A DNA stretch of 64,000 nucleotides from assembly GCF_001659705.1 (NCBI RefSeq), contig NZ_CP015971.1, positions 1,736,001 to 1,800,000 of the forward strand. Direction: 5' to 3'. The stretch comes from Arachidicoccus sp. BS20 (GTDB lineage: Bacteria; Bacteroidota; Bacteroidia; Chitinophagales; Chitinophagaceae). Of the stretch, positions 1 through 64,000 are shown one piece after another. A program made the translations under genes and the position numbers. Below the pieces are notes generated by a model that saw only the letters and a list, made by a program, of their open reading frames with translations, made no database searches and was not told where the DNA came from. Each line of letters opens with the position of its first letter. The first letter of the stretch is position 1.

Positions 1-1
1 T

Positions 2-352
2 GTAATAAGTGCTGTGTTCAATGCGCGTAATGTTGATTATTCAAGATATAAAATTAACGACCGGATTCCTTTTAAAATGTTTCTGGACAATCAGGTCTAC
101 AATCTTTACGTCCGATATATGGGCAAAGAAAAAGTAAAAACACGCTTCGGTACTTTCAACGCCATAAAACTGAAACCGCTTTTGATTAAAGGCGAAATGT
201 TTAAAGGCGGCGAAAAAATGACACTCTGGGTAAGCGACGATGCCAATCATATTCCGCTTCGCGTGGAAAGCCCGATAACAGTAGGTTCCATCAAAGTGGA
301 TATGACGGGATATAAAGGATTGAGGTATGCGTTGAGTTCGCAAGTGAAGTAA
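2..352 (+). CDS. DUF3108 domain-containing protein, C-terminal part (5' truncated by window edge)
   Basis: The reading frame is open to the left edge, so the start lies outside the window; a GTG at 14 is in frame but there is no reason to prefer it. The visible residues end with the pattern typical of DUF3108: a 'FGTFNAIKLKP' strand, then 'LWVSDDANHIPLRVES' and 'GSIKVDMTGY'. DUF3108 proteins are periplasmic or exported beta-rich proteins of unknown function, common in Bacteroidota. The next gene begins 10 bp downstream on the same strand. Family assignment rests on motif recognition of the C-terminus only. Confidence 0.75.
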   Translation, partial: VISAVFNARNVDYSRYKINDRIPFKMFLDNQVYNLYVRYMGKEKVKTRFGTFNAIKLKPLLIKGEMFKGGEKMTLWVSDDANHIPLRVESPITVGSIKVDMTGYKGLRYALSSQVK

Positions 353-362
353 ATTCTGTTTT

Positions 363-920
363 ATGAAAATTGTAAAAATTGTCATGCGACTGATTATTGG
401 AATTGGTATTCTAATTTTTGGCGTAATGTCGATTAAAATAAGTTTTGCGCCACAAGACTTAGGGTTATTTCGTGAAATATTATATGTACCTTTTATTTTA
501 ATTATCGTTTTTACGATATTAGCTTTTATTTTAGACAAAAGTTATTTTAATCTCAATAAGAAATATTATCAATTTACAATCAGCATTATCGGCTTTCTTT
601 TTTGCACAATTACTACATTTAGATATTTGTATATTCAGTCAATTGATAAATTTCAGACTATTTTGGAAATAGAAAACAAAGCAGGTGCAAATAACGTTTG
701 GGATTTTGAATTTAAGAATAATGGACACTTTCGTTTAGTAGAAGACAGCCGGTTAGGCGAAACAATTTTTCATGGAACATATTTCAAAACTAAAGATACA
801 ATACACATTATCAGTTCCAACTATAAAAATGTTATGTCTAAATTCCCTCAAATCGGAATAATAAAAAACGATACAATGTTTTGGCAAAATTCAGACACAA
901 TGCTTGTAAAGAAATATTAA
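363..920 (+). CDS. hypothetical membrane protein, three predicted TM helices
   Basis: A 185-residue protein that I do not recognise. Three hydrophobic segments are visible, at about residues 5-28, 38-59 and 69-92, followed by a soluble C-terminal half with alternating polar/hydrophobic strands ('GHFRLVEDSRLGETIFHGTYF', then 'TIHIIS') that could form a small beta-sheet or lipocalin-like fold. It begins 10 bp after the DUF3108 gene and may be co-transcribed with it. Its last four bases overlap the 3' end of the convergent DCC gene. The gene is clearly more AT-rich than its neighbours, which could point to transfer or weak constraint. Confidence 0.7.
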   Translation: MKIVKIVMRLIIGIGILIFGVMSIKISFAPQDLGLFREILYVPFILIIVFTILAFILDKSYFNLNKKYYQFTISIIGFLFCTITTFRYLYIQSIDKFQTILEIENKAGANNVWDFEFKNNGHFRLVEDSRLGETIFHGTYFKTKDTIHIISSNYKNVMSKFPQIGIIKNDTMFWQNSDTMLVKKY

Positions 921-1327
921 TCCAAAAACCTCTCTCTCAATTCCTTTGTAGGAATCATGCAACTTTCTCGCTTTCCAAACCATTTATAACGGTTACGCGC
1001 AATAAAACGATAAACACTATCACGAATAAATTTAGGTACGATTAAAAACGCGGAAAGCAGTCGCCACGCGCCGTTCAGCTTTTGTGCAATGTGCAATGCG
1101 GCGGAAGATTCTTTATAAATTTTATCGTCACGAATTAATAAAATACTCTGTGGCGGCTCGGCAATTTTTATATCATGTTTTGTCAAAAATTCTTTTGCAA
1201 AACCCGATTGCAACGAAGCGAATTTGTACACATTCCTTTTATCGTGCCTGATGATAAATTGCACCGCGCCGTTGCACAAATTGCAAACGCCGTCGAATAA
1301 AACAATATCGTACGACAGCCGATTCAT
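917..1327 (-). CDS. thiol-disulfide oxidoreductase DCC family protein
   Basis: A 136-residue protein with the signature of the DCC (DUF393) family near the N-terminus: 'YDIVLFDGVCNLCNGAVQF', in which the D-x-x-C-x-x-C motif gives the family its name. The family is thought to have a thioredoxin-like fold and a redox role, but the substrate is unknown. The ATG overlaps the stop codon of the upstream gene by one base (TAATG), so the two are translationally coupled. The partner is a DoxX/MauE-type membrane protein with a thioredoxin-like tail, which supports a joint redox or thiol role at the membrane. The ORF runs to the usual family length. Confidence 0.88.
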   Translation of the reverse strand: MNRLSYDIVLFDGVCNLCNGAVQFIIRHDKRNVYKFASLQSGFAKEFLTKHDIKIAEPPQSILLIRDDKIYKESSAALHIAQKLNGAWRLLSAFLIVPKFIRDSVYRFIARNRYKWFGKRESCMIPTKELRERFLD

Positions 1328-2430
1328 TAATGTTCAATTTCTTTAATTAAACTTTCAACATCCGCGTAACTTTTTTTGTCCAAAATATGGTCGCCTTGCA
1401 TCAAAAAATAAGTAGGATTACAACGCGCAGCCGTTTTCTCAACAACTGCATCCAACCGTAATAATGTAACATCCTGCGGAAATAATTTTTGTGCGCCTTC
1501 TGCCGCAGGCGAAGCAACAAATACTTTCAAGCTCTTTCCTGCTGCAGCTTTCAGCACATTATCAAAATCTGCTTTTTGCATATTCCAGTCATCAAAATCC
1601 TTTGCCAATACTAAAATATATTTGCTTTGCTGCTGCAAAATTTCCTGCGTTGTATCTGCACCTTCTAAAGTTTGCAAAGCAAAATCCGCAATCGGAGGCT
1701 CGGCATTTCCTTTGCGAATAATCTTGTCATACCTGTCCACATATTCATAAGTCGAATCAAAATCAGCCGGAAAATGTTCCGCATCAAACTCTACAACCTG
1801 TCCGTTCTTTTTATACTTAAAAGTAACAACTGTGCTGTCGGGAATTGCGCCCGGTGGTACTTTCATTTCTTCTAACAAATGATTTCCTTTTTTATAAGGA
1901 AGACAATCCAGCACAGGTAAATGTTTTAATGTATAAGCCTGGAACCCAATGCCAATCAGTATTCCAACAACGATGATTGTAATAGAAATATTTTTATTTT
2001 TGAATAAAGGCTGAATTTTTTTCCGGTAAGAAAAGATAATTAATATCAAGATTATTAACGCAATGTCTTTCATAAAAGACTGGACGGGCGACAATGGAAG
2101 ACAATCGCCGAAGCATCCGCAGGTTCTGAATTTGCCGCTCAAAGCCGCGTAGCCCGTGAGAAACGCGAAAAAAATCGTGAGCAACAAAATCAGCCATGCA
2201 AATAATTCCATGCAAAAACCGACAATCATGGCAACGCCCAAAACTATCTCAAACAAATTCATCAAAAACGACAAAGCGAATGTGAAGTTGTCGAAAGATT
2301 GCATCCCCCACGCTTCAAAAAATTCCTGCATTTTGTAGCTCAAACCCAACGTATCATTGGCTTTGATGAGTCCTGAAAAGATGAACAACAAGCCAACAAT
2401 CCAACGAATGATTAAAATAAGTTTCTTCAT
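1327..2430 (-). CDS. BT_3928-like membrane protein: DoxX/MauE domain plus thioredoxin-like C-terminus
   Basis: A 367-residue protein from the ATG at 2430; an in-frame TTG lies 12 bp further upstream and is less likely. The N-terminal half has about four to five TM helices with the DoxX/MauE pattern ('VGLLFIFSGLIKANDTLGLSYK') and a Cys pair in a loop ('FRTCGCFGDC'), typical of quinone- or thiol-linked MauE proteins. The C-terminal third reads as a periplasmic thioredoxin-like domain ('YILVLAKDFDDWN') without an obvious CxxC, so its redox activity is uncertain. Bacteroidota usually carry this gene next to a DUF1599 gene and folP, as here. Function unknown; membrane redox relay is an inference. 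Confidence 0.82.
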   Translation of the reverse strand: MKKLILIIRWIVGLLFIFSGLIKANDTLGLSYKMQEFFEAWGMQSFDNFTFALSFLMNLFEIVLGVAMIVGFCMELFAWLILLLTIFFAFLTGYAALSGKFRTCGCFGDCLPLSPVQSFMKDIALIILILIIFSYRKKIQPLFKNKNISITIIVVGILIGIGFQAYTLKHLPVLDCLPYKKGNHLLEEMKVPPGAIPDSTVVTFKYKKNGQVVEFDAEHFPADFDSTYEYVDRYDKIIRKGNAEPPIADFALQTLEGADTTQEILQQQSKYILVLAKDFDDWNMQKADFDNVLKAAAGKSLKVFVASPAAEGAQKLFPQDVTLLRLDAVVEKTAARCNPTYFLMQGDHILDKKSYADVESLIKEIEH

Positions 2431-2505
2431 TTTATTACACAAATTTTATCGAATTACACGAATTATTTTATAAGTAACGATGTGAAAAATATTGAAAACC
2501 TTTGC

Positions 2506-2589
2506 ACGTCATTCCCGCACAGGCGGGAATCTCTTTTCGTGCGTAATAATTTTTTGTCAGGAGATGCCGAAACAAGTTCGGCATGACGT
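2506..2589. repeat. composite palindromic intergenic repeat
   Basis: Two short hairpins sit inside a larger inverted repeat. The first is ATTCCCGC-acag-GCGGGAAT near 2511-2530; the second is ATGCCGAA-acaa-GTTCGGCAT near 2573-2584. The outer ends ACGTCAT and ATGACGT are inverted copies, so the whole unit can fold. A related CATTCC...GGGAATCTC hairpin recurs at 11841-11870 in this window. Such elements, when translated, give the well-known spurious 'IPACAGMT' peptides found across many bacteria. I read it as a dispersed REP-like element, not coding. Confidence 0.75.
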
Positions 2590-2601
2590 CCAAGCGCGTT
2601 C

Positions 2602-2652
2602 TTATTTCTTCTTTGTGTTCCTTTGTGTCGTTGTGACTTTGTGGTTCAAATA
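2602..2652. repeat. short TTTGTG-rich tandem repeat
   Basis: The stretch contains five closely spaced copies of (C/T)TTTGTG-like words: ctttgtgttcctttgtgtc, then gttgtgactttgtggttc. The spacing is about 9-11 bp, close to one helical turn. Similar degenerate 'ctttgtg' arrays are common intergenic sequence in Bacteroidota. No gene is seen between 2431 and 2672. Confidence 0.5.
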
Positions 2653-2672
2653 AATCTTTCAAATCTCACAAA

Positions 2673-3209
2673 TCATGATTCTAACAATATCAACGCGAAC
2701 GCAGCATAATTCAATATGTCCACATAATTCGCATCAAGCCCTTCGCTTACCAATAATTTTTCTTCGTTTTGCAAAATACTTTTCATGCGCAACAACTTTT
2801 GAATAATCAAATCCACAAAACTTTCCATGCTCATTTCGCGCCACGCTTCGCCGTAATCGTGATTTTTTGAAAGCATGGTTTCTTTTGCAAAACTAATTTT
2901 TTCGTTATACAGTTTTTCAATCTCATTTGCGCTCAAATCCGCATCAATCGTAGGTTTTAACTCCAATTGAATTAAACCGATGACCGAATAATTAATAATT
3001 CCCATAAATTCCGAAGGAATATCGTCCGCCACTTTTTGCGTTTTCAGCTCCTGTAAATTGCGGATGCGCAAGGCTTTGATAAAAATCTGGTCAATCACGG
3101 AAATCGTGCGCAGCACGCGCCACGAAGCGCCGTAATCTTTTGCTTTCTTTAAAAAAATATCTTTGCATACATTTATCACGCAGTCAAACTGCTGTGCGGT
3201 ATCGCTCAT
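2673..3209 (-). CDS. DUF1599 domain-containing protein
   Basis: A 178-residue protein built of two similar halves. Each half carries the family motif: 'FLKKAKDYGASWRVLRTISVIDQIFIKALRIR' in the first and a matching 'LSKNHDYGEAWREM...DLIIQKLLRMKSI' in the second, so DUF1599 appears as an internal duplication. The family has been grouped with nucleotide-modification-associated domains, but no reaction is established that I can cite. It is divergent from folP with 40 bp between the start codons, an arrangement seen widely in Bacteroidota. Function not known. Confidence 0.85.
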   Translation of the reverse strand: MSDTAQQFDCVINVCKDIFLKKAKDYGASWRVLRTISVIDQIFIKALRIRNLQELKTQKVADDIPSEFMGIINYSVIGLIQLELKPTIDADLSANEIEKLYNEKISFAKETMLSKNHDYGEAWREMSMESFVDLIIQKLLRMKSILQNEEKLLVSEGLDANYVDILNYAAFALILLES

Positions 3210-3249
3210 AAAATAAAAAATCGTTTAGCTACAAAAATAATAGAAAAAT

Positions 3250-4080
3250 ATGTTTACGCTCAATTGCAAAGGAACGCTTTTAACACTGGATAGACCTGCG
3301 GTAATGGGCATTATAAATGTTAATAATAATTCTTTTTTCAAAAACAGCAGGCACGCTTCCATCGACGACGCTTTGAACACGGCAAAAAAAATGCTTGAAG
3401 AAGGCGCAACATTTCTCGACGTTGGCGGACAAAGCACCAGCCCTGAAAGCCTTGCTGCAACCGCATTTGAAGAATTGGAAAGAGTTGTTCCCACGATTGA
3501 AGCGATTATAAAAGAGTTTCCCGAAACCATAATTTCAATAGATACTTTTTATGCCGAAGTGGCGAAAGCCGCCGTAAACGCAGGCGCAAAAATAGTGAAC
3601 GATATTAGTGCCGGCGACCTGGACAACCAAATGCTGGAAACCGTTGCTGCGCTGGATGTTCCGTTTATTGCGATGCACATGAAAGGAACACCTCAAACCA
3701 TGAAAAATTTGTCGCAATACGAAAATGTTACGCGCGAAGTGTTGGATTATTTTATTAAAAAAATTGATGAATGTAACAAAGCCGGCATTAAAGATGTGAT
3801 TGTTGATGTAGGCTTTGGTTTTGCGAAAAACATTGCACAAAACTTTGAGTTGATGAAAAATTTATCCATTTTTAAAATGCTCGAAAAGCCCTTATTGGTG
3901 GGCGTTTCGCGCAAATCGACTATTTATAAAACACTGCACACAACGCCCGAAAATGCGTTAAACGGAACAACGGTTTTAAATACGGTTGCTTTGCAAAACG
4001 GCGCCAATATTATCCGCGTTCACGATGTAAAAGAAGCGATGGAAGCAGTTACATTGTTAGAGAAATTAGAAGCATTTTAA
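3250..4080 (+). CDS. folP: dihydropteroate synthase
   Basis: A 276-residue TIM-barrel enzyme that joins 6-hydroxymethyl-7,8-dihydropterin pyrophosphate to p-aminobenzoate in folate synthesis. The N-terminal signature 'VMGIINVNNNSFF' corresponds to the family's 'GILNVTPDSFS'; note N where most enzymes have T-P-D-S. 'FLDVGGQSTSPES' matches the 'DIGGESTRPG' loop, here with S/P in place of R/P. 'SIDTFYAEVAKAAVNAGAKIVNDIS', 'DVGFGFAKN' and the C-terminal 'GVSRKS' and 'IRVHDV' loops are present. Length is usual for the family. The small departures in the two substrate loops are visible but do not suggest inactivity. Confidence 0.95.
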   Translation: MFTLNCKGTLLTLDRPAVMGIINVNNNSFFKNSRHASIDDALNTAKKMLEEGATFLDVGGQSTSPESLAATAFEELERVVPTIEAIIKEFPETIISIDTFYAEVAKAAVNAGAKIVNDISAGDLDNQMLETVAALDVPFIAMHMKGTPQTMKNLSQYENVTREVLDYFIKKIDECNKAGIKDVIVDVGFGFAKNIAQNFELMKNLSIFKMLEKPLLVGVSRKSTIYKTLHTTPENALNGTTVLNTVALQNGANIIRVHDVKEAMEAVTLLEKLEAF

Positions 4081-4093
4081 TAAAATAATCTTT

Positions 4094-4666
4094 ATGAATA
4101 ACCTTATCGCTCACATAAAAAGATTTGTCAAAATTGATGCGGAAGACGAAGCATCCATTCTGTCTTTTTTTGAGGAAGTTGATATTCGTAGAAAAGATTT
4201 TTTATTGAAAGAAGGTCAATATTGTTCCGCTATTTATTTTGTTGTAAAAGGTCTGCTTCGCTTGTATTTTGTTGATGAAAAAGGCGTAGAACAAACCACA
4301 GATTTTGCTATTGAAAACTGGTGGCTTACGGATTTTGCGGCATTCGACAGCAATAAAATTTCATCGTACAATATTCAGGCTGTTGAGCGCTCAACTTTAT
4401 TAGTTATTTCTAAAGAAAAGCTGGAACAATTATTTACGCTACATCCTGCGGTGGAACGCTATTTCAGAATTATTTACCAAAGAAGAATTGCCGCTGTGCA
4501 AATGCGTTTGCGGTATTTCCGCGAGCTTTCAAGAGAGGAAGCATACATACATTTCAGCACGTTATTTCCTGAATTTATACAACGCATTCCGCAATATTTG
4601 CTGGCATCTTATCTCGGCTTTACACCGGAATATTTAAGCGAATTACGCAGGAAATTAATTTCTTAA
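4094..4666 (+). CDS. Crp/Fnr family transcriptional regulator
   Basis: A 190-residue protein with an N-terminal cyclic-nucleotide-binding-like beta barrel (about residues 15-110; 'KDFLLKEGQYCSAIYFVVKGLLRLYF') and a C-terminal winged helix ('FSTLFPEFIQRIPQYLLASYLGFTPEYLSELRRKL'). The phosphate-binding cassette of true cAMP receptors is not recognisable, so the ligand is unknown. It lies 13 bp after folP, and is followed 65 bp on by an AhpD-like gene. Bacteroidota Crp-like regulators of this type often control the adjacent gene; that link is an inference here. Confidence 0.88.
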   Translation: MNNLIAHIKRFVKIDAEDEASILSFFEEVDIRRKDFLLKEGQYCSAIYFVVKGLLRLYFVDEKGVEQTTDFAIENWWLTDFAAFDSNKISSYNIQAVERSTLLVISKEKLEQLFTLHPAVERYFRIIYQRRIAAVQMRLRYFRELSREEAYIHFSTLFPEFIQRIPQYLLASYLGFTPEYLSELRRKLIS

Positions 4667-4731
4667 ACGGGTTTAAGAAGTTGAGACAAACAGGTTTTCT
4701 AATTTTGTGTCGTAAAAAAAAATAACACAAA

Positions 4732-5172
4732 ATGGAAAAGAGAATTAACATCGGTCAGATAGAGCCGGAAGGTTACAAATCACTATTCGCTTTGGAAAAA
4801 TTTGCGCAGGGAATTGAGCTTACAAAAATTCAGAAAGAGCTTATCAAAATCCGTGCTTCGCAAATCAACGGCTGTGCTTTTTGTCTGGATATGCACACCA
4901 AAGATGCGCTGAAATACGGCGAAAACCCGCGCAGGATTTTTGTACTGAGCGCATGGCGAGAAACAGATTTATTTACAGAAGAAGAACAAGCGCTGCTTGC
5001 GTTGACAGAAGAGGTTACGTTGATTCATCAACATGGTGTTTCGCCGGAAACTTATCAAAAAGCAATTACAATTTTCGGGAAACAAAGAACAGCACAAATC
5101 ATTGTGGCGATTATTGCTATTAATGCGTGGAACAGGATTGGAATTTCTACATTGCTGCCTTTGCCGGAATAA
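4732..5172 (+). CDS. carboxymuconolactone decarboxylase family protein (AhpD-like)
   Basis: A 146-residue all-helical protein with the AhpD-like redox motif 'INGCAFCLDMHTKDALKYGE' (C-x-x-C followed by x-x-H), the hallmark of CMD/AhpD alkylhydroperoxidase-type proteins. These use the Cys pair to reduce peroxides or related substrates; the physiological substrate here is unknown. It is likely under control of the Crp-type gene just upstream. A -7-like TAATTTTG lies at 4700-4707 about 25 bp before the ATG, but no TTTG at the right spacing was found. A strong terminator follows. Confidence 0.9.
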   Translation: MEKRINIGQIEPEGYKSLFALEKFAQGIELTKIQKELIKIRASQINGCAFCLDMHTKDALKYGENPRRIFVLSAWRETDLFTEEEQALLALTEEVTLIHQHGVSPETYQKAITIFGKQRTAQIIVAIIAINAWNRIGISTLLPLPE

Positions 5173-5177
5173 AAAAT

Positions 5178-5210
5178 AAAAGTTGCAGCGAATAGAAATC
5201 TGCAACTTTT
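5178..5210 (+). terminator. rho-independent terminator after the AhpD-like gene
   Basis: Inverted repeat AAAAGTTGCAG / CTGCAACTTTT with an 11-nt loop, ending in a T run, 6 bp after the stop codon of the upstream gene. Confidence 0.85.
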
Positions 5211-5223
5211 TATCATTCTTGCT

Positions 5224-5327
5224 CTTCGGCATTTGTAATGCCGAAGTCATATCGGCGGATTTTAAATCCGCACAACAACATCCATTACAAATGGAAAGAT
5301 AAGTGTTCGGTATTGCAAATCCCGAAC
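5224..5327. repeat. cluster of four REP-like hairpins
   Basis: Four consecutive hairpins fill the gap between two convergent genes: CTTCGGCATT-tgt-AATGCCGAAG (5224-5246), GCGGATTT-t-AAATCCGC (5255-5271), CCATT-aca-AATGG (5282-5294) and GTTCGG-n11-CCGAAC (5305-5327). The first and last share the same CGG-ATT core. The pattern is typical of REP-like dispersed elements. Confidence 0.75.
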
Positions 5328-5332
5328 AGCCT

Positions 5333-6274
5333 CTATAATAAAACCAACTCATACACCGTGCTGAGATGCCTGCTCTCATTGGGTTTCAGTACAATTAAAT
5401 CTGTTTTGTTGTTGAACGAATCAGGAATGCTTGAAAGATTTTCCACCGCAATGCTTTCTCTTGACGGCGGCGTGTAAATCTGTAAATAAGGATACGATTC
5501 GGCAGGATAAATGTTCAACTGAACACCTACACTTTTGTCGCGCATTTGAAAAGCCGGAGCAGTAAAATTGTTGAGCGTAAAACAGTTATCCAAAAACGTA
5601 TCGCCAAAAACTTTGAAATCGTTGAAATGGTTGTAAACACTCGTCTTTCCATTGGGCAATAAAGTTTCATCAAACTCTACCAATTCTTTGCTGTTGAATT
5701 TTATTTCAGCGGTATCAATCGTTTTTCCGATTTTAAAATATGGATGCCAACCGTCGTTCAAAGGCATATTGGTTTGACTCAAATTAGTAACTTCCGTATC
5801 AACCGTGAGTTGATTATTTTCATTCAATTTATAGCTCACTTCAATCGAATATGTGAAAGGGAAACCTTGTTGTGTATTTTCATATTTGTAATGCAAAATC
5901 AAGGTTGCTTTTTTATCGTCCACGTGCGTGGAAACCGCCGAAAACACTACATCGTAGAGCAATCCGTGAATGGCAGAACTGCCCATGTAATATTTATCAA
6001 TCTTGTATTTTGTGTCTTCAAAAATATATTCGCCTTCAGCCAGGCGACACACAAACGGACTCAATTTTGCGCTTCTGAAAACAGGCGGAATATTTTGTTT
6101 TGCGTCTTCCATTGAAGCATAGCCGTCCACAACATTTACGCATTCGCCGTCTTTGCGAATGCAAAATTTATTCAGCAATGCGCCAAGCGTATATATTTCG
6201 GCTTCTGTGCCGTTTTCTTTGTTTCTTAATAAAAAAATTTGCCCGTCGCCAACAGAACTGATTTCAAATTTCAT
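5333..6274 (-). CDS. aldose 1-epimerase family protein
   Basis: A 313-residue beta-sandwich protein of the galactose mutarotase superfamily. Recognisable motifs are 'GSSAIHGLLYDVVF' (the HG of the conserved substrate-binding histidine), 'LNDGWHPYFKIG' (the second conserved His) and 'VQLNIYPAESYPYLQIYTPPSRESIAVENLSS', which includes the late Glu region typical of the catalytic base. Predicted role is interconversion of alpha and beta anomers of hexoses in the cytoplasm; no signal peptide is visible. It lies 5 bp downstream of the HIT gene stop-to-start and may be co-transcribed with it. Confidence 0.9.
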   Translation of the reverse strand: MKFEISSVGDGQIFLLRNKENGTEAEIYTLGALLNKFCIRKDGECVNVVDGYASMEDAKQNIPPVFRSAKLSPFVCRLAEGEYIFEDTKYKIDKYYMGSSAIHGLLYDVVFSAVSTHVDDKKATLILHYKYENTQQGFPFTYSIEVSYKLNENNQLTVDTEVTNLSQTNMPLNDGWHPYFKIGKTIDTAEIKFNSKELVEFDETLLPNGKTSVYNHFNDFKVFGDTFLDNCFTLNNFTAPAFQMRDKSVGVQLNIYPAESYPYLQIYTPPSRESIAVENLSSIPDSFNNKTDLIVLKPNESRHLSTVYELVLL

Positions 6275-6279
6275 TTAGT

Positions 6280-6672
6280 TTATTTTAAAGCATTAATAAT
6301 TTTCTCCTGTATTCCTTTCAATTCGTCGTCCGACAATTTCAGCTTTCCCCTTGTGAAATTTGTATCATCAACTTCATTGATTGGCAGCAAATGCAAATGT
6401 GCGTGTGGCACTTCTAAACCCACGACCGACAAGGCACAGCGATTGCAATCGAAACTCCTTTCAATAGCTTTAGCAATGGGTTTTGCAAAAACTAATATCT
6501 TAGTCAAATAGTCATCGTCCAAGTCAAAAAACTTATCTGTTTCGATTTTCGGAACAATCAAAACATGACCTTTTACCAAAGGAAATATATCAAGAAAAGC
6601 ATAGAAATTTTCGTCTTCCGCAATTTTATAGCTCGGAATTTCGCCTGCAATTATTTTTGAAAAGATTGTCAT
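6280..6672 (-). CDS. HIT family hydrolase
   Basis: A 130-residue protein, start chosen at the ATG at 6672 because the family begins 'MTIFSKIIAGEIPSYKIAED'; an in-frame ATG 48 bp upstream would add a non-homologous hydrophobic stretch. The catalytic histidine triad is present as 'PHAHLHLLPI' (H-x-H-x-H), preceded by 'LVKGHVLIVPK'. HIT proteins hydrolyse nucleoside phosphoramidates and dinucleotide polyphosphates. Length is normal for the bacterial HinT-like branch. The downstream aldose epimerase follows within 5 bp. Confidence 0.93.
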   Translation of the reverse strand: MTIFSKIIAGEIPSYKIAEDENFYAFLDIFPLVKGHVLIVPKIETDKFFDLDDDYLTKILVFAKPIAKAIERSFDCNRCALSVVGLEVPHAHLHLLPINEVDDTNFTRGKLKLSDDELKGIQEKIINALK

Positions 6673-6787
6673 GGTAAAAAAAATTTCGATGAGCAAGATA
6701 AAACATTTTGTAATTGGCAATTGATAATTAACAATGAATAATCATTACACATTCATAGTTACACATTAAACACTACTTTTGTTTTGA

Positions 6788-7348
6788 ATGAAAAAGTCCA
6801 ATCCAGTCATATTAGCCATTGACCCGGGAACTATCAAAATGGGTTACGCCATCGTACAATTTTCCGATAAAAAATTACAGCTTTTATCAATGGGAACTTT
6901 GTTGCTTTCGTCGCATAAAGATGTGTATGTACGATTGCAAAAAATCCACGCTACGGTTGTCGAATTGATTGAAATGCACGCTCCAAGCACGTTTGCGATT
7001 GAAGCCCCGTTCTTCGGCAAGAATGTGCAAAGTATGCTCAAACTCGGCAGAGCTCAAGGTGTGGCAATTGCGGCGGCGATGCAGCACAATATTTCGGTTA
7101 CTGAATATTCGCCCAAGAAAGTAAAACAATCTGTTACAGGCAACGGAAACGCCAGCAAGGAGCAGGTTTGGAAAATGTTGCAGCAGCTTTTTTCCATCAA
7201 AGAAGAACCGAAATATTTTGATGCGTCGGATGCGTTGGCGGTGGCACTTTGTCATCATTATCAAACAAATTCTCCTCTTGGAAAATTATCCAAAGGCTTG
7301 AAAGGCTGGGAAGATTTTCTGGCAAAAAACCCTGAAAGATTAATATAG
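6788..7348 (+). CDS. ruvC: crossover junction endodeoxyribonuclease RuvC
   Basis: A 186-residue Holliday-junction resolvase that nicks symmetrically in the RuvABC pathway. The acidic active-site positions are visible: 'ILAIDPGTIKMGYA' (Asp), 'FAIEAPFFGKN' (Glu) and the C-terminal 'DASDALAVALCHH' (Asp pair). 'KKVKQSVTGNGNASKEQV' matches the DNA-contact region. A -7-like TACTTTTG (6774-6781) ends only 6 bp before the ATG, which would make the mRNA nearly leaderless, but no correctly spaced TTTG was found. The gene stands alone, between divergent HIT and downstream TlpA-like genes. Confidence 0.96.
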   Translation: MKKSNPVILAIDPGTIKMGYAIVQFSDKKLQLLSMGTLLLSSHKDVYVRLQKIHATVVELIEMHAPSTFAIEAPFFGKNVQSMLKLGRAQGVAIAAAMQHNISVTEYSPKKVKQSVTGNGNASKEQVWKMLQQLFSIKEEPKYFDASDALAVALCHHYQTNSPLGKLSKGLKGWEDFLAKNPERLI

Positions 7349-7474
7349 TAAAGAAAAAGTATAATTAATCAAATTCGCAAACAATTAGCTAATTTTTTCG
7401 ATTGCCCTTAAAAGAATTTTTCTGAAATCTGTATATTTACGTTCCTAAAATATTTCGTGTTTAAACAAAGTACA

Positions 7475-8587
7475 ATGAAAAAGAAAAATTTATTACAAGT
7501 TTTACCTATGATGGGCGCAAGCATTTTCGCCATCAGCGCATCGAATGCACAAAGCGCCGGCTATACCATCAACGGCAAACTTTCCAACCTCGACTCCAAG
7601 TATGTCTATCTGGAGCACACAAACGGTCAAAAGATGGATTCTGCATTAGTCAGCAACGGGAGTTTCACTTTCAAAGGCAACGCAGAATTTCCGTTTCAGG
7701 CAATTATAGCCTTAACGGAACAGCCGCAACGCGGCAAAGTATTTCCTGTTTATATTGAAAACAGTGCTATCCAAGTTACGGGAGATGCCGGTGCATTAAA
7801 AGATGTAAAAATTACCGGTTCCAAAACGCAGGACGATTATGAAGCATACATTACTTCTATCAAAGACATTTCAGCACAAGAAAACGGGCTTTATTCAAAG
7901 TATCAGGAAGCTCAGCAAAATAAAGATACGGCGGCTGTTGCAGCTATTGTAAAGCGAGCCGACAGTCTCCAAAACCTAGCCACAGAACGTCTAAAACAAT
8001 TTATTACCACTCATCCAAAAAGCGCAGTAAGTCTTGAACAAGTGCAGAACTTGGCATACTCTTCCGATTATGCGGAACTGAATAAGTTATTTTCAGGCTT
8101 AGACGAATCACTTAAAAATTCGCCCAATGGAAAGAAAATTGCTGACCACCTGGCAATCATGGAAAAAACTGCCGACGGAAAACCGGCTATTGCTTTTACA
8201 CAAAACGATGTAACCGGAAAAGCAGTAAGCCTTTCCGACTTCAAAGGAAAATATGTGTTGGTTGATTTTTGGGCAAGCTGGTGTGGACCTTGCCGCGCCG
8301 AAAATCCGAATGTAGTAAAAGCATACAACAAGTATAAAGACAAAAACTTTACAATCCTTGGTGTTTCGCTTGACCAAAACGGAGACAAATGGAAAGAAGC
8401 AATTGCAAAAGATAATCTTACATGGACAGAGGTTTCCGATTTGAAATTTTGGAAAAACGAAGCTGCTGTAGCTTATGGTGTACAGGCAATTCCGGCAAAC
8501 TTCTTAATCGACCCGAACGGAATTATCATCGGGCACAATTTAAGAGGCGAAGCGTTGGAAAAGAAATTGGCAGAAGTATTGAAATAA
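7475..8587 (+). CDS. TlpA-family thioredoxin-like lipoprotein/exported protein with DUF4369 domain
   Basis: A 370-residue exported protein; I start it at the ATG at 7475 because a GTG 18 bp upstream only lengthens the signal peptide. The N-terminus 'MKKKNLLQVLPMMGASIFA' is a signal peptide. Residues about 30-130 match DUF4369 ('YTINGKLSNLDSKYVYLEH'), and the C-terminal third is a thioredoxin domain with 'VDFWASWCGPCRAENPNV', Cys pair at about residues 270 and 273, and cis-Pro region 'GVQAIPANFLIDP'. Such Bacteroidota proteins are periplasmic disulfide reductases. Partner unknown. Confidence 0.93.
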   Translation: MKKKNLLQVLPMMGASIFAISASNAQSAGYTINGKLSNLDSKYVYLEHTNGQKMDSALVSNGSFTFKGNAEFPFQAIIALTEQPQRGKVFPVYIENSAIQVTGDAGALKDVKITGSKTQDDYEAYITSIKDISAQENGLYSKYQEAQQNKDTAAVAAIVKRADSLQNLATERLKQFITTHPKSAVSLEQVQNLAYSSDYAELNKLFSGLDESLKNSPNGKKIADHLAIMEKTADGKPAIAFTQNDVTGKAVSLSDFKGKYVLVDFWASWCGPCRAENPNVVKAYNKYKDKNFTILGVSLDQNGDKWKEAIAKDNLTWTEVSDLKFWKNEAAVAYGVQAIPANFLIDPNGIIIGHNLRGEALEKKLAEVLK

Positions 8588-8601
8588 CATTTTTACAGAT
8601 A

Positions 8602-8804
8602 GAACCTGTTTAAACTTATTTTTTAACCACATAGAATCACATCAGTTACATAGAATTGGGTAGAAAAAAACACGCATCATTAAGGAAAACATAGTTTTTC
8701 ATCTTCGATGAAAAGCCTTTGTGGTTCTGTATATCACTTTTTCTCCGGATTTTCCGATTTCTATGTCGCTATGTGGTTCCGGTTTAAAAAGTTTAAACAA
8801 GTTC
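8602..8804. repeat. imperfect ~200-bp palindrome, MITE-like
   Basis: The ends are inverted copies: 'gaacctgtttaaactta' at 8602 and, reading the other strand from 8804, 'gaacttgtttaaacttt'. Moving inward, CCACATAG...ACATAG (8627-8652) faces the inverted CTATGTcgCTATGTGG (8761-8776). The exact centre is a hairpin, TTTTCATC-ttc-GATGAAAA, at 8696-8714. So the whole unit is one long palindrome with symmetric internal words. It carries no coding capacity. Confidence 0.7.
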
Positions 8805-8811
8805 ATAAGCT

Positions 8812-8850
8812 AAAAATCCGTCAGAGACAATTTTCTGGCGGATTTTTTAT
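8812..8850. terminator. bidirectional terminator between convergent genes
   Basis: Stem AAAATCCGTCAGA / TCTGGCGGATTTTTT with a 7-nt loop and T runs on either strand (A run before, T run after). It can serve both the TlpA-like gene on the plus strand and the exonuclease-fold gene on the minus strand. Confidence 0.75.
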
Positions 8851-8875
8851 TATAACTTATTTCTTTGCCAGTCAA

Positions 8876-9871
8876 TTAATTGACTTGCCTGCGAAACACA
8901 TACTGCGATGAAACCGGATAATGGTCAGATGTTTGTCTTCTTTCGTAACCGGGAATAATTGTTGTTACATCCGTACGTATTTTGGCAGAATGGGATATGT
9001 ATTTTTTTGCGAAAACCGAGGAAATAATTTGCTGGTCCACAACCGACGGCTCAGCAATCATAGATGCGACACCTTTTTTATTCAAAGGCAAAGTAATGCA
9101 ATTATAATGCTCATCCTGTACAAAATTTCGATACGGCGAAACCGATTCTCCATAAGTAATTGAACCTTGCAGCTCATCATTAAAATCGCCAAGAATTATC
9201 ATATTTTTTTGATAGAAATATTGCTTATCCAGCGAATCTTTGAACTCTTCAAACGCTGCTTTACGACGCGTATAACTCGTGTGGTCAGCGCCGGACTTTG
9301 CATGAATCAAAAAGAAAGAAATATTCTTCGTAACGCCGTTTTTTGTAACGTCTGCGTTGAGCAAATACGGATATCTTCCATTGGAAAAATTATATCCGGC
9401 ACGGTTGCTTTTTGACAAATAAGCGCGTACAAAGCGAATCTTAAATTCTCCTTTTTTGTAAATAAATGCCAGCTTCTGCGCACTCGTGTAATATTTTGAC
9501 CGCAACGGAGAAACACTGCTTGCATACGGCGACACCTTAAAACTGTACTTATCATTTCCCAAGCTATCTACCATTGCCCGAAATCCGGCTGTATCCACCA
9601 CTTCTGCAAAGCCAATAATATCAGGATTCAAGAACCTGATTACTTTCAGCACATTTGCCTGCTGCAAATCTTTATCTGCAACGCCATTCTTTGCCGAGCC
9701 AAACCAGTCAATATTCCAATGCACAACCGTTAAAACAGAATCATTATCGTTTACAGCAATAGCATCACTTGAAGGATTAATGGATGAAAGATTCGTATTA
9801 TTACACGAATTGCAAGACATCATTGCATTCATCAGGCTCAAAAAGAGAATATATTTCAGAGACTTTATCAT
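8876..9871 (-). CDS. endonuclease/exonuclease/phosphatase family lipoprotein
   Basis: A 331-residue protein. The N-terminus has a hydrophobic stretch ending in a Cys cluster ('LMNAMMSCNSC'), consistent with a lipoprotein signal, so it is probably anchored in the periplasm or on the surface. The fold motifs of the EEP (DNase I-like) superfamily are present: 'VVHWNIDWFG' (Asn of the metal site), 'IGFAEVVD' (catalytic Glu), 'FLIHAKSG', 'IILGDFNDEL' (Asp/Asn) and C-terminal 'TSDHYPVSSQ' (Ser-Asp-His). All key residues are intact. Substrate unknown; secreted nuclease or phosphodiesterase are the likely options. Confidence 0.9.
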   Translation of the reverse strand: MIKSLKYILFLSLMNAMMSCNSCNNTNLSSINPSSDAIAVNDNDSVLTVVHWNIDWFGSAKNGVADKDLQQANVLKVIRFLNPDIIGFAEVVDTAGFRAMVDSLGNDKYSFKVSPYASSVSPLRSKYYTSAQKLAFIYKKGEFKIRFVRAYLSKSNRAGYNFSNGRYPYLLNADVTKNGVTKNISFFLIHAKSGADHTSYTRRKAAFEEFKDSLDKQYFYQKNMIILGDFNDELQGSITYGESVSPYRNFVQDEHYNCITLPLNKKGVASMIAEPSVVDQQIISSVFAKKYISHSAKIRTDVTTIIPGYERRQTSDHYPVSSQYVFRRQVN

Positions 9872-9886
9872 TCGGTAAAAATAAAA

Positions 9887-9908
9887 AAGAGCGGAAAAAA
9901 CCGCTCTC
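9887..9908 (-). terminator. terminator after the 156-residue membrane protein gene
   Basis: Perfect AGAGCGG / CCGCTCT stem with a 6-nt loop, followed on the minus strand by a T-rich run. It separates the membrane-protein gene from the exonuclease-fold gene. Confidence 0.8.
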
Positions 9909-9944
9909 TAAAAATATCAAATATTAAAGCTACACCCTGCAATT

Positions 9945-10415
9945 TTACAAAACTGCATCTGCAACTTTCTGGCTTTTGTAACAAATAGGGAAAACAACAG
10001 CGCCTACAATTCCAATGATGGCAATAATAGGAATCAACAATTCTTTAAACTGATAAATATGTTGCGCTGTATCGCCGTAATCTCCTTTAGCTATTACAAG
10101 AATCAACCACAAGTCAGCCAATGCAAATATTACAGAAGCAAGTATTGCTCCTGCACTTTTCAGATAATGCGTAAGCGCCGCGTATAAAATACCAAAGACT
10201 ACCAATGGAATAATTGTTCCAAACGCAATTGTCTGCACATTTACAACATAAGACGACATGGTTAATTGCAAAATATTCACAGCAAAAGACCAGAACGCCA
10301 AACACACAATCGCAGTTATAAAACCTAAGAACACGCCCAAATACATTGACTTTGTCATAGGCGTATGATAAGATTGAAAATCGTAAATCACTTCGTTTTT
10401 AAACTTCTTTTCCAT
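9945..10415 (-). CDS. hypothetical membrane protein, four TM helices
   Basis: A 156-residue protein of no family I recognise. Four hydrophobic helices are visible at about residues 24-48, 55-80, 84-106 and 125-148, with a polar N-terminus ('EKKFKNEVIYDFQSYHTPMTKS'). There is no signal peptide beyond the first helix, and no charged catalytic motif. It ends in its own terminator, and the next gene upstream (queA) is about 90 bp away on the same strand. Function not assigned. Confidence 0.75.
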   Translation of the reverse strand: MEKKFKNEVIYDFQSYHTPMTKSMYLGVFLGFITAIVCLAFWSFAVNILQLTMSSYVVNVQTIAFGTIIPLVVFGILYAALTHYLKSAGAILASVIFALADLWLILVIAKGDYGDTAQHIYQFKELLIPIIAIIGIVGAVVFPICYKSQKVADAVL

Positions 10416-10505
10416 TTCAGTATATTTATCCTTTTTAAAAGTCCGCCCAAAGATAAAGCAACCAAGCGGATACGAAAAACTTTTTATGACAAAACCAAGA
10501 CAAAA

Positions 10506-11717
10506 TTATTTTCGCCACAGCAAACTTCCGTCGCCGTAGCTCAAAAACCGGAAGTCGTTTTGCAAAGCATAATCATACACATTCTTCCAATCATCGCCGA
10601 TGAATGCTGCAACCAACAGCAATAATGTAGATTTAGGCTGATGAAAATTGGTAATCAACCCATTTGCAATTCTCAATTCATAATTTGGTGCAATAATGAT
10701 TTGCGTTTTGGTCAATAATCTTTGTTGTTCATTTTTTCCAAGATAATTTTTCAAAGCATTCAAAGCATCGCTCGCCGAAATATTTTGCGGCAAATCATAC
10801 ACTTCCCATTGCGAAATTTCCAACGGAAAAATATTGCTCAAAACCTTTACGCCAAGCCAATATAAACTTTCCAACGTGCGCAACGAAGTTGTACCAACCG
10901 AAACAATTTTCCCCGATAAATTATCAATTAACGAATTAATTAGCTCAACCGAAACATCTATAAATTCAGCGTGCATTTCGTGCGCTTCCATTGTGTCGGA
11001 TTTCACGGGTTTGAAAGTTCCCGCGCCCACATGAAGCGTTACAAAATCTGTCTGAATATTTTTGTTTTTTAATTGCTGCAATAAATTTTCCGTGAAGTGC
11101 AAGCCAGCCGTAGGCGCGGCAACCGAACCGTCGTGCTTTGCATAAACTGTTTGATAAGTTTCCTTATCTTTTTCTTCCGCTTCGCGGTGCAAATACGGCG
11201 GCAAAGGAATTTGTCCTGCAAAATGTAAAACCTCTGCAAAGCTGTATTCATCAATATTCCAAAGAAATTCGATTAAGAAATAATCATTTTGTTTTTCAAC
11301 TTTTCTTACCTGAAGAATAAAACTTTTGCCGCCGGATGAAATTGTTTTTTCCAATAAATCTTCTTTCCATTTTTTCGCATTTCCTACCAAACATTTCCAA
11401 AAAACTTTCCCCTTTTGCAACATTGCTGTTGTAATATCTGAATAATCATCCGCAGGTTCTAAACAGAATAATTCAATGTTTGCACCATTGATATTTTTAA
11501 AAAGCAAACGCGCTTCCACAACCTTTGTATTGTTGAAAACAAGCAAAGTATTTTCCGACAAAAATTCAGGAAGATTTTTATAAACGCTTTGTTCAATCTT
11601 TCCGCTTTCATAAATCAACAATTTGCTTTCGTCCCTTTTTTGCAAAGGAAATTTCGCGATTTTTTCATCGGACAAATCGTATGTAAAATCATTGATGGAA
11701 AGATGTTTGGGATGCAT
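10506..11717 (-). CDS. queA: S-adenosylmethionine:tRNA ribosyltransferase-isomerase
   Basis: A 403-residue QueA, which transfers the ribosyl moiety of SAM to 7-aminomethyl-7-deazaguanine at tRNA position 34 to give epoxyqueuosine. Family motifs are seen throughout: 'FTYDLSDEKIAKFPLQKRDESKLL', 'LVFNNTKVVEARL', 'GQIPLPPYL', 'TVYAKHDGSVAAPTAGLHFT', 'VTLHVGAGTFKPVKSDTMEAHEMHAEF' and 'TNFHQPKSTLLLLVAAF'. Length is somewhat above the usual 340-350 because of inserts near residues 90-150, a region seen in other Bacteroidota QueA-like proteins. Start ATG at 11717 gives the expected N-terminus. Confidence 0.93.
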   Translation of the reverse strand: MHPKHLSINDFTYDLSDEKIAKFPLQKRDESKLLIYESGKIEQSVYKNLPEFLSENTLLVFNNTKVVEARLLFKNINGANIELFCLEPADDYSDITTAMLQKGKVFWKCLVGNAKKWKEDLLEKTISSGGKSFILQVRKVEKQNDYFLIEFLWNIDEYSFAEVLHFAGQIPLPPYLHREAEEKDKETYQTVYAKHDGSVAAPTAGLHFTENLLQQLKNKNIQTDFVTLHVGAGTFKPVKSDTMEAHEMHAEFIDVSVELINSLIDNLSGKIVSVGTTSLRTLESLYWLGVKVLSNIFPLEISQWEVYDLPQNISASDALNALKNYLGKNEQQRLLTKTQIIIAPNYELRIANGLITNFHQPKSTLLLLVAAFIGDDWKNVYDYALQNDFRFLSYGDGSLLWRK

Positions 11718-11840
11718 TTTGTCGGAACAGGGATTTATGATTTAATGGATTTTGAAGAATGTAATTGCCACAGATGCACAGATAGAACAAATTGAGTTAG
11801 TATAAAAATAATATTGTTTTTTATAAATGAACACGACCGT

Positions 11841-11906
11841 CGTCATTCCAGCGCAGGCGGGAATCTCATTGAGATTGCCACGTCGCTCGCTCCTCGCAAT
11901 GACACG
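11841..11906. repeat. palindromic intergenic repeat related to the one at 2506
   Basis: Reads cgtcattccagcgcaggcg, then GGAATCTC, then a second part ending caatgacacg. The inner ATTCC / GGAAT hairpin matches the repeat at 2509-2533, and the outer CGTCATT / AATGACACG ends are inverted. A 'tgccacagatgcacagat' word at 11767-11784 is another common Bacteroidota intergenic sequence. No gene is seen in the 295 bp between queA and the transketolase gene. Confidence 0.7.
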
Positions 11907-11956
11907 CAAGCGTCTTCTTACTATTTTATGCAACATCAGAACTCAATAAATAACAA

Positions 11957-11994
11957 AACCGAATATTTTAGTTACTGCCCTAAAATATTCGGTT
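11957..11994 (-). terminator. terminator after the transketolase subunit gene
   Basis: Perfect 14-bp stem AACCGAATATTTTA / TAAAATATTCGGTT with a 10-nt loop, 18 bp past the stop codon, followed on the minus strand by TTTTGTTATTT. It shows that transcription of the transketolase N subunit ends here. Confidence 0.85.
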
Positions 11995-12012
11995 AATCAA
12001 TATTTGAACGTA

Positions 12013-12861
12013 TTAATAATCGCCCAGCGAAGTTTCGCCTAATTGAGTAAGCGCACTTGCCAGTTGCTCATCGTTTGGCGCACTTCCGTGCCACTCATGA
12101 TGACCTTCCATAAAGTCAACGCCTTTACCCATCACGCTTTCCATCAATATTACCACAGGTTTTCCGGGTTCTGCAATAGATTTTGCTTTCTCCAAAGTCT
12201 TAGTGATAGCTTCAATATCATTGCCTTCTTCCAACACAATAACCTGCCATTTGAATGCTTCAAATTTTGCTTTCAAATCGCCAAGGTCCATTACTTCTTT
12301 TGTAGGACCGTCAATTTGCTGACCGTTCCAGTCCACCGTTACAATCAAACGCTGAACATCCAGATTCGGCGCAGCCATAATGGCTTCCCAGTTTTGACCT
12401 TCTTCCAGTTCGCCGTCGCCACAAAGCACATAAACAAAATGGTCGTCGCCGTTATGCTTTTTGGCAAGTGCAGCACCCAAAGCAACGCTCAAGCCTTGTC
12501 CCAAAGAACCGCTTGCAATGCGGATGCCGGGCAAATGTTCGTGCGTCGTAGGATGACCTTGTAAACGTGAATTGAGCCTACGGAATGTTGCCAATTCTTT
12601 GACATCAAAATATCCTGCACGTGCCAATGTAGCATAAAAAACAGGAGAAATATGTCCGTTGGAAAGGAAGAAAATGTCTTCGCCAATGCCATCCATATCA
12701 AAACCCGACTTACGGTTCATTACATTAAAATACAAAGCTGTAAAATAATCGGTACAACCTAAAGAGCCACCAGGATGCCCGCTTTGTACAGCATGAACCA
12801 TTCTTACTATATCGCGTCTGATTTGCGTTGCAGTCTCTTTCAATTCTTGTATATCTGCCAT
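12013..12861 (-). CDS. transketolase, N-terminal (thiamine-pyrophosphate-binding) subunit
   Basis: A 282-residue protein matching the first half of transketolase. 'HAVQSGHPGGSLGCTDYFTALYF', 'LSNGHISPVFYATLARAGYF' and 'GSLGQGLSVALGAAL' are classic, and the ThDP/Mg motif 'VLCGDGELEEGQNWEA' with 'VDWNGQQIDGPT' is complete. It moves two-carbon ketol units in the non-oxidative pentose phosphate pathway. Many Bacteroidota split the enzyme into N and C subunits, usually encoded side by side. Here the C subunit is not adjacent: a strong terminator follows, then queA. The protein ends naturally at 'GETSLGDY'. Confidence 0.92.
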   Translation of the reverse strand: MADIQELKETATQIRRDIVRMVHAVQSGHPGGSLGCTDYFTALYFNVMNRKSGFDMDGIGEDIFFLSNGHISPVFYATLARAGYFDVKELATFRRLNSRLQGHPTTHEHLPGIRIASGSLGQGLSVALGAALAKKHNGDDHFVYVLCGDGELEEGQNWEAIMAAPNLDVQRLIVTVDWNGQQIDGPTKEVMDLGDLKAKFEAFKWQVIVLEEGNDIEAITKTLEKAKSIAEPGKPVVILMESVMGKGVDFMEGHHEWHGSAPNDEQLASALTQLGETSLGDY

Positions 12862-12973
12862 TTTTCTTAAACTTTATCTGTGTAATAAATTTTTGAGCCT
12901 CGAAGATAATTCATTTTCGCGCGAGAAACGAACTGCGCTACGAAAAATTAATATTTTCGACCCGCTTTTCAGC

Positions 12974-13008
12974 AAAAAAGCTGCTTCGGTTTTGCAAGCA
13001 GCTTTTTA
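12974..13008 (-). terminator. terminator after gapdh
   Basis: Stem AAAGCTGCTT / AAGCAGCTTT with a 9-nt loop; on the minus strand it is followed by a T run (TTTTTT), 20 bp after the GAPDH stop. Confidence 0.85.
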
Positions 13009-13026
13009 TAAATCATTCTTCAAAAA

Positions 13027-14040
13027 TTATTTTGAAATCAACTTTGCGAAATGATGAACCGTGCGTACTAATTGTGATACATAGCTCATTTCATTGTCGT
13101 ACCAGCTTGCCACTTTTACAAGTTGCTTATCGCCCGTACCTATTACTTTTGTTTGCGTAGCGTCAAACAAAGAACCGTAGTGCATTCCAATAATATCGCT
13201 GCTTACGATAGGGTCTTCGGTATAACCGAAACTTTCGTCGCTGACAGCTTTCATTACAGCATTCACTTCATCATTGGTTACGGGCTTTGAAACAACCGCC
13301 ACCAATTCTGTAAGGGAACCTGTGATGGTTGGAACGCGCTGCGCGCCGCCGTCTAATTTTCCTTTTAGTTCCGGCAATACCAAGCCGATTGCTTTAGCCG
13401 CCCCCGATGAATTAGGAACGATGTTTGCAGCCGCAGCGCGTGCGCGGCGCAAATCGCCTTTTGCGTGCGGAGCGTCTAATGTATTTTGGTCATTGGTATA
13501 AGCGTGGATTGTCGTCATGCTTCCCACTTCAATTGTAAAAGCATCATTCAATGCTTTTGCCATTGGCGCAAGACAGTTGGTAGTACAGGATGCGCAACTG
13601 ATGATAGTTTCGCTACCATCCAATATTTCATGGTTCACATTGTAAACAATGGTTTTCAAATCGCCGGTTGCGGGCGCAGAAATTACAACTCTTTTAGCTC
13701 CGGCTTTTAAATGTGCTTCAGCCTTAGCCTTATCTGCAAAGAAGCCTGTGCTTTCAATTACTACATCTACATCATGTTCTCCCCAAGGAATCAGCGATGG
13801 GTCTCTTTGTGCATAGATGTTTATTTCTTCGTCATCTACGATAATAGATTTTTCAGTACTACTTACCTTACCAACGAAACGCCCTTGAGCACTATCATAC
13901 TTTAAAAGGTGTGCCAATGTTGCCGGACTCGTAAGGTCGTTGATTGCCACTACTTCGATACCTTCCATATTGTGGATTTGACGGAACACAAGACGACCAA
14001 TGCGTCCGAAACCGTTAATCGCAACTTTAACTGAACTCAT
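13027..14040 (-). CDS. gap: type I glyceraldehyde-3-phosphate dehydrogenase
   Basis: A 337-residue glycolytic enzyme. The Rossmann-type N-terminus '[18 protein letters not shown]' binds NAD, '[18 protein letters not shown]' carries the catalytic Cys (about residue 152), '[42 protein letters not shown]' covers the substrate pocket, and '[18 protein letters not shown]' is the usual C-terminal motif. It catalyses phosphorylating oxidation of glyceraldehyde 3-phosphate. Length is normal. Terminator downstream; the transketolase subunit follows about 165 bp on in the same direction and has separate signals. Confidence 0.97.
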
Positions 14041-14181
14041 TTCAAAATGTTTTATTGTTTGTTTAATTTTTAGCGATGCGAATTTACAATAATGAGTTTA
14101 TTAATAAAGAATAATTTACTATTTTATAATAAACAAGCGTTAGTGTCGTTTAAAATTTTTACTCTATATTTTAAGGAAAAA

Positions 14182-14212
14182 TTTGGTCAGCTCAAAAAAA
14201 AATATACCTTTG
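14182..14212 (+). promoter_or_regulatory. consensus Bacteroidota promoter for tRNA-Glu
   Basis: TTTG at 14182-14185 and TACCTTTG at 14205-14212, separated by exactly 19 bp. This is the -33/-7 pattern (TTTG-N19-TAnnTTTG) of the primary sigma factor in Bacteroidota. The tRNA begins 18 bp after the -7 box. Confidence 0.8.
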
Positions 14213-14229
14213 CAATCCCAAACAAAAAC

Positions 14230-14301
14230 GGAGCGTTGGTCAAGGGGTTAAGACACCTCCCTTTCACGGAGGAATCACGGGTTCGATTCCCGTACGCTCT
14301 A
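14230..14301 (+). tRNA. tRNA-Glu (anticodon TTC)
   Basis: Folds as a full cloverleaf: acceptor stem GGAGCGT / ACGCTCT with the G1-U72 wobble usual in Bacteroidota tRNA-Glu, D arm GGTCAAGGGGTTAAGACA, anticodon stem CCTCC / GGAGG around loop CTTTCAC with anticodon TTC at 14263-14265, and T arm CACGG-GTTCGAT-TCCCGT. The discriminator is A at 14301 and CCA is not encoded. A consensus promoter lies upstream and a hairpin with a T run downstream. Confidence 0.95.
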
Positions 14302-14324
14302 CAAAGGAAAGGTTTAAAAGTTGC

Positions 14325-14362
14325 AAGCCCGATTTTCTTTATTGAAGGTCGGGTTTCTTTTT
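14325..14362 (+). terminator. terminator after tRNA-Glu
   Basis: AAGCCCGA / TCGGGTTT stem with a 15-nt loop, followed by TCTTTTTG. It lies about 25 bp after the tRNA. Confidence 0.7.
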
Positions 14363-14378
14363 GTACAATCCTGATAAC

Positions 14379-14416
14379 GAAAAAGGAAGCGAATGCGATC
14401 GCTTCCTTTTTCTACA
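14379..14416 (-). terminator. terminator after the GH35 gene
   Basis: Strong stem GAAAAAGGAAGCGA / TCGCTTCCTTTTTC around 6 nt, 15 bp after the minus-strand GH35 stop. The A/T-rich arms would let it work in both directions. Confidence 0.8.
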
Positions 14417-14430
14417 AAATATTTCGGACT

Positions 14431-16296
14431 TTATTCTTTCGGTAAATTCAATTTATCTAAAACAGGTTTCGTTACAGAACTAATAGTTTCGTTCTTCACA
14501 TCATTTTGCTGCTCAAAAATCTGTATTGTGTTTTTGCCTTTTTTCAGCCAACAGCCCGGCAAATACAGCGTTTGCTGCGGTCCCACTTTCCAGTACCGAC
14601 CAAGATTATGCCCGTTGATAAACACAATTCCTTTGCCCCAATTGCTCATATCCAGAAATGTATCGCCGACTTTTTTAAGTTTGAATGCTCCCTGATAAAT
14701 CACAGGATTACCTGCAACGTAGGAACTTTTTTGTTTTGATAAATCAGGGACTTGGTCGAAAGGCAACTTGTACATATTCCAATTACCGGTAATTATTTTG
14801 CCATTAATCATTACAGGAGAAATAATCCCTTTCAAATTTTTCTCAATGTTCGGACCATAATTAATACGTCCCATATTTTCCACCAAAATATCCAATGTTG
14901 CGTTCGCAGGAATATCAATGTTGATGGTAAATTTCTTTACCTGACGATTCAGTTCGCCTACTTTTTTACCATTCACATAAACCAATGCATAGTCGCGCAA
15001 CCCTTTTAAATCAAGCGTTCCGTTGATAGCATTGTCAAATTTCTTCCGGTATAAAACGTAACCAAAGCCCTGATTCAAGTCTTCAAAAGTCTTAGGCGTA
15101 TCGCTTACAACAGGCTGAATATTTTTTACAATCCCGTTAAACAAATCGACAGTTTTATTGAGTTTAATTTCGTTAATAGCAATAACAAGTACAGCGTCCG
15201 GAACATCGGGAATTTGATAAGTAACGTATTTTTTCATTAATGAACGAAGAGAATCGAATTTCGGTGTTGCCCAACCCGCTTCACTAATCGGTGCATCGTA
15301 ATCATAACTCGTAAGGTCTGGCTGAATAGGGCTGTCGCCATCATTAGCGCCACTCGTAAAACCAAAATTTGTTCCGCCAAAAATCATATAATAGCTGAAT
15401 GAAACGCCATTCTTTAAATATTTTTCCGTTTGATTTACCACACCTTTTGCTCCCACTTTTACGAATTTTTCGCCCCAATGATCGAGCCAACCGGGATAAA
15501 ATTCCGAGACCATATAAGGTCCTTCTCCATTGTGAAATTCATTCACACGTTTTTTTAAAGTATCTACATTGTCTTCACCGTTACCGCAAGGTAAAGCACC
15601 TTCAACGCTTCCACCTTTAAACAAGTAAGTTGCATCTGCCGTAAAAAACGGCACGTCAAAACCGTTATGTACCAGTTCATTTTTTATGGCTAAAGCATAT
15701 TTTTTGTGCTGTTCAAGAGGAATATCTTTGCGCTGCGCCACATAAGAACCAAATTCATTTTCCGCCTGCACCATAATGATTGGTCCCCCATGCGTAATCT
15801 GCAAGTTCTTTATCTGTGCAGCTAAATGCTGAATATATGTTTTACAACTATCCAGAAAAGGCTGATTGAGTGTCCTGACGTGCATCCCGGGAACTTTTTG
15901 CAACCACCATGGGTAACCGCCAAATTCCCACTCGGCGCACACATAAGGTCCGGGACGAAGTATCACAAACAATCCTACATCCTGTGCGGTTTTGATAAAT
16001 TTTGCAATATCTCTGTCGCCGGAAAAATTCCAAACGCCGGGAGCTGTTTCCTGAAAATTCCAAAATACATAAGTAGTTACAGTATTCATCCCCATTGCTT
16101 TTATCATTTTCAGGCGCTGGCGCCAATACTCATGCGGCACACGCGAATAGTGCATTTCCCCGGAATGAATCTGTATCGGCTTACCGTCGTAAACAAATGA
16201 ACCGTTTTTAACCTCAAACGTGTGCTGCTGTGCAAACGATTTTGAAAAGAGAAAAACGTTGATACTCAAGAACAACAAGCATAATTTTTTTACCAT
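14431..16296 (-). CDS. glycoside hydrolase family 35 beta-galactosidase
   Basis: A 621-residue secreted enzyme with a signal peptide ('LCLLFLSINVFLFSKSFAQQ'). The TIM-barrel domain starts at about residue 28 with 'FVYDGKPIQIHSGEMHYSRVPHEYW', and the GH35 catalytic pair are visible: acid/base Glu181 in 'MVQAENEFGSY' and nucleophile Glu265 in 'YMVSEFYPGW'. 'RPGPYVCAEWEFGGYPWWL' is the family signature. The C-terminal 200 residues are beta-sandwich ('GIVFINGHNLGRYWKVGPQQTLYLPG'). It is predicted to release terminal beta-galactose from oligosaccharides in the periplasm. No Sus genes adjoin it. Confidence 0.95.
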   Translation of the reverse strand: MVKKLCLLFLSINVFLFSKSFAQQHTFEVKNGSFVYDGKPIQIHSGEMHYSRVPHEYWRQRLKMIKAMGMNTVTTYVFWNFQETAPGVWNFSGDRDIAKFIKTAQDVGLFVILRPGPYVCAEWEFGGYPWWLQKVPGMHVRTLNQPFLDSCKTYIQHLAAQIKNLQITHGGPIIMVQAENEFGSYVAQRKDIPLEQHKKYALAIKNELVHNGFDVPFFTADATYLFKGGSVEGALPCGNGEDNVDTLKKRVNEFHNGEGPYMVSEFYPGWLDHWGEKFVKVGAKGVVNQTEKYLKNGVSFSYYMIFGGTNFGFTSGANDGDSPIQPDLTSYDYDAPISEAGWATPKFDSLRSLMKKYVTYQIPDVPDAVLVIAINEIKLNKTVDLFNGIVKNIQPVVSDTPKTFEDLNQGFGYVLYRKKFDNAINGTLDLKGLRDYALVYVNGKKVGELNRQVKKFTINIDIPANATLDILVENMGRINYGPNIEKNLKGIISPVMINGKIITGNWNMYKLPFDQVPDLSKQKSSYVAGNPVIYQGAFKLKKVGDTFLDMSNWGKGIVFINGHNLGRYWKVGPQQTLYLPGCWLKKGKNTIQIFEQQNDVKNETISSVTKPVLDKLNLPKE

Positions 16297-16402
16297 AATA
16301 CTTAACTTGATTAATAGAATTAAAATGATATGAAATAAAGATAATCTCTTTTTCTATTGAAAAACAACGCAAACGTTTCTTTATAATTTTTACAACAAGC
16401 AT

Positions 16403-16436
16403 AAAAAAGAGAGATTGATAAAATCAACCTCTCTCC
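16403..16436 (-). terminator. terminator directly after rpoB
   Basis: On the minus strand the stem AGAGAGGTTGAT-ttt-ATCAATCTCTCT is followed by TTTTTTATG. It starts about 25 bp after the rpoB stop codon, so rpoB transcription should end here and not run into rpoC. Confidence 0.85.
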
Positions 16437-16459
16437 TCTTTTATTTAATAACTAAACAA

Positions 16460-19400
16460 CTATTCAAATCTTAAATCCAATCCTAAACCGCGCAACTCGT
16501 GAACCAATACATTGAATGATTCAGGAACGCTCGGACGAGGAATATTATCGCCTTTCACAATAGCTTCATACGTTTTCGCACGACCGATAATATCGTCAGA
16601 CTTGATTGTCAGCAATTCCTGCAAAATGTTGGATGCGCCATAAGCTTCGAGCGCCCATACTTCCATTTCCCCGAAACGCTGACCACCGAATTGCGCTTTA
16701 CCGCCCAAAGGCTGTTGCGTAATCAAGCTGTATGGTCCAATAGAACGTGCGTGCATTTTGTCATCCACCATGTGGTGCAGCTTAATCATGTAGATAACGC
16801 CCACAGTAGCTTTCTGGTCAAAACGTTCGCCGGTTTCTCCATCGTACAAGTAGGTATGACCCATTGACGGGATTCCTGCATCTTCGCAATATTTTGCAAT
16901 TTCTTCAGGAGAAGCGCCGTCGAAAATCGGCGTAGCAAATTTCATGTTCAGTTTTTTACCGCACCATCCGAGAATGGTTTCGTAAATCTGTCCAAGGTTC
17001 ATACGCGAAGGTACACCCAACGGGTTCAATACAATATCAACCGGAGTTCCATCTTCAAGGAACGGCATATCTTCTGCACGTACAATTTTTGCAACAATAC
17101 CTTTATTACCGTGGCGACCTGCCATTTTATCGCCAACTTTCAGCTTACGCTTAACAGCAAGATATACTTTGGCAAGTTTCAACACACCGGCAGGCAATTC
17201 ATCGCCGATAGATATGTTGAACTTTTCACGCTTGTAACGTCCAAGTTCTTCGTTGTATTTGATATTATAGTTGTGTAACAAAATGTTGATTTGACTATCA
17301 ACCGTTTCATCACCGGTCCAACCCAACGGATTTACATTTTGATAATCAACGCCATTCAGGTTTTTGCTGTTGAATTTAGCCCCCTTGCCGATTAATACTT
17401 CGCCGAAGTTATTGCTAACACCTGTGGAAGTTTTGTCTTTCAACAAACTCTGCAATTTGCTCAACAACAATTCTTTTACAGCCGCGGCATTTTCCTGATG
17501 CGTTTTTTCTATTTTTTCCAATTGCGCTTTTTCACGCACTTTGCTGTTTTTATCTTTCTTAGCGCGTTGGAATAATTTCTTGTCGATAACCACACCTTCC
17601 GTTCCGTTTGGCGCTTTCAGAGAAGCATCTTTTGCATCGCCGGCTTTATCTCCAAAGATTGCGCGAAGTAATTTTTCCTCCGGCGTCGGGTCACTTTCTC
17701 CTTTCGGAGTGATTTTACCGATCAGAATATCGCCTTCACGAACTGTTGCACCGATGCGGATAATTCCGTGCTCATCCAAATCTTTAGTGGCTTCTTCGGA
17801 AATATTCGGAATATCGGATGTCAATTCTTCTTCGCCGAGTTTTGTATCGCGTACTTCCAATTCATATTCTTCAATATGAACAGAAGTAAACAAGTCTTCA
17901 CGAACAACTTTTTCGTTGATTACAATCGCATCTTCAAAGTTGTAACCTTTCCACGGCATAAACGCAACCTGTAAGTTACGACCCAGAGCCAATTCGCCAT
18001 CTTTTGTAGCGTAACCTTCTGTCAAGAAATCGCCTTTCTTTACAACTTGTCCTTTCTTCACAGCAGGGCGCAAGTTGATGGAAGTTGCCTGGTTGGTTTT
18101 GATAAATTTGGTTAATCTGTATACCACCAAATCATCTTCAAAAGAAACCAAACGGTCAGCGTCATTTCTATTATAACGAACGTGAACTTCACGTGCATCT
18201 ACAAATTCTACAACACCATCGCCTTCTGCATGAATCTGGATACGTGCGTCGCGAGCCGCTTTGCCCTCCAGACCTGTACCTACAATCGGCGCCTGCGGAA
18301 GCAATAACGGAACCGCCTGACGTTGCATATTTGAACCCATTAGCGCACGGTTGGCATCGTCATGTTCGAGGAACGGAATCAAAGACGCGGACAAACCTAC
18401 AATTTGGTTGGGCGCAACGTCCATGAATTCGACTTCACTTTTGTCCAGTACAGGGAAATCGCCCGTTTCGCGGCTAATGATTCTGTCTTCTATGAAAACA
18501 CCTTTATCGTCCAAAGGCACGCTGCTCTGTGCAATTTTTGCAGTATCTTCTTCTTCTGCACTCAGGAATCTTAAATGTTTCAAATCTACTTTACCATCAT
18601 GCACTTCGTGATAAGGCGTTTCGATAAAGCCCATATCGTTGATTTTCGCATGAACGCAAAGCGTAGAAATCAAACCGATGTTCGGTCCTTCCGGCGTTTC
18701 AATCGTACACAAACGACCATAGTGGGAATAGTGCACGTCGCGCACTTCAAAGCCCGCACGTTCACGGCTCAAACCGCCCGGTCCGAGCGCGGAGATACGA
18801 CGCTTGTGCGTAATTTCCGACAATGGATTGGTTTGGTCTAAAAACTGCGACAACTGAGAAGTTCCGAAGAAGGAATTGATAACGGAAGATAATGTTCTTG
18901 CATTAATCAAATCAACCGGCGTAAATACTTCATTGTCGCGCACGTTCATACGCTCGCGAATGGTACGCGCCATACGCGCTAAACCTACGCCAAACTGAGC
19001 GTACAACTGCTCGCCTACTGTACGTACACGACGATTGCTCAAGTGGTCAATATCATCTATTTCGGCTTTACCGTTTGTAAGGCGAACCAAATATTTGATG
19101 ATTTCAATAATATCTTCTTTGGTAAGAACTTTCGTTCCTAATTTCTGCTTAACTTCAAGCTTGCGGTTGATTTTGTAACGACCCACTTCGCCTAAATCGT
19201 AACGCTTGTCGCTAAAGAACAATTTGTCAATGATACCGCGAGCGGTTTCGTTATCCGGCGCATCTGCACCACGCAACTGACGATAAATAAATTGAACTGC
19301 TTCCAGTTCAGAATTGGTAGTATCTTTATTCAATGTGTTGTAGATGATTGCGTAATCGCCGCCAACATCTTCACGCTGAATGAACACGCTTTTCACTTCC

Positions 19401-20263
19401 AAATCGGCAATTACCTGAATTGCCTCTTCGTCCAAAATGGTATCGCGTTCCAACACAACCTCATTACGCTCGAGCGACACAACTTCTCCGGTATCTTCAT
19501 CCACAAAATCTTCTACCCATGCTTTTAATACACGAGCAGCGAGTTTTTGCCCGATGTGTTTTTCCAAAGCCTTTTTATCGGCAGGAACTTCTGTTGCCAT
19601 ACCGAACAAAGTCAAAATATCTTTATCCGTTTCGAAGCCAATAGAACGCAGCAAAGTAGTAACCGGGAATTTCTTCTTACGGTCGATGTATGCGTACATC
19701 ACATTGTTGATGTCGGTAGCAAATTCCATCCACGCACCTTTGAAAGGAATAACGCGGGCAGAATAAATTTTTGTTCCGTTTGGATGCGTTGATTGTCCGA
19801 AGAATACACCGGGAGAACGATGCAACTGAGAAACAATTACACGTTCAGCACCATTGATAACGAATGTACCACGCGGCGTCATATACGGAATATTTCCCAA
19901 GAAAACGTCCTGTACAATTGTCTGGAAATCGATATGCTCTTCGTCATTACAGCTCAAGCGCAACTTGGCTTTCAGAGGAACTGCATACGTTAAACCACGT
20001 TCCATACATTCTTCAATGGAATAACGCGGCGGGTCAACGAAATAGTCCAAAAATTCCAGCACGAAAATGTTACGCGTGTCCGTGATAGGGAAATTTTCCT
20101 TGAATACACGGAAAAGACCTTCGTTGTTACGCTTGTCGGGCGTTGTTTCTAACTGGAAAAATTCGCGGAAAGATTCTAACTGAATGTCTAATAAATCAGG
20201 TGTTTCAGCAAGGTGTTTCGTTTTACCAAAGCTGACCCTGTTGTGAAGTTTTGTTGATGACAT
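16460..20263 (-). CDS. rpoB: DNA-directed RNA polymerase subunit beta
   Basis: A 1267-residue beta subunit, full length for Bacteroidota. Recognisable regions include '[27 protein letters not shown]', the rifampicin region '[16 protein letters not shown]' with '[21 protein letters not shown]' (the D, H and S positions that mutate in resistance are wild type), '[19 protein letters not shown]', '[13 protein letters not shown]', '[16 protein letters not shown]' and the C-terminal '[24 protein letters not shown]'. It has its own promoter and terminator. Unusually, no rplJ/rplL gene precedes it and rpoC does not follow: the flanks are an ATP-grasp-like gene and a GH35 gene. Confidence 0.98.
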
Positions 20264-20367
20264 ATCTGTATTTAACCGGTTTTATGAATTAAACCCATCT
20301 GAAAATATACGAAAAATTTGCGCAGTTTCTCCTATATTTTTTGTATTCAGATTGGATTAAAGGGCAA

Positions 20368-20398
20368 CAAAGGTACAAATTGTATTGAAACCTGCAAA
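20368..20398 (-). promoter_or_regulatory. rpoB: consensus Bacteroidota promoter for rpoB
   Basis: On the minus strand TTTG (20398-20395) is followed after exactly 19 bp by TACCTTTG (20375-20368), the same boxes and spacing as the tRNA-Glu promoter. The predicted leader is about 100 nt before the rpoB ATG. It lies just upstream of rpoB and downstream of the preceding gene's stop at 20406, so rpoB is an independent unit. Confidence 0.8.
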
Positions 20399-20405
20399 AA
20401 GTATT

Positions 20406-21602
20406 TTATTCTTCAAAAAGAGCAAAACTTCCGCCCACCCATGTTTTATTTTTATTTAATGCAACACTTATCATATTTCCTTTGGTAAGGCGTGCCAAAT
20501 TGTAAGCTGCTACCGGGCGGGAAGCTCCTTTTTCCCAGAAATAAAAAAGGCGAATTTCGGCTTTGGCATTTTCGTCGGGCGTTTTAATAGCAGATGCGTA
20601 TTTTACTTTTTTCTGTAAAATATAATTTTCCTTATCAGAGATTTCATCAATATTCTCTTTTTTCACATCAATAATAACGCCGTTGCCGGCAAATGAAAAC
20701 AAAGGCTTCAGCACATAATTTTCCAAATCGTCGGGGATTTCTTTCAAGTCTTTTAGAAAGAAAGTCTCGGGAACGTTCGGATGCTTCAAAAACGGTAATG
20801 TATATTTACTTACGCGGTAAAACCAGTTTGAATGTGTAATCCATTCGACATCCAAATCGTCAAACAAAATTTTTGCTTTACTCTGCACACCAGGCGCTTG
20901 CCGATGAAGTTCATCAAAAATCAGACGATTGTATATACGCTCAATTTTAATCTTATCTCCGTCCTTGATATAAAATAAATCTCTGTTTTCTTTTATCAAA
21001 TCAGTTACACATACCGTTTCTATACCGAGATATTTTTTTGTGTAAAGAAAATCTATCCTGGTTTTTTGTTGGTCGGGAAATATTTCTAAGAGAATTGTAT
21101 GCTCAGGATTGTTATCTCCTACCAATATTTTTTCCAACAAATGAATTGCTTTTTCTTCACTATATCCATTTAAAAACGGTGTGAAGTTTTTGGGGAAATT
21201 GTATGCAACATCTCCCGATTTGTATTGATGCAATTGATAAGCAAATAACGAAGGGAAAGCCTGCATCTCAACCAGCATCGGCTCGTATTCATCGGCTCCG
21301 TTTTCACAAATTCCGAAATCCAGAATCAGGAAATGCGGGTGTTGTTCATCGCCTGCAACTTTTATATTTCCGGGAATAGCATTCTGTGTAAGCTGCTTAA
21401 ATTCGGGGGACAATATTTTGTCAATAACAGCTTCGCCGGCGGAGAGCATTTTTTCTTTAAACCCTTTATCGACAAAAACAGGAGTTTCCGCAATTCTAAA
21501 ATCCAATGTACCCGGAAAATCTTTTTCGAGATAAGCAAGATAATTTTTGTATTTATCTTCGGAAAAATGATTGTTGAAATCATTCCTGATTGTAGTTATC
21601 AT
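20406..21602 (-). CDS. hypothetical protein with ATP-grasp-like C-terminal region
   Basis: A 398-residue protein, start chosen at the ATG at 21602 (an upstream in-frame start adds a hydrophobic non-conserved leader). No family name is certain. The C-terminal half shows ATP-grasp-like features: 'NYVLKPLFSFAGNGVIIDV' (a K followed by a G-rich loop), 'NYILQKKVKYASAI' and 'KAEIRLFYFWEKGA', which resemble the ATP-binding lysines and the E-x-R strand of ATP-grasp ligases. The first half has conserved 'GENGADEYEPMLVEMQAFPSLFAYQ'-type acidic residues. No partner gene is evident; rpoB follows 142 bp downstream with its own promoter. Confidence 0.7.
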   Translation of the reverse strand: MITTIRNDFNNHFSEDKYKNYLAYLEKDFPGTLDFRIAETPVFVDKGFKEKMLSAGEAVIDKILSPEFKQLTQNAIPGNIKVAGDEQHPHFLILDFGICENGADEYEPMLVEMQAFPSLFAYQLHQYKSGDVAYNFPKNFTPFLNGYSEEKAIHLLEKILVGDNNPEHTILLEIFPDQQKTRIDFLYTKKYLGIETVCVTDLIKENRDLFYIKDGDKIKIERIYNRLIFDELHRQAPGVQSKAKILFDDLDVEWITHSNWFYRVSKYTLPFLKHPNVPETFFLKDLKEIPDDLENYVLKPLFSFAGNGVIIDVKKENIDEISDKENYILQKKVKYASAIKTPDENAKAEIRLFYFWEKGASRPVAAYNLARLTKGNMISVALNKNKTWVGGSFALFEE

Positions 21603-21642
21603 AATTGGTAAATAGTGTTTTAATAACCGAATATACAAAAAC

Positions 21643-21677
21643 AAAACAGGCGTACAACTTTCTTGTACACCTGTTTT
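21643..21677 (-). terminator. terminator after the tonB operon
   Basis: Near-perfect 15-bp stem AAAACAGGCGTACAA / TTGTACACCTGTTTT with a 5-nt loop; on the minus strand it is followed by GTTTTTG. It lies about 20 bp past the tonB stop. Confidence 0.85.
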
Positions 21678-21697
21678 GAAAAAATATACATAGCCCT

Positions 21698-22546
21698 TTA
21701 TTCAGAGATGTTAAACACAATCCCTTGTTTTTGGCGATATGTTACTTGTCTTCCGTTTTGAATTGCAGGTATCCATTTAGGACCACGTTCAATTACACGT
21801 ACAGCTTCAGCGGCAGTTCCGTAATCAGGATTTGGCGCGCTAATGGCTTTTACCTCAGAAATGGAACCATCGCGGCTTACGAGAAAAGAAACAATTACTT
21901 TATAGGTTCCGGGAGGTGCTCCATTATCAGACGGCGTATTTTCTCTCAAATTGCTTCTTAAATAACGTTGCCAAGCTTCCATTCCACCGGGGAATTTCGC
22001 TTCAACCTGAACAGAAGTAAATTCTTTGTCATAATCTCCCGTACCGGTTCCTGTACCCGGACCTTTGCCTGTACCACCAATACCGTGAACTTCCGGCGGA
22101 GCGGCTAAAGCTCCGTTTACTTTCAAACCATGCTGCGTAACCGGTCCTATGGTCAACTTCTCGTCTTGTTTCGGAGGAGTTTCATCAGGCTTTACCTGGT
22201 CGTCTTTTACCACTTTCGGCACCGTAAATTTCTTCATCTCAATTTTAGGAGGCGCTGCTGCCGGTGGTGGTGGTGGTGGTTGAACTTTTTTTGGCGGAGG
22301 TGGCTCTTTGTTGAACTTCTGAATATTTACATCCGCCACATGCATTACCGGCTTTTTCACTTCCGGTTTATTTTTACTCAAGTAAAAACCTACCAGGAAG
22401 AGAGCGATTACAATTAAAGTCGCAACCAACGCTATCACTATTCTTCTGGCATAAGTTGTTCTTAAATCGTAAGCTCCGTACGCCTTATTCCTGTTCTCGA
22501 ATATAATGTCGAGCACACTTGAATTTAAAATTTTATTAGCATCCAT
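21698..22546 (-). CDS. energy transducer TonB
   Basis: A 282-residue TonB. It has one N-terminal TM helix (about residues 33-53, 'IVIALVATLIVIALFLVGFYL'), a proline-rich periplasmic spacer ('EPPPPKKVQPPPPPPAAAPP') and a C-terminal TonB domain ('VEAKFPGGMEAWQRYLRSNLR', 'YKVIVSFLVSRDGSISEVKAI', 'GPKWIPAIQNGRQVTYRQ'). It transmits the proton motive force to outer-membrane TonB-dependent receptors such as SusC. Last gene of the exbB-exbD-exbD-tonB operon (gap 27 bp to exbD), followed by a terminator. Confidence 0.94.
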   Translation of the reverse strand: MDANKILNSSVLDIIFENRNKAYGAYDLRTTYARRIVIALVATLIVIALFLVGFYLSKNKPEVKKPVMHVADVNIQKFNKEPPPPKKVQPPPPPPAAAPPKIEMKKFTVPKVVKDDQVKPDETPPKQDEKLTIGPVTQHGLKVNGALAAPPEVHGIGGTGKGPGTGTGTGDYDKEFTSVQVEAKFPGGMEAWQRYLRSNLRENTPSDNGAPPGTYKVIVSFLVSRDGSISEVKAISAPNPDYGTAAEAVRVIERGPKWIPAIQNGRQVTYRQKQGIVFNISE

Positions 22547-22573
22547 TTCTATTATTTTTTATGAGAAAATATA

Positions 22574-23119
22574 TTAATTTCCTGGAGCATATTTTGCGTC
22601 CATATTGTCAATATCTTTCTCGTATTGCGGGTCAACCTTATTTACTAATGCGTAACGGTCTACCATATCAATTGAGAACTCATCAAGAATATCAATGATA
22701 TTTTTGTAAGTGCTTTGGTTGCCGGGCATTACTATCATGAATAGTTTAGAAGTATCGGTAGTATTTTTTTTGTTTAAAATCACTTGCCTGATATCTTTAA
22801 AATTTGAAGGATTTACATTAGACAAATCTGCCTTCAACTCCCCTTCATAATAGTAAATATTATCATTTTTACCCAACCAAATAGTTAAGGCGCCGGATTC
22901 CTGTGTTTTCTGCTCCGTTGTATTTTTATTATCATCGGGCATATTCAGGTGCATGGCATTCGGCTGGCTCATTGTTGTTGTAAACATAAAGAATGTAATC
23001 AACAAAAAACCTAAATCCACCATTGGCGTTAAATCCACACGCGTAGATAACTTCTTCCCTTTTTTGACCCCCGGACCTTTCTTATGACCGCCGCCCGACG
23101 AGGTATCTATCTCTGCCAT
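22574..23119 (-). CDS. exbD: ExbD/TolR family biopolymer transport protein (second copy)
   Basis: A 181-residue protein with the ExbD pattern: basic N-terminus ('GGGHKKGPGVKKGKKLSTRVDLTPMVDLGFLLITFFMFTTT'), one TM helix with the essential Asp ('LTPMVDLGFLLITFF') and a periplasmic domain. Second of two non-identical ExbD genes in the operon, so a heteromeric ExbD pair is possible. The gap to the first exbD is about 34 bp and to tonB about 27 bp. Confidence 0.93.
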   Translation of the reverse strand: MAEIDTSSGGGHKKGPGVKKGKKLSTRVDLTPMVDLGFLLITFFMFTTTMSQPNAMHLNMPDDNKNTTEQKTQESGALTIWLGKNDNIYYYEGELKADLSNVNPSNFKDIRQVILNKKNTTDTSKLFMIVMPGNQSTYKNIIDILDEFSIDMVDRYALVNKVDPQYEKDIDNMDAKYAPGN

Positions 23120-23153
23120 AATTGGATATTTTTAAGTTTAAAAATGTTGTTTT

Positions 23154-23855
23154 CTAATTTGATACCGTAGATTGTTCACTTTGTGCTTTCTTCCACAACT
23201 CGCTTCCCGTAGGCACACCTTCAGGATTTGTTACCATTTGGAACTTCAAAATGTTGTTTTCCGTAAGTGCGGCAATTACATTTTTGAACTGCGGGAATTT
23301 TGAAAGATTGTCGCCTTTTAAAATTACCGTAGGTTCTTTGTTACCGCCGTCATCTCCGGAAGCGCCTGTATCATCTCCACCTATTGAACCCACTGCGTTT
23401 ACAAATGCCTTCATCCATAGGGTCAGTTGATTATTGGCACTGTCCTGAATAGGAATTCCTGATAATTGTTCATTTATTTGATTGGGTTGGTACTGGCTGT
23501 AGGACTTCAAATCCTGCAAACCAACGCCAATCAGCGGCAACTTAACAAGTTTATTAATTTCGCCCGGAGTCAATCCCAAATTGTTTTGCGAGTTTAAATC
23601 GTCCAAAACAGTTCCCATCAAATCCTGCCTGTCGCAATTCAGAAACGCTTTTCCGTCTTTGTTCAAAGAAATCATGATGAAGTTCTTTTCCGGCGCTACT
23701 TTTTGCGCAACAGAACTCGGCGTATTAATAGGAATCTTCTGGTCGGGTTTAAACTTAGTCGTTAAGATAAAGAAAGTCAACAAAAGAAATGCCACATCAC
23801 AAAACGGCGTCATATCTACTGCTGTACTTTTACGTGGTAATTTGGCTCTTCCCAT
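23154..23855 (-). CDS. exbD: ExbD/TolR family biopolymer transport protein (first copy)
   Basis: A 233-residue ExbD, longer than the other copy. It begins 'MGRAKLPRKSTAVDMTPFCDVAFLLLTFFILTTKF', with the proton-path Asp in 'MTPFCDVAFLL'. The periplasmic part is long and contains a Gly/Asp-rich low-complexity loop ('GGDDTGASGDDGGNKEP') near residue 165. It works with ExbB to form the proton-driven motor of TonB. Located between exbB and the second exbD. Confidence 0.93.
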   Translation of the reverse strand: MGRAKLPRKSTAVDMTPFCDVAFLLLTFFILTTKFKPDQKIPINTPSSVAQKVAPEKNFIMISLNKDGKAFLNCDRQDLMGTVLDDLNSQNNLGLTPGEINKLVKLPLIGVGLQDLKSYSQYQPNQINEQLSGIPIQDSANNQLTLWMKAFVNAVGSIGGDDTGASGDDGGNKEPTVILKGDNLSKFPQFKNVIAALTENNILKFQMVTNPEGVPTGSELWKKAQSEQSTVSN

Positions 23856-23969
23856 TGTTTTTAATTTATTTTACTTCATTAATAAGATGCAGAAACATCT
23901 CTTTTTCCATAAATTTTTTCTGATTTTTTTTCGACAGGAGAAAATTTTAAGATTTTCTCCCGGAACCAA

Positions 23970-24833
23970 TTATTTATAGTTAGAAGCAAAACTTTGCGTT
24001 AAAGTAAAGCCGGATTCGTCAATACCGTAAGTGATACCATCGATTCTTGTAGTAAGTACGTTGTACATAACTACCGCGATGGCAGACGTACCGATACCGA
24101 GCGCCGTGTTATACAACGCTTCCGAGATACCTTGGGACAACTGTGCAGATGCGTTTCCACCTTCGCTGCTTGCCAAAGATGCGAACGAACGAATCATACC
24201 TAATACCGTTCCCAACAATCCGGTCAATGTTGCTACCGAAGTAATAGTTGATAAAAACACGAGGTTCTTTTCCAACATTGGCAATTCCAATGCCGTTGCT
24301 TCTTCGATTTCTTTTTGAATGTTTAATACTTTTTGTTCTGTGTCCAGTTCTGTATTTGTAATCATTTCTTTGTATTTCAAAAGACCGGATTTCATTACAT
24401 TACCAACACTTCCTTTTTGTTTGTCGCACAAAGCAATGGCTTTATCTACATCTTTGTTTGCAAGATTATATTGAACATTGCGGATAAATTCTCCAATATT
24501 ACCTTTACCCAATGCTCTTGAAATTGTAAGTACTCTTTCGATAGAGAAAGTAATTACGATCAGGAACAAACCAATCAATACCGGTACAAGAATACCGCCC
24601 TGATACATACGCGCAATTGGTGTTTTGGGGTCTTCGTGTTGGGGCCAAAAACCACCCGCCGCATCCGGCTTGTTGAAGTTTGAAGAACTACCTAATGCGA
24701 AACGCCAAATAATGTAACCTAATACAATTGCCAAGATTGGCGCAATCCACGAAATAGCATTCGAGCTCTTCTTAGGTTTTACATTTGAAACTGTCTTTAC
24801 TGCTGCTTGGGCAGTTGGTTTAATTTCAGCCAT
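23970..24833 (-). CDS. exbB: MotA/TolQ/ExbB proton channel family protein
   Basis: A 287-residue ExbB; the ATG at 24833 is chosen because the conserved part starts 'MAEIKPTAQAAVKTVSNV', while an alternative start 81 bp upstream adds unlikely sequence. TM helices are seen at about residues 28-46, 78-100 and, in the conserved channel part, around 'LVFLSTITSVATLTGLLGTVLGMIRSFASLAS' and 'GISEALYNTALGIGTSAIAVVMYNVL'. This is the conserved ExbB/TolQ signature. First gene of the exbB-exbD-exbD-tonB operon. The 335-bp upstream gap holds its promoter region and that of the divergent metalloprotease. Confidence 0.94.
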   Translation of the reverse strand: MAEIKPTAQAAVKTVSNVKPKKSSNAISWIAPILAIVLGYIIWRFALGSSSNFNKPDAAGGFWPQHEDPKTPIARMYQGGILVPVLIGLFLIVITFSIERVLTISRALGKGNIGEFIRNVQYNLANKDVDKAIALCDKQKGSVGNVMKSGLLKYKEMITNTELDTEQKVLNIQKEIEEATALELPMLEKNLVFLSTITSVATLTGLLGTVLGMIRSFASLASSEGGNASAQLSQGISEALYNTALGIGTSAIAVVMYNVLTTRIDGITYGIDESGFTLTQSFASNYK

Positions 24834-25168
24834 GATGAAATTTTTTTTTGAATGAATAACTGTGTTTAAATGATTTTTATGCCACAATGCTAAGAAATTT
24901 TTTAAATTAAACAAGAAATTCTTATTTATATTTTTAACAATTATATCTCAGCAATGGACGAGCAAATTATAAATTTTATTTTACCCAACAAGTTTTTATA
25001 TCTTTTTTTATAATTTTTATGAATTCGATATACTACACAACCCCTCCTTTTTAATAACCGTTCATAACAAATATTGACCGATTCTCACTGTTTTATACCA
25101 ACAGATGTTTGAACAATATATAACCTTATTTTTGCATTCATTTTTATCACTTCAAACAAAATTGTACA
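24834..25168. other. divergent intergenic region between exbB and the metalloprotease
   Basis: 335 bp, very AT-rich, with no ORF. A -7-like TATTTTTG (25127-25134) lies 35 bp before the metalloprotease ATG; a TTTG occurs at 25108-25111 but is only 15 bp from it, not the usual 19. On the exbB side TTTG with 19 bp spacing precedes only a poor -7 match. I see no RNA gene or strong palindrome here. Confidence 0.5.
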
Positions 25169-27718
25169 ATGATTAAGAAACTAATGCTGGCTGTAATATC
25201 GATATGCCTGCTTCACGTGTCTTATGCACAGCACAAAGACTCAATACCACATCACAAAGACAGTATAGCTGCAAAAGATACTGCTAAAAAAATAATTGCA
25301 GCGCATCCTAAAAAGCCCAATGAAATAAAGCCTTACAAAGAAGTTATTCCCGATTCCGCATATTCAAAAAGCGGGCTGTTTACCATTCACAAAGTAGATG
25401 ACAACTGGCTGTTTGAAATCCCCGACAGCTTATTCAACAGAGACATTCTGGTGGTAACAAGATATGATAAAGCAGCCGGCGGCGCAGGTGTATATGGCGG
25501 CGAAATTGTGAACCAGCAAATGGTACGTTGGGTTAAAGGTCCGAATAAAAATGTTTTTCTTCAGCTTATGCTTACCATAAGCGTAGCAGATTCAACCAAC
25601 GCTATTTATAAGGCTGTACAAAACTCCAATGTGAATCCGTATATAGCTGCATTTCCTATTAAAGCCTATGGAAATAACAGCGTTGTGATTGATGTAAATA
25701 GTTTCTTTTCCGGCGACAACCCTGCGCTCAGTTTTGCAAGTTATCAAAAGAGGAGCTTATCCATCGGCGGCTTAATGTCCGACAGATCATACATAGAAAG
25801 TATTCATACTTACCCTATCAATACTGAAATTAAAACAGTAAAAACATACTCTGTAGCACCGGCTCCGCCCACTGAATTTGGCGGCAGAGGGCGCGGGCGC
25901 GGAGGCTTTACCGCGGGCAGCCAGGTAGGCGTTGTCACACTTCATTTCAATCATTCATTTTTACTGTTGCCTAAAACGCCGATGGCGCAAAGAGAATTTG
26001 ACCCGCGTGTGGGCTATTTTGCAGATAGCTATACACAATATGGCGATAACCAACAACGTGTAAAAGACGATAATTTTATTGTACGCTGGAACCTGCAACC
26101 AAAGCCTGAAGACATGGACAAATGGAAACGAGGACAATTAGTTGAACCTGCAAAACCATTGGTTTACTACATCGATCCCGCAACACCAAAACAATGGGTT
26201 CCTTACCTGATAGCAGGCATTGAAGACTGGAATAAAGCCTTTGAAAAAGCAGGATTCAAAAATGCAATTACTGCAAAACCTTGGCCCGTAAACGATACGA
26301 CCATGAGTATGGAAGACGCGCGTTATTCCGTTATCAGATATTTCGCATCCGATATTGAAAACGCGTACGGACCAAATGTTCACGACCCGCGCAGCGGTCA
26401 AATTCTCGAAAGTCATATCGGTTGGTATCACAACGTAATGAAACTCGTTCACGATTGGTACATGATACAGGCAGCGCCCAACGACCCACGCGCCAGAAAA
26501 ATGGTCTTTGATGATAAACTCATGGGCGACCTTATCCGTTTCGTATCATCTCACGAAATAGGTCATACGCTTGGACTGCGCCATAATTTCGGCAGCAGCA
26601 GTACTGTTCCCGTAGAAATGCTGCGCAATAAAAAATGGCTGGAAGCACACGGACATACGCCTTCTATTATGGACTATGCTCGCTTTGACTATGTAGCACA
26701 ACCGGAAGACAAAATCCCTGCAGAAGATTTATACCCGCACATCGGCGAATACGACAGATGGGCAATCCAATGGGGCTATTCATACAGCGGTGCTAAAACA
26801 GAAAAAGAAGACCATGAAATTACCAACAAATGGATAATTGACAGTCTCTCAAAAAATCCTCGTCTTTGGTTCGGAACAGAAACCGACCCTTACGACCCCC
26901 GCTCGCAAAACGAAGACCTTGGCGATGATGCCATGAAAGCTAATACATACGGTATTTTAAACCTCCAAAGAGTGTTGAAAGGTTTGCCGGAATGGACAAA
27001 AGAAACAGCCGACACCTACGACAATCTTTCTGAATTATATGACCAGGTTTTCGGACAGTTTGCACGTTATATTGGTCATGTATTGAAAAACATTGGCGGC
27101 ATCTATTCAACGCCTAAAAGCATTGAGCAAAGCGGAGATGTGTATGCGCCCACTCCAAAAGACAAGCAGATACGTGCATTGGAATTTTTGAATACGCAAT
27201 TGTTCACAACACCTAAATGGTTGCTGGACACAAGCATTCTCAACAAAACAAATCGTCCGGCGGGCAACGACAATCTCATCAATCTGCAAACAAGCCTTAT
27301 CAATAGTTTGGTTTCATCCGACAGGCTTAACAGGTTGTATGTGTGCGGCAGCCGTTTTGGAGCAGACAAAGTTTATCAGCCGGAAGATTTGCTGAACGAT
27401 ATTGAAAAAGATATTTTTAGTGAATGGACAAGCAATAGTGCTATCAGTTATTTCCGCAGAAATTTGCAAAAAGCATATATCGAAGCATTGATAAAAGACG
27501 CAAACACTTCCCCGGCAGCTAATGCGAACCAATCTCCGTTTGGCGGAAATGCCGCAAGCTATATAAATAGTGATGTCCCGTCTTTGGCTTATGGACATTT
27601 GTTGAAAATAAAAAATCAATTAGACAAGATAGCAGCCGCTTATCCGGATGCTTTGAGCAGATACCATTTACAAGACCTGGATTTTAGAATTGCTAAAGCA
27701 TTAAATAGCAAAAACTAA
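25169..27718 (+). CDS. zinc-dependent metalloprotease (DUF5117/DUF5118 type)
   Basis: An 849-residue exported protein with a signal peptide ('KKLMLAVISICLLHVSYAQ'). The catalytic zinc motif 'SSHEIGHTLGLRHNF' (H-E-x-x-H-x-x-G-x-x-H) is complete at about residue 465, and 'SIMDYARFDYVAQPED' carries the Met-turn, so it is a metzincin-like peptidase. The N-terminal 300 residues match the DUF5118/DUF5117 arrangement of Bacteroidota metalloproteases, with a Gly/Arg-rich loop ('GGRGRGRGGF') near residue 240. Substrate unknown. It is alone on the plus strand and ends in a terminator that faces the convergent GH16 gene. Confidence 0.93.
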   Translation: MIKKLMLAVISICLLHVSYAQHKDSIPHHKDSIAAKDTAKKIIAAHPKKPNEIKPYKEVIPDSAYSKSGLFTIHKVDDNWLFEIPDSLFNRDILVVTRYDKAAGGAGVYGGEIVNQQMVRWVKGPNKNVFLQLMLTISVADSTNAIYKAVQNSNVNPYIAAFPIKAYGNNSVVIDVNSFFSGDNPALSFASYQKRSLSIGGLMSDRSYIESIHTYPINTEIKTVKTYSVAPAPPTEFGGRGRGRGGFTAGSQVGVVTLHFNHSFLLLPKTPMAQREFDPRVGYFADSYTQYGDNQQRVKDDNFIVRWNLQPKPEDMDKWKRGQLVEPAKPLVYYIDPATPKQWVPYLIAGIEDWNKAFEKAGFKNAITAKPWPVNDTTMSMEDARYSVIRYFASDIENAYGPNVHDPRSGQILESHIGWYHNVMKLVHDWYMIQAAPNDPRARKMVFDDKLMGDLIRFVSSHEIGHTLGLRHNFGSSSTVPVEMLRNKKWLEAHGHTPSIMDYARFDYVAQPEDKIPAEDLYPHIGEYDRWAIQWGYSYSGAKTEKEDHEITNKWIIDSLSKNPRLWFGTETDPYDPRSQNEDLGDDAMKANTYGILNLQRVLKGLPEWTKETADTYDNLSELYDQVFGQFARYIGHVLKNIGGIYSTPKSIEQSGDVYAPTPKDKQIRALEFLNTQLFTTPKWLLDTSILNKTNRPAGNDNLINLQTSLINSLVSSDRLNRLYVCGSRFGADKVYQPEDLLNDIEKDIFSEWTSNSAISYFRRNLQKAYIEALIKDANTSPAANANQSPFGGNAASYINSDVPSLAYGHLLKIKNQLDKIAAAYPDALSRYHLQDLDFRIAKALNSKN

Positions 27719-27740
27719 ATAATAATTTCATAAAACTAAA

Positions 27741-27774
27741 AACCTCGTTGTAAAATTTCAGCGAGGTTTTTTTA
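27741..27774 (+). terminator. terminator after the metalloprotease gene
   Basis: AACCTCG / CGAGGTT stem with a 14-nt loop, followed by TTTTTTATT, 22 bp after the stop. Confidence 0.8.
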
Positions 27775-27796
27775 TTGCGACAAACAGTTCAATATA

Positions 27797-28615
27797 TCAG
27801 TAGTTCAACTTGTAATACCGCACATAATCGACCAACATTTTTTGTGGAAATTTTGTAGCGTTATCAGGATTTCCGGGCCAATCGCCGCCTACGGCGACAT
27901 TAAATAAAAGAAAGAATGGTTTGTCGAAAGGGTAAGTTCCATCATTAAAATCTTCCCGCGCAACTTTTACGTAAGGAAAATTGTCCACCAATATTTGCAT
28001 GGAATCTTTTCTCCAAATCAAACTATATACATGGAAATTTTTGGAGAAATCCTCATCGGTTAAATCGTATTTATTATTGATTGTTCCTTCTGTTCCGTCG
28101 GCTTTCTTCCAATGAAAAGAGCCAACAACTTCTTTTGGGTTTTTACCGATTAATTCCATCACATCAATTTCGCCGCATTTAGGCCAAGGCACCGTTGAAA
28201 TATTGCTGCCAAGAAGCCACAGTGCCGGCCACAAACCTTTATCCACGGGAAGTTTGGCGCGCATATCAATTCTTCCGTATAAAAACTCTTGCTTATTTTT
28301 TGTATCGATTCGAGCAGATGTATAATCAAAATCGTCCTTCTTTTCTCTTCTTGCTTCAATTACCAGATTGCCCTTGGATGTATAAATATTTTTCGGGCTT
28401 GAGGTATAATATTCCAGCTCGTGATTACCCCAGCCGTTTCTGTTTCCCAATTCGTATGTCCAGTCTTTTTCGTTCAGCTTGTTTTCATCAAACTCATCGT
28501 GCCAGGCTAAAGTATAGCCTTGGTATTGCGGGATAGATGCAACATTCTGCGCATGAACATTGTTGAAGACAAATGCATAACAAAGTATGCTGAAGGGAAG
28601 AATGATTTTTTTCAT
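27797..28615 (-). CDS. glycoside hydrolase family 16 protein (first copy)
   Basis: A 272-residue secreted beta-glucanase; the start at 28615 avoids the overlap with the upstream stop that a start 24 bp earlier would give. Signal peptide 'IILPFSILCYAFVFNNVHAQ' is followed by the jelly-roll domain ('GYTLAWHDEFDENKLNEKDW'). The GH16 catalytic motif E-x-D-x-x-E is intact as 'CGEIDVMELIG' (about Glu149, Asp151, Glu154), with 'GLWPALWLLG' upstream. In laminarin-type loci such enzymes cut beta-1,3-glucan internally. It is the last gene of the leftward PUL; it has no lipoprotein Cys, unlike the second GH16. Confidence 0.93.
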   Translation of the reverse strand: MKKIILPFSILCYAFVFNNVHAQNVASIPQYQGYTLAWHDEFDENKLNEKDWTYELGNRNGWGNHELEYYTSSPKNIYTSKGNLVIEARREKKDDFDYTSARIDTKNKQEFLYGRIDMRAKLPVDKGLWPALWLLGSNISTVPWPKCGEIDVMELIGKNPKEVVGSFHWKKADGTEGTINNKYDLTDEDFSKNFHVYSLIWRKDSMQILVDNFPYVKVAREDFNDGTYPFDKPFFLLFNVAVGGDWPGNPDNATKFPQKMLVDYVRYYKLNY

Positions 28616-28628
28616 TTGTATAAATTTT

Positions 28629-30377
28629 TTACCAGACAAAAGTTCCGACTGCGCCGGCAGGCAGCGTTGGAGAAACTGTTTGTCCGTTAAATTGAATATT
28701 AAAAGTGGTACTTGTAGTTGCTTTGTTTAATACAATCAAAACTCTTTTTCCGTCGGGCGTTTTAAATGCCACATTTGGCAAATTTGCTGCCGATGTTGAA
28801 GCAATTCTTACCGAACCCGGGCGGACAAATTTAGCCGCATGAGCAATGATATAATAGCTTTGATTCCGTTTCAATATAGAAGTTCCGCTGATAGTAACCG
28901 CGCCCAAACAATCTGAACAACCGCCACTTAAATGCGGATTCTGATTCGGGTCAGAAGCCAAATTCCATTCCAAAGCATTTTTGCTCCAATTGGAAGTGGC
29001 GCCTATAATTACATTCTCAATATGCCATTGTAAATCTCCGCCAAAGTCGCCGGTTGATGAAGTGTATTGTTCCGTAAAATATAAATTCTTATTCGGGAAT
29101 TGATTGTGTACCGATGACATTGTTCCAATATTTCCCGCGTACAAATGAAACGCCGAGCCATCCACAAGATTATACGTATCCGGGTCGCTCAAAATATCGG
29201 TAGCATATTCAGGATGGTCTAAGTTATGGTCGTACACAATAATCTTTGTTGTTATGCTGTTTGCTTTAAACGCAGGCACTAAATAATTTTTGATAAAATT
29301 ATCTTCATCGGTATCCTGCATCAGCATCGAAGGATTGTTGTACGCATTTAACGGTTCGTTTTGCGGCGTTACTGCATCAATGGTAATGCCTGCGGCTTTC
29401 ATTGCCTGAATATATTTTACAAAATAGTTCGCATATATGCTGTAACATTCAGGTTTCAAAATACCCGGATTATCGCCGCCACCGTAAAGATTATTATTGG
29501 TTTTCATCCATGCCGGTGCGCTCCAAGGTGTAGCAATGATTTTAATATTTGGATTTAAGGCTAAAATCTTTTGCAGCACAGGAATCAAATCCGTTTTTTC
29601 TTTATCAATGCTGAAGTTTTGTAAGGTTGAATCACCCGGCGTATCGTCGTAAGTAAAAGCCGTTGCACTCAAATCCGATGCACCGATGCTTAACCGCAAA
29701 TAGCTTACGCCGATGTGTGTAGAATCTGCCAGAAAAAGCTCTTTCAACAAGTCATCTTTTGTTGTAGCATCCAGGCCATTGATGAGCGAAGCGCTTCCGC
29801 CCGTAAGCGCGTAGCCGAAACCGTCAATGCTCTGGAATTGCCGGGTTGCATCTACATTAATGGTTGCATTACTATTTGAAGATGAGGAAAAATTCAACGC
29901 AATATTTTGCTGTTTAAAAAGAGCGGTTTTATCGGGCGTGGTAAGCCAAAATGCTACATCTGTCTTCACATAAGCGCAATAAACTTCTATGCCCAACACT
30001 GTATCTTTTTTCAAAGAGCCATTGTATGCTGTTACTTGTATAGGATAAGTAGTAACAGTTCCAGGGTTAGCCGTAAAAGCATAACTTACTGTTCCGCCAT
30101 CGGGATTATTTAACGTAAAAGTTTTGTTGTTTTCTGTGGGCAAAATAATCTGATAGTTTGTAGCATTAGTAGCAGATACGGTAATATTAACCCCGCCGCT
30201 TCCATCGCCCTTTGGCGATGTGCTTGTTGCACCGACTACCTGCGCTGATACTTTTAAACCGGTAGGAGCTTTAGGTGTATTTGAAGTTGATGGTATATCA
30301 TTTTTTGAACAGGCTGTTCCGCAAAATATTAACACGAAACACAACAAAACCAGATTGCCTTTTTTTGCGCAATTCAT
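28629..30377 (-). CDS. glycoside hydrolase family 30 lipoprotein with N-terminal Ig-like domain
   Basis: A 582-residue lipoprotein ('LCFVLIFCGTACSKN'). Residues about 38-135 form a beta-rich domain shared with the neighbouring GH16 lipoprotein. The TIM barrel starts near residue 175 with 'RQFQSIDGFGYALTGGSA'. The GH30 catalytic Glu pair is present: acid/base about Glu341 in 'VTPQNEPLNAY' and nucleophile about Glu436 in 'YFTEQYTSSTG'; 'ATPWSAPAWMKTNN' is also typical. Bacterial GH30 enzymes in such loci are endo-beta-1,6-glucanases or glucosylceramidase-like. With GH16 and GH3 partners I infer action on beta-1,3/1,6-glucan. The gap to the preceding GH16 is 25 bp. Confidence 0.92.
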   Translation of the reverse strand: MNCAKKGNLVLLCFVLIFCGTACSKNDIPSTSNTPKAPTGLKVSAQVVGATSTSPKGDGSGGVNITVSATNATNYQIILPTENNKTFTLNNPDGGTVSYAFTANPGTVTTYPIQVTAYNGSLKKDTVLGIEVYCAYVKTDVAFWLTTPDKTALFKQQNIALNFSSSSNSNATINVDATRQFQSIDGFGYALTGGSASLINGLDATTKDDLLKELFLADSTHIGVSYLRLSIGASDLSATAFTYDDTPGDSTLQNFSIDKEKTDLIPVLQKILALNPNIKIIATPWSAPAWMKTNNNLYGGGDNPGILKPECYSIYANYFVKYIQAMKAAGITIDAVTPQNEPLNAYNNPSMLMQDTDEDNFIKNYLVPAFKANSITTKIIVYDHNLDHPEYATDILSDPDTYNLVDGSAFHLYAGNIGTMSSVHNQFPNKNLYFTEQYTSSTGDFGGDLQWHIENVIIGATSNWSKNALEWNLASDPNQNPHLSGGCSDCLGAVTISGTSILKRNQSYYIIAHAAKFVRPGSVRIASTSAANLPNVAFKTPDGKRVLIVLNKATTSTTFNIQFNGQTVSPTLPAGAVGTFVW

Positions 30378-30402
30378 TTCTACAAAATTGATTTCAGAAA
30401 CA

Positions 30403-31524
30403 TTAATTATAAACCCTTACATAATCCACATACATTGTTGAACTGGAACCGAGATTGATCGAGCCGGGAGTATTATCCTTGCTACCTAAGCTCCCACCTA
30501 TCGCTACATTGAAAATGAAGAAGAAATTCTGACCGAACGGCATATTCGAATTATTCGCGACACTATCAACTTTTACACCGTCCACGTAAAAAGCAATATG
30601 GTCGGCTCTCCAGTCCATTTGATATAAATGAAAATCGCTATTCAATCCAGAAACAGTTAGTTTTTTATTAGTATCCTGTCTGTTCGAACTTGTTCCCCAG
30701 TGCAATGAGCTTCCCACAACATCTGTGCCCCATACTGTTCCGGCTTCCATTAAATCGATTTCGCCACACGCAGGCCATGCCACACCAGTATTGATGTTAT
30801 TTCCCAACAGCCAAAGCGCAGGCCAAGTACCTGCATCGCCCGGAAGCTTTGCTTTTATTTCTACTTTACCATACTGGAAAGAATATTTATTGGCAGTAGT
30901 TATTCTCGCAGACGTGTAATTAAATCCGCTGTTGTTATAATTAGGAGAACTAAGTGCCGTAATTTGCAGATACCCGTTCTTCTCGCTTACATTTGCCGCA
31001 TCGCTTGTGTAATATTCTAATTCATTATTTCCCCAACCGTTGTTGTTTCCGCTTTCGTAATTCCAGATATTGGTATTTAACGCGGTGCTGTCAAATTCAT
31101 CTGACCATAACAAAATAGTTCCCGGCGCAGTTGCTGCTTTACAATATACTGTTACATAGATGGTCGTATCTTTTTTTACGGTATTGCAATACGCTGAAAT
31201 ATTTATGGGATATTTGGTAGTAGTGCCCGGCGCAGATGCAAACGTACAGTTTACTGTTCCGCTGGCGCTATTCACGGAAAACGATTTACTTTCTGTAGGT
31301 AAACTTACAACGTAAGAAGTAACGTTTTTGCCGGAAAGAGTAAGATTTACCATACCGCTGCCGTCGCCGTTTGGAGTAGCATCCGTAACACCTACTATTT
31401 GTGCATTGTACGACAAATCGGTTGGCGTTGCGGGCGGTTGATAGTTACTGCCGCCTTTGCCGCAAGCGAGCAGCAAAGAAAAAACCGGCAGGCAGAATAA
31501 TATTGATTGATTGATGCGTTTCAT
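30403..31524 (-). CDS. glycoside hydrolase family 16 lipoprotein (second copy) with N-terminal Ig-like domain
   Basis: A 373-residue lipoprotein ('ILFCLPVFSLLLACGKGG'). Residues about 30-130 repeat the domain seen in the GH30 protein: both carry 'D(A/S)TPNGDGSG' / 'TSPKGDGSG', 'LPTE' and a final 'VTVYC' / 'IEVYC'. The GH16 domain follows, 'LLWSDEFDSTALNTNIW', with catalytic 'CGEIDLMEAG' (about Glu255, Asp257, Glu260) and 'GTWPALWLLG'. A surface endo-beta-1,3-glucanase is likely, with the Ig-like domain acting as a spacer from the membrane. Located between GH30 and the unknown lipoprotein. Confidence 0.92.
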   Translation of the reverse strand: MKRINQSILFCLPVFSLLLACGKGGSNYQPPATPTDLSYNAQIVGVTDATPNGDGSGMVNLTLSGKNVTSYVVSLPTESKSFSVNSASGTVNCTFASAPGTTTKYPINISAYCNTVKKDTTIYVTVYCKAATAPGTILLWSDEFDSTALNTNIWNYESGNNNGWGNNELEYYTSDAANVSEKNGYLQITALSSPNYNNSGFNYTSARITTANKYSFQYGKVEIKAKLPGDAGTWPALWLLGNNINTGVAWPACGEIDLMEAGTVWGTDVVGSSLHWGTSSNRQDTNKKLTVSGLNSDFHLYQMDWRADHIAFYVDGVKVDSVANNSNMPFGQNFFFIFNVAIGGSLGSKDNTPGSINLGSSSTMYVDYVRVYN

Positions 31525-31554
31525 TTTATTTTTAATTAAAATTTAATCAGATGT

Positions 31555-32937
31555 CTAATAAGTTACTCCTATAACAACAACTGAGTTACTGCTCAGTTGT
31601 GCACTACCATAAATCTGTACAGTTGCTCCCTGGGTCATATAAAATGATTTCGCTAAAGTTGATGTCCCTTGGATATATGTGGTACCATCTGTAAAAGTAG
31701 CACCGCTAATATTGAAATTGTAACTATCAGAACCCACACATGTTACAGAAACATTTACTAAGTGACCATCCTGTGCTTTTATAATCCAACTTCCAGCTGG
31801 GCTAACATCTCTACCAAGTACAATCGAGCTTTTCCCGTCAATTGAAGGGTCAGGAGTGGATGATGTAGTGGAATAGAAATGAATACCTACTTCTCCCTGT
31901 CCTAAAGCACTATTATTTATTATTTGAGTACATTCTCCCAATGTTGCACCAGATGATGATATTGGTGTCCAATTTATAGTTGAAGGAGTATTAGATTCGG
32001 TAGTTAATGAAATATTATTCATCTGCAAGACAGACTGATTTGGATATTGGGTAGTAGAAGTAATCTGATTAGGGTCTTCCAAGACCTCATAAGCATCCAT
32101 TATATTAGGGATATAAGGATATTGACCTCCATTAGAGGTATTTCCTTCTACTATATTTAATGTTATGTTCGGATAATTAGTAAATCCACAAGTGTAATTA
32201 TTTGACCCATCAGACGCAACTCCTGTGCGATTTATTACACCTTGTAAATTAGTTCCTACAGGAACTGTTATTGGAGAACTATAAGCTGCAGAACTATTAG
32301 ACAATATACACCAATTTGCTATAGTCCAATATGCACCACCCCACACATTATTGCTGCCCCACTGTAAAACAGGCTGAATAAGTGGCGCTGATGTGGGAGA
32401 CGGGCTTATTCCATTCCATAAATAGAATAAGTGATTTACATCCCCCGGATTATTAGTAGGGTTAGCTGGCACAGTCCAATTTGTAGCAAAGTACGTTATA
32501 GGAGATGTAAATTGTGCCTGTGAATAAGTAACCCAATTATCGCCATCAACTGAACCACTGGGAGCAGTCAGATTATTATTTGTTGAATTAACACTTAGAG
32601 ATGTATCAGACGAGATATTCCCAATATCTTCCACAATTGCTGATGTTTTTGTTTCTACTCTATAAGCATGACCGCCCTTAATTAATAAGCGATATCCCTG
32701 TTTTATAAGATGGACATTTTCGGCTTTCATTAAAATTCCCGATGGAGTCATAACATATCCTTTGGGTATCGCAGAGCTGATTGTATTTACAACAGGGTTA
32801 ATTGTATTATTCTCATCATCAACCATATTATTCTTATCATCAACAACCTTTTTACAAGAAGAAATAAGAAAAACAGATAGCAAAAGGCTATAAATAAATA
32901 CTTTATCTGTAAGCCTTTTAAAATTAACTTTTTTCAT
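31555..32937 (-). CDS. unrecognised lipoprotein inside the PUL
   Basis: A 460-residue lipoprotein ('IYSLLLSVFLISSCKKV') that I cannot assign to a family. Residues about 65-110 hold 'YVMTPSGILMKAENVHLIKQ' and 'YRVETKTSAIVED'. The next 200 residues are a beta-rich region of conserved-looking aromatic patches: 'YFATNWTVPANPTNN', 'HLFYLWNGISP', 'LIQPVLQWGSN', 'GGAYWTIANWCILSN'. This has a concanavalin-type feel, loosely like secreted fungal proteins with W-x-V-P / Q-P-V-L-Q-W patterns, but no catalytic pair is evident. The C-terminal ~90 residues are another beta domain. It is more AT-rich than its neighbours and is preceded by a 188-bp gap, so it may be a later insertion. Polysaccharide binding is only an inference. 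Confidence 0.75.
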   Translation of the reverse strand: MKKVNFKRLTDKVFIYSLLLSVFLISSCKKVVDDKNNMVDDENNTINPVVNTISSAIPKGYVMTPSGILMKAENVHLIKQGYRLLIKGGHAYRVETKTSAIVEDIGNISSDTSLSVNSTNNNLTAPSGSVDGDNWVTYSQAQFTSPITYFATNWTVPANPTNNPGDVNHLFYLWNGISPSPTSAPLIQPVLQWGSNNVWGGAYWTIANWCILSNSSAAYSSPITVPVGTNLQGVINRTGVASDGSNNYTCGFTNYPNITLNIVEGNTSNGGQYPYIPNIMDAYEVLEDPNQITSTTQYPNQSVLQMNNISLTTESNTPSTINWTPISSSGATLGECTQIINNSALGQGEVGIHFYSTTSSTPDPSIDGKSSIVLGRDVSPAGSWIIKAQDGHLVNVSVTCVGSDSYNFNISGATFTDGTTYIQGTSTLAKSFYMTQGATVQIYGSAQLSSNSVVVIGVTY

Positions 32938-33125
32938 AGTTTTTATTTTAAATTAAAATTAATAATACAAACGGATTCTTATGGGTTGCTTTGTGTAAGT
33001 CCTCACAAATAATATAGTGATAAATTGTAATAAATACAATATCAATAGCTTGTACAATTTTATAATTTCTTATTGGACGATGAAAACACCGCCCAATAAG
33101 AAAAACAGCTTTTAGTTTTTAACCT

Positions 33126-34178
33126 CTAACGATAAGATTTATACTTGAATCCCCACCAATTACCAGTAGCACCTACGTCTGCTACATCTACTCCGAAGAT
33201 AATTTCATCATAAGTTCCACCTGCATCAGTTTGATTCAGTGATACTCTCAACACATCATAAGTAACAGACGGTAATGTAGGCGTTACCTGCTCAACAGTA
33301 TTGGATTTATCGGGTAATCCTAAATGGGCGCCAATTCCATTTACGGTAACTGTTCCCAATCCCATAGCGCCTGCCGGAGCAGGAGCAACTGTATAAGTAA
33401 AATTACCCGAAGTCCAAGCCTTATCTGCGGGATAATTAGCGGCAAAAGTAGCGGAGTTATAATTTCCTGCACCTAAAGCCGGGTTCAAAGCCCTCGTCCA
33501 TGGAGAACCGTTCCCGTCTACATATATGGTATTACCATCGTTATAAGCGAGATTGCCTGCTTTGTTAAATACAAAAGTAGTTGTATCATCAAAGTATGCA
33601 TCACGACCGGTTCCGTCAGTAGCTAATTCGCCATACTGCCCGAAATAATACCATGCCCCGCCACCGCCGGCATCCATTGCGCTTAATACATCAGCATAAC
33701 TGTCAAACAATGTAACGGTAGCAGTAACTCTGGTAGGCACCCATGCTCTTTGCGTTTTGCCTATACCGGAACCGGTTAAAATGCCTAATAACGTGGTAGG
33801 GCCTACTGCGAACGGATTGTCTTTGTCTATGGTTACTGTTTGCTGAACAGTATCGGACAATCCGCCGGGACCAGCAGCTGCCATTTTCACATTGTAAGTA
33901 CCTGCAAATACAATAGCAAGTTTTACAGTATCACCGGTATAGGTGCCAATAGACTTGCCTTCGTTGTCTGTAACATTCCAATATCCGGTCATTGAATTTG
34001 TGCTGGTGTTAATCAACTCAAGATTTTGAGCCGCCGAGTCGCTTGTCGGTGTCAGCATATTGTAGGTGAAACTTGCCGCTGGCGCAGAAGTATTTAAAGT
34101 CGGTTCACTTTTTGAGCACGAATTTAATGCGCCAATAGCCAGCCCTCCTGCAATGACAGATTTTATAATATTTTTCAT
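33126..34178 (-). CDS. PKD-domain surface glycan-binding lipoprotein (SusE-position)
   Basis: A 350-residue lipoprotein ('GGLAIGALNSCSKSEP'). Residues about 33-120 form a PKD-like Ig domain ('PAASFTYNMLTPTSDSAAQ', 'FAGTYNVKMAAAGPGG', 'TVQQTVTI'). The C-terminal ~220 residues are beta-rich with exposed Trp and Tyr ('GGAWYYFGQYGEL', 'GNWWGFKYKSYR'), typical of carbohydrate contact surfaces. Position directly after susD matches surface glycan-binding proteins of laminarin PULs, which hold the polysaccharide at the cell surface. The binding role is inferred from position and domain type. Confidence 0.82.
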   Translation of the reverse strand: MKNIIKSVIAGGLAIGALNSCSKSEPTLNTSAPAASFTYNMLTPTSDSAAQNLELINTSTNSMTGYWNVTDNEGKSIGTYTGDTVKLAIVFAGTYNVKMAAAGPGGLSDTVQQTVTIDKDNPFAVGPTTLLGILTGSGIGKTQRAWVPTRVTATVTLFDSYADVLSAMDAGGGGAWYYFGQYGELATDGTGRDAYFDDTTTFVFNKAGNLAYNDGNTIYVDGNGSPWTRALNPALGAGNYNSATFAANYPADKAWTSGNFTYTVAPAPAGAMGLGTVTVNGIGAHLGLPDKSNTVEQVTPTLPSVTYDVLRVSLNQTDAGGTYDEIIFGVDVADVGATGNWWGFKYKSYR

Positions 34179-34227
34179 AATAATATCTTTTTAATAAAAA
34201 ATTTTAGAGATACCGTATAAAATTAGT

Positions 34228-35787
34228 TTAGTGGTTATAACCCGGATTTTGTACCATTTGCGTATTGGGGAATTCGGATAATGGAATAGGTAAAATCTCA
34301 TTTTTGCCTGCCGTAAAATGTTTAGAGAATCCTTTTTCCATATTGTTCAATACTTTATCTGCATCGCCCCAACGAACCAGGTCAAAAAAACGATGACCTT
34401 CTGTTGCCAGTTCCAGATGACGTTCATTTTTAATAGCATCCATTGTAATGGGCACAGAAGATAATCCTACTCTTGCACGAACTGCATCTAATAAGGCTTG
34501 AGCGCGGCTTTTATCGCCGCCGCCCTGTACCAGCGCTTCTGCTTCCATAAGATAAGTGTCTGCTAAACGAATTTCAATATAATCAACACCATAGTTTAAA
34601 TAAGGGTCGCCGCCTGTACCAAGATATTGCTGCAAGGGAGCATATTTTACCACGTTGTACCCGGTATAAGGAAAGCCTAATGTAAATGGAGTAGCGGAAT
34701 AAGCACACAATCCGGCATTGGCAAAACTATCTATATTGTAAATGGTATATTTATAGCGCGGGTCATATTTTCCGTTTGTTACCATAGCATCATACAAATC
34801 GTATGAAATGGGTGTAAATCCCCAACCTGTTACTATCGTGGGGGCCGGAGCGCTTTTAAAGCTGTAATTTCTGGGACCGCACATAACGGCATACATATTT
34901 CCCGTGAGGGTATTTCCACTCCAGTCGCCAAACTTTTGACTGTTTGAATGTTGAATTTCCAAAATAGCTTCCGAGTTAAACTTCTGGGTAAAAATATCGC
35001 CATAGTTAGCCATTAAATGATATCCATATTGACTGGTACCACCCGGTGTTCCATTTACATCTTTCAACATATTAGCCGCTTCGGTATATTTTTTATCATA
35101 TAAATATACTTTACCCAGCAATGCTTTTCCGGCACCTTGCGTAGCGCGACCATTATCCGAAGCATCAACTGTAACAGGCAAGTCAGGAATGGCATCATTC
35201 AAATCTTTCTCAATTTGTGTATATACATCCGCCGGAGCCGCTTGTTTTGCTGCATACACTTCGTCTAAAGATGCGGCTGTTGTAAACAAAGGCACATTGC
35301 CAAACCAACGTACCAGACGGAAATAATAATAAGCACGCAAAAATTTAGCTTCTGCCACATAACGGGCTTTGGTAGCTTCGTCCAATCCCGGCACGCCGTC
35401 TAATTTTGAAAGCAACAAATTGCTGGCGGTAACTCCCTGAAAAGCTACATCCCATAAGCCATTAGGCATGAGAGCCGGGGTTAGTGTACTCATATCGTTC
35501 ATGGCAGTCCATGTTACTTGATCATTTGTACTCGCTCCGCCGGAATAACATTCGTCCGAAGCCGCATTTGCAAGTCCCTCAGGAGAACAATAGCCGTCAT
35601 GGTAAGTAATACCCATAGGACCATAGGCAGCTACCAAACCAGCAAATGCCTGGTCGGGACTTGAATAATAATTACTTTCCAAGGTCTCTCCTTTTGGTTC
35701 AGGTTCCAGAAAAGACTTGGAACATGAATTTATGGTTAAAGCACCCATCAATATCAAGATGCCCAGTGATATCTTATTTCGTTTCAT
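34228..35787 (-). CDS. RagB/SusD family nutrient uptake outer membrane lipoprotein
   Basis: A 519-residue SusD-like protein with lipoprotein signal 'ILILMGALTINSCSKSF'. It has the SusD features: 'EPEPKGETLESNYYSSPDQAFAGLVAAY', a TPR-like helix region ('ARYVAEAKFLRAYYYFRLVRWFGNVPLFTT' and 'ATQGAGKALLGKVYLYDKKYTEAANMLKDV') and the C-terminal 'IRLADTYLMEAEALVQGGGD', 'NERHLELATEGHRFFDLVRWG'. It caps the SusC porin and binds the polysaccharide. It is 27 bp after susC, which is the usual pair order. Confidence 0.95.
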   Translation of the reverse strand: MKRNKISLGILILMGALTINSCSKSFLEPEPKGETLESNYYSSPDQAFAGLVAAYGPMGITYHDGYCSPEGLANAASDECYSGGASTNDQVTWTAMNDMSTLTPALMPNGLWDVAFQGVTASNLLLSKLDGVPGLDEATKARYVAEAKFLRAYYYFRLVRWFGNVPLFTTAASLDEVYAAKQAAPADVYTQIEKDLNDAIPDLPVTVDASDNGRATQGAGKALLGKVYLYDKKYTEAANMLKDVNGTPGGTSQYGYHLMANYGDIFTQKFNSEAILEIQHSNSQKFGDWSGNTLTGNMYAVMCGPRNYSFKSAPAPTIVTGWGFTPISYDLYDAMVTNGKYDPRYKYTIYNIDSFANAGLCAYSATPFTLGFPYTGYNVVKYAPLQQYLGTGGDPYLNYGVDYIEIRLADTYLMEAEALVQGGGDKSRAQALLDAVRARVGLSSVPITMDAIKNERHLELATEGHRFFDLVRWGDADKVLNNMEKGFSKHFTAGKNEILPIPLSEFPNTQMVQNPGYNH

Positions 35788-35814
35788 AATCTTCTATTTT
35801 ATATAATTATTTTT

Positions 35815-38800
35815 TTACAATCCTACGTTTAAACCAAGAATGAATGTTCTTGCCTGCGGATAAAGCCCTTTATCCACTCCTCCGCTGATTTCCGGATCAT
35901 AGCCCGTATATTTGGTAAGCGTGAAAACATTACTAACACTTGCAAATACCCGAACCGTCTGAAATTTTATAGTGCTTAACCATGACTGCGGCAAAGTGTA
36001 TCCCAACTGTAAAGTTTTCAGTCTGAAATACGCACCATTTTGTAAATAAAAGCTGGATGGATTACTAAAATTATTATTAGGGTCAGCATCTGTCAAGCGC
36101 GGGTAATTACTGTTAGGATTCAATTCCGTCCACGCATCCAGTGCTTCAATTTGATAGTTTGCACCGCCTGTTGGTCCGCCTACACCCACATCTCTGCGGC
36201 GGTAAGCCTGAAATATTTTATTGCCCCAAACTCCTTGTCCGAATGCGAGCAAATCCCAGTTCTTCCATGAGAAATTAATATTAAACCCGTATATCCAATG
36301 CGGATTAGGGTCGCCAAGAAAAGTTCTGTCATCACTATTAATAACACCTTTTCCGCCGTCCGGATTATTCGGATTTTTCCACCATTTCAAATCGCCTGGT
36401 TTGGCATTTGGTTGATAAAGCTGAAAAGTACCGCCGGCATCGGTATAACCGTAAGAATTAATTTCAGCTTGTGATTTAAAAGTGCCCAATTCTTTAAACC
36501 CATAAAACGCACCTATTGGTTGCCCGACAGCCGTACGAGTCAAAGGATACAAACTTGCCTGCCATGTGGCACCGCCATCCAAATATTCTTTACCATCGCC
36601 CAAATAGGTTACTGTATTTTTATTATAAGAAATATTGCCGCTTACATTTAAACGAAAATCCTGCCCAAAGTTTTTTCGATAGCCCAGCTCCAGTTCAACA
36701 CCTTTGTTGCTCATATCTCCTACGTTTGACCAAGGTTGTCCCAAATACCCTGCGAAGCCGGGTATTTGTACTGTTTGCAGCATCCCCGTAGTTTTTTTGT
36801 TATAATAGTCAAAGGTTACCGTAAAATTATGCAGCAATACGGCATCGAAGCCCGCATCAAACGATGAAGTACTTTCCCATTTCAAATCAGGATTTGACGG
36901 AGAGGTAGGTCCATAACCGATTGTAAGACCATCGTTCCCAAAAATATAGTTTCTAAGTCCACCACCTTGAATGAGTGATACGTATTGGAATGGAGACAAT
37001 GACATTTCATTGCCCACCTTACCATAAGATACACGGATTTTCAAATTGTCTATCGGTGTATTTTTAGGGAAGAATTTTTCACGTGTTGCAACCCAACCAA
37101 ACTGTGCAGAAGGAAAAGTAGCCCACCGATTGTTAGAACCAAATTTTGAAGAAGCATCGCGTCGTATAATACCCATGAACAAATACTTTTCGTCATAATT
37201 GTAACTTACACGACCAAAATATGACTCTAAAGTATAAACCTGATTTTCATAGCCATTTCCAACTTTTAAAGAATCGGGCAAATCCCACCCGAATGATGCA
37301 TCCTCATAATTGCTAACCGGCTCTCCATAATGTGTAGCATTAACGCCTTCGCCCGTTTGCTTGGTGGCGCTACTTCCTACCATAACATCGAAGTTATGTA
37401 AGCCTATTTGTTTGCTATATGAAGCAGTATTATCCCAGTTCCAAGTTAAATTATGTTCTGCATCGCGATACTGCGAGTTTTGAGCGCCGGGCGGCGTTCT
37501 GTCATTGGTTGTATTAAGATAATAATAGGGCATATACGAAGTGGATTCTGAACCCCAGAATCCGCCTTTCACATTGATTTGTGAACGCAAATTCAAGCCA
37601 TCAATAGGATTGACATTGATATAAGCATTCCCCACAAAATTATTAGACCAGCCATAATTACCCCGCTGCGTTTGTATATAAGCCAAAGGATTGGTCATTT
37701 CCTGTTGTACATTGGGCGATATTGAATAATACATTCCATTAGGCGCCTTTACCAAATAAGGAATAACCCTTGTCGGGTACGTTCCGGGATTTGCTGCAAC
37801 AAACTCCGAATCCACATACACCGGTGTAATGGGGTCTAAATTTAAAGCTGCGCTTAAAGGACCGCCAAATTCAGAATTAGTATTCAAGCCGGTATTATTT
37901 TTCTGATAAGTATAACTTAGGTTTTCGCCAATTTGTACATACTTACTCAATTTAAAACTGGTATTAGTAGTAAGAGAGAATTGCTTATCATAAGCAATGG
38001 ACGGCGCAATGATACCTTGCGTTCCTCTATATCCCGCTGACAGAAAATAGGTGGATTTCTCAGTACCGCCACTCACATTGATATCATGATTCTGATAGAG
38101 TGCATTATTGCTGAATATTTCATCCTGCCAATTAGTACCACTACCATAAATTGAAGGCGAAGGATAAGGAACCGGATTACCATCATTGATAGCAGCTTCA
38201 TTTCTCAGCTCTGCATATTGCGTAGCATTAGCCATTTTTACTTTTGTAATGGGACGTTGCCAACCTATTTGCCCACTGTAATTAATACGCATAGGAGCAT
38301 TTAAAGCACCTTTCTTCGTAGTAATAATAACAACTCCATTTGAAGCCCGGCTTCCATAAATAGCACCCGAAGCGGCATCTTTTAACACTTCCATAGAAGC
38401 GATGTCGTTAGGATTCAGATAATCAATTCCCCCGTTCATTACAACACCGTCCACAACATAGAGAGGGTCGCTGTTGTTAATAGTAGTTGTACCTCTAATT
38501 CTGATAGTTGGTGCCGAGCCGGGAGCACCGGAACTTTGTGTTACCATAACGCCGGCTGCCTGCCCACGCAAGGCATCATCAAAACGGGTAATCTGCTTAT
38601 TGGCAATATCTTTCGCAGTTACCTGAGCAATAGCGCCCGTTACCAGACTTTTCTTTTGTGTTCCGTAACCGATTACTACAATATCATTCAGTTCGGTTGT
38701 TACTGCTTGTAATTGAATATCCGACAGCGTAGCGCCGCTTACCGTAATCTCTTTTGAAGTATAGCCGGTATATGAAATAACCAGCACATCGCCTGTTTGA

Positions 38801-39045
38801 GCGTCAATTGAAAATTTACCGTCATCTGTTGTTAATGTACCTTTTGTTGTTCCTTTTATTTGGACAGAAACGCCGCCGAGTCCTTGTCCGGAACTGTCAA
38901 CAACTCGTCCGGTTACAGGCTGTTGAAAATTATCAACATAATTGAATTTGAATATTCGCGCTTTTGCCCATCCCGACAAAAGAACAAACATTAGTAGTAA
39001 AACTAAAATCGGAATAACCGACATCGTGTGTTTCATTTTTTGCAT
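35815..39045 (-). CDS. SusC/RagA family TonB-linked outer membrane protein
   Basis: A 1076-residue SusC-like transporter. After the signal region comes a carboxypeptidase-like regulatory domain ('VTGRVVDSSGQGLGGVSVQIKG', 'VLVISYTGYTSKEI') and the plug ('LNDIVVIGYGTQKKSLVTGAIAQVT', 'DALRGQAAGVMVTQSSGAPGSAPTIRIRG', 'NDIASMEVLKDAASGAIYGSRASNGVVIITTKKG'), then a large beta barrel ending 'ARTFILGLNVGL'. It takes up oligosaccharides with energy from TonB. No STN domain is seen, so a FecR-sigma signalling link is unlikely. An alternative ATG at 39036 would shorten the N-terminus by three residues. Confidence 0.96.
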   Translation of the reverse strand: MQKMKHTMSVIPILVLLLMFVLLSGWAKARIFKFNYVDNFQQPVTGRVVDSSGQGLGGVSVQIKGTTKGTLTTDDGKFSIDAQTGDVLVISYTGYTSKEITVSGATLSDIQLQAVTTELNDIVVIGYGTQKKSLVTGAIAQVTAKDIANKQITRFDDALRGQAAGVMVTQSSGAPGSAPTIRIRGTTTINNSDPLYVVDGVVMNGGIDYLNPNDIASMEVLKDAASGAIYGSRASNGVVIITTKKGALNAPMRINYSGQIGWQRPITKVKMANATQYAELRNEAAINDGNPVPYPSPSIYGSGTNWQDEIFSNNALYQNHDINVSGGTEKSTYFLSAGYRGTQGIIAPSIAYDKQFSLTTNTSFKLSKYVQIGENLSYTYQKNNTGLNTNSEFGGPLSAALNLDPITPVYVDSEFVAANPGTYPTRVIPYLVKAPNGMYYSISPNVQQEMTNPLAYIQTQRGNYGWSNNFVGNAYINVNPIDGLNLRSQINVKGGFWGSESTSYMPYYYLNTTNDRTPPGAQNSQYRDAEHNLTWNWDNTASYSKQIGLHNFDVMVGSSATKQTGEGVNATHYGEPVSNYEDASFGWDLPDSLKVGNGYENQVYTLESYFGRVSYNYDEKYLFMGIIRRDASSKFGSNNRWATFPSAQFGWVATREKFFPKNTPIDNLKIRVSYGKVGNEMSLSPFQYVSLIQGGGLRNYIFGNDGLTIGYGPTSPSNPDLKWESTSSFDAGFDAVLLHNFTVTFDYYNKKTTGMLQTVQIPGFAGYLGQPWSNVGDMSNKGVELELGYRKNFGQDFRLNVSGNISYNKNTVTYLGDGKEYLDGGATWQASLYPLTRTAVGQPIGAFYGFKELGTFKSQAEINSYGYTDAGGTFQLYQPNAKPGDLKWWKNPNNPDGGKGVINSDDRTFLGDPNPHWIYGFNINFSWKNWDLLAFGQGVWGNKIFQAYRRRDVGVGGPTGGANYQIEALDAWTELNPNSNYPRLTDADPNNNFSNPSSFYLQNGAYFRLKTLQLGYTLPQSWLSTIKFQTVRVFASVSNVFTLTKYTGYDPEISGGVDKGLYPQARTFILGLNVGL

Positions 39046-39130
39046 GTTATCAAATTTGGATTTTGAAAAATGTTTGTTACAAAATATTTATGCTTAAAAG
39101 CTGTGTGTTCAAATAAGATATATTTATAAA

Positions 39131-41419
39131 TTATTTGCTCCAATCAATAGCTGCTGATTGTGTATCGCGAGAATTACTGCCGATGCGAACGATAAATTCT
39201 CCTGCGTCCCAATCGTATTTTAAATCATAATCATAATACTTCAAATCGTTTGGCGTAATGTTGAACGTCACATCTCTGCTTTCTCCCGGCTGGAGAAAAA
39301 CTTTTTGGAAGCCTTTCAAATCTTCCACGCTGCGCGTAACTCTTGCAACCGGGTCGGTAATGTAAAGTTGTGCCGTTTCTTCGCCTGCAAATTTTCCCGT
39401 GTTGGTAATGGTTACCGTCGCTTTCACGGTTTCATTGCCGGAAGGTTTTGCATTGGAAAGCCTGATTTTTCCGTAAGAAAAAGTTGTATAACTCAAACCA
39501 AAACCGAACGGATACAGCGGCTCGTTTGACACATCGAGATAATCGGATTTATATTTTGTGCCTGCTCCGTCTTTTATTTCGTCATAATATCTTCCCGTAT
39601 TTTTTCGGTTGTAATAAATAGGCACTTGTCCTACATCTTTCGGAAACGACATGGTAATTTTACCCGAAGGATTATATTTTCCGAACAACACATCAGCAAC
39701 GGCATTTCCGGCTTCCGTGCCGCCGAACCAAACATCAAGAATCGCATCGCAATTATCATTTTCCCAATTGAGTGTGAGCGGTCTTCCGTTGAACAAAACG
39801 GCTACCAGCGGCTTACCCGTCTGCTTCAACGCTTTTAATAATTTTTCCTGACTTGCAGGAATATTGATGTGCGTACGGCTTGCAGATTCGCCGGTCATAT
39901 CTGCTGCTTCGCCTACAACAGCAACAATTACATCGGATTGCTGTGCTGCTTTTACGGCATCCGCAATCATTTGCTCGGGCGTTCTTTTGTCGGTAGAGAT
40001 TTCGTTTTTAAAAACATTTACCCTCTTTTTCAACAGCGCATCGTCCGTAATGTTTGCGCCTTTTTGATAAATGATATTTACATTACTTCCGACCAGACTT
40101 TTAATTCCGTCTAAAACAGAAACGGCATCGGCAGTTTCGCCTGCAACATTCCATGCACCCAGCATATTTTCTTTTGAATCTGCCAGCGGACCAATAACAG
40201 CAATTGTACCTTTGGTTTGTAAAGGCAAGGTTTGTTGGTTGTTTTTGAGTAAGACAAAAGAATGTTCCGCCGCTTTTCTTGCGAAATTTTTGTTTGCCTG
40301 TGTAAGAATCTCTTTAGCAGGTCTTTCGGGATTGATGAATAAATAAGGATTTTGAAATAATCCCAGCTTATATTTGGCTTCCAGTATAACGCGGCAAGCA
40401 TCATCAACGGTCTGTTCGGACACTTTTCCTTCGCCTATTAATTGTTTCAAAGTATGTAAATAATGTTCGCCCACCATTTCCATATTTGTACCTGCATTTA
40501 TAGCAAGCGCCGAAATGGTTTTCTCGTCGCCGAGACCGTGATTCATCAGTTCGCCTACTGCAGAATAGTCACTCACGGTAAACCCTTTAAAATTCCATTG
40601 TTTGCGTAGCACATCCGTCAGCAACCATTTATTTGCAGAAGAAGGAAGCCCGTTTAAATCGTTGAACGAAGTCATCACGCTGCCGACGCCCGCATCCACG
40701 GCGGCTTTGTATGGAGGAAAATAATATTGATACATTTGTTGCGGACTCATATCTACGCTATTATATTCCCGTCCCGCGACAACCGCACCGTACAATGCAA
40801 AATGTTTTACACATGCCATCACAGTATTGTCCGAACCGAAATTTTGCTGATAACCCTCAACCATTGCCTTCGCCATTTGAGAACCGAGAAAAGGGTCCTC
40901 GCCGCTGCCTTCAACCACGCGCCCCCAACGGGCATCGCGGGAAATATCTACCATTGGAGAGAACACCCAGTTAACGCCATCGGCAGACGCCTCAATAGCA
41001 GCAATTCTTGCAACCTGTCTTACCAGCGCAGTATCCCAACTTGCAGAAAGTGCCAATGGAACGGGGAAAATAGTTTTGTGTCCGTGAATGACATCCAGTC
41101 CGAAAATCAACGGAATATGTAAACGGGAATTTTTCACAGCGATGTCCTGTAGTTTTTTTATCCGGTTCACATCCCAAATGCCAAACAAACCGCCCATTTC
41201 CCCGGAAGAAATTCTTTGATTAATATCTTTACTGATTTCATTTCCCGTAACAGCCCCGCCGGAAACAACCGATAAATTTAATTGTCCTATCTTCTCATCC
41301 AAAGTCATTTTTGACATAAGATTGTCAATAAATTCTTTTTCCTGCTGCGCAAATAACAGAGGGTTGTGCAAAAAAATAATAATAGCTATACTAAAAATTT
41401 TTACGATTGATTTTTTCAT
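39131..41419 (-). CDS. bglX: glycoside hydrolase family 3 beta-glucosidase (BglX-like)
   Basis: A 762-residue exported enzyme with a signal peptide ('SIVKIFSIAIIIFLHNPLLFAQQ'). The N-terminal TIM barrel carries 'PLIFGLDVIHGHKTIFPVPLALSASWD', 'VVEGSGEDPFLGSQMAKAMVEGYQ', 'CVKHFALYGA' and the nucleophile loop 'FKGFTVSDYSAVGELMNHGLG'. The alpha/beta sandwich and a fibronectin type III-like C-terminus follow ('YPFGFGLSYTTFSY', 'NTGKFAGEETAQLYI'). Predicted to release glucose from beta-gluco-oligosaccharides in the periplasm. It is the first gene of the leftward PUL, 85 bp before susC and divergent from the regulator. Confidence 0.94.
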   Translation of the reverse strand: MKKSIVKIFSIAIIIFLHNPLLFAQQEKEFIDNLMSKMTLDEKIGQLNLSVVSGGAVTGNEISKDINQRISSGEMGGLFGIWDVNRIKKLQDIAVKNSRLHIPLIFGLDVIHGHKTIFPVPLALSASWDTALVRQVARIAAIEASADGVNWVFSPMVDISRDARWGRVVEGSGEDPFLGSQMAKAMVEGYQQNFGSDNTVMACVKHFALYGAVVAGREYNSVDMSPQQMYQYYFPPYKAAVDAGVGSVMTSFNDLNGLPSSANKWLLTDVLRKQWNFKGFTVSDYSAVGELMNHGLGDEKTISALAINAGTNMEMVGEHYLHTLKQLIGEGKVSEQTVDDACRVILEAKYKLGLFQNPYLFINPERPAKEILTQANKNFARKAAEHSFVLLKNNQQTLPLQTKGTIAVIGPLADSKENMLGAWNVAGETADAVSVLDGIKSLVGSNVNIIYQKGANITDDALLKKRVNVFKNEISTDKRTPEQMIADAVKAAQQSDVIVAVVGEAADMTGESASRTHINIPASQEKLLKALKQTGKPLVAVLFNGRPLTLNWENDNCDAILDVWFGGTEAGNAVADVLFGKYNPSGKITMSFPKDVGQVPIYYNRKNTGRYYDEIKDGAGTKYKSDYLDVSNEPLYPFGFGLSYTTFSYGKIRLSNAKPSGNETVKATVTITNTGKFAGEETAQLYITDPVARVTRSVEDLKGFQKVFLQPGESRDVTFNITPNDLKYYDYDLKYDWDAGEFIVRIGSNSRDTQSAAIDWSK

Positions 41420-41565
41420 TTTATGACTAAAAATTAAATGTTCGTTATTTGCCGAACGGAAGCACTTACAAAAGATTGTTTGTTAAAACGATAGGCAAAG
41501 TTTCGGAAATATTTATCCTAATCCAAATTAACAAGCACTACATTACCACTACAAATTAAAATATT

Positions 41566-41610
41566 ATAATTGATAATCAATTATTTATAACCAAACAATT
41601 AACAATTGTT
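41566..41610. promoter_or_regulatory. two AT-rich palindromes between the GH3 gene and the regulator
   Basis: ATAATTGAT-a-ATCAATTAT at 41566-41584 (9-bp arms) and AACAATT-aac-AATTGTT at 41594-41610 (7-bp arms), with centres about 27 bp apart. They lie in the 272-bp divergent gap, 80-120 bp before the regulator ATG. Candidate operators; the binding protein is not known. Confidence 0.4.
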
Positions 41611-41691
41611 ATTTTATTTTCGATTTTGAGAAATTATTTTATAGCTTTAACATATAAAATAGGAATCCCAGGAAGCATTCACAAAAAAATT

Positions 41692-44607
41692 ATGAAGCCT
41701 CACGTTTTTTTATATTTTCTTTTTTTGATGGTCGTGCTGCCCTTCAGATTGTTTGGGCAAAACATCATTGGCGCTCCGGACATTATTTATTATGATAATG
41801 AAGATTTTAATGCAGGTGCGCAAACGTGGATGATGGGACAAGATAAGTTTGGCATTATGTATTTAGGCAATGCCGACGGGCTGGTAACTTACAACGGAAA
41901 AGAATGGAAAATATATCCCTTGCCAAACAAAACGCTTATCCGTTCCGTAAAAATAGATAATGACGGGAAAATTTACGTAGGCGGGCAGGACGAGTTTGGT
42001 TATTTTTTTCCCGATAAAAAAGGCGACCTCGCCTATCATTCTCTTACCAATTTATTTCCCGCGGAAGACCAAACTTTCGGAGATGTATGGAATATTTCGA
42101 TAATAGGAAAAGATATTTTTATCCGCTGCGCAAATGAAATTTTTCATATCAGACCGGATAAAAAAACAGAAGTTTTCAAATCATCTACACATTGGCTGTA
42201 CATGGCGGATGTGAACGGGAAAATATATGCGCAAGACCAAAGCGCCGGTTTACTCGAATACCGCAACGGTCAATGGATATTGTTAACACGCGCCGTTCTC
42301 AATACTATTATTACCGGCGTTTTGCCCATGAACACAGGCAATCTGCTTGTCGCTACCTTGAAAAACGGCGCTTTCGTTTTTTCCGAAAAAGGACAATTAT
42401 CTTCTCTGCCGGTCGATAGTAAAATTATCGGCGACCATATTTACACAACCTGTAAAATAAACAGCAACGAATATGCTTTGGGAACTACTTCCGGCGGCGT
42501 TTATTTTATTGATAATCAAGGAAAAACGACTCGACACCTGTCGCACAATCTCGGTTTGCAGAACAACAATATCCTGAGCATGTTTCTGGACAAGGACAAA
42601 AATTTATGGCTCGGATTAGACAAAGGCATTAATAAAGTAAGCATCAACTCTGCCATACAAAAAATATTGCCTGTTGACGGCGCGCCTGCCGCTTGTTACA
42701 CCGCTTGCATTTTCGACCATAAAATTTACATCGGCACGTCGGACGGATTGTATTCTTCTCCGCTCACACTGCCCGAAAACGAAGACCTGAGTTTTTCGGA
42801 CGGGAATTTTTCAAGAGTAGAAAATTCCGGCGGGCAGGTTTGGAGCCTCTTCAATACGAAGCATCAATTACTGATGGGCCATACCGATGGCGCTTTTACC
42901 ATCAAAAACAATAAAGCAATTCCGATTTTCAAAGGAACCGGCGCGTGGTTATTCAAAAACCTGCCTTCAGCTAACACTCATGAAAATAATCTTTTAACGG
43001 GAACTTATTTTGGACTGAATCGTTTGACCAACATAAACGAACAGGTTTCAGATTCAGGACAAGTGAAAAACAGCATCAACGAATCGTTCCGTTTTCTGGA
43101 AATAGATTCTCTTCATCATGTTGTGTGGAGCGCGCATCCGTATCACGGCATTTACAAAATATCCATGAACAGCAGTATGGATACCGTCATTTCAACCAAA
43201 TTATATACACAAAAAAACGGCTTACCAAACAGTCTGAACAATTATGTTTATTCGATAAACCGGCAAATCGTTTTTTGTACAGACAGCGGCTTATACCGCT
43301 ATGATGCACAATACGATAATTTTGTAAAAGACAAACAATACCAAAACATATTTGGCAATATGCCGCTAAGAAGTGTAACGGAAGACGATAGCGGCAATAT
43401 TTGGTTTGTGTCGAAAAAAAAGCTGGGCGTTGCGCTGAAAGACGGACATATCCGCTATTTCCCGGAAGTTACAGGAAAACTGATTGCAGGATTTGAATAT
43501 GTTTACCCGTTAAACCAGCAAAACATTTTCGTAGGTTCTTCCAACGGAATGATTCATATCAATTTTGAAAAGTACCGGCAGCATCACGACGGCATGGGAC
43601 TTGTATTCAACAAAATTATTGCTATTGGCAAAAAAGATTCTTTATTATTCAACGGCTACTTTTCTACCGGAGACAGTATTTATGAAACACAACAAAAAAA
43701 CAATATCGCAACATTGCCTGCATCGTTCAGCTCCATTCATGTTGAATTTACTTCGCCGGAATATACTTTGCATAACAACGTGCAATACAGTTTTCTACTC
43801 GAAGGCTTTGACAGAAACTGGAGTACATGGAATGCGCGAAGCGAAAAAGATTATACCAATCTCCCTTATGGAAAATACATTTTCCGGGTAAAAGCAAAAG
43901 ACAATTTCAACAACGAATCGAAAGAACAGGAATATACTTTTATCATCAGTCCGCACTGGTATCAAACCATACTTGCTTATTTGTTATACATCGCAGCGAC
44001 AGTGGTATTTGTCTTATTACTTGGAAAATATCAGTCCCGCAAATTCGACAAGCAGCGCCTCAAATATGAAGAAGAACAAAAGCAACTGCAATATCTGCAT
44101 CAGCTGGAACTGGAACATAATGAACGGGAAATTATTCAACTGCAAAAAGAAAAACTGGAAAACGAGGTAACATACAAAAACAAAGAACTTGCGCTTACGA
44201 CCATGCACCTGTTCAAACGAGGGAAATTACTTTCCAAAATAAAAGAAGAACTGGTAGATTCCGTAAAAGATATTCCGCCAAAAGAAAGGTCGAGCGAGCT
44301 GATGAAGCTGATAAAAATGCTAAACGAAGCAGAAAAGCAGGACAATGACTGGGAACAGTTTGCCGTGCATTTCGATGATGTCCACAACAACTTTTTACAA
44401 AATTTAAAACACGCATATCCCAATCTTACACAAGCCGACTTAAGAATATGTGCGTATCTCAAAATGAATTTATCATCCAAAGAAATAGCGCAATTACTAA
44501 ATATTTCGTTGAAAAGCGTAGAGATTGCACGGTACAGGCTGCGCAAAAAATTAAGCATTACAGACTCAAATGTAAACCTGTACGATTTTCTGGTAGAAAC
44601 GAAGTGA
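41692..44607 (+). CDS. membrane-spanning propeller regulator with Y_Y_Y and LuxR-type HTH
   Basis: A 971-residue protein from the ATG at 41692; the alternative TTG at 41626 would put 22 residues before the signal-like 'LYFLFLMVVLPFRLFGQ'. Many periplasmic beta-propeller (reg_prop) repeats follow, e.g. 'DKDKNLWLGLDKGINKV' and 'EDDSGNIWFVSKKKLG'. A Y_Y_Y domain ('YSFLLEGFDRNWSTWN', 'NLPYGKYIFRVKAKDNFNNES') sits near residue 700. A TM helix lies at about 755-778, then a coiled coil, then a LuxR-type HTH at about 911-955 ('LTQADLRICAYLKMNLSSKEIAQLLNISLKSVEIARYRL'). Unlike hybrid two-component regulators it has no histidine kinase or receiver. It probably senses the PUL's oligosaccharide and controls the divergent genes. 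Confidence 0.9.
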   Translation: MKPHVFLYFLFLMVVLPFRLFGQNIIGAPDIIYYDNEDFNAGAQTWMMGQDKFGIMYLGNADGLVTYNGKEWKIYPLPNKTLIRSVKIDNDGKIYVGGQDEFGYFFPDKKGDLAYHSLTNLFPAEDQTFGDVWNISIIGKDIFIRCANEIFHIRPDKKTEVFKSSTHWLYMADVNGKIYAQDQSAGLLEYRNGQWILLTRAVLNTIITGVLPMNTGNLLVATLKNGAFVFSEKGQLSSLPVDSKIIGDHIYTTCKINSNEYALGTTSGGVYFIDNQGKTTRHLSHNLGLQNNNILSMFLDKDKNLWLGLDKGINKVSINSAIQKILPVDGAPAACYTACIFDHKIYIGTSDGLYSSPLTLPENEDLSFSDGNFSRVENSGGQVWSLFNTKHQLLMGHTDGAFTIKNNKAIPIFKGTGAWLFKNLPSANTHENNLLTGTYFGLNRLTNINEQVSDSGQVKNSINESFRFLEIDSLHHVVWSAHPYHGIYKISMNSSMDTVISTKLYTQKNGLPNSLNNYVYSINRQIVFCTDSGLYRYDAQYDNFVKDKQYQNIFGNMPLRSVTEDDSGNIWFVSKKKLGVALKDGHIRYFPEVTGKLIAGFEYVYPLNQQNIFVGSSNGMIHINFEKYRQHHDGMGLVFNKIIAIGKKDSLLFNGYFSTGDSIYETQQKNNIATLPASFSSIHVEFTSPEYTLHNNVQYSFLLEGFDRNWSTWNARSEKDYTNLPYGKYIFRVKAKDNFNNESKEQEYTFIISPHWYQTILAYLLYIAATVVFVLLLGKYQSRKFDKQRLKYEEEQKQLQYLHQLELEHNEREIIQLQKEKLENEVTYKNKELALTTMHLFKRGKLLSKIKEELVDSVKDIPPKERSSELMKLIKMLNEAEKQDNDWEQFAVHFDDVHNNFLQNLKHAYPNLTQADLRICAYLKMNLSSKEIAQLLNISLKSVEIARYRLRKKLSITDSNVNLYDFLVETK

Positions 44608-44708
44608 TGGATGTAAATGTTTTTATCCCACAAATTTTACAGCCGGGTTTTTACTTCAATTTCTTAACTTAGAGCGATTTTGATTTCTCCAAATTTAATT
44701 TTCCGATA

Positions 44709-46868
44709 ATGAGACACGGATTGCTTTTAGTAAGTTGTTTACTGTTTATATTTTCCCGCGGCATGGCGCAACGCGAAGCCAACGTTGAAGTTCGGGTCGA
44801 TGCTTCTTCGGGAAACTATACTATTAGTTCAAAAAAATTACATTGGACATTTTCGGGAACTGTCGGACAAGCACTGCAGCAACTCCAGACAACAACAAGT
44901 CGCGACGAAGTCGGCGTTTATGAAAGCTATAAATTTACATGGAATAATGGTCTTTATGCAGGAACAATCCGCCGTTACAAACAATCGCCTGTTGTGATTT
45001 TTACATTGACTTTGCCAAAAGGCACTAATGCTCCGTTGCCAGAATTTCCGAACTTCAATTCATTTCCTGCTTCATTGCATCATTTCAGCTATCACGATGA
45101 TGTTTTTGCTGCGCCTAATTTTTTGTTGAATCACACATCCACTCCATGGTTGTTATTTGACGATGCCAACCGGGCTTGCATAATTTCTCCCGCATCGCAT
45201 TTCATCGTTGCCAAAATGAAAGGCGACGGTGTTCATAAAATTGCAAGCGGACTCAACGAAGAAATACAGCAATATCCCGAAGAATTTAGTTATTCCACTA
45301 TTATGGTATTAGATACAGGCATCCGCAAAAGCTGGAACAATTGGGGAACTGCCCTGCGCAATTTGTATCACAGAAAATATCCGGATAATGATAAAGATTC
45401 TCTTTTAAAATATTTCGGCTACTGGACAGATAATGGCGCCGACTATTACTACAATTACGATACAACAATCGGCTATGTAAACACTTTGCTGAAACTAAAA
45501 AAATACTATCAGCAGCAAGGTATTCCTTTGGGTTATATGCAACTGGACAGTTGGTGGTATGAAAAATCTGTTTACGACCCGGACGGACAACCGATTGCCG
45601 ACCACAAAAACAAAAATCTTCCTTACGGTGCGTGGAATCGCTACGGCGGATTACTGGAATATAAAACAGATTCTTTTTTATTCCCGAAAGGTTTAACCGA
45701 TTTTCAGCAAAAGCTTGGCTTACCGCTGGCTACGCACAACCGTTGGATAGATGCTACAAGCCCGTACATTCAACGATTCAGGATTTCGGGCGTTGCTGCA
45801 ATCGACACAAATTATTGGAAAGAAATAATGAACTACATCCATGCTTCCAATGTAGTTTGCTACGAACAAGATTGGTTAAACTATATTTATAGTAAAACAC
45901 CTAAAATGGCTTCGGATTTAACTGTCGGCGATTTGTTTACCGACGGCATGGCAAACGAAGCAGACAAGCTGGACATACATTTGCAATACTGCATGGCAAT
46001 GCCGCGTTATTTTCTGCAAGGTTTAAAATACAATAACCTTACCACCATACGCACCAGTGAAGACCGCTTTGATCCGGGCAAATGGTATCCCTTTATTTTC
46101 ACATCACAGCTTGCCTACGAAACAGGTGCAATGCCTTGGTGCGATGTATTTAAAAGCAATGAACTGGGCAATATGATACTTTCTGTGTTATCGTCCGGTC
46201 CGGTGGGAACAGGCGATGCAATCGGCAAAGAAAACAAGCACAATATTTTTCTCGCGTGCAGAGAAGACGGTCAGTTGGTTCGCCCCGATATTCCTATTCT
46301 TCCTTTGGATAAGGATTATATTGCATTGGCAAAAAAACAGCAAACGCCGCTGCTCGCTTATACTTATACACAACATCAAAACATTACAACAAATTATCTA
46401 TTTGCATTTTGCAACAAGCGAAATAGCATTAGAACATTTTCTGTCTCTCCTTCCGAAGTGCACATGAAAGGAGAAATTGTGGTATATAACCCGCTTACAG
46501 GAAAGATTGCAGATATGCACACAAGCGGCACAACCACATTTGCAGATTCAATTCCTTCGTCAAATTATACTTATTATATTTTCGCGCCGGTAACTTCATC
46601 GGGCATTGCGTTTTTGGGCGATAAAAATAAAATTGCGGCAACAGGCAAAAAGAGAATCGCATCTATCATTTCCAAAAGAAAGCATTTGAAAATAAAAGTT
46701 CTTTTTGCAACGAACGAAAAACAGGTCGTATTGCAAGGCTATTGCAAAAGCGATATCAAGTCCAACCAGGGAACATTACAAATCAATAATTCAACACATT
46801 TATTCCAACTCATAGTCGATAAACCTGAGAATAAAAATGAGACCGAAATAGTTTTATCAAGAAAATAA
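44709..46868 (+). CDS. glycoside hydrolase-like secreted protein, distantly GH-D clan-like
   Basis: A 719-residue exported protein with a signal peptide ('LLLVSCLLFIFSRGMAQ'). An N-terminal beta-sandwich of about 220 residues is followed by a TIM-barrel-like region: 'KYFGYWTDNGADYYYNYD', 'IPLGYMQLDSWWYEKSVYDPDG', 'LATHNRWI', 'VVCYEQDWLNYIY', 'TIRTSEDRFDP', 'SSGPVGTGDAIGK'. The 'x-x-Q-L-D-S-W-W' strand resembles the 'DDGW'-type strand of alpha-galactosidases and raffinose synthases, and 'CYEQDWLN' could carry the nucleophile Asp. I do not recognise a CAZy family. It follows the PUL regulator by about 100 bp and may act in glycan breakdown. Confidence 0.7.
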   Translation: MRHGLLLVSCLLFIFSRGMAQREANVEVRVDASSGNYTISSKKLHWTFSGTVGQALQQLQTTTSRDEVGVYESYKFTWNNGLYAGTIRRYKQSPVVIFTLTLPKGTNAPLPEFPNFNSFPASLHHFSYHDDVFAAPNFLLNHTSTPWLLFDDANRACIISPASHFIVAKMKGDGVHKIASGLNEEIQQYPEEFSYSTIMVLDTGIRKSWNNWGTALRNLYHRKYPDNDKDSLLKYFGYWTDNGADYYYNYDTTIGYVNTLLKLKKYYQQQGIPLGYMQLDSWWYEKSVYDPDGQPIADHKNKNLPYGAWNRYGGLLEYKTDSFLFPKGLTDFQQKLGLPLATHNRWIDATSPYIQRFRISGVAAIDTNYWKEIMNYIHASNVVCYEQDWLNYIYSKTPKMASDLTVGDLFTDGMANEADKLDIHLQYCMAMPRYFLQGLKYNNLTTIRTSEDRFDPGKWYPFIFTSQLAYETGAMPWCDVFKSNELGNMILSVLSSGPVGTGDAIGKENKHNIFLACREDGQLVRPDIPILPLDKDYIALAKKQQTPLLAYTYTQHQNITTNYLFAFCNKRNSIRTFSVSPSEVHMKGEIVVYNPLTGKIADMHTSGTTTFADSIPSSNYTYYIFAPVTSSGIAFLGDKNKIAATGKKRIASIISKRKHLKIKVLFATNEKQVVLQGYCKSDIKSNQGTLQINNSTHLFQLIVDKPENKNETEIVLSRK

Positions 46869-46875
46869 AAGCGCT

Positions 46876-49254
46876 TTACCTGATAATTTTCAGCTTTGCA
46901 TAATTCAGCATAATTTTCTTTTCGCCGTTCAAATTAAAATTAACTGTTGCAATTCTGTTATGCGCGGCGCCTTCCATTTTTACAACTATTCCGAAACCGA
47001 ATTTTTGATGTTCTACTTTATCGCCTTCGGCTAAGTCGCTTGTATCGCTTGGGACAAATTCGCCCTGCGGTTTATGCTCAATTACTCTTGGTGCAACAGG
47101 CGGCTGCGATGGCAACGAAGATGTAGTTTTTGTTTTAGGAACCGGCGGCGGACCGTATCTTCTTTCCGCTTCGGTTGCACTGTTATTGCGGAAGCCGAAA
47201 GCATTTCCATTGTTCAACCCGCTCGACGTATAAGCACTGCCTCCTGCATTTTTCCTGTCAACTAATTCTTTGGGCATTTCATCTATAAAACGGCTTGGGT
47301 CGTTCTGCACAAGATTGCCAAAACGATAGCGCGTATTGGCATACGTGAGCCAGAGCTTTGATTTGGCACGGGTTACAGCCACATAAAACAATCGGCGTTC
47401 TTCTTCCAATTCCTCTCGCGTATTGATGCTCATTCCGCTTGGAAACAATGTTTCTTCCAGCCCGCCAACGAACACCACAGGAAATTCCAAACCTTTAGCT
47501 GCATGTATCGTCATCAGTTTTACAACATCGCCTGTCCCATCGTCTTTATCGGCATCTGTCAATAAAGTAATTTGCTGCAAATACACGCCGAGCGATTGCG
47601 CGTTCTTGGTGTCTTCGGTACTTACATTATCAATCAAAATGCCGTCTTCATCGATTTGCGAAAGCGAATCTTGCGTATCAACCCACTCACGAATAGAGTT
47701 CAGTAATTCCTGCACGTTCTCATAACGTGCCAACCCTTCCGTAGTTTTATCGCTGAACAATTCTTTTATCAAACCTGTATGTTTGCCCATTTCCGTTGCT
47801 ACTTCAAAGGCATTTTTTTCTTTTAATAAAGATTGAAAATAACGAATCATGGTAACGAAGTTTTTAATCGATTCCAAGCCGCCGCCTTTCGCGCCAAATT
47901 CGCCTGCGCGTTCCAGCGTTTCCCAAAGCGTGATGTTACTTTCATTGGCAATGGTTTGCAATTTTTCCATTGTGGTTTTGCCGATGCCGCGCACAGGATA
48001 ATTGATAATTCTTTTCAACGCTTCCTCGTCGCGCGTGTTGCCAATGACGCGCAAGTATGCAATAAAATCTTTGATTTCTTTTCGTTGATAAAAGCTCAAG
48101 CCGCCGTAAATTTTGTACGGAATACCCGCTCGACGCAGGTTTTCTTCATACGAGCGGCTTTGCGCATTGGTTCTGTACAAAATAGAAAAATCGCTGTTGT
48201 TGTAATGATTGCGAAGCTTTTGTTCCTGAATGGTTGAGGCGACAAATTTACCTTCATCATTGTCAGTCATTGTGCGGACGAGATAAATTTTTTCGCCGTC
48301 GGAATTGTCTGTCCACAAGGCTTTCGGTATTTGTCCTTTATTGTTTTGAATCACGGCGTTCGCAACATTCAAGATGCTTTTTGTACTGCGGTAATTCTGT
48401 TCCAGCTTTACCACTTTTACATCGTCATAATCTTTTTGGAACTGTAAAATATTTTCAATCGTAGCCCCGCGAAAACTGTAAATGCTTTGCGCGTCATCGC
48501 CCACTACGCAAATATTTTCGTGTGCCGCAGCCAGCAATTTCGTAATTTGATACTGCACGGGATTTGTGTCCTGATACTCATCAATCAATACATATTTAAA
48601 CTTGTGCTGAAACTTGTGTAGCACTTCGGGAAACGTGTTCAGGAGTTCATACATTTTCAGCAATAAATCGTCAAAATCCATTGCGCCGTTTTTGAAGCAA
48701 CGCTTCGCGTAAGCTTCGTAAATTTTCGCAATCGCCGGACGGTTGGCGCGCATATCTTCCTGCTGAATGTAATAATCTTCGGCGTATTGCAAAGGTCCGA
48801 TTAATGAGTTTTTTGCTTGGGAAATTCTGCTCGCAACGATATTCGGCTTATAATGTTTTTCGTCCAGTTCCATTTCTTTGATAACGGTTTTCAGTACGCT
48901 TTTACTGTCGTCGCCATCGTAAATTGTAAAGCTGTTCGGATAACCCAAACGATGTGCTTCGCCACGCAAAATGCGCGCAAACACACTATGAAACGTACCG
49001 ATGTATAAATTTCGTGCTTCGTGATTTCCCAACATTTTTTCGATACGCTCTTTCATTTCCGCCGCAGCTTTGTTGGTAAATGTAAGCGCGAGAATATTGA
49101 AAGCATCCACGCCCTGCGCCATCAAATGGGCAATGCGTGTAGTTAAAACTTTTGTTTTGCCGCTACCCGCTCCTGCGACAATCATCAATGGTCCGTTGAT
49201 GTGCGTGGCGGCTTCGTATTGTTGCTCGTTCAGTCCTTTTAAATAGTCTTGCAT
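46876..49254 (-). CDS. ATP-dependent DNA helicase UvrD/PcrA
   Basis: A 792-residue superfamily 1A 3'-5' helicase. Motifs in order: Q motif 'LNEQQYEAATHINGPLM', I 'VAGAGSGKTKVLTTR', Ia 'ILALTFTNKAAAEMKERI', II 'VLIDEYQDTNPVQY', III 'ICVVGDDAQSIYSFRGA', IV 'VVKLEQNYRST', V 'VKLMTIHAAKGLEFPVVFV' and VI 'EERRLFYVAVTRAKSKL'. The C-terminus 'AEGDKVEHQKFGFGIVVKMEG' is the PcrA/UvrD Tudor-like domain that contacts RNA polymerase. All catalytic motifs are intact; role in repair and replication-transcription conflict is known for the family. It converges with the GH-like gene 7 bp away. Confidence 0.96.
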   Translation of the reverse strand: MQDYLKGLNEQQYEAATHINGPLMIVAGAGSGKTKVLTTRIAHLMAQGVDAFNILALTFTNKAAAEMKERIEKMLGNHEARNLYIGTFHSVFARILRGEAHRLGYPNSFTIYDGDDSKSVLKTVIKEMELDEKHYKPNIVASRISQAKNSLIGPLQYAEDYYIQQEDMRANRPAIAKIYEAYAKRCFKNGAMDFDDLLLKMYELLNTFPEVLHKFQHKFKYVLIDEYQDTNPVQYQITKLLAAAHENICVVGDDAQSIYSFRGATIENILQFQKDYDDVKVVKLEQNYRSTKSILNVANAVIQNNKGQIPKALWTDNSDGEKIYLVRTMTDNDEGKFVASTIQEQKLRNHYNNSDFSILYRTNAQSRSYEENLRRAGIPYKIYGGLSFYQRKEIKDFIAYLRVIGNTRDEEALKRIINYPVRGIGKTTMEKLQTIANESNITLWETLERAGEFGAKGGGLESIKNFVTMIRYFQSLLKEKNAFEVATEMGKHTGLIKELFSDKTTEGLARYENVQELLNSIREWVDTQDSLSQIDEDGILIDNVSTEDTKNAQSLGVYLQQITLLTDADKDDGTGDVVKLMTIHAAKGLEFPVVFVGGLEETLFPSGMSINTREELEEERRLFYVAVTRAKSKLWLTYANTRYRFGNLVQNDPSRFIDEMPKELVDRKNAGGSAYTSSGLNNGNAFGFRNNSATEAERRYGPPPVPKTKTTSSLPSQPPVAPRVIEHKPQGEFVPSDTSDLAEGDKVEHQKFGFGIVVKMEGAAHNRIATVNFNLNGEKKIMLNYAKLKIIR

Positions 49255-49348
49255 AAGGCGTGCAAGTTACAAAAAGCGAGAGGGAAATTGAGGGATGATT
49301 TTGAGAAGTAAGATTTATTTTTCTTTAAAAATTTGTTTTGATTTATGA

Positions 49349-49684
<336 letters not shown>

Positions 49685-49782
49685 TAGAAGTATTGTGATG
49701 AATTGTTTTTTGTTGAACTATTAAGCATTTTACCTATGCACGTGAGCCGGCAAAATTTGTGAAACCTTTCCAGGTCCGCTCA

Positions 49783-49798
49783 TGGCAAGTTTTTTGCG
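49783..49798 (+). promoter_or_regulatory. second sigma-54-like element
   Basis: TGGCAAG-tttt-TTGCG, with GG and GC 10 bp apart, about 100 bp after the Lmo0937-type stop and in the same orientation as the first box. Downstream, an ATG at 49823 opens a 29-codon frame ('MKRKIAYINITDGSSTTF...') of unknown reality. The rest of 49685-49927 shows no gene. Confidence 0.35.
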
Positions 49799-49927
49799 AG
49801 CGATACAACTCGATTCCTTCTTATGAAGCGAAAGATTGCATACATAAATATTACAGATGGTTCTTCCACAACATTTAATTTTCTTCATGATTGGAAGTGT
49901 ATGAAATCTTAAAACATTGAATTACTT

Positions 49928-51271
49928 TTATTTCAACATATCCAAGATTCCTTCATTTTGGATAATAAGCATACCCTGACGGTCTTCCGTGATACCTTCG
50001 GTTAATGTGTACGGATAGCGCGGCGTGCTGCCTTCCATCTCCGTCGGCATGTAACCAAATTGAATATTCATGTTGTTTTGTAGGGCTTCCCCTACTTCGA
50101 TGATGTGTGTAGAAATGATGAATAAACAATCCCGGTATTTCGAAAACGCTTTCGTTACTTCCAATGTGCCTTCGTAAGCATCCTTCACATTCGTACCCTT
50201 GAACAGCTCATCAAACATTACCAATAAGCTCTTCTTTTGGGATACCAATTCCGCTGCCTGCTTTACCCGCAATACTTCCGCATAAAAATGACTGTAACCC
50301 AGACTGATGTTGTCAGGCACATTTATCGAACTGAACAAGCCGTCTTTTACCGTAAAACACATCTCGTCCGCTGCTACCGGAAAACCGCAGTGCGCCAGAT
50401 AAAGGTTTATGCCGATGCTTTTCATCAGCGTACTTTTGCCTGCCATGTTCGCTCCCGTGAGAAAAAGAAGGTTGTGTTCCCGGTTGAAGGTTATGTCGTT
50501 TCCAACAGCATTTTTTAATGCAGGATGCCTTAGCCCTTTTACCTTTAGTTCATTGCCTTCCTTTGGTTTGGCTTCGGCATACGTAAAGTTCCTATCTTCG
50601 GCTACGCTCCCTACCGCCATGAAGACATCCAGCTCGTAAATAAACTGCAAAACAACTTCCATGTCTTTCCGCTTTGTGTGCGTCAGCAGCCGGTCAAAAT
50701 AAGCAGTGTCTTTTACGGAGAGGTCTTCTTTTTTTTCTCCTTCTTTTTCTCCTTTTTTCCCGGAAAGCAACCGCAGTTTCGTGATGTCTTTGTCTGTAAG
50801 AATGGTTTGGACTTCCCTTATCTTTTCTTCGTAAGGATTGTCCTGCATATTCATATCTTCTGTGAGAAAACCGTATAGCAGTTGCAGCACCGTTGCCGCT
50901 GCGGTCAGTCCTTTTGCCTGTAAGCCGTACGCTTCGTCATGCACTAATGACGATAACGCCTTTCTCTTTAGCGTGGAGAACATACTGCCGACAGTCGTTT
51001 TACTGCCGCCGCCGTCTAAACGGTTGGAGAACAGCTCTACCTGTTCCCGCTCTAAGGGAAAACGGTAGCCGCTTTGCTGAAAGTACCGGAAAACGGTTGC
51101 CCTCCGGTTGATTTGCTCTTCGTCCGTCAGCGGCGTTTTCAGCAGCTTTTCCAGCAATTGTTCCCCGCCGGGTGTATGTGTCCGGTTGAATAGTGCATAC
51201 ACCGAACCGGACTGGTACCTGCCTAAAAGATTGAGCTCGTCCGTCGTTTGCTTATCGGTTATAAAAGACAT
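49928..51271 (-). CDS. MutS-related domain V ATPase (tandem copy 1)
   Basis: A 447-residue MutS-like protein lacking the mismatch-recognition domain I. It keeps the helical core (lever/clamp region) and domain V with Walker A 'LFLTGANMAGKSTLMKSIG', Walker B 'LLVMFDELFKGTNVKD' and 'CLFIISTHIIEVGEAL'. Residues near 155-180 hold a Lys/Glu/Gly-rich insert ('SGKKGEKEGEKKEDLSVKD') that looks low-complexity. Such short MutS relatives are common in Bacteroidota; their substrate is not established. It lies 53 bp after a related gene on the same strand, so the pair probably arose by tandem duplication. Confidence 0.85.
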   Translation of the reverse strand: MSFITDKQTTDELNLLGRYQSGSVYALFNRTHTPGGEQLLEKLLKTPLTDEEQINRRATVFRYFQQSGYRFPLEREQVELFSNRLDGGGSKTTVGSMFSTLKRKALSSLVHDEAYGLQAKGLTAAATVLQLLYGFLTEDMNMQDNPYEEKIREVQTILTDKDITKLRLLSGKKGEKEGEKKEDLSVKDTAYFDRLLTHTKRKDMEVVLQFIYELDVFMAVGSVAEDRNFTYAEAKPKEGNELKVKGLRHPALKNAVGNDITFNREHNLLFLTGANMAGKSTLMKSIGINLYLAHCGFPVAADEMCFTVKDGLFSSINVPDNISLGYSHFYAEVLRVKQAAELVSQKKSLLVMFDELFKGTNVKDAYEGTLEVTKAFSKYRDCLFIISTHIIEVGEALQNNMNIQFGYMPTEMEGSTPRYPYTLTEGITEDRQGMLIIQNEGILDMLK

Positions 51272-51324
51272 TTTCTAAATGAATAATGAGTAATGAATAA
51301 TTGAAGCGGATAAGGGATAATTGT

Positions 51325-52680
51325 TTACGGTCGATTGTCCATTGTTAATTGCCCGGCGGCATTCTTTTCCAGCATCTCTATGATACCTTCATTGCGGATG
51401 ATGACCATCCCGTGGCGGTCTGCCGTGATGCCTTCTTCCAGCTTGTAGGTATAGACGGGGTTGTGCCCCTCCATCTTCGTGGGAAGGTATTGGTATTGGA
51501 TATGATTCGTTTGTTGTTGTAAGATGTCCCCGGCTTCAATGATATGCGTGGAGATGATGAACAAACTGCCCGTCTTTTTGGCGAACCCTTCGACTACAGC
51601 TACCGTGGCTTCCCCGGCATCTTTCACGTTCGTTCCCCTAAACAGTTCATCGAACAACACGAACAGTCTTTTGCCGGCGTGCAGTTCCTGTGCTACTTTT
51701 TTTACCCTCAGTACTTCTGCGTAAAAATGGCTGGCGCCCATCCCGAGGTTGTCCGGCAGGTTGATGGTGGAGAACATGCCTTCCAGCGGCGTGAACGTCA
51801 TTTCCTTTGCAGCTACCGCGAAACCGCAATGCGCCAGATAAACAGCAATCCCCACGCTTTTCATAAACGTGCTCTTGCCTGCCATGTTCGCCCCTGTGAG
51901 AAAGACGACATTATGCTCTTCGTCTATCGTGATATCGTTGCCTTTGGCATTGGCTACAGCAGGGTGTTTCACGTCTTTCAGCTGAAGGCTTGTTGCATTG
52001 CCCTCTGCATATTTTGCTGCCGCAAAATTCCACCCGTGTTCTTTGGCAGTTTGACCCACGGAAAGGTAAGCATCCACACAATACATATAGTGCAGCAGCC
52101 TTTTGGATTCCTTGTAGTGCCGGAAGCGCAGGATGTTGTCATAAGCAACGAGCTTGTCCTGCGGCAGCTTGCCTTGGGTGTTCTCCGATAACAGCGGAAC
52201 AAAAGCTGCTTCCGACAAGAGGGCTTCTATATTTTTTCTTTCTTCCGAATAATCCTTGTTGTGCAGGGCAGCTTCCCCCTGTATAAAAGCGTTCAGCTGT
52301 TGCAGCAGCCTTGTCAGCGAGCTGATGCCTTTAACAATCGTTTTATAGCCTGTATCTGCCGCTACCAACCCGGACAGCTTCTGCCCCAGGCTTTGCTGCT
52401 GTGCCGTCAGACGCGTGCGCTCGTCACGCTCCGACAAGTACTGCTCCGCCCCATCGAACAGCTCTCTGTTAAACGGAAAAGATGTGCCCGCTGCCCCGAA
52501 GTACCGAATAATGCCCGTGCGGCGGTTGATGCTGTCCGCATTATCCAAAGGATAACGAAGCCATTCTTCCAGCACCGCTCCACCGCCACGCGTGAAAGAA
52601 CGGTCATACATACCAAAAATACCACCGCCCTTTCCAAATATACCTAAATCAACTAACGTCTGATTATCTGTAGAAAACAT
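51325..52680 (-). CDS. MutS-related domain V ATPase (tandem copy 2)
   Basis: A 451-residue paralogue of the gene downstream. The N-terminus ('DNQTLVDLGIFGKGGGIFGMYDRSFTRGGGAVLEEWL') aligns with that of copy 1, and the ATPase motifs are alike: 'VFLTGANMAGKSTFMKSVG', 'LFVLFDELFRGTNVKDAGEA' and 'SLFIISTHIIEAGDIL'. It has no domain I. The upstream neighbour is the truncated GldG-like gene, 31 bp away. Codon use is more GC-rich than in the surrounding genes. Role unknown; heterodimer with copy 1 is possible. Confidence 0.85.
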   Translation of the reverse strand: MFSTDNQTLVDLGIFGKGGGIFGMYDRSFTRGGGAVLEEWLRYPLDNADSINRRTGIIRYFGAAGTSFPFNRELFDGAEQYLSERDERTRLTAQQQSLGQKLSGLVAADTGYKTIVKGISSLTRLLQQLNAFIQGEAALHNKDYSEERKNIEALLSEAAFVPLLSENTQGKLPQDKLVAYDNILRFRHYKESKRLLHYMYCVDAYLSVGQTAKEHGWNFAAAKYAEGNATSLQLKDVKHPAVANAKGNDITIDEEHNVVFLTGANMAGKSTFMKSVGIAVYLAHCGFAVAAKEMTFTPLEGMFSTINLPDNLGMGASHFYAEVLRVKKVAQELHAGKRLFVLFDELFRGTNVKDAGEATVAVVEGFAKKTGSLFIISTHIIEAGDILQQQTNHIQYQYLPTKMEGHNPVYTYKLEEGITADRHGMVIIRNEGIIEMLEKNAAGQLTMDNRP

Positions 52681-52711
52681 CAGTATCCTATTTTTTTAAA
52701 AACAAAGAATT

Positions 52712-53962
52712 TTATTTACGCTTCCGGCGAATCAATAAAATAGAACCGAAGATGAGTAAAATACATGGCAATACCCAAAGGAAAATAATCTTCAATACAG
52801 CTACTCCTTTATCAGAAAGGTTTAAATGATTATCCTTCGATTTTGGCCTGGTTGTATCTATCGGAAACTGACCGTATGTGAACCAGCCGAACAATGCCGT
52901 GCTCAACTGAAAGTTGGCCGTTCGTATGTTATTTCGACTTAATTCTGCATTGCTCATCATATCGGCATCGCCTGTTACGATGATACGCTGCTCTTTCCCG
53001 CGAATATTTCTTGTAAGGGCAATCACTGTTGGAAATCTTTCTTTTACATCTCCTAGCTCAGGATTGTAAGTAACCGCGGCGGAATCAAGCGCAAAACTAC
53101 CTTTCTTCAGCCAGCTTCTGGAACTATCCGTCATCAGCAACGGGCTTACTTTGAATCCGTTCGTATCACTATAAGACAAGGCTGCAACGCCTGACATAGA
53201 AACCCGGATGCTGTCCTCAAAAACACGTTGTAACGACTTTGAAATGCCTGCCGCATTCTGCGTAAGGTATGGCAACACGAGGTTCGGTGCATATTCTGAA
53301 CTCTGTTGTACCAGTTGCCCGTCCAGCAACTGAACACCCAGCGTTTTTAATAATGGATTTAAGATATCTTGTTTGCCCGGTTCTCCCATAATCATCAGAT
53401 TGCCCCCACTATTGATATATGATTGTAACTCATTAAATGCAGTTGGGGTAAAAGCGGTCTTTGGGTCGGCAATCACAAGCGCAGTGATGCCGGAAGAAAG
53501 ATTTGTATTACTATTTAATGATACCGTATCTATATCAAATCCCTGATTAATGAATGCATAACGGAACGGTTTTTCGCTGGTCAGCACTTCATAATCCCTG
53601 TCGCCTATTTTTTGCGGGCTTCGTTCAAGGTCTCCCGTAAGAAAATCAATCTTAGGCAATTGAACGGTTAGACGCTTTAAAGCTGCCGACACTTCCGTTT
53701 CAGAAGGATAAACAATAAAATCATTGAACAAACGAAGAAAAGTAGTCCGTCCTTTGTATTTCAATTGCATTACATACCTGTTGCCTTCCGGGCGGAGGTT
53801 AATTTCTTTATGAATTTCCGCCGGTGTCTTAAATTCTTTTATATCCATCTTAAACACTTTGGCGTAGCGTTCCGCTATTTCCTTAATAGACTTACCGGGA
53901 TTGTACTTATAGAAATTCTTATCAAAAGTACTGTCGTAATAATAAATATACTCGTGGTGCAT
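52712..53962 (-). pseudogene. GldG-family ABC transporter auxiliary protein, 5'-truncated by an IS
   Basis: A 416-residue C-terminal fragment of a Gldg-family (ABC-2 permease/auxiliary) protein. The body shows 'YYYDSTFDKNFYKYNPGKS', 'LPKIDFLTGDLERSPQKIGDRDY', 'VIADPKTAFTPTAFNELQSYINSGGNLMIMGEPG' and one C-terminal TM helix ('IIFLWVLPCILLIFGSILLI') plus a basic tail. Complete family members have an N-terminal membrane region, often a fused permease. Here the first codons (M-H-H-E) come from the IS terminal repeat, and the sequence beyond the IS does not continue the gene. The ATG overlaps the transposase stop (TAATG), so coupled translation of the fragment is possible. The partner ABC genes are absent from the window. 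Confidence 0.8.
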
Positions 53963-54925
53963 TATAAAGCGAGTTTTATTTTAATGTTGTTGATATTTCT
54001 ATTGAAGATGAATTTGTTTAAATATTGAATAGTGGTGAGAGCTGTTATTTTAGCGAGGATTCTTGTTTTAAAACCTTCAAAAGATTTTGCATAATTACGT
54101 CTAATCATAAACTGGTCGCATAGCTGTGAAAATAAGGTTTCGATTCTTTTGCGGCATTTTCTGAAAAGGTAAAATTGTGGTTTATACTCTTTCTGGTTTA
54201 TTCTTTTAGGCACTTCCAATTCAATATTTACTTCGTTAAACAAATCCAATTGTATGCTTTGAGAGAGATAACCTTTGTCGGCAAGCAAAGTGCAATCGGA
54301 CATTTGCGATTTAATATCTTGCAGATAATGAATGTCGTGAACGGATGCGGGCGTTATATCAAAACTTTGGAAAACACCGTTCACAGAACACACGGCGTGC
54401 AATTTATAGCCGTAAAAAGGTACGTTCTGCGAAGCACAGAAACCTCTGTCGGGAAAGGCACAGCTATTTTCTTTACAGATTTTACTTCTGGAAGAACGAG
54501 ACATTTTGCAGACTTCCAATGGCATACTGTCCACTACAAAATAGTTTTCAAACTCATTAAATTGCATAGCCATTTTCTTTCTCAACATTTCTATGCAGGG
54601 AAATAGTTTCCGTTTTCTTCTGTTATAAACGCTGCGTTCTATCTTGGATGCAATGCCAAGGTCGTCTATTTCTCTAAAAAGCTGCCGTTCAGAGTCTATG
54701 GATTTAAACTCCGCCCAAATGACTAAACTTATCAACTCTATATCGGACAGTTTTGGTTGTATCGGTTTGTAATACATATTTTCACTTTCTGTGATTTTGC
54801 GTAATTCATATAGAATTAGTTCGTAACTTGCCTTCAGGTTGCTCATAATTGTATCTGACTGGTAATCAATACAATATACGACTATTTAGTCTAATGAGCA
54901 ACTCTTTTTATAATGCACCACGAGT
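53950..54925. mobile_element. IS982-family insertion sequence (about 976 bp)
   Basis: Bounded by inverted repeats: ACTCGTGGTGCATTATAAA at 53950-53968, and the same word inverted at 54907-54925; similarity continues inward as GCGAGTT / AAGAGTT. One transposase gene fills the element, and its stop codon lies inside the left repeat. I could not find a target-site duplication: the flanks read ataaatat on the left and tagattaa on the right. This, plus the missing 5' part of the GldG-like gene, suggests a deletion or rearrangement at the junction and not a simple insertion. Confidence 0.85.
53962..54846 (-). CDS. IS982 family transposase
   Basis: A 294-residue transposase with an N-terminal helical region ('LSDIELISLVIWAEFKSIDSERQLFREI', 'SVYNRRKRKLFPCIEML') and a DDE catalytic domain: 'YFVVDSMPLEVCKMSRSSRS' (first Asp), 'FYGYKLHAVCSVNG', 'CTLLADKGYLSQS' (second Asp), and 'LFRKCRKRIETLFSQLCDQF' (Glu). 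The motifs and length match IS982 enzymes and the frame is intact, so it may be active. Its stop overlaps the ATG of the truncated GldG-like frame. Confidence 0.93.
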   Translation of the reverse strand: MSNLKASYELILYELRKITESENMYYKPIQPKLSDIELISLVIWAEFKSIDSERQLFREIDDLGIASKIERSVYNRRKRKLFPCIEMLRKKMAMQFNEFENYFVVDSMPLEVCKMSRSSRSKICKENSCAFPDRGFCASQNVPFYGYKLHAVCSVNGVFQSFDITPASVHDIHYLQDIKSQMSDCTLLADKGYLSQSIQLDLFNEVNIELEVPKRINQKEYKPQFYLFRKCRKRIETLFSQLCDQFMIRRNYAKSFEGFKTRILAKITALTTIQYLNKFIFNRNINNIKIKLAL

Positions 54926-55366
54926 TAGATTAACTCAAAATTACACGAATGGACTTGTCGGTTGAATTCTTATTTCATAAAAGTAAATTGATATTTAAAA
55001 CACTATATTAAAAATTTAGAAGCAACAATGACCGCTGATAGTGTACAGATAAATGGGCTTTCCATGATTTTTTTATATTGGGAAAGGGCTACACATAATG
55101 TCATTATCAGCAACTTTTCCGTCAATAAAATAAAATACAGCTTTCGTAAATTTGAGAATTGTCGTTAACCTTTAATGCAGCTGTACTTATCAACCCGCTG
55201 TAAATCCCACTGAAAGTATCCCCCGGAATATGGGGGTTAAGATCGGCGGGTTTTCCAATTTTAAAGTTTTCACTATACTTCCAAAAAGCAATAATTGATA
55301 AGAAAAAACATTTTATACCTAAAAATTTTGTGTTTAATAATGTCCTCTGCATATAATGGTTGAATA
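54926..55366. other. junction region between the IS and the mobilisation module
   Basis: About 440 bp, AT-rich. It does not encode the missing N-terminus of the GldG-like protein on either strand. It holds a possible small gene at 55122-55352 and otherwise no recognisable feature. The left end of the mobile element probably lies here or at the IS. Confidence 0.5.
55122..55352 (-). CDS. small hypothetical protein after the coupling-protein gene
   Basis: A 76-residue frame starting 14 bp after the TraG-like stop, on the same strand. The N-terminus is hydrophobic ('FLGIKCFFLSIIAFW'), followed by 'KIGKPADLNPHIPGDTFSGIYSG', which looks non-random. I recognise no family. It may be a real small membrane or secreted protein of the element, or a remnant. 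Confidence 0.35.
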   Translation of the reverse strand: MQRTLLNTKFLGIKCFFLSIIAFWKYSENFKIGKPADLNPHIPGDTFSGIYSGLISTAALKVNDNSQIYESCILFY

Positions 55367-57355
55367 TTATTTGTTTGGTGGTTTGTTATTCATCAACAGA
55401 TAGGACAACTTCGGATTACTCCTAATTTTTTCCATTTCTTCATCGATAAGACGAATTATATCGTTCTTAATCTGGATAAAGTTATTCTGAATAACGATAT
55501 TTTCCACCTTGCGTTTAGGAATGCTTTTATAGGCAACTTCTTCCACATTAATTGCATCGGGGTTATTCTGAATCGTACAATGAAATGCTTTCTGGCTCAA
55601 TTGCTGGTTAGGATTATCTGCCAACACACCCACAAACTCGCCGGAGCTTAATTTAGCAATTTTCGCAGGCGGTACCGCTAAATCCAATTGTGTGGACTTA
55701 CTAAGTGACGTATCATTCGCATTAATAGAAATACTCTCTCTCGTCTGTACAATTTTACCAATCGTTTCAGAAACTTCTTTAGCCGTTTCGCCCGTTGCCT
55801 GCCCGCAGAAGATATTTCCTGCCAGTGCAAACAACACATCCGCCTGTTCTTTTCCATAGTTTTTCCGCAACTGTTGCAAATTCTGGATTGCCAGATATGT
55901 ATTGATTTTATAACCCCGAGCAATTGCTAAAAAGTTCTCGATACCATTGGCAAAAATCGAAGAAAATTCATCAGCGATGATAACGGATTTCATTTTGCCC
56001 TTTTTCGGTAAAATCCTGAACAAGCGTGTAAGATATAAAGATACAACCGCCCCATAGATTTGTGTCTTTTCTGGATTATTTGCCAATACAACAATCTTCG
56101 GGTCATCCGGATTATTAATGTCCAAAGAAAAATCATTGCCGCTTAAAACATAATACAAGAGCGGCGATGACAAGCGTGCCAAAGCAATTTTTGCCGAAGC
56201 TGTTTGCCCTTCTAATTGCTCCATTGCTTTATTTTGAAAAGCCGTTATAAAAGGATTGACGAGGACTTCAATTTCGGGTTCGCTTGCCAACACGGGAAAA
56301 AGTTCCGTATAATTCATCTGCATCATTTCGATGGCGTGAGGCAATGTGCAATAAATGCCGTCTTTGTATTTTTTCAGATACCAGATTATCGCTGTCGTAA
56401 AGTTGATAGGGCTTTCCACAAAGAAGTCGCCCTGCTTTTTTATCCAATCCATATTTAAGCCCAATAAAATCGTTCTTGCACTTTCCGAAGCATCGGTAAT
56501 ATCATTCATCAGTGCCGGTTCCAGGGGGTTACAACGATGAACCGGCTCGTCAAAATTGATGATAAAAAAGCCCGGTGTTTTAGTATAAAGGTGCTTGGAC
56601 TTCAGCCAGGAGTTATAAGCAATCTTCGCCAGGTCATCATATTTAAAATCATAAATTAACGCGCTGAATTGCTTTTTCTCAATAGTTTGCTTGATGATTT
56701 CACGGACGAGAAAGAATGTTTTTCCCGCGCCCGGACTTCCGATAATAATACACAACCTTGCAGCGTTGATGATATTTAACCACATATCATGCACCTTACC
56801 TTTCAGGTTATATTTTGCCGGAAGGTTTACGCTAAACTCGTTTTCCAATAACCTTTCTTCCTGCGGAAAAGTTTCATTTTCCAAGTTGAAAATATCCTTG
56901 GCAAGCTTCACTTTTAATATGCGGGAAAGGTAAGCACCGCCTGTAAGGGTTAGCAGATAGCCGATGCTTGTCATGCCCATATAAAACAAAGCTAAACGCA
57001 CAACATCGCCTTGAGCATATAATAAAATATCTGCAACAAAGAATAGAATCATGCCCGGAATTAAATATGCCAATGCTGTTTTTATAGAAATCTTTTCGTC
57101 TTTCCTGCCTTTGACGCCTGCTAAAAAAACAGCAAGCAAACCAAGAACAGACACCTTTACTTTCCATACTTTTTGGAATGCCGGAAGCTTGTTGAAGTTC
57201 AGCATCAGCTTATCCACGATGCCTGCCGTTAAATGCCAATACTCAAAAGCAACATGGCAATAAACATAAAAATGTATCAGCAGAACAGCAATGCTGACAA
57301 GCCTTGTTAAGTCCATAATGGAGCGAAGCCCTTGTTCATTTTCTCCTGTACTCAT
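55367..57355 (-). CDS. TraG/VirD4-type coupling protein (MobC-like conjugative ATPase)
   Basis: A 662-residue inner-membrane ATPase that would bring the relaxosome to a conjugation pore. Four or more TM helices are seen in the first 150 residues ('LVSIAVLLIHFYVYCHVAF', 'VSVLGLLAVFLAGV', 'AYLIPGMILFFVADILLY', 'LALFYMGMTSIGYLLTLTGG'). Then Walker A 'CIIIGSPGAGKTFFLVREII', Walker B-like 'SVIIADEFSSIFANGIENF' and 'INTYLAIQNLQQLRKNYGKEQAD', followed by 'GNIFCGQATGETAKEVSETIG', all typical of VirD4-class proteins in Bacteroidota mobilisable elements. Last of the mob genes, 21 bp after the relaxase. Confidence 0.9.
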   Translation of the reverse strand: MSTGENEQGLRSIMDLTRLVSIAVLLIHFYVYCHVAFEYWHLTAGIVDKLMLNFNKLPAFQKVWKVKVSVLGLLAVFLAGVKGRKDEKISIKTALAYLIPGMILFFVADILLYAQGDVVRLALFYMGMTSIGYLLTLTGGAYLSRILKVKLAKDIFNLENETFPQEERLLENEFSVNLPAKYNLKGKVHDMWLNIINAARLCIIIGSPGAGKTFFLVREIIKQTIEKKQFSALIYDFKYDDLAKIAYNSWLKSKHLYTKTPGFFIINFDEPVHRCNPLEPALMNDITDASESARTILLGLNMDWIKKQGDFFVESPINFTTAIIWYLKKYKDGIYCTLPHAIEMMQMNYTELFPVLASEPEIEVLVNPFITAFQNKAMEQLEGQTASAKIALARLSSPLLYYVLSGNDFSLDINNPDDPKIVVLANNPEKTQIYGAVVSLYLTRLFRILPKKGKMKSVIIADEFSSIFANGIENFLAIARGYKINTYLAIQNLQQLRKNYGKEQADVLFALAGNIFCGQATGETAKEVSETIGKIVQTRESISINANDTSLSKSTQLDLAVPPAKIAKLSSGEFVGVLADNPNQQLSQKAFHCTIQNNPDAINVEEVAYKSIPKRKVENIVIQNNFIQIKNDIIRLIDEEMEKIRSNPKLSYLLMNNKPPNK

Positions 57356-57376
57356 ATTGATTGGTTTTAAAAGGGA

Positions 57377-58858
57377 TTACCAATTGGGTTTACGTTTTTT
57401 CTTTTTCTTAGGGTCTGTGTTCATGGAAAACGACGGTATATTGGGTGTGTCCGTCAACACTTCTTTGAGAAAATTGGTAAAGTGCTGAACAAAAGAAACA
57501 AGGGGAACGGAATTTTCTGTATGCCTTTCAACTTCTTCGTTCAACTTCTCTACGACGGAAGCGGAGATATTTTTGTTTCTGAACCATGCATCAAATTTTC
57601 TGTCAGCCGGTACAAAATTGTGTTCTTCTGTTTGTTGTTTCCCAAAAGCATAATGCAGGTTCTCTTCTTCATCTGAAACCACATGAATCCTTAATCCCTG
57701 TGCATAAAGCGATGCAATCGCGTGGGAGATACCTCTGGTATAATCGGTTTCCGATAAAACCTTTTCGACAAATTCTTTGTTTTCTTTGCGTTCTTTTTGT
57801 TCTGCCAATCCCCCCATGCCGATGCGTTCCATCAATCGTTTGGCACTATATGCTTTGCCCAAATCACTGCCGTTGAAAACGGTTTTAGTGTTATGGTCAA
57901 TGAAAGTGATGCCGTAAACCATTGTTTCGTTTTGATGAAACACCACGTCAATATTTCTCTTTTCCAACTCACTTTTGAACGCTTCTTTTGTAGGAATAAA
58001 TTTGGATTGCAATACTTTGTCAATTGTATTCTTCAACGGTTCTTTGAAACGCAACCGCTCGTTTTTATTGGTATCAAACAGTTTTTCAAGATTAGAAAAT
58101 GTCGGCTTTGTATAGATAGAACTCGCTTTAATCGGCACGCCAATTTTCTTCCTCGCAGCATCCAAAACAAAATAGCTCAACCCTTTTTTGTCGAACATTT
58201 TCGAACCTTCTTCACCGCGATAAGCTGTCACGTTGTACCGCTCCAAAAGTGTATTGAACTCCTGCAACGACGTGAACTTGTAATCACGGACAATTGCCCG
58301 AACAACATTGGATACCGCCGCTTTGGTTTCCGATTTTCCGTAAATTACTTTTTCTACAATAGGTTTCAAGGCTTCGTTTTGCGATTTTTTCCTGCCGTCG
58401 GCAACAACAAGCCCGAATAATTTCTCGATTTCTTTTCTGGCTGTTTCTGACTTTTCTATTCCGAGATGGTGCAGGGAAATACGCTCGCCGCCGTCTTTAA
58501 TATTTGTCGTAACGATGTGCAGATGCGGATGCGCAGCATCAAAATGTTGGTACAACAGATAAGGCTGTCCTGCGAAACCGATTCCTCCTATATAAGCATC
58601 TGTAATGGCAAGCAGCGTTTCTTTGCTCAATTTTTCCGAAGCATCAAAGTTTAAAGAGATATGCACTGTATTGACTATGGTGCGCGTATTTTGTTCTGTA
58701 AGCCGTTGAAAACGCGACAGCTTTTCGGAAAATAGCATCTCATCTGCCGCAGGAAAACCCACCGCATCCAACAGTGCTGCTTTTCCTTCTGATACTTTCT
58801 TTTCGTTGTAATTCAACGCGCCTTTAATGCTTTTGCCTGTCATTATTTTTGCAACCAT
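57377..58858 (-). CDS. relaxase/mobilisation nuclease (MobB-like)
   Basis: A 493-residue relaxase of the Bacteroidota MobB type. 'MVAKIMTGKSIKGALNYNEKKV' is the family's start, and the HUH metal site appears as 'YQHFDAAHPHLHIVTTNIKDGG' near residue 110. A conserved 'KKGLSYFVLDA' region follows. It would nick oriT and stay bound to the 5' end of the transferred strand. The start overlaps the stop of the MobA-like gene by 16 bp, and the coupling-protein gene follows within 21 bp, so they form one operon. Confidence 0.92.
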   Translation of the reverse strand: MVAKIMTGKSIKGALNYNEKKVSEGKAALLDAVGFPAADEMLFSEKLSRFQRLTEQNTRTIVNTVHISLNFDASEKLSKETLLAITDAYIGGIGFAGQPYLLYQHFDAAHPHLHIVTTNIKDGGERISLHHLGIEKSETARKEIEKLFGLVVADGRKKSQNEALKPIVEKVIYGKSETKAAVSNVVRAIVRDYKFTSLQEFNTLLERYNVTAYRGEEGSKMFDKKGLSYFVLDAARKKIGVPIKASSIYTKPTFSNLEKLFDTNKNERLRFKEPLKNTIDKVLQSKFIPTKEAFKSELEKRNIDVVFHQNETMVYGITFIDHNTKTVFNGSDLGKAYSAKRLMERIGMGGLAEQKERKENKEFVEKVLSETDYTRGISHAIASLYAQGLRIHVVSDEEENLHYAFGKQQTEEHNFVPADRKFDAWFRNKNISASVVEKLNEEVERHTENSVPLVSFVQHFTNFLKEVLTDTPNIPSFSMNTDPKKKKKRKPNW

Positions 58859-59232
58859 TTTTTACCAAGTTCTGTAATGAGGGGATATAATTCATCGACT
58901 TTTTTGCCGACACTTTCAAATAAAGAAGCTGTCTGCATGGAGTGATATACTTTTTTTGTCGGGCTGCCCTCACTGTTGAAGTATCGTGTAATCTGGTTAA
59001 TGTTCACGCCGATAGCGTGCAATTCAGAACGGATGGCTGATAACCGCTCCATTACCTTGTCCAAACTTTTATCATGTGTAACGACTACAATCTTCTTATA
59101 GTAAACAATATCGCGCAGCAGTTCGCTCATGCTTCTGTACTGCGAATTTTTCAGCTTGCTTTGCAGCTCCAGAAACTTTTGCTCGTCTATTCTTGTTTCT
59201 ATTCTGTAAGGAAGTTTATCGTGAGGTTTCAT
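58843..59232 (-). CDS. MobA-like relaxosome accessory protein (ribbon-helix-helix type)
   Basis: A 129-residue protein that resembles small mobilisation proteins which help the relaxase melt oriT. The N-terminal half ('PYRIETRIDEQKFLELQSKL', 'SMSELLRDIVYYKKIVVVTHD') looks like a ribbon-helix-helix DNA-binding domain, and 'LSAIRSELHAIGVNINQITRYFNS' matches the conserved 'L..iG.NlNQi.r..N' motif of the MobC/MobA group. Its ATG lies just left of the hairpin-rich candidate oriT. The overlap with the relaxase gene supports joint translation. Confidence 0.88.
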   Translation of the reverse strand: MKPHDKLPYRIETRIDEQKFLELQSKLKNSQYRSMSELLRDIVYYKKIVVVTHDKSLDKVMERLSAIRSELHAIGVNINQITRYFNSEGSPTKKVYHSMQTASLFESVGKKVDELYPLITELGKKWLQK

Positions 59233-59284
59233 AAAATTGTATTTAAGGTTTATTCAAAAAACGATTTCAAAAATTCAAAATGCG

Positions 59285-59432
59285 AATGCCGAGTTGCGAG
59301 GCATTTGTAAACCATCGCTTCTGACTTTGGAAGAAGCGCAAGATTCGTTTGTAGACAAACGTTCATCTTGCTCGTTGCCCGCGCAAGGTCAATGCTCCCG
59401 AATAGCCGTCTTTTAAGACCTTTAATAATGTT
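59285..59432. promoter_or_regulatory. candidate oriT: cluster of hairpins upstream of mobA
   Basis: Five inverted repeats occur in about 170 bp: AATGCC / GGCATT (59285-59305), CGCTTCT / AGAAGCG (59316-59338), a cruciform CAAGAT...CGTTTGT-ag-ACAAACG...ATCTTG (59339-59370), GTCTT-tt-AAGAC (59408-59419) and GGCT-ata-AGCC (59443-59453, just past the end given). They sit between primase-like and MobA-like genes, where oriT lies in comparable elements. No gene is present from 59233 to 59491. The nic site is not identified. Confidence 0.5.
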
Positions 59433-59491
59433 AGCAGGGTAGGGGCTATAAGCCTGTTGAAGCTGTTGAAAAAAGAAAAAGTCAATTGTTG

Positions 59492-60481
59492 CTATCTGTG
59501 GATTTTCATGTTTTCCGGTATTTGCTCCAAAGGATTATGTAGAGAAACCAATAACGCATTTAAGTCTTTGGCTTCGCTGTATATATGACTATAATCTTTG
59601 TAATTGTTGCCATGTACCAATGCTTCGGCTGTCGCGGACTTGCCGCGTGTATCGTTGTCAAGCAACATCATTTTGTTACCGAACGCATCCAATACATCGA
59701 ATGAACTTCTTAAAAATGAAAGCGAGTTTAATACCAAAAAATTATCTGGAACAGGTGCATCAATCCGGTTGTGAAAATGCAACAACTGAAACGATAAAAA
59801 ACTAAAGAACCCTTCAATAACAGCGATGGATTGTTTACGCTTGGGTTGCTGTCTTGCTTCTTTTGATGACAGGTTTGGAATAAGTGTTGTTGCTTTCGGT
59901 GCGCTGCTGCTCTTGAAATTCTTGGAGCGTAATTCATAGCCGCCTTTATCATTTTTGAACCCCAACGCGGTATAAATCCTTTCATTGCCCGCTACACTCT
60001 TATTCAGAAAATCAACTTCTTTCAGGTATTGATTGGCAAGGTCAAGCGGGATGCAACGCTCTCTTAAATAAGACTTCAGATAGAATTTAAAGACAGGTCG
60101 CTCTGCAACGATTTTGATTTTTTTATCGTCAGGCGCAACTGTATTTTCTGTTGCATTTCTCAAAAAGATGCGTTCGTTTTTTTCAACTTGTTGCCTTGGA
60201 AATACAACAAAATCTTTGAACTTTTGCAGCAATTCTGCATGGCTGCATCCGTGAATTTTGATGCCCAAGTCAATCAAATCCCCGCCGATGTCGAGTGAAT
60301 GGTCATACCAAATCCGGTGCTTGTCATTGACTTTAAACGACGGTGTTTTTTCTTCATGAAAAGGCGAATGAAACCAAATATCATTGCCTCTTTGTGCAGC
60401 CGGATGATGTCCCAGACTTGCCAAATAAGGAATAATACGAATACGGGCTTTTGCTTCTTTAAAGTTGAAATTACTGTTCAT
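59492..60481 (-). CDS. toprim/CHC2-type primase-like protein
   Basis: A 329-residue protein with a primase-like layout. The N-terminus ('KARIRIIPYLASLGHHPAAQRGNDIWFHSPFHEEKTPSF') and 'RIWYDHSLDIGGDLIDLGIKIHG' match the CHC2-type zinc-finger fold, but the zinc-binding Cys residues are missing, as is usual in plasmid and transposon versions. The C-terminal half has a toprim-like core: 'IAVIEGFFSFLSFQ' (Glu) and 'KMMLLDNDTRGKSATAEAL' (D-x-D). It may prime replication of the element or the transferred strand. The gene lies 2 bp after the 155-residue gene. Confidence 0.85.
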   Translation of the reverse strand: MNSNFNFKEAKARIRIIPYLASLGHHPAAQRGNDIWFHSPFHEEKTPSFKVNDKHRIWYDHSLDIGGDLIDLGIKIHGCSHAELLQKFKDFVVFPRQQVEKNERIFLRNATENTVAPDDKKIKIVAERPVFKFYLKSYLRERCIPLDLANQYLKEVDFLNKSVAGNERIYTALGFKNDKGGYELRSKNFKSSSAPKATTLIPNLSSKEARQQPKRKQSIAVIEGFFSFLSFQLLHFHNRIDAPVPDNFLVLNSLSFLRSSFDVLDAFGNKMMLLDNDTRGKSATAEALVHGNNYKDYSHIYSEAKDLNALLVSLHNPLEQIPENMKIHR

Positions 60482-60483
60482 GG

Positions 60484-60951
60484 TTATCTTCTTTTGCGAT
60501 GAATGTTGTGGTTAAATTTGTTTTCTCTGATGTTCTCATCATAGCTACCGAACGTCGGCAAAACCCGTTCAATAGGTTCTTTGATGCTGTAGTGATGTTT
60601 GATTTTTTTGTCCGAAACAGCGAAGAATTTATGTCCTTTTCTGATGAACGTGTCTTCTTCCAGCTTTGCCCAAAGAGCCAATCCAACGGGGTCAAGAAAC
60701 CGAATCGGCGGCAGGCGAAGAATTAAAATATGTTCGGGTAAAGGCTTGCTCTCATCGTAATAACGATACACATTCTTTGTGTGTTTGTCGTAACAAAGCA
60801 GTGATGAATCGTCAAAAATCTCCGTCATGTCATTGAAAAAAATCCGGTTATGCGGCGCATCTTTCTGGCGTAATTCATTGAGCTTTGTATCAATATAAAA
60901 TTCTTCTTCGCCGAATTTTATCATGGGTAATTCCCGTAACTGTTGCGGCAT
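60484..60951 (-). CDS. hypothetical protein of the mobile element
   Basis: A 155-residue protein of no family I recognise. It begins 'MPQQLRELPMIKFGEEEFYIDTKLNELRQ', has 'SKPLPEHILILRLPPIRFLDPVGLALWAKLEED' in the middle and a basic tail ('HNIHRKRR'). No TM segments are evident. It is 2 bp upstream of the primase-like gene, so the two are surely co-transcribed and may act together. The GTTCC repeat array lies just before it. Confidence 0.75.
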   Translation of the reverse strand: MPQQLRELPMIKFGEEEFYIDTKLNELRQKDAPHNRIFFNDMTEIFDDSSLLCYDKHTKNVYRYYDESKPLPEHILILRLPPIRFLDPVGLALWAKLEEDTFIRKGHKFFAVSDKKIKHHYSIKEPIERVLPTFGSYDENIRENKFNHNIHRKRR

Positions 60952-60986
60952 GATTGATTATTTTAAAGGTTGAAAATTTCAAAATC

Positions 60987-61223
60987 GTTCCGGTCGTTCC
61001 GTTTTTGTTCCACCGGAAAATGCTAATTCTTTGATTGTAAAACATTTAAACAGCATTTGCCGTTCCGTTCCGGTTTGAGCGCGCCAGCGTTCCGTTTTTG
61101 TTCCGTTTTTCAATTTTTCGTTCCGTTTTAAAAAATTAATTTTTTGATTTACAACTGATTGATACCTGTTTTCCCGTTCCATATCTGCACATAAAAAATG
61201 GAACGACGAGCATAAAAAGGAAC
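60987..61223. repeat. iteron-like GTTCC repeat array next to the RepA-like gene
   Basis: GTTCC occurs nine times forward (60987, 60996, 61007, 61062, 61067, 61089, 61100, 61120, 61176) and twice inverted (61200, 61219). A 17-bp unit CGTTCCGTTTTTGTTCC is repeated exactly at 60995-61011 and 61088-61104. The array lies between the RepA-like and the 155-residue genes. A translatable frame across it (60979-61182, minus) only reflects the repeats ('NGTKTER'). It may be a Rep-binding origin. Confidence 0.6.
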
Positions 61224-61224
61224 A

Positions 61225-62199
61225 TTATGTTTCTTTGTTGTCGCCCGGCGATAACCAGCGATGAATGGTGCCTTTACCTTTGTTCAGAATGCGGGCGATT
61301 TCATCAAAAGACTTGCCCGATTTACGAAGTGCAACAGCAATATCTTTTTGTTCTTCTTTATCCCGTATTTGATGAATGCCCACGTGTTCCGCTTCATTGA
61401 CTTGTTCCTCTTTCAACTCAAACCACATCGTGTAAGGATTCATTTTTAAAAGTTTCGACTGCTCGGCTTCTTCAAAATGGCGGGATTTGCCGCGTTTGAG
61501 AATGCGTAAATTTTTATCCTGACAACTGCGCCGAAGAAAAAAATCGCCGTCGACTAAATCTGTTTTCACGCCGCTTCCCGTTTGCAAATCACTTTCACTT
61601 AACAGGGATGTTGTGTGTTTTCTGAAGTGGTCTGTAACCACAATGGAAGTCTTGGAACTTTGACACAAAGCGAGTAACGTAAACATGAGCCGTGTGATTT
61701 CACGGTTGTTATTGGTGTCCACATTTGTAAATGCCATGCGTAAATTATCAATCACAATCAGCACGGGATTGAGTTTCTGAATGATTTGAATGATGTTGGG
61801 TAAATCATCCAAAAGATTATTCCTTGTGGTATAAGCCATTGCTTTAAAATTGTCTTTAACCGGTAACGGAACATTGCTTAATAATCGGTTTGCCCTGCGC
61901 TTGATAATTCTTTCACTCAATTCGTTGTTGAGATAAAGTGTGTTGCCGTGATGATTAATTACTTCGCCCAAATAGCTGTCCCATTCCCCTGCAATGGCAA
62001 TGCACAGTTGCATACACAACCAACTTTTGCCGACACCACGAGGCGACGGAAAATGTATCAGACAGTCTTCGGGAATGAAATTGCCGAAGAGCAATTTCAT
62101 ATCGGGAATATCTTTGCCTTCTTCTGCCAAACGCTGCATGGATGTGAGTGTAGGGCGTGCATAGAAGCTGACCTGTTCCGTTATTTTTTTAGTCGCCAT
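61225..62199 (-). CDS. RepA-like AAA family ATPase with C-terminal HTH
   Basis: A 324-residue RecA-fold ATPase like the RepA helicases of plasmids and mobilisable elements. Walker A is 'FPSPRGVGKSWLCMQLCIAI', Walker B 'NPVLIVIDNLRMAFTN', and 'TSIVVTDHFRKHT' carries the sensor-like motif. The C-terminus 'DIAVALRKSGKSFDEIARIL' and 'GKGTIHRWL' is a helix-turn-helix, so the protein may bind the nearby repeats itself. It overlaps the upstream 97-residue gene by 11 bp. Predicted role is replication of the element after excision or transfer. Confidence 0.85.
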   Translation of the reverse strand: MATKKITEQVSFYARPTLTSMQRLAEEGKDIPDMKLLFGNFIPEDCLIHFPSPRGVGKSWLCMQLCIAIAGEWDSYLGEVINHHGNTLYLNNELSERIIKRRANRLLSNVPLPVKDNFKAMAYTTRNNLLDDLPNIIQIIQKLNPVLIVIDNLRMAFTNVDTNNNREITRLMFTLLALCQSSKTSIVVTDHFRKHTTSLLSESDLQTGSGVKTDLVDGDFFLRRSCQDKNLRILKRGKSRHFEEAEQSKLLKMNPYTMWFELKEEQVNEAEHVGIHQIRDKEEQKDIAVALRKSGKSFDEIARILNKGKGTIHRWLSPGDNKET

Positions 62200-62482
62200 G
62201 ATAGAACAATGGAATGTTATCGGGAAATTGGATATTCAGTTTAATTGCCAGCGTCAAAGGTTTATTAGGTCTGTTATTCCAAATCCATTGGTTGGCTGCC
62301 GTCATCCAGTTTTTGACCGGGCAACCACGCTGCGTCTTCCATTTTTTCGATTTGTAATGATTATAAAAAGTGATAGCCATTGCTTCGGGCAATCCTTTTT
62401 GAGAAAAATATATTTTGACGAATTTTAAATCAGGCGGTATAGCTGAAGTGCAGACATCATTTTTTCTGTTTTCTTTTTTCAT
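62189..62482 (-). CDS. small replication-associated protein (DnaT-like replisome domain suspected)
   Basis: A 97-residue protein. The core 'AITFYNHYKSKKWKTQRG' and 'CPVKNWMTAANQWIWNN' resembles the short replisome-organiser motif seen at the end of phage DnaT/DnaD-like proteins ('F..yy.skgW..k...KdW..a...W'). It overlaps the RepA-like gene by 11 bp and the HTH gene by 4 bp (ATGA), so all three are coupled. Helicase-loader partner of the RepA-like ATPase is an inference. Confidence 0.7.
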   Translation of the reverse strand: MKKENRKNDVCTSAIPPDLKFVKIYFSQKGLPEAMAITFYNHYKSKKWKTQRGCPVKNWMTAANQWIWNNRPNKPLTLAIKLNIQFPDNIPLFYHGD

Positions 62483-62814
62483 GACTTTAGATTTTGAATA
62501 AGTGTGTTTTTAAATTTGTTCATCATAGAATGGATGTCTTCTACGTTATAAAATATCACATTGCCGATGCGAGTAAAAGGTAATGTACGGTTGTCCCGCA
62601 ATGTTTGCAATGTACCGGGAGAGATGCCCAACAGTTTGCGTACTTCATAGCTTTTAAGCCATTGCTTACTGCTTGAACTTGCCTGCTCTTTATGGATGCT
62701 TTTTAAATCTTGTAACAGCTCGGCTTTAAAATCGACAAGGTCGCCGAGCGTAACCAATTGGTCTCTTCTTATCGGAGTGATTGCCGATAGCGGCTTTTGA
62801 TTTTTGTTGCTCAT
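62479..62814 (-). CDS. helix-turn-helix (excisionase/MerR-like) protein
   Basis: A 111-residue protein with a winged helix of the excisionase type: 'QWLKSYEVRKLLGISPGTLQ' followed by 'TLRDNRTLPFTRIGNVIFYN', then 'VEDIHSMMNKFKN'. In Bacteroidota mobile elements such proteins regulate excision or the downstream replication/mob operon. First gene of the leftward operon; its stop overlaps the next start (ATGA). Two short inverted repeats lie just upstream. Confidence 0.88.
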   Translation of the reverse strand: MSNKNQKPLSAITPIRRDQLVTLGDLVDFKAELLQDLKSIHKEQASSSSKQWLKSYEVRKLLGISPGTLQTLRDNRTLPFTRIGNVIFYNVEDIHSMMNKFKNTLIQNLKS

Positions 62815-62822
62815 GGTTTAAT

Positions 62823-62868
62823 TGTTTTGAACAACAAAAGTGTGTGAAGCAAAACACGGCGTTTCACA
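62823..62868. promoter_or_regulatory. inverted repeats upstream of the HTH gene
   Basis: TTGTT-ttga-AACAA (about 62823-62836) and TGTGAA-n14-TTCACA (62843-62868) lie 9-54 bp before the HTH start. Possible autoregulatory sites; no further support. Confidence 0.3.
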
Positions 62869-63009
62869 AGCAACTATATACTACTGTATTATTTTTTCGA
62901 AAATTGGTTCGTAATGAATCGCATTGACCTAAATTATATTCGGTTAATGAGAATATTATTTCATTGAATGCAATCTGATAAATTCTTTTTCAGGCAATTA
63001 CATCTTACA

Positions 63010-63046
63010 ACTAAATATATTAGTTTTATATACTAAAATAATTAGT
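63010..63046 (+). promoter_or_regulatory. two tandem 15-bp palindromic operators upstream of dinB
   Basis: ACTAAATATATTAGT (63010-63024) and ACTAAAATAATTAGT (63032-63046) are both ACTAA-N5-TTAGT. Their centres are 22 bp apart, about two helical turns, so two dimers would sit on the same DNA face. They end 31 bp before the dinB ATG. The pattern is that of a LexA/Xre-type SOS-like repressor site, but the repressor gene is not in the window. Confidence 0.6.
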
Positions 63047-63077
63047 AACATTGTGCTGCAAAATTCCAATCGTTTTT

Positions 63078-64000
63078 ATGGAACGTCAGATTATTCATTG
63101 CGACCTGGACACTTTTTTTGTTTCGGTAGAAAGGCTCTTGAACAAAGACCTGAACGGCAAACCCGTACTCGTTGGCGGCTTTTCCGACAGAGCCGTTGTC
63201 GCTTCCTGCTCTTACGAGGCAAGAAAGTTCGGCGTGCATTCCGCCATGCCCATGCGCTTGGCAAGACAGCTTTGCCCGCAGGCAATTGTCGTTCGCGGCG
63301 ACCATGACGAGTACAGCAGATTTTCCCGTATGGTAACAGAGATTATCGAAGAAAGAACGCCGGTTGTAGAGAAGGCAAGCATTGACGAACACTATTTGGA
63401 CATTACCGGCATGGATAAATTCTTCGGCTGTTGGAAATGGGCGCAGGAATTACGGCAAAAGATTATAAAAGAAACGCACCTGCCGATTTCATTTGGTTTA
63501 TCCGTCAATAAAACCGTTTCCAAAATTGCCACAGGCGAAGCCAAACCTTGTAACGAAAAACGGGTAGATACGGGAACGGAAAAACCATTCCTTGCGCCTT
63601 TGTCTATCCGTAAAATACCGATGGTTGGCGCAAAGACTTATACGCAGTTGCGGAACATGGGCATTTCTAAAATCCAAACCTTGCAGGAAATGAATGTGGA
63701 CACCATTCATAGAGTATTGGGAGAAAATGGCGTAACCATATGGCGCAAAGCCAATGGCATCGATAATTCATTGGTATTGCCTTATCACGAGCAAAAGAGC
63801 ATGAGTAAAGAAAATACATTTGAACGCGACACCATTGATATGGTTTTGTTGAAACGTGTGATTGCTAAAATGGTGGACGAACTATCTTTTGATTTACGGA
63901 AGGAAAATAAAGTAACAGGCTGCATTACGCTGAAAATTCGCTATTCCAATTTTGAAACTTTTACCAAGCAAATGAAAATAAGCTATACCTGTTCAGAAAA
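63078..64000 (+). CDS. dinB: Y-family DNA polymerase IV (3' truncated by window edge)
   Basis: The first 307 codons of a Y-family polymerase. 'MERQIIHCDLDTFFVSVE' carries the metal-binding Asp (9) and the steric-gate Phe pair. 'VEKASIDEHYLDITGMDKFF' gives the catalytic Asp103-Glu104 at the same position as E. coli DinB, and 'ISFGLSVNKTVSKIATGEAKPC' is the fingers/palm region. The little-finger domain begins at about residue 240. It carries out translesion synthesis. Tandem operators upstream suggest tight repression, probably by a DNA-damage-responsive regulator. It may belong to the mobile element, but the right boundary is not visible. Confidence 0.94.
   Translation, partial: MERQIIHCDLDTFFVSVERLLNKDLNGKPVLVGGFSDRAVVASCSYEARKFGVHSAMPMRLARQLCPQAIVVRGDHDEYSRFSRMVTEIIEERTPVVEKASIDEHYLDITGMDKFFGCWKWAQELRQKIIKETHLPISFGLSVNKTVSKIATGEAKPCNEKRVDTGTEKPFLAPLSIRKIPMVGAKTYTQLRNMGISKIQTLQEMNVDTIHRVLGENGVTIWRKANGIDNSLVLPYHEQKSMSKENTFERDTIDMVLLKRVIAKMVDELSFDLRKENKVTGCITLKIRYSNFETFTKQMKISYTCSE

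Follow-up and report, generated by a model that had tools for sequence, protein, structure and literature searches.

A tandem operator pair before dinB in Arachidicoccus sp. BS20, probably read by a chromosomal non-canonical LexA

Two copies of one palindrome stand just before a Y-family DNA polymerase gene in Arachidicoccus sp. BS20, which raises the question of what regulator, if any, they serve. The window (the whole stretch of DNA analysed, 64,000 nucleotides) had been described in an earlier note as carrying ACTAA-N5-TTAGT twice at this place. Direct reading confirms this, with exact arms, a gap of 5 and centres 22 bp apart (63017 and 63039), and the pair is located 33 bp 5' of dinB (Table 1). 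The 15-mer has no further exact copy in the 64-kb window. The spacing had also been equated with exactly two helical turns; the 22 bp stand, but two turns come to 21 bp, so the distance is slightly more. The functional core of the palindromes is the 13-bp CTAA-N5-TTAG and not the full 15-mer. A candidate -7 box next to the downstream operator was recognised by TAnnTTTG, which we take to be the Bacteroidota -7 consensus. The pair is read here as a tandem SOS operator of a chromosomal non-canonical LexA, with a probability of about 0.9; this figure covers the SOS-operator reading alone, and cooperativity is graded apart from it.

Table 1. Features of the dinB promoter region (window positions) and the putative cognate repressor (genome position).
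Feature	Position	Strand	Basis
Upstream palindrome, ACTAAATATATTAGT	63010..63024		direct reading of the window
Operator 1 (predicted), CTAAATATATTAG, 13-bp core of the upstream palindrome	63011..63023	.	sequence read, motif counts
Downstream palindrome, ACTAAAATAATTAGT	63032..63046		direct reading of the window
Operator 2 (predicted), CTAAAATAATTAG, 13-bp core of the downstream palindrome, its centre 22 bp from that of operator 1	63033..63045	.	sequence read, motif counts
Candidate Bacteroidota -7 box, TAACATTG, abutting operator 2	63046..63053	+	5/6 fixed letters of TAnnTTTG
dinB, Y-family DNA polymerase, 385 aa, ATG at 63079, running past the window end	63079..64000	+	gene call, Pfam
Repressor (HTH + S24, 252 aa)	G000:C1:1382935-1383693	divergent from recA	Pfam, genome search

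The claim that such a pair argues against chance is borne out. The window has a single tandem pair of the 13-bp core (gap 0-30 bp), and none of 100 dinucleotide shuffles has one. Over the 3.49-Mb genome the 15-mer has 8 copies and the core 22, against 198 for a reversed-letter control, so the core is rare here. There are three adjacent core pairs in the genome, spaced 22, 23 and 24 bp, compared with none for the control and about 0.004 expected by our own arithmetic for 22 randomly placed sites at spacings of 13-43 bp. That the palindromes arose by chance in AT-rich intergenic sequence, or form a hairpin or terminator, might be suspected from the shortness and AT-richness of the core and from the single core sites that also fall within unrelated genes. 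However, such an explanation is already refuted by the shuffle and control counts and by the conservation of operator pairs across genera, and its probability is negligible.

The sites are not randomly scattered with respect to damage genes, but are found before SOS genes. A search of the genome places the motif, with AT-rich spacers as at dinB, also between recA and the S24 repressor gene that diverges from it, and before an operon of RNA-ligase-like and splB-like genes. At the dinB locus itself, dinB is followed in the same direction by a dnaE-like DNA polymerase III alpha-type gene (978 aa) and an exonuclease of the DnaQ/GIY-YIG type (463 aa; RNase_T and GIY-YIG domains in Pfam). The recA/repressor region holds three core sites, 88 and 23 bp apart; they lie 31, 54 and 142 bp before the repressor ATG, and the motif is thus present in the repressor's own promoter. 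The site of recA itself has, as read from the sequence, a partner CTAA-N5-TTAT (one mismatch) 23 bp away. A 24-bp pair stands directly before a gene of the 2'-5' RNA-ligase family, which is followed by a radical SAM gene, taken as splB-like from its resemblance. A DUF488 gene and the gene of NA37, a 37-kDa nucleoid-associated protein, each have one upstream site with an AT-rich spacer, abutted by TATATTTG or TATTTTTG; the NA37 operator, at G000:C1:2400239 (L055:2040), abuts TATTTTTG and is 29 bp 5' of the gene. Several other core sites are intragenic and random-looking.

The DUF488 gene was rejected as a core regulon member, a site being present upstream in just 1/7 other DUF488 loci. Control of recQ by the core site at 716174 was likewise discarded, the site being at the 3' end of recQ. 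No exact core site is found in the sequence upstream of the genome's second dinB (at 1963874). An ftsZ-like gene lies 51 bp beyond the core site at G000:C1:3261106 (L048:2007), which itself overlaps the end of an ftsA-like gene; this placement may be due to chance or point to a link with cell division. A stretch of 88 bp on the minus strand (G000:C1:959705-959792, L013:2706-2793) matches the dinB promoter at 75% identity and contains two operators, one exact and the other degenerate, at a distance of 22 bp, but no dinB follows; it is probably left over from a former copy of the cassette.

The repressor is the only S24 protein found in a genome-wide search. It has an N-terminal Cro/CI-type HTH and a C-terminal S24 peptidase (HTH_3, PF01381, 6.1e-12; Peptidase_S24, PF00717, 3.1e-08; both over the Pfam cut-offs). 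The cleavage region VKAAAGY, the Ser of GDSM and the Lys of VYKR are conserved in 30 family members: in a column-by-column alignment check, Ala102-Gly103 and Lys178 are present in 30/30 relatives, and Ser139 of GDSM in at least 95% of the same alignment. An exact core site is found in 29/30 of the repressor promoters in this set of relatives.

The repressor had been suggested to be uncharacterised, which is wrong: CTAA-N5-TTAG and its repressor class were published in 2021, and the main text of that paper reports EMSA with dyad and spacer mutants, as well as mitomycin C induction for Pontibacter actiniarum (Sanchez-Osuna et al. 2021, PMC8565304). The comparative regulon in the same main text includes recA, dinB, splB, a dnaE-type gene and a GIY-YIG exonuclease. 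Shared with the non-canonical LexA described there are the 13-bp core, the HTH_3 + S24 architecture with its Ala-Gly and Ser/Lys residues, autoregulation of the repressor gene (here, the sites in its own promoter), and a regulon with recA, dinB, a DNA polymerase III alpha-type gene, a GIY-YIG exonuclease and splB. Judged by these resemblances to the published main text, the dinB pair and its repressor are almost certainly a further instance of the CTAA-N5-TTAG group of Bacteroidetes non-canonical LexA. The view that the palindromes are SOS-type operators of dinB under an S24/Xre repressor is well supported by regulon context and conservation, with binding as a prediction.

The surroundings of dinB raise a different possibility. 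From 55367 to 64000 of the window, and on to G000:C1:1806212 (L011), the dinB-dnaE-exonuclease operon is flanked on one side by mobilisation genes (for a YWFCY/T4SS coupling protein, a relaxase, a CHC2/Toprim primase, AAA_25 and HTH_17) and on the other by a tyrosine integrase next to tRNA-Arg(tct), and it is apparently cargo of an integrative mobilisable element. A comparison of the integrase/tRNA-Arg side with window positions 48000-57400 gave no direct repeat >10 bp that could represent att sites, and the window has no second copy of the tRNA end. With dinB so placed, the palindromes might serve a local regulator of the element, such as the product of the excisionase-like HTH_17 gene (62479-62814) or of some other gene of the element, instead of the SOS repressor; related cassettes elsewhere do bring their own divergent HTH/S24 regulator and other palindromes. 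However, the recA/repressor region and other repair genes, all remote from the element, have identical sites, and the dinB cassette of the congener G287 keeps the pair with none of these mobilisation genes within the surrounding 19.5 kb, making a local regulator very improbable. Two adjacent proteins (447 and 451 aa) encoded on the minus strand at 49928-52680 of the window resemble MutS-family ATPases.

DinB relatives at 70-73% identity are found in Sphingobacterium, Mucilaginibacter, Taibaiella and Albibacterium. The Sphingobacterium copies have single CTAA-N5-TTAG sites. In those of Mucilaginibacter the palindromes are different and an HTH + S24 gene diverges from the cassette, and a Taibaiella copy has a divergent HTH gene. 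Cassettes with other palindromes (L149, L154, L159, L164, L167 and L103) carry TTGTTA-N7-TAACAA, TTGTCA-N7-TGACAA or GATAC-N5-GTATC. Each except L154 has an HTH gene in divergent orientation, and in L103, L149 and L159 this comes with a detected S24 domain. Two palindromes are about 23 bp apart in L154 and L164; a general 23-bp spacing at cassettes with their own HTH/S24 gene was not retained, the palindrome-pair scan being too noisy in AT-rich DNA to give more than these single cases. In both congeners (G287 and G180) the dinB operon is located elsewhere, without these mobilisation genes and the integrase. The dinB cassette appears to move and to come under the host's own SOS repressor.

Tandem pairs are found in 90/298 genomes of the order. 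Among the 62 pairs listed in the window's family, which are not independent, many being orthologous promoters, 49 are spaced 21-24 bp and 31 exactly 23 bp. Of the repressor promoters picked on protein similarity alone, 29 have an exact site, and in 24 of these it has a partner (up to 2 mismatches) at -22, -23 or -24; every other upstream offset gives 3 at most. In G287, pairs are present at dinB (22 bp), the RNA ligase (24 bp) and the repressor (23 bp), and a 22-bp pair is also found at a second dinB-like gene, from which a gene resembling SOS-associated peptidase diverges. In G180, dinB is intact, and its degenerate sites (one and two mismatches) are still 22 bp apart; a reading of this gene as broken by two TAA stops was abandoned, as the 391-aa frame is open and the stops are terminal.

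CTAA arms are present in 18/59 regions upstream of dinB orthologues, against 0-4 for each other arm of the same letters. Most dinB homologues at about 60% identity are without the motif. Conservation upstream of orthologous dinB, to which the earlier note had looked, therefore holds in part: the pair is kept in G287, but it is degenerate in G180 and not universal, many more distant dinB genes having other palindromes. A pairing at 22-24 bp, usually abutting a -7-like box and, in a congener, with each gene retaining its own spacing, seems undescribed in the main text of PMC8565304, which mentions two or more sites at some promoters, with no fixed spacing and no occurrence of 'cooperat', although its supplement could differ.

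From the characterised relative we infer binding, RecA-dependent cleavage and damage induction here as well. Repressor dimers bound to the two palindromes would span the -33/-7 region of this promoter and block RNA polymerase. On DNA damage, RecA would be loaded on single-stranded DNA, and the RecA filament would make the repressor cut itself at Ala102-Gly103 (Ser139/Lys178 dyad). Expression of dinB would follow, together with that of the dnaE-like polymerase and the GIY-YIG exonuclease, the three forming an inducible operon for mutagenic repair. Such RecA-triggered self-cleavage, freeing recA, dinB and the repressor gene, would be common to canonical LexA (E. coli, CTGT-N8-ACAG). The motif and the DNA-binding domain differ, however, as Pfam gives HTH_3/HTH_19 and no LexA winged-helix domain (PF01726, LexA_DNA_bind) in the repressor.

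The spacing of 22-24 bp would most likely set two dimers side by side on the same DNA face, where they could help each other like lambda CI at OR1-OR2. The centres of these lambda operators are about 22-24 bp apart, and the two operators here, at fixed spacing, fall within the lambda-CI-type range (20-24 bp, centre to centre). Tandem palindromic operators, a CI-like HTH and a self-cleaving S24 domain are common to both systems. Unlike lambda CI, the repressor here would govern a chromosomal DNA-damage regulon and not a lysis-lysogeny switch, with two sites as the rule and cooperativity as a proposal. Cooperativity of adjacent dimers, as suggested by the geometry, has in our estimate an even chance of being correct. 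Alternatively, the same repressor may bind two independent operators, the 22-24 bp reflecting only its placement relative to the -33/-7 boxes or to the -7 box and start site. In 21/26 paired repressor promoters the upstream operator runs straight into a TAnnTT(T)G-like box (0.5% per-position background), so promoter geometry does constrain placement, and single-site promoters exist (dinB in Sphingobacterium, the DUF488 and NA37 genes in this genome). This is a serious rival with a considerable, if less than even, chance of being right. However, several dinB promoters have a weaker -7-like box after the downstream operator instead, and the spacing is the same whether the box follows operator 1 (repressor, splB) or operator 2 (dinB), which fixed promoter geometry alone would not call for. 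As the spacing is kept while the position relative to the promoter changes, cooperativity is the simplest reading.

The RNA-ligase-like gene recurs in the family. A core site is found within 1.2 kb upstream in 28/30 family loci with a relative of the 2'-5' RNA ligase (L210-L239), compared with 0-4 for eleven other arm permutations. The gene, single or duplicated, is usually located between a divergent umuD-like gene and a splB-like gene, both named from sequence resemblance. This 2'-5' RNA-ligase/2H-phosphoesterase gene is likely an overlooked SOS gene and a recurrent member of the regulon. The main text of PMC8565304 has no mention of a 2'-5' RNA ligase, which its supplement could hold, and a full-text literature search found no paper linking an RNA ligase and this SOS motif.

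The published SOS system is here extended to another genome, with two testable points beyond that main text, the geometry of the operator pairs and the RNA-ligase-like gene. The pair geometry suggests that a phage repressor, in turning into a regulator of the cellular SOS response, retained its phage-CI-like cooperativity. Taken together as a family-wide SOS network, in which operators are paired and cooperatively filled at a fixed 22-24 bp like lambda OR, gene by gene across genera, and in which the 2'-5' RNA-ligase/2H-phosphoesterase gene is also controlled, the proposal is a tentative one, rather less than evenly probable. If it is true, paired operators would make the damage response under this CI-derived repressor switch-like, in contrast to LexA boxes elsewhere, which are usually single, and the 2'-5' RNA-ligase/2H-phosphoesterase gene would be a candidate RNA-processing arm of the damage response.
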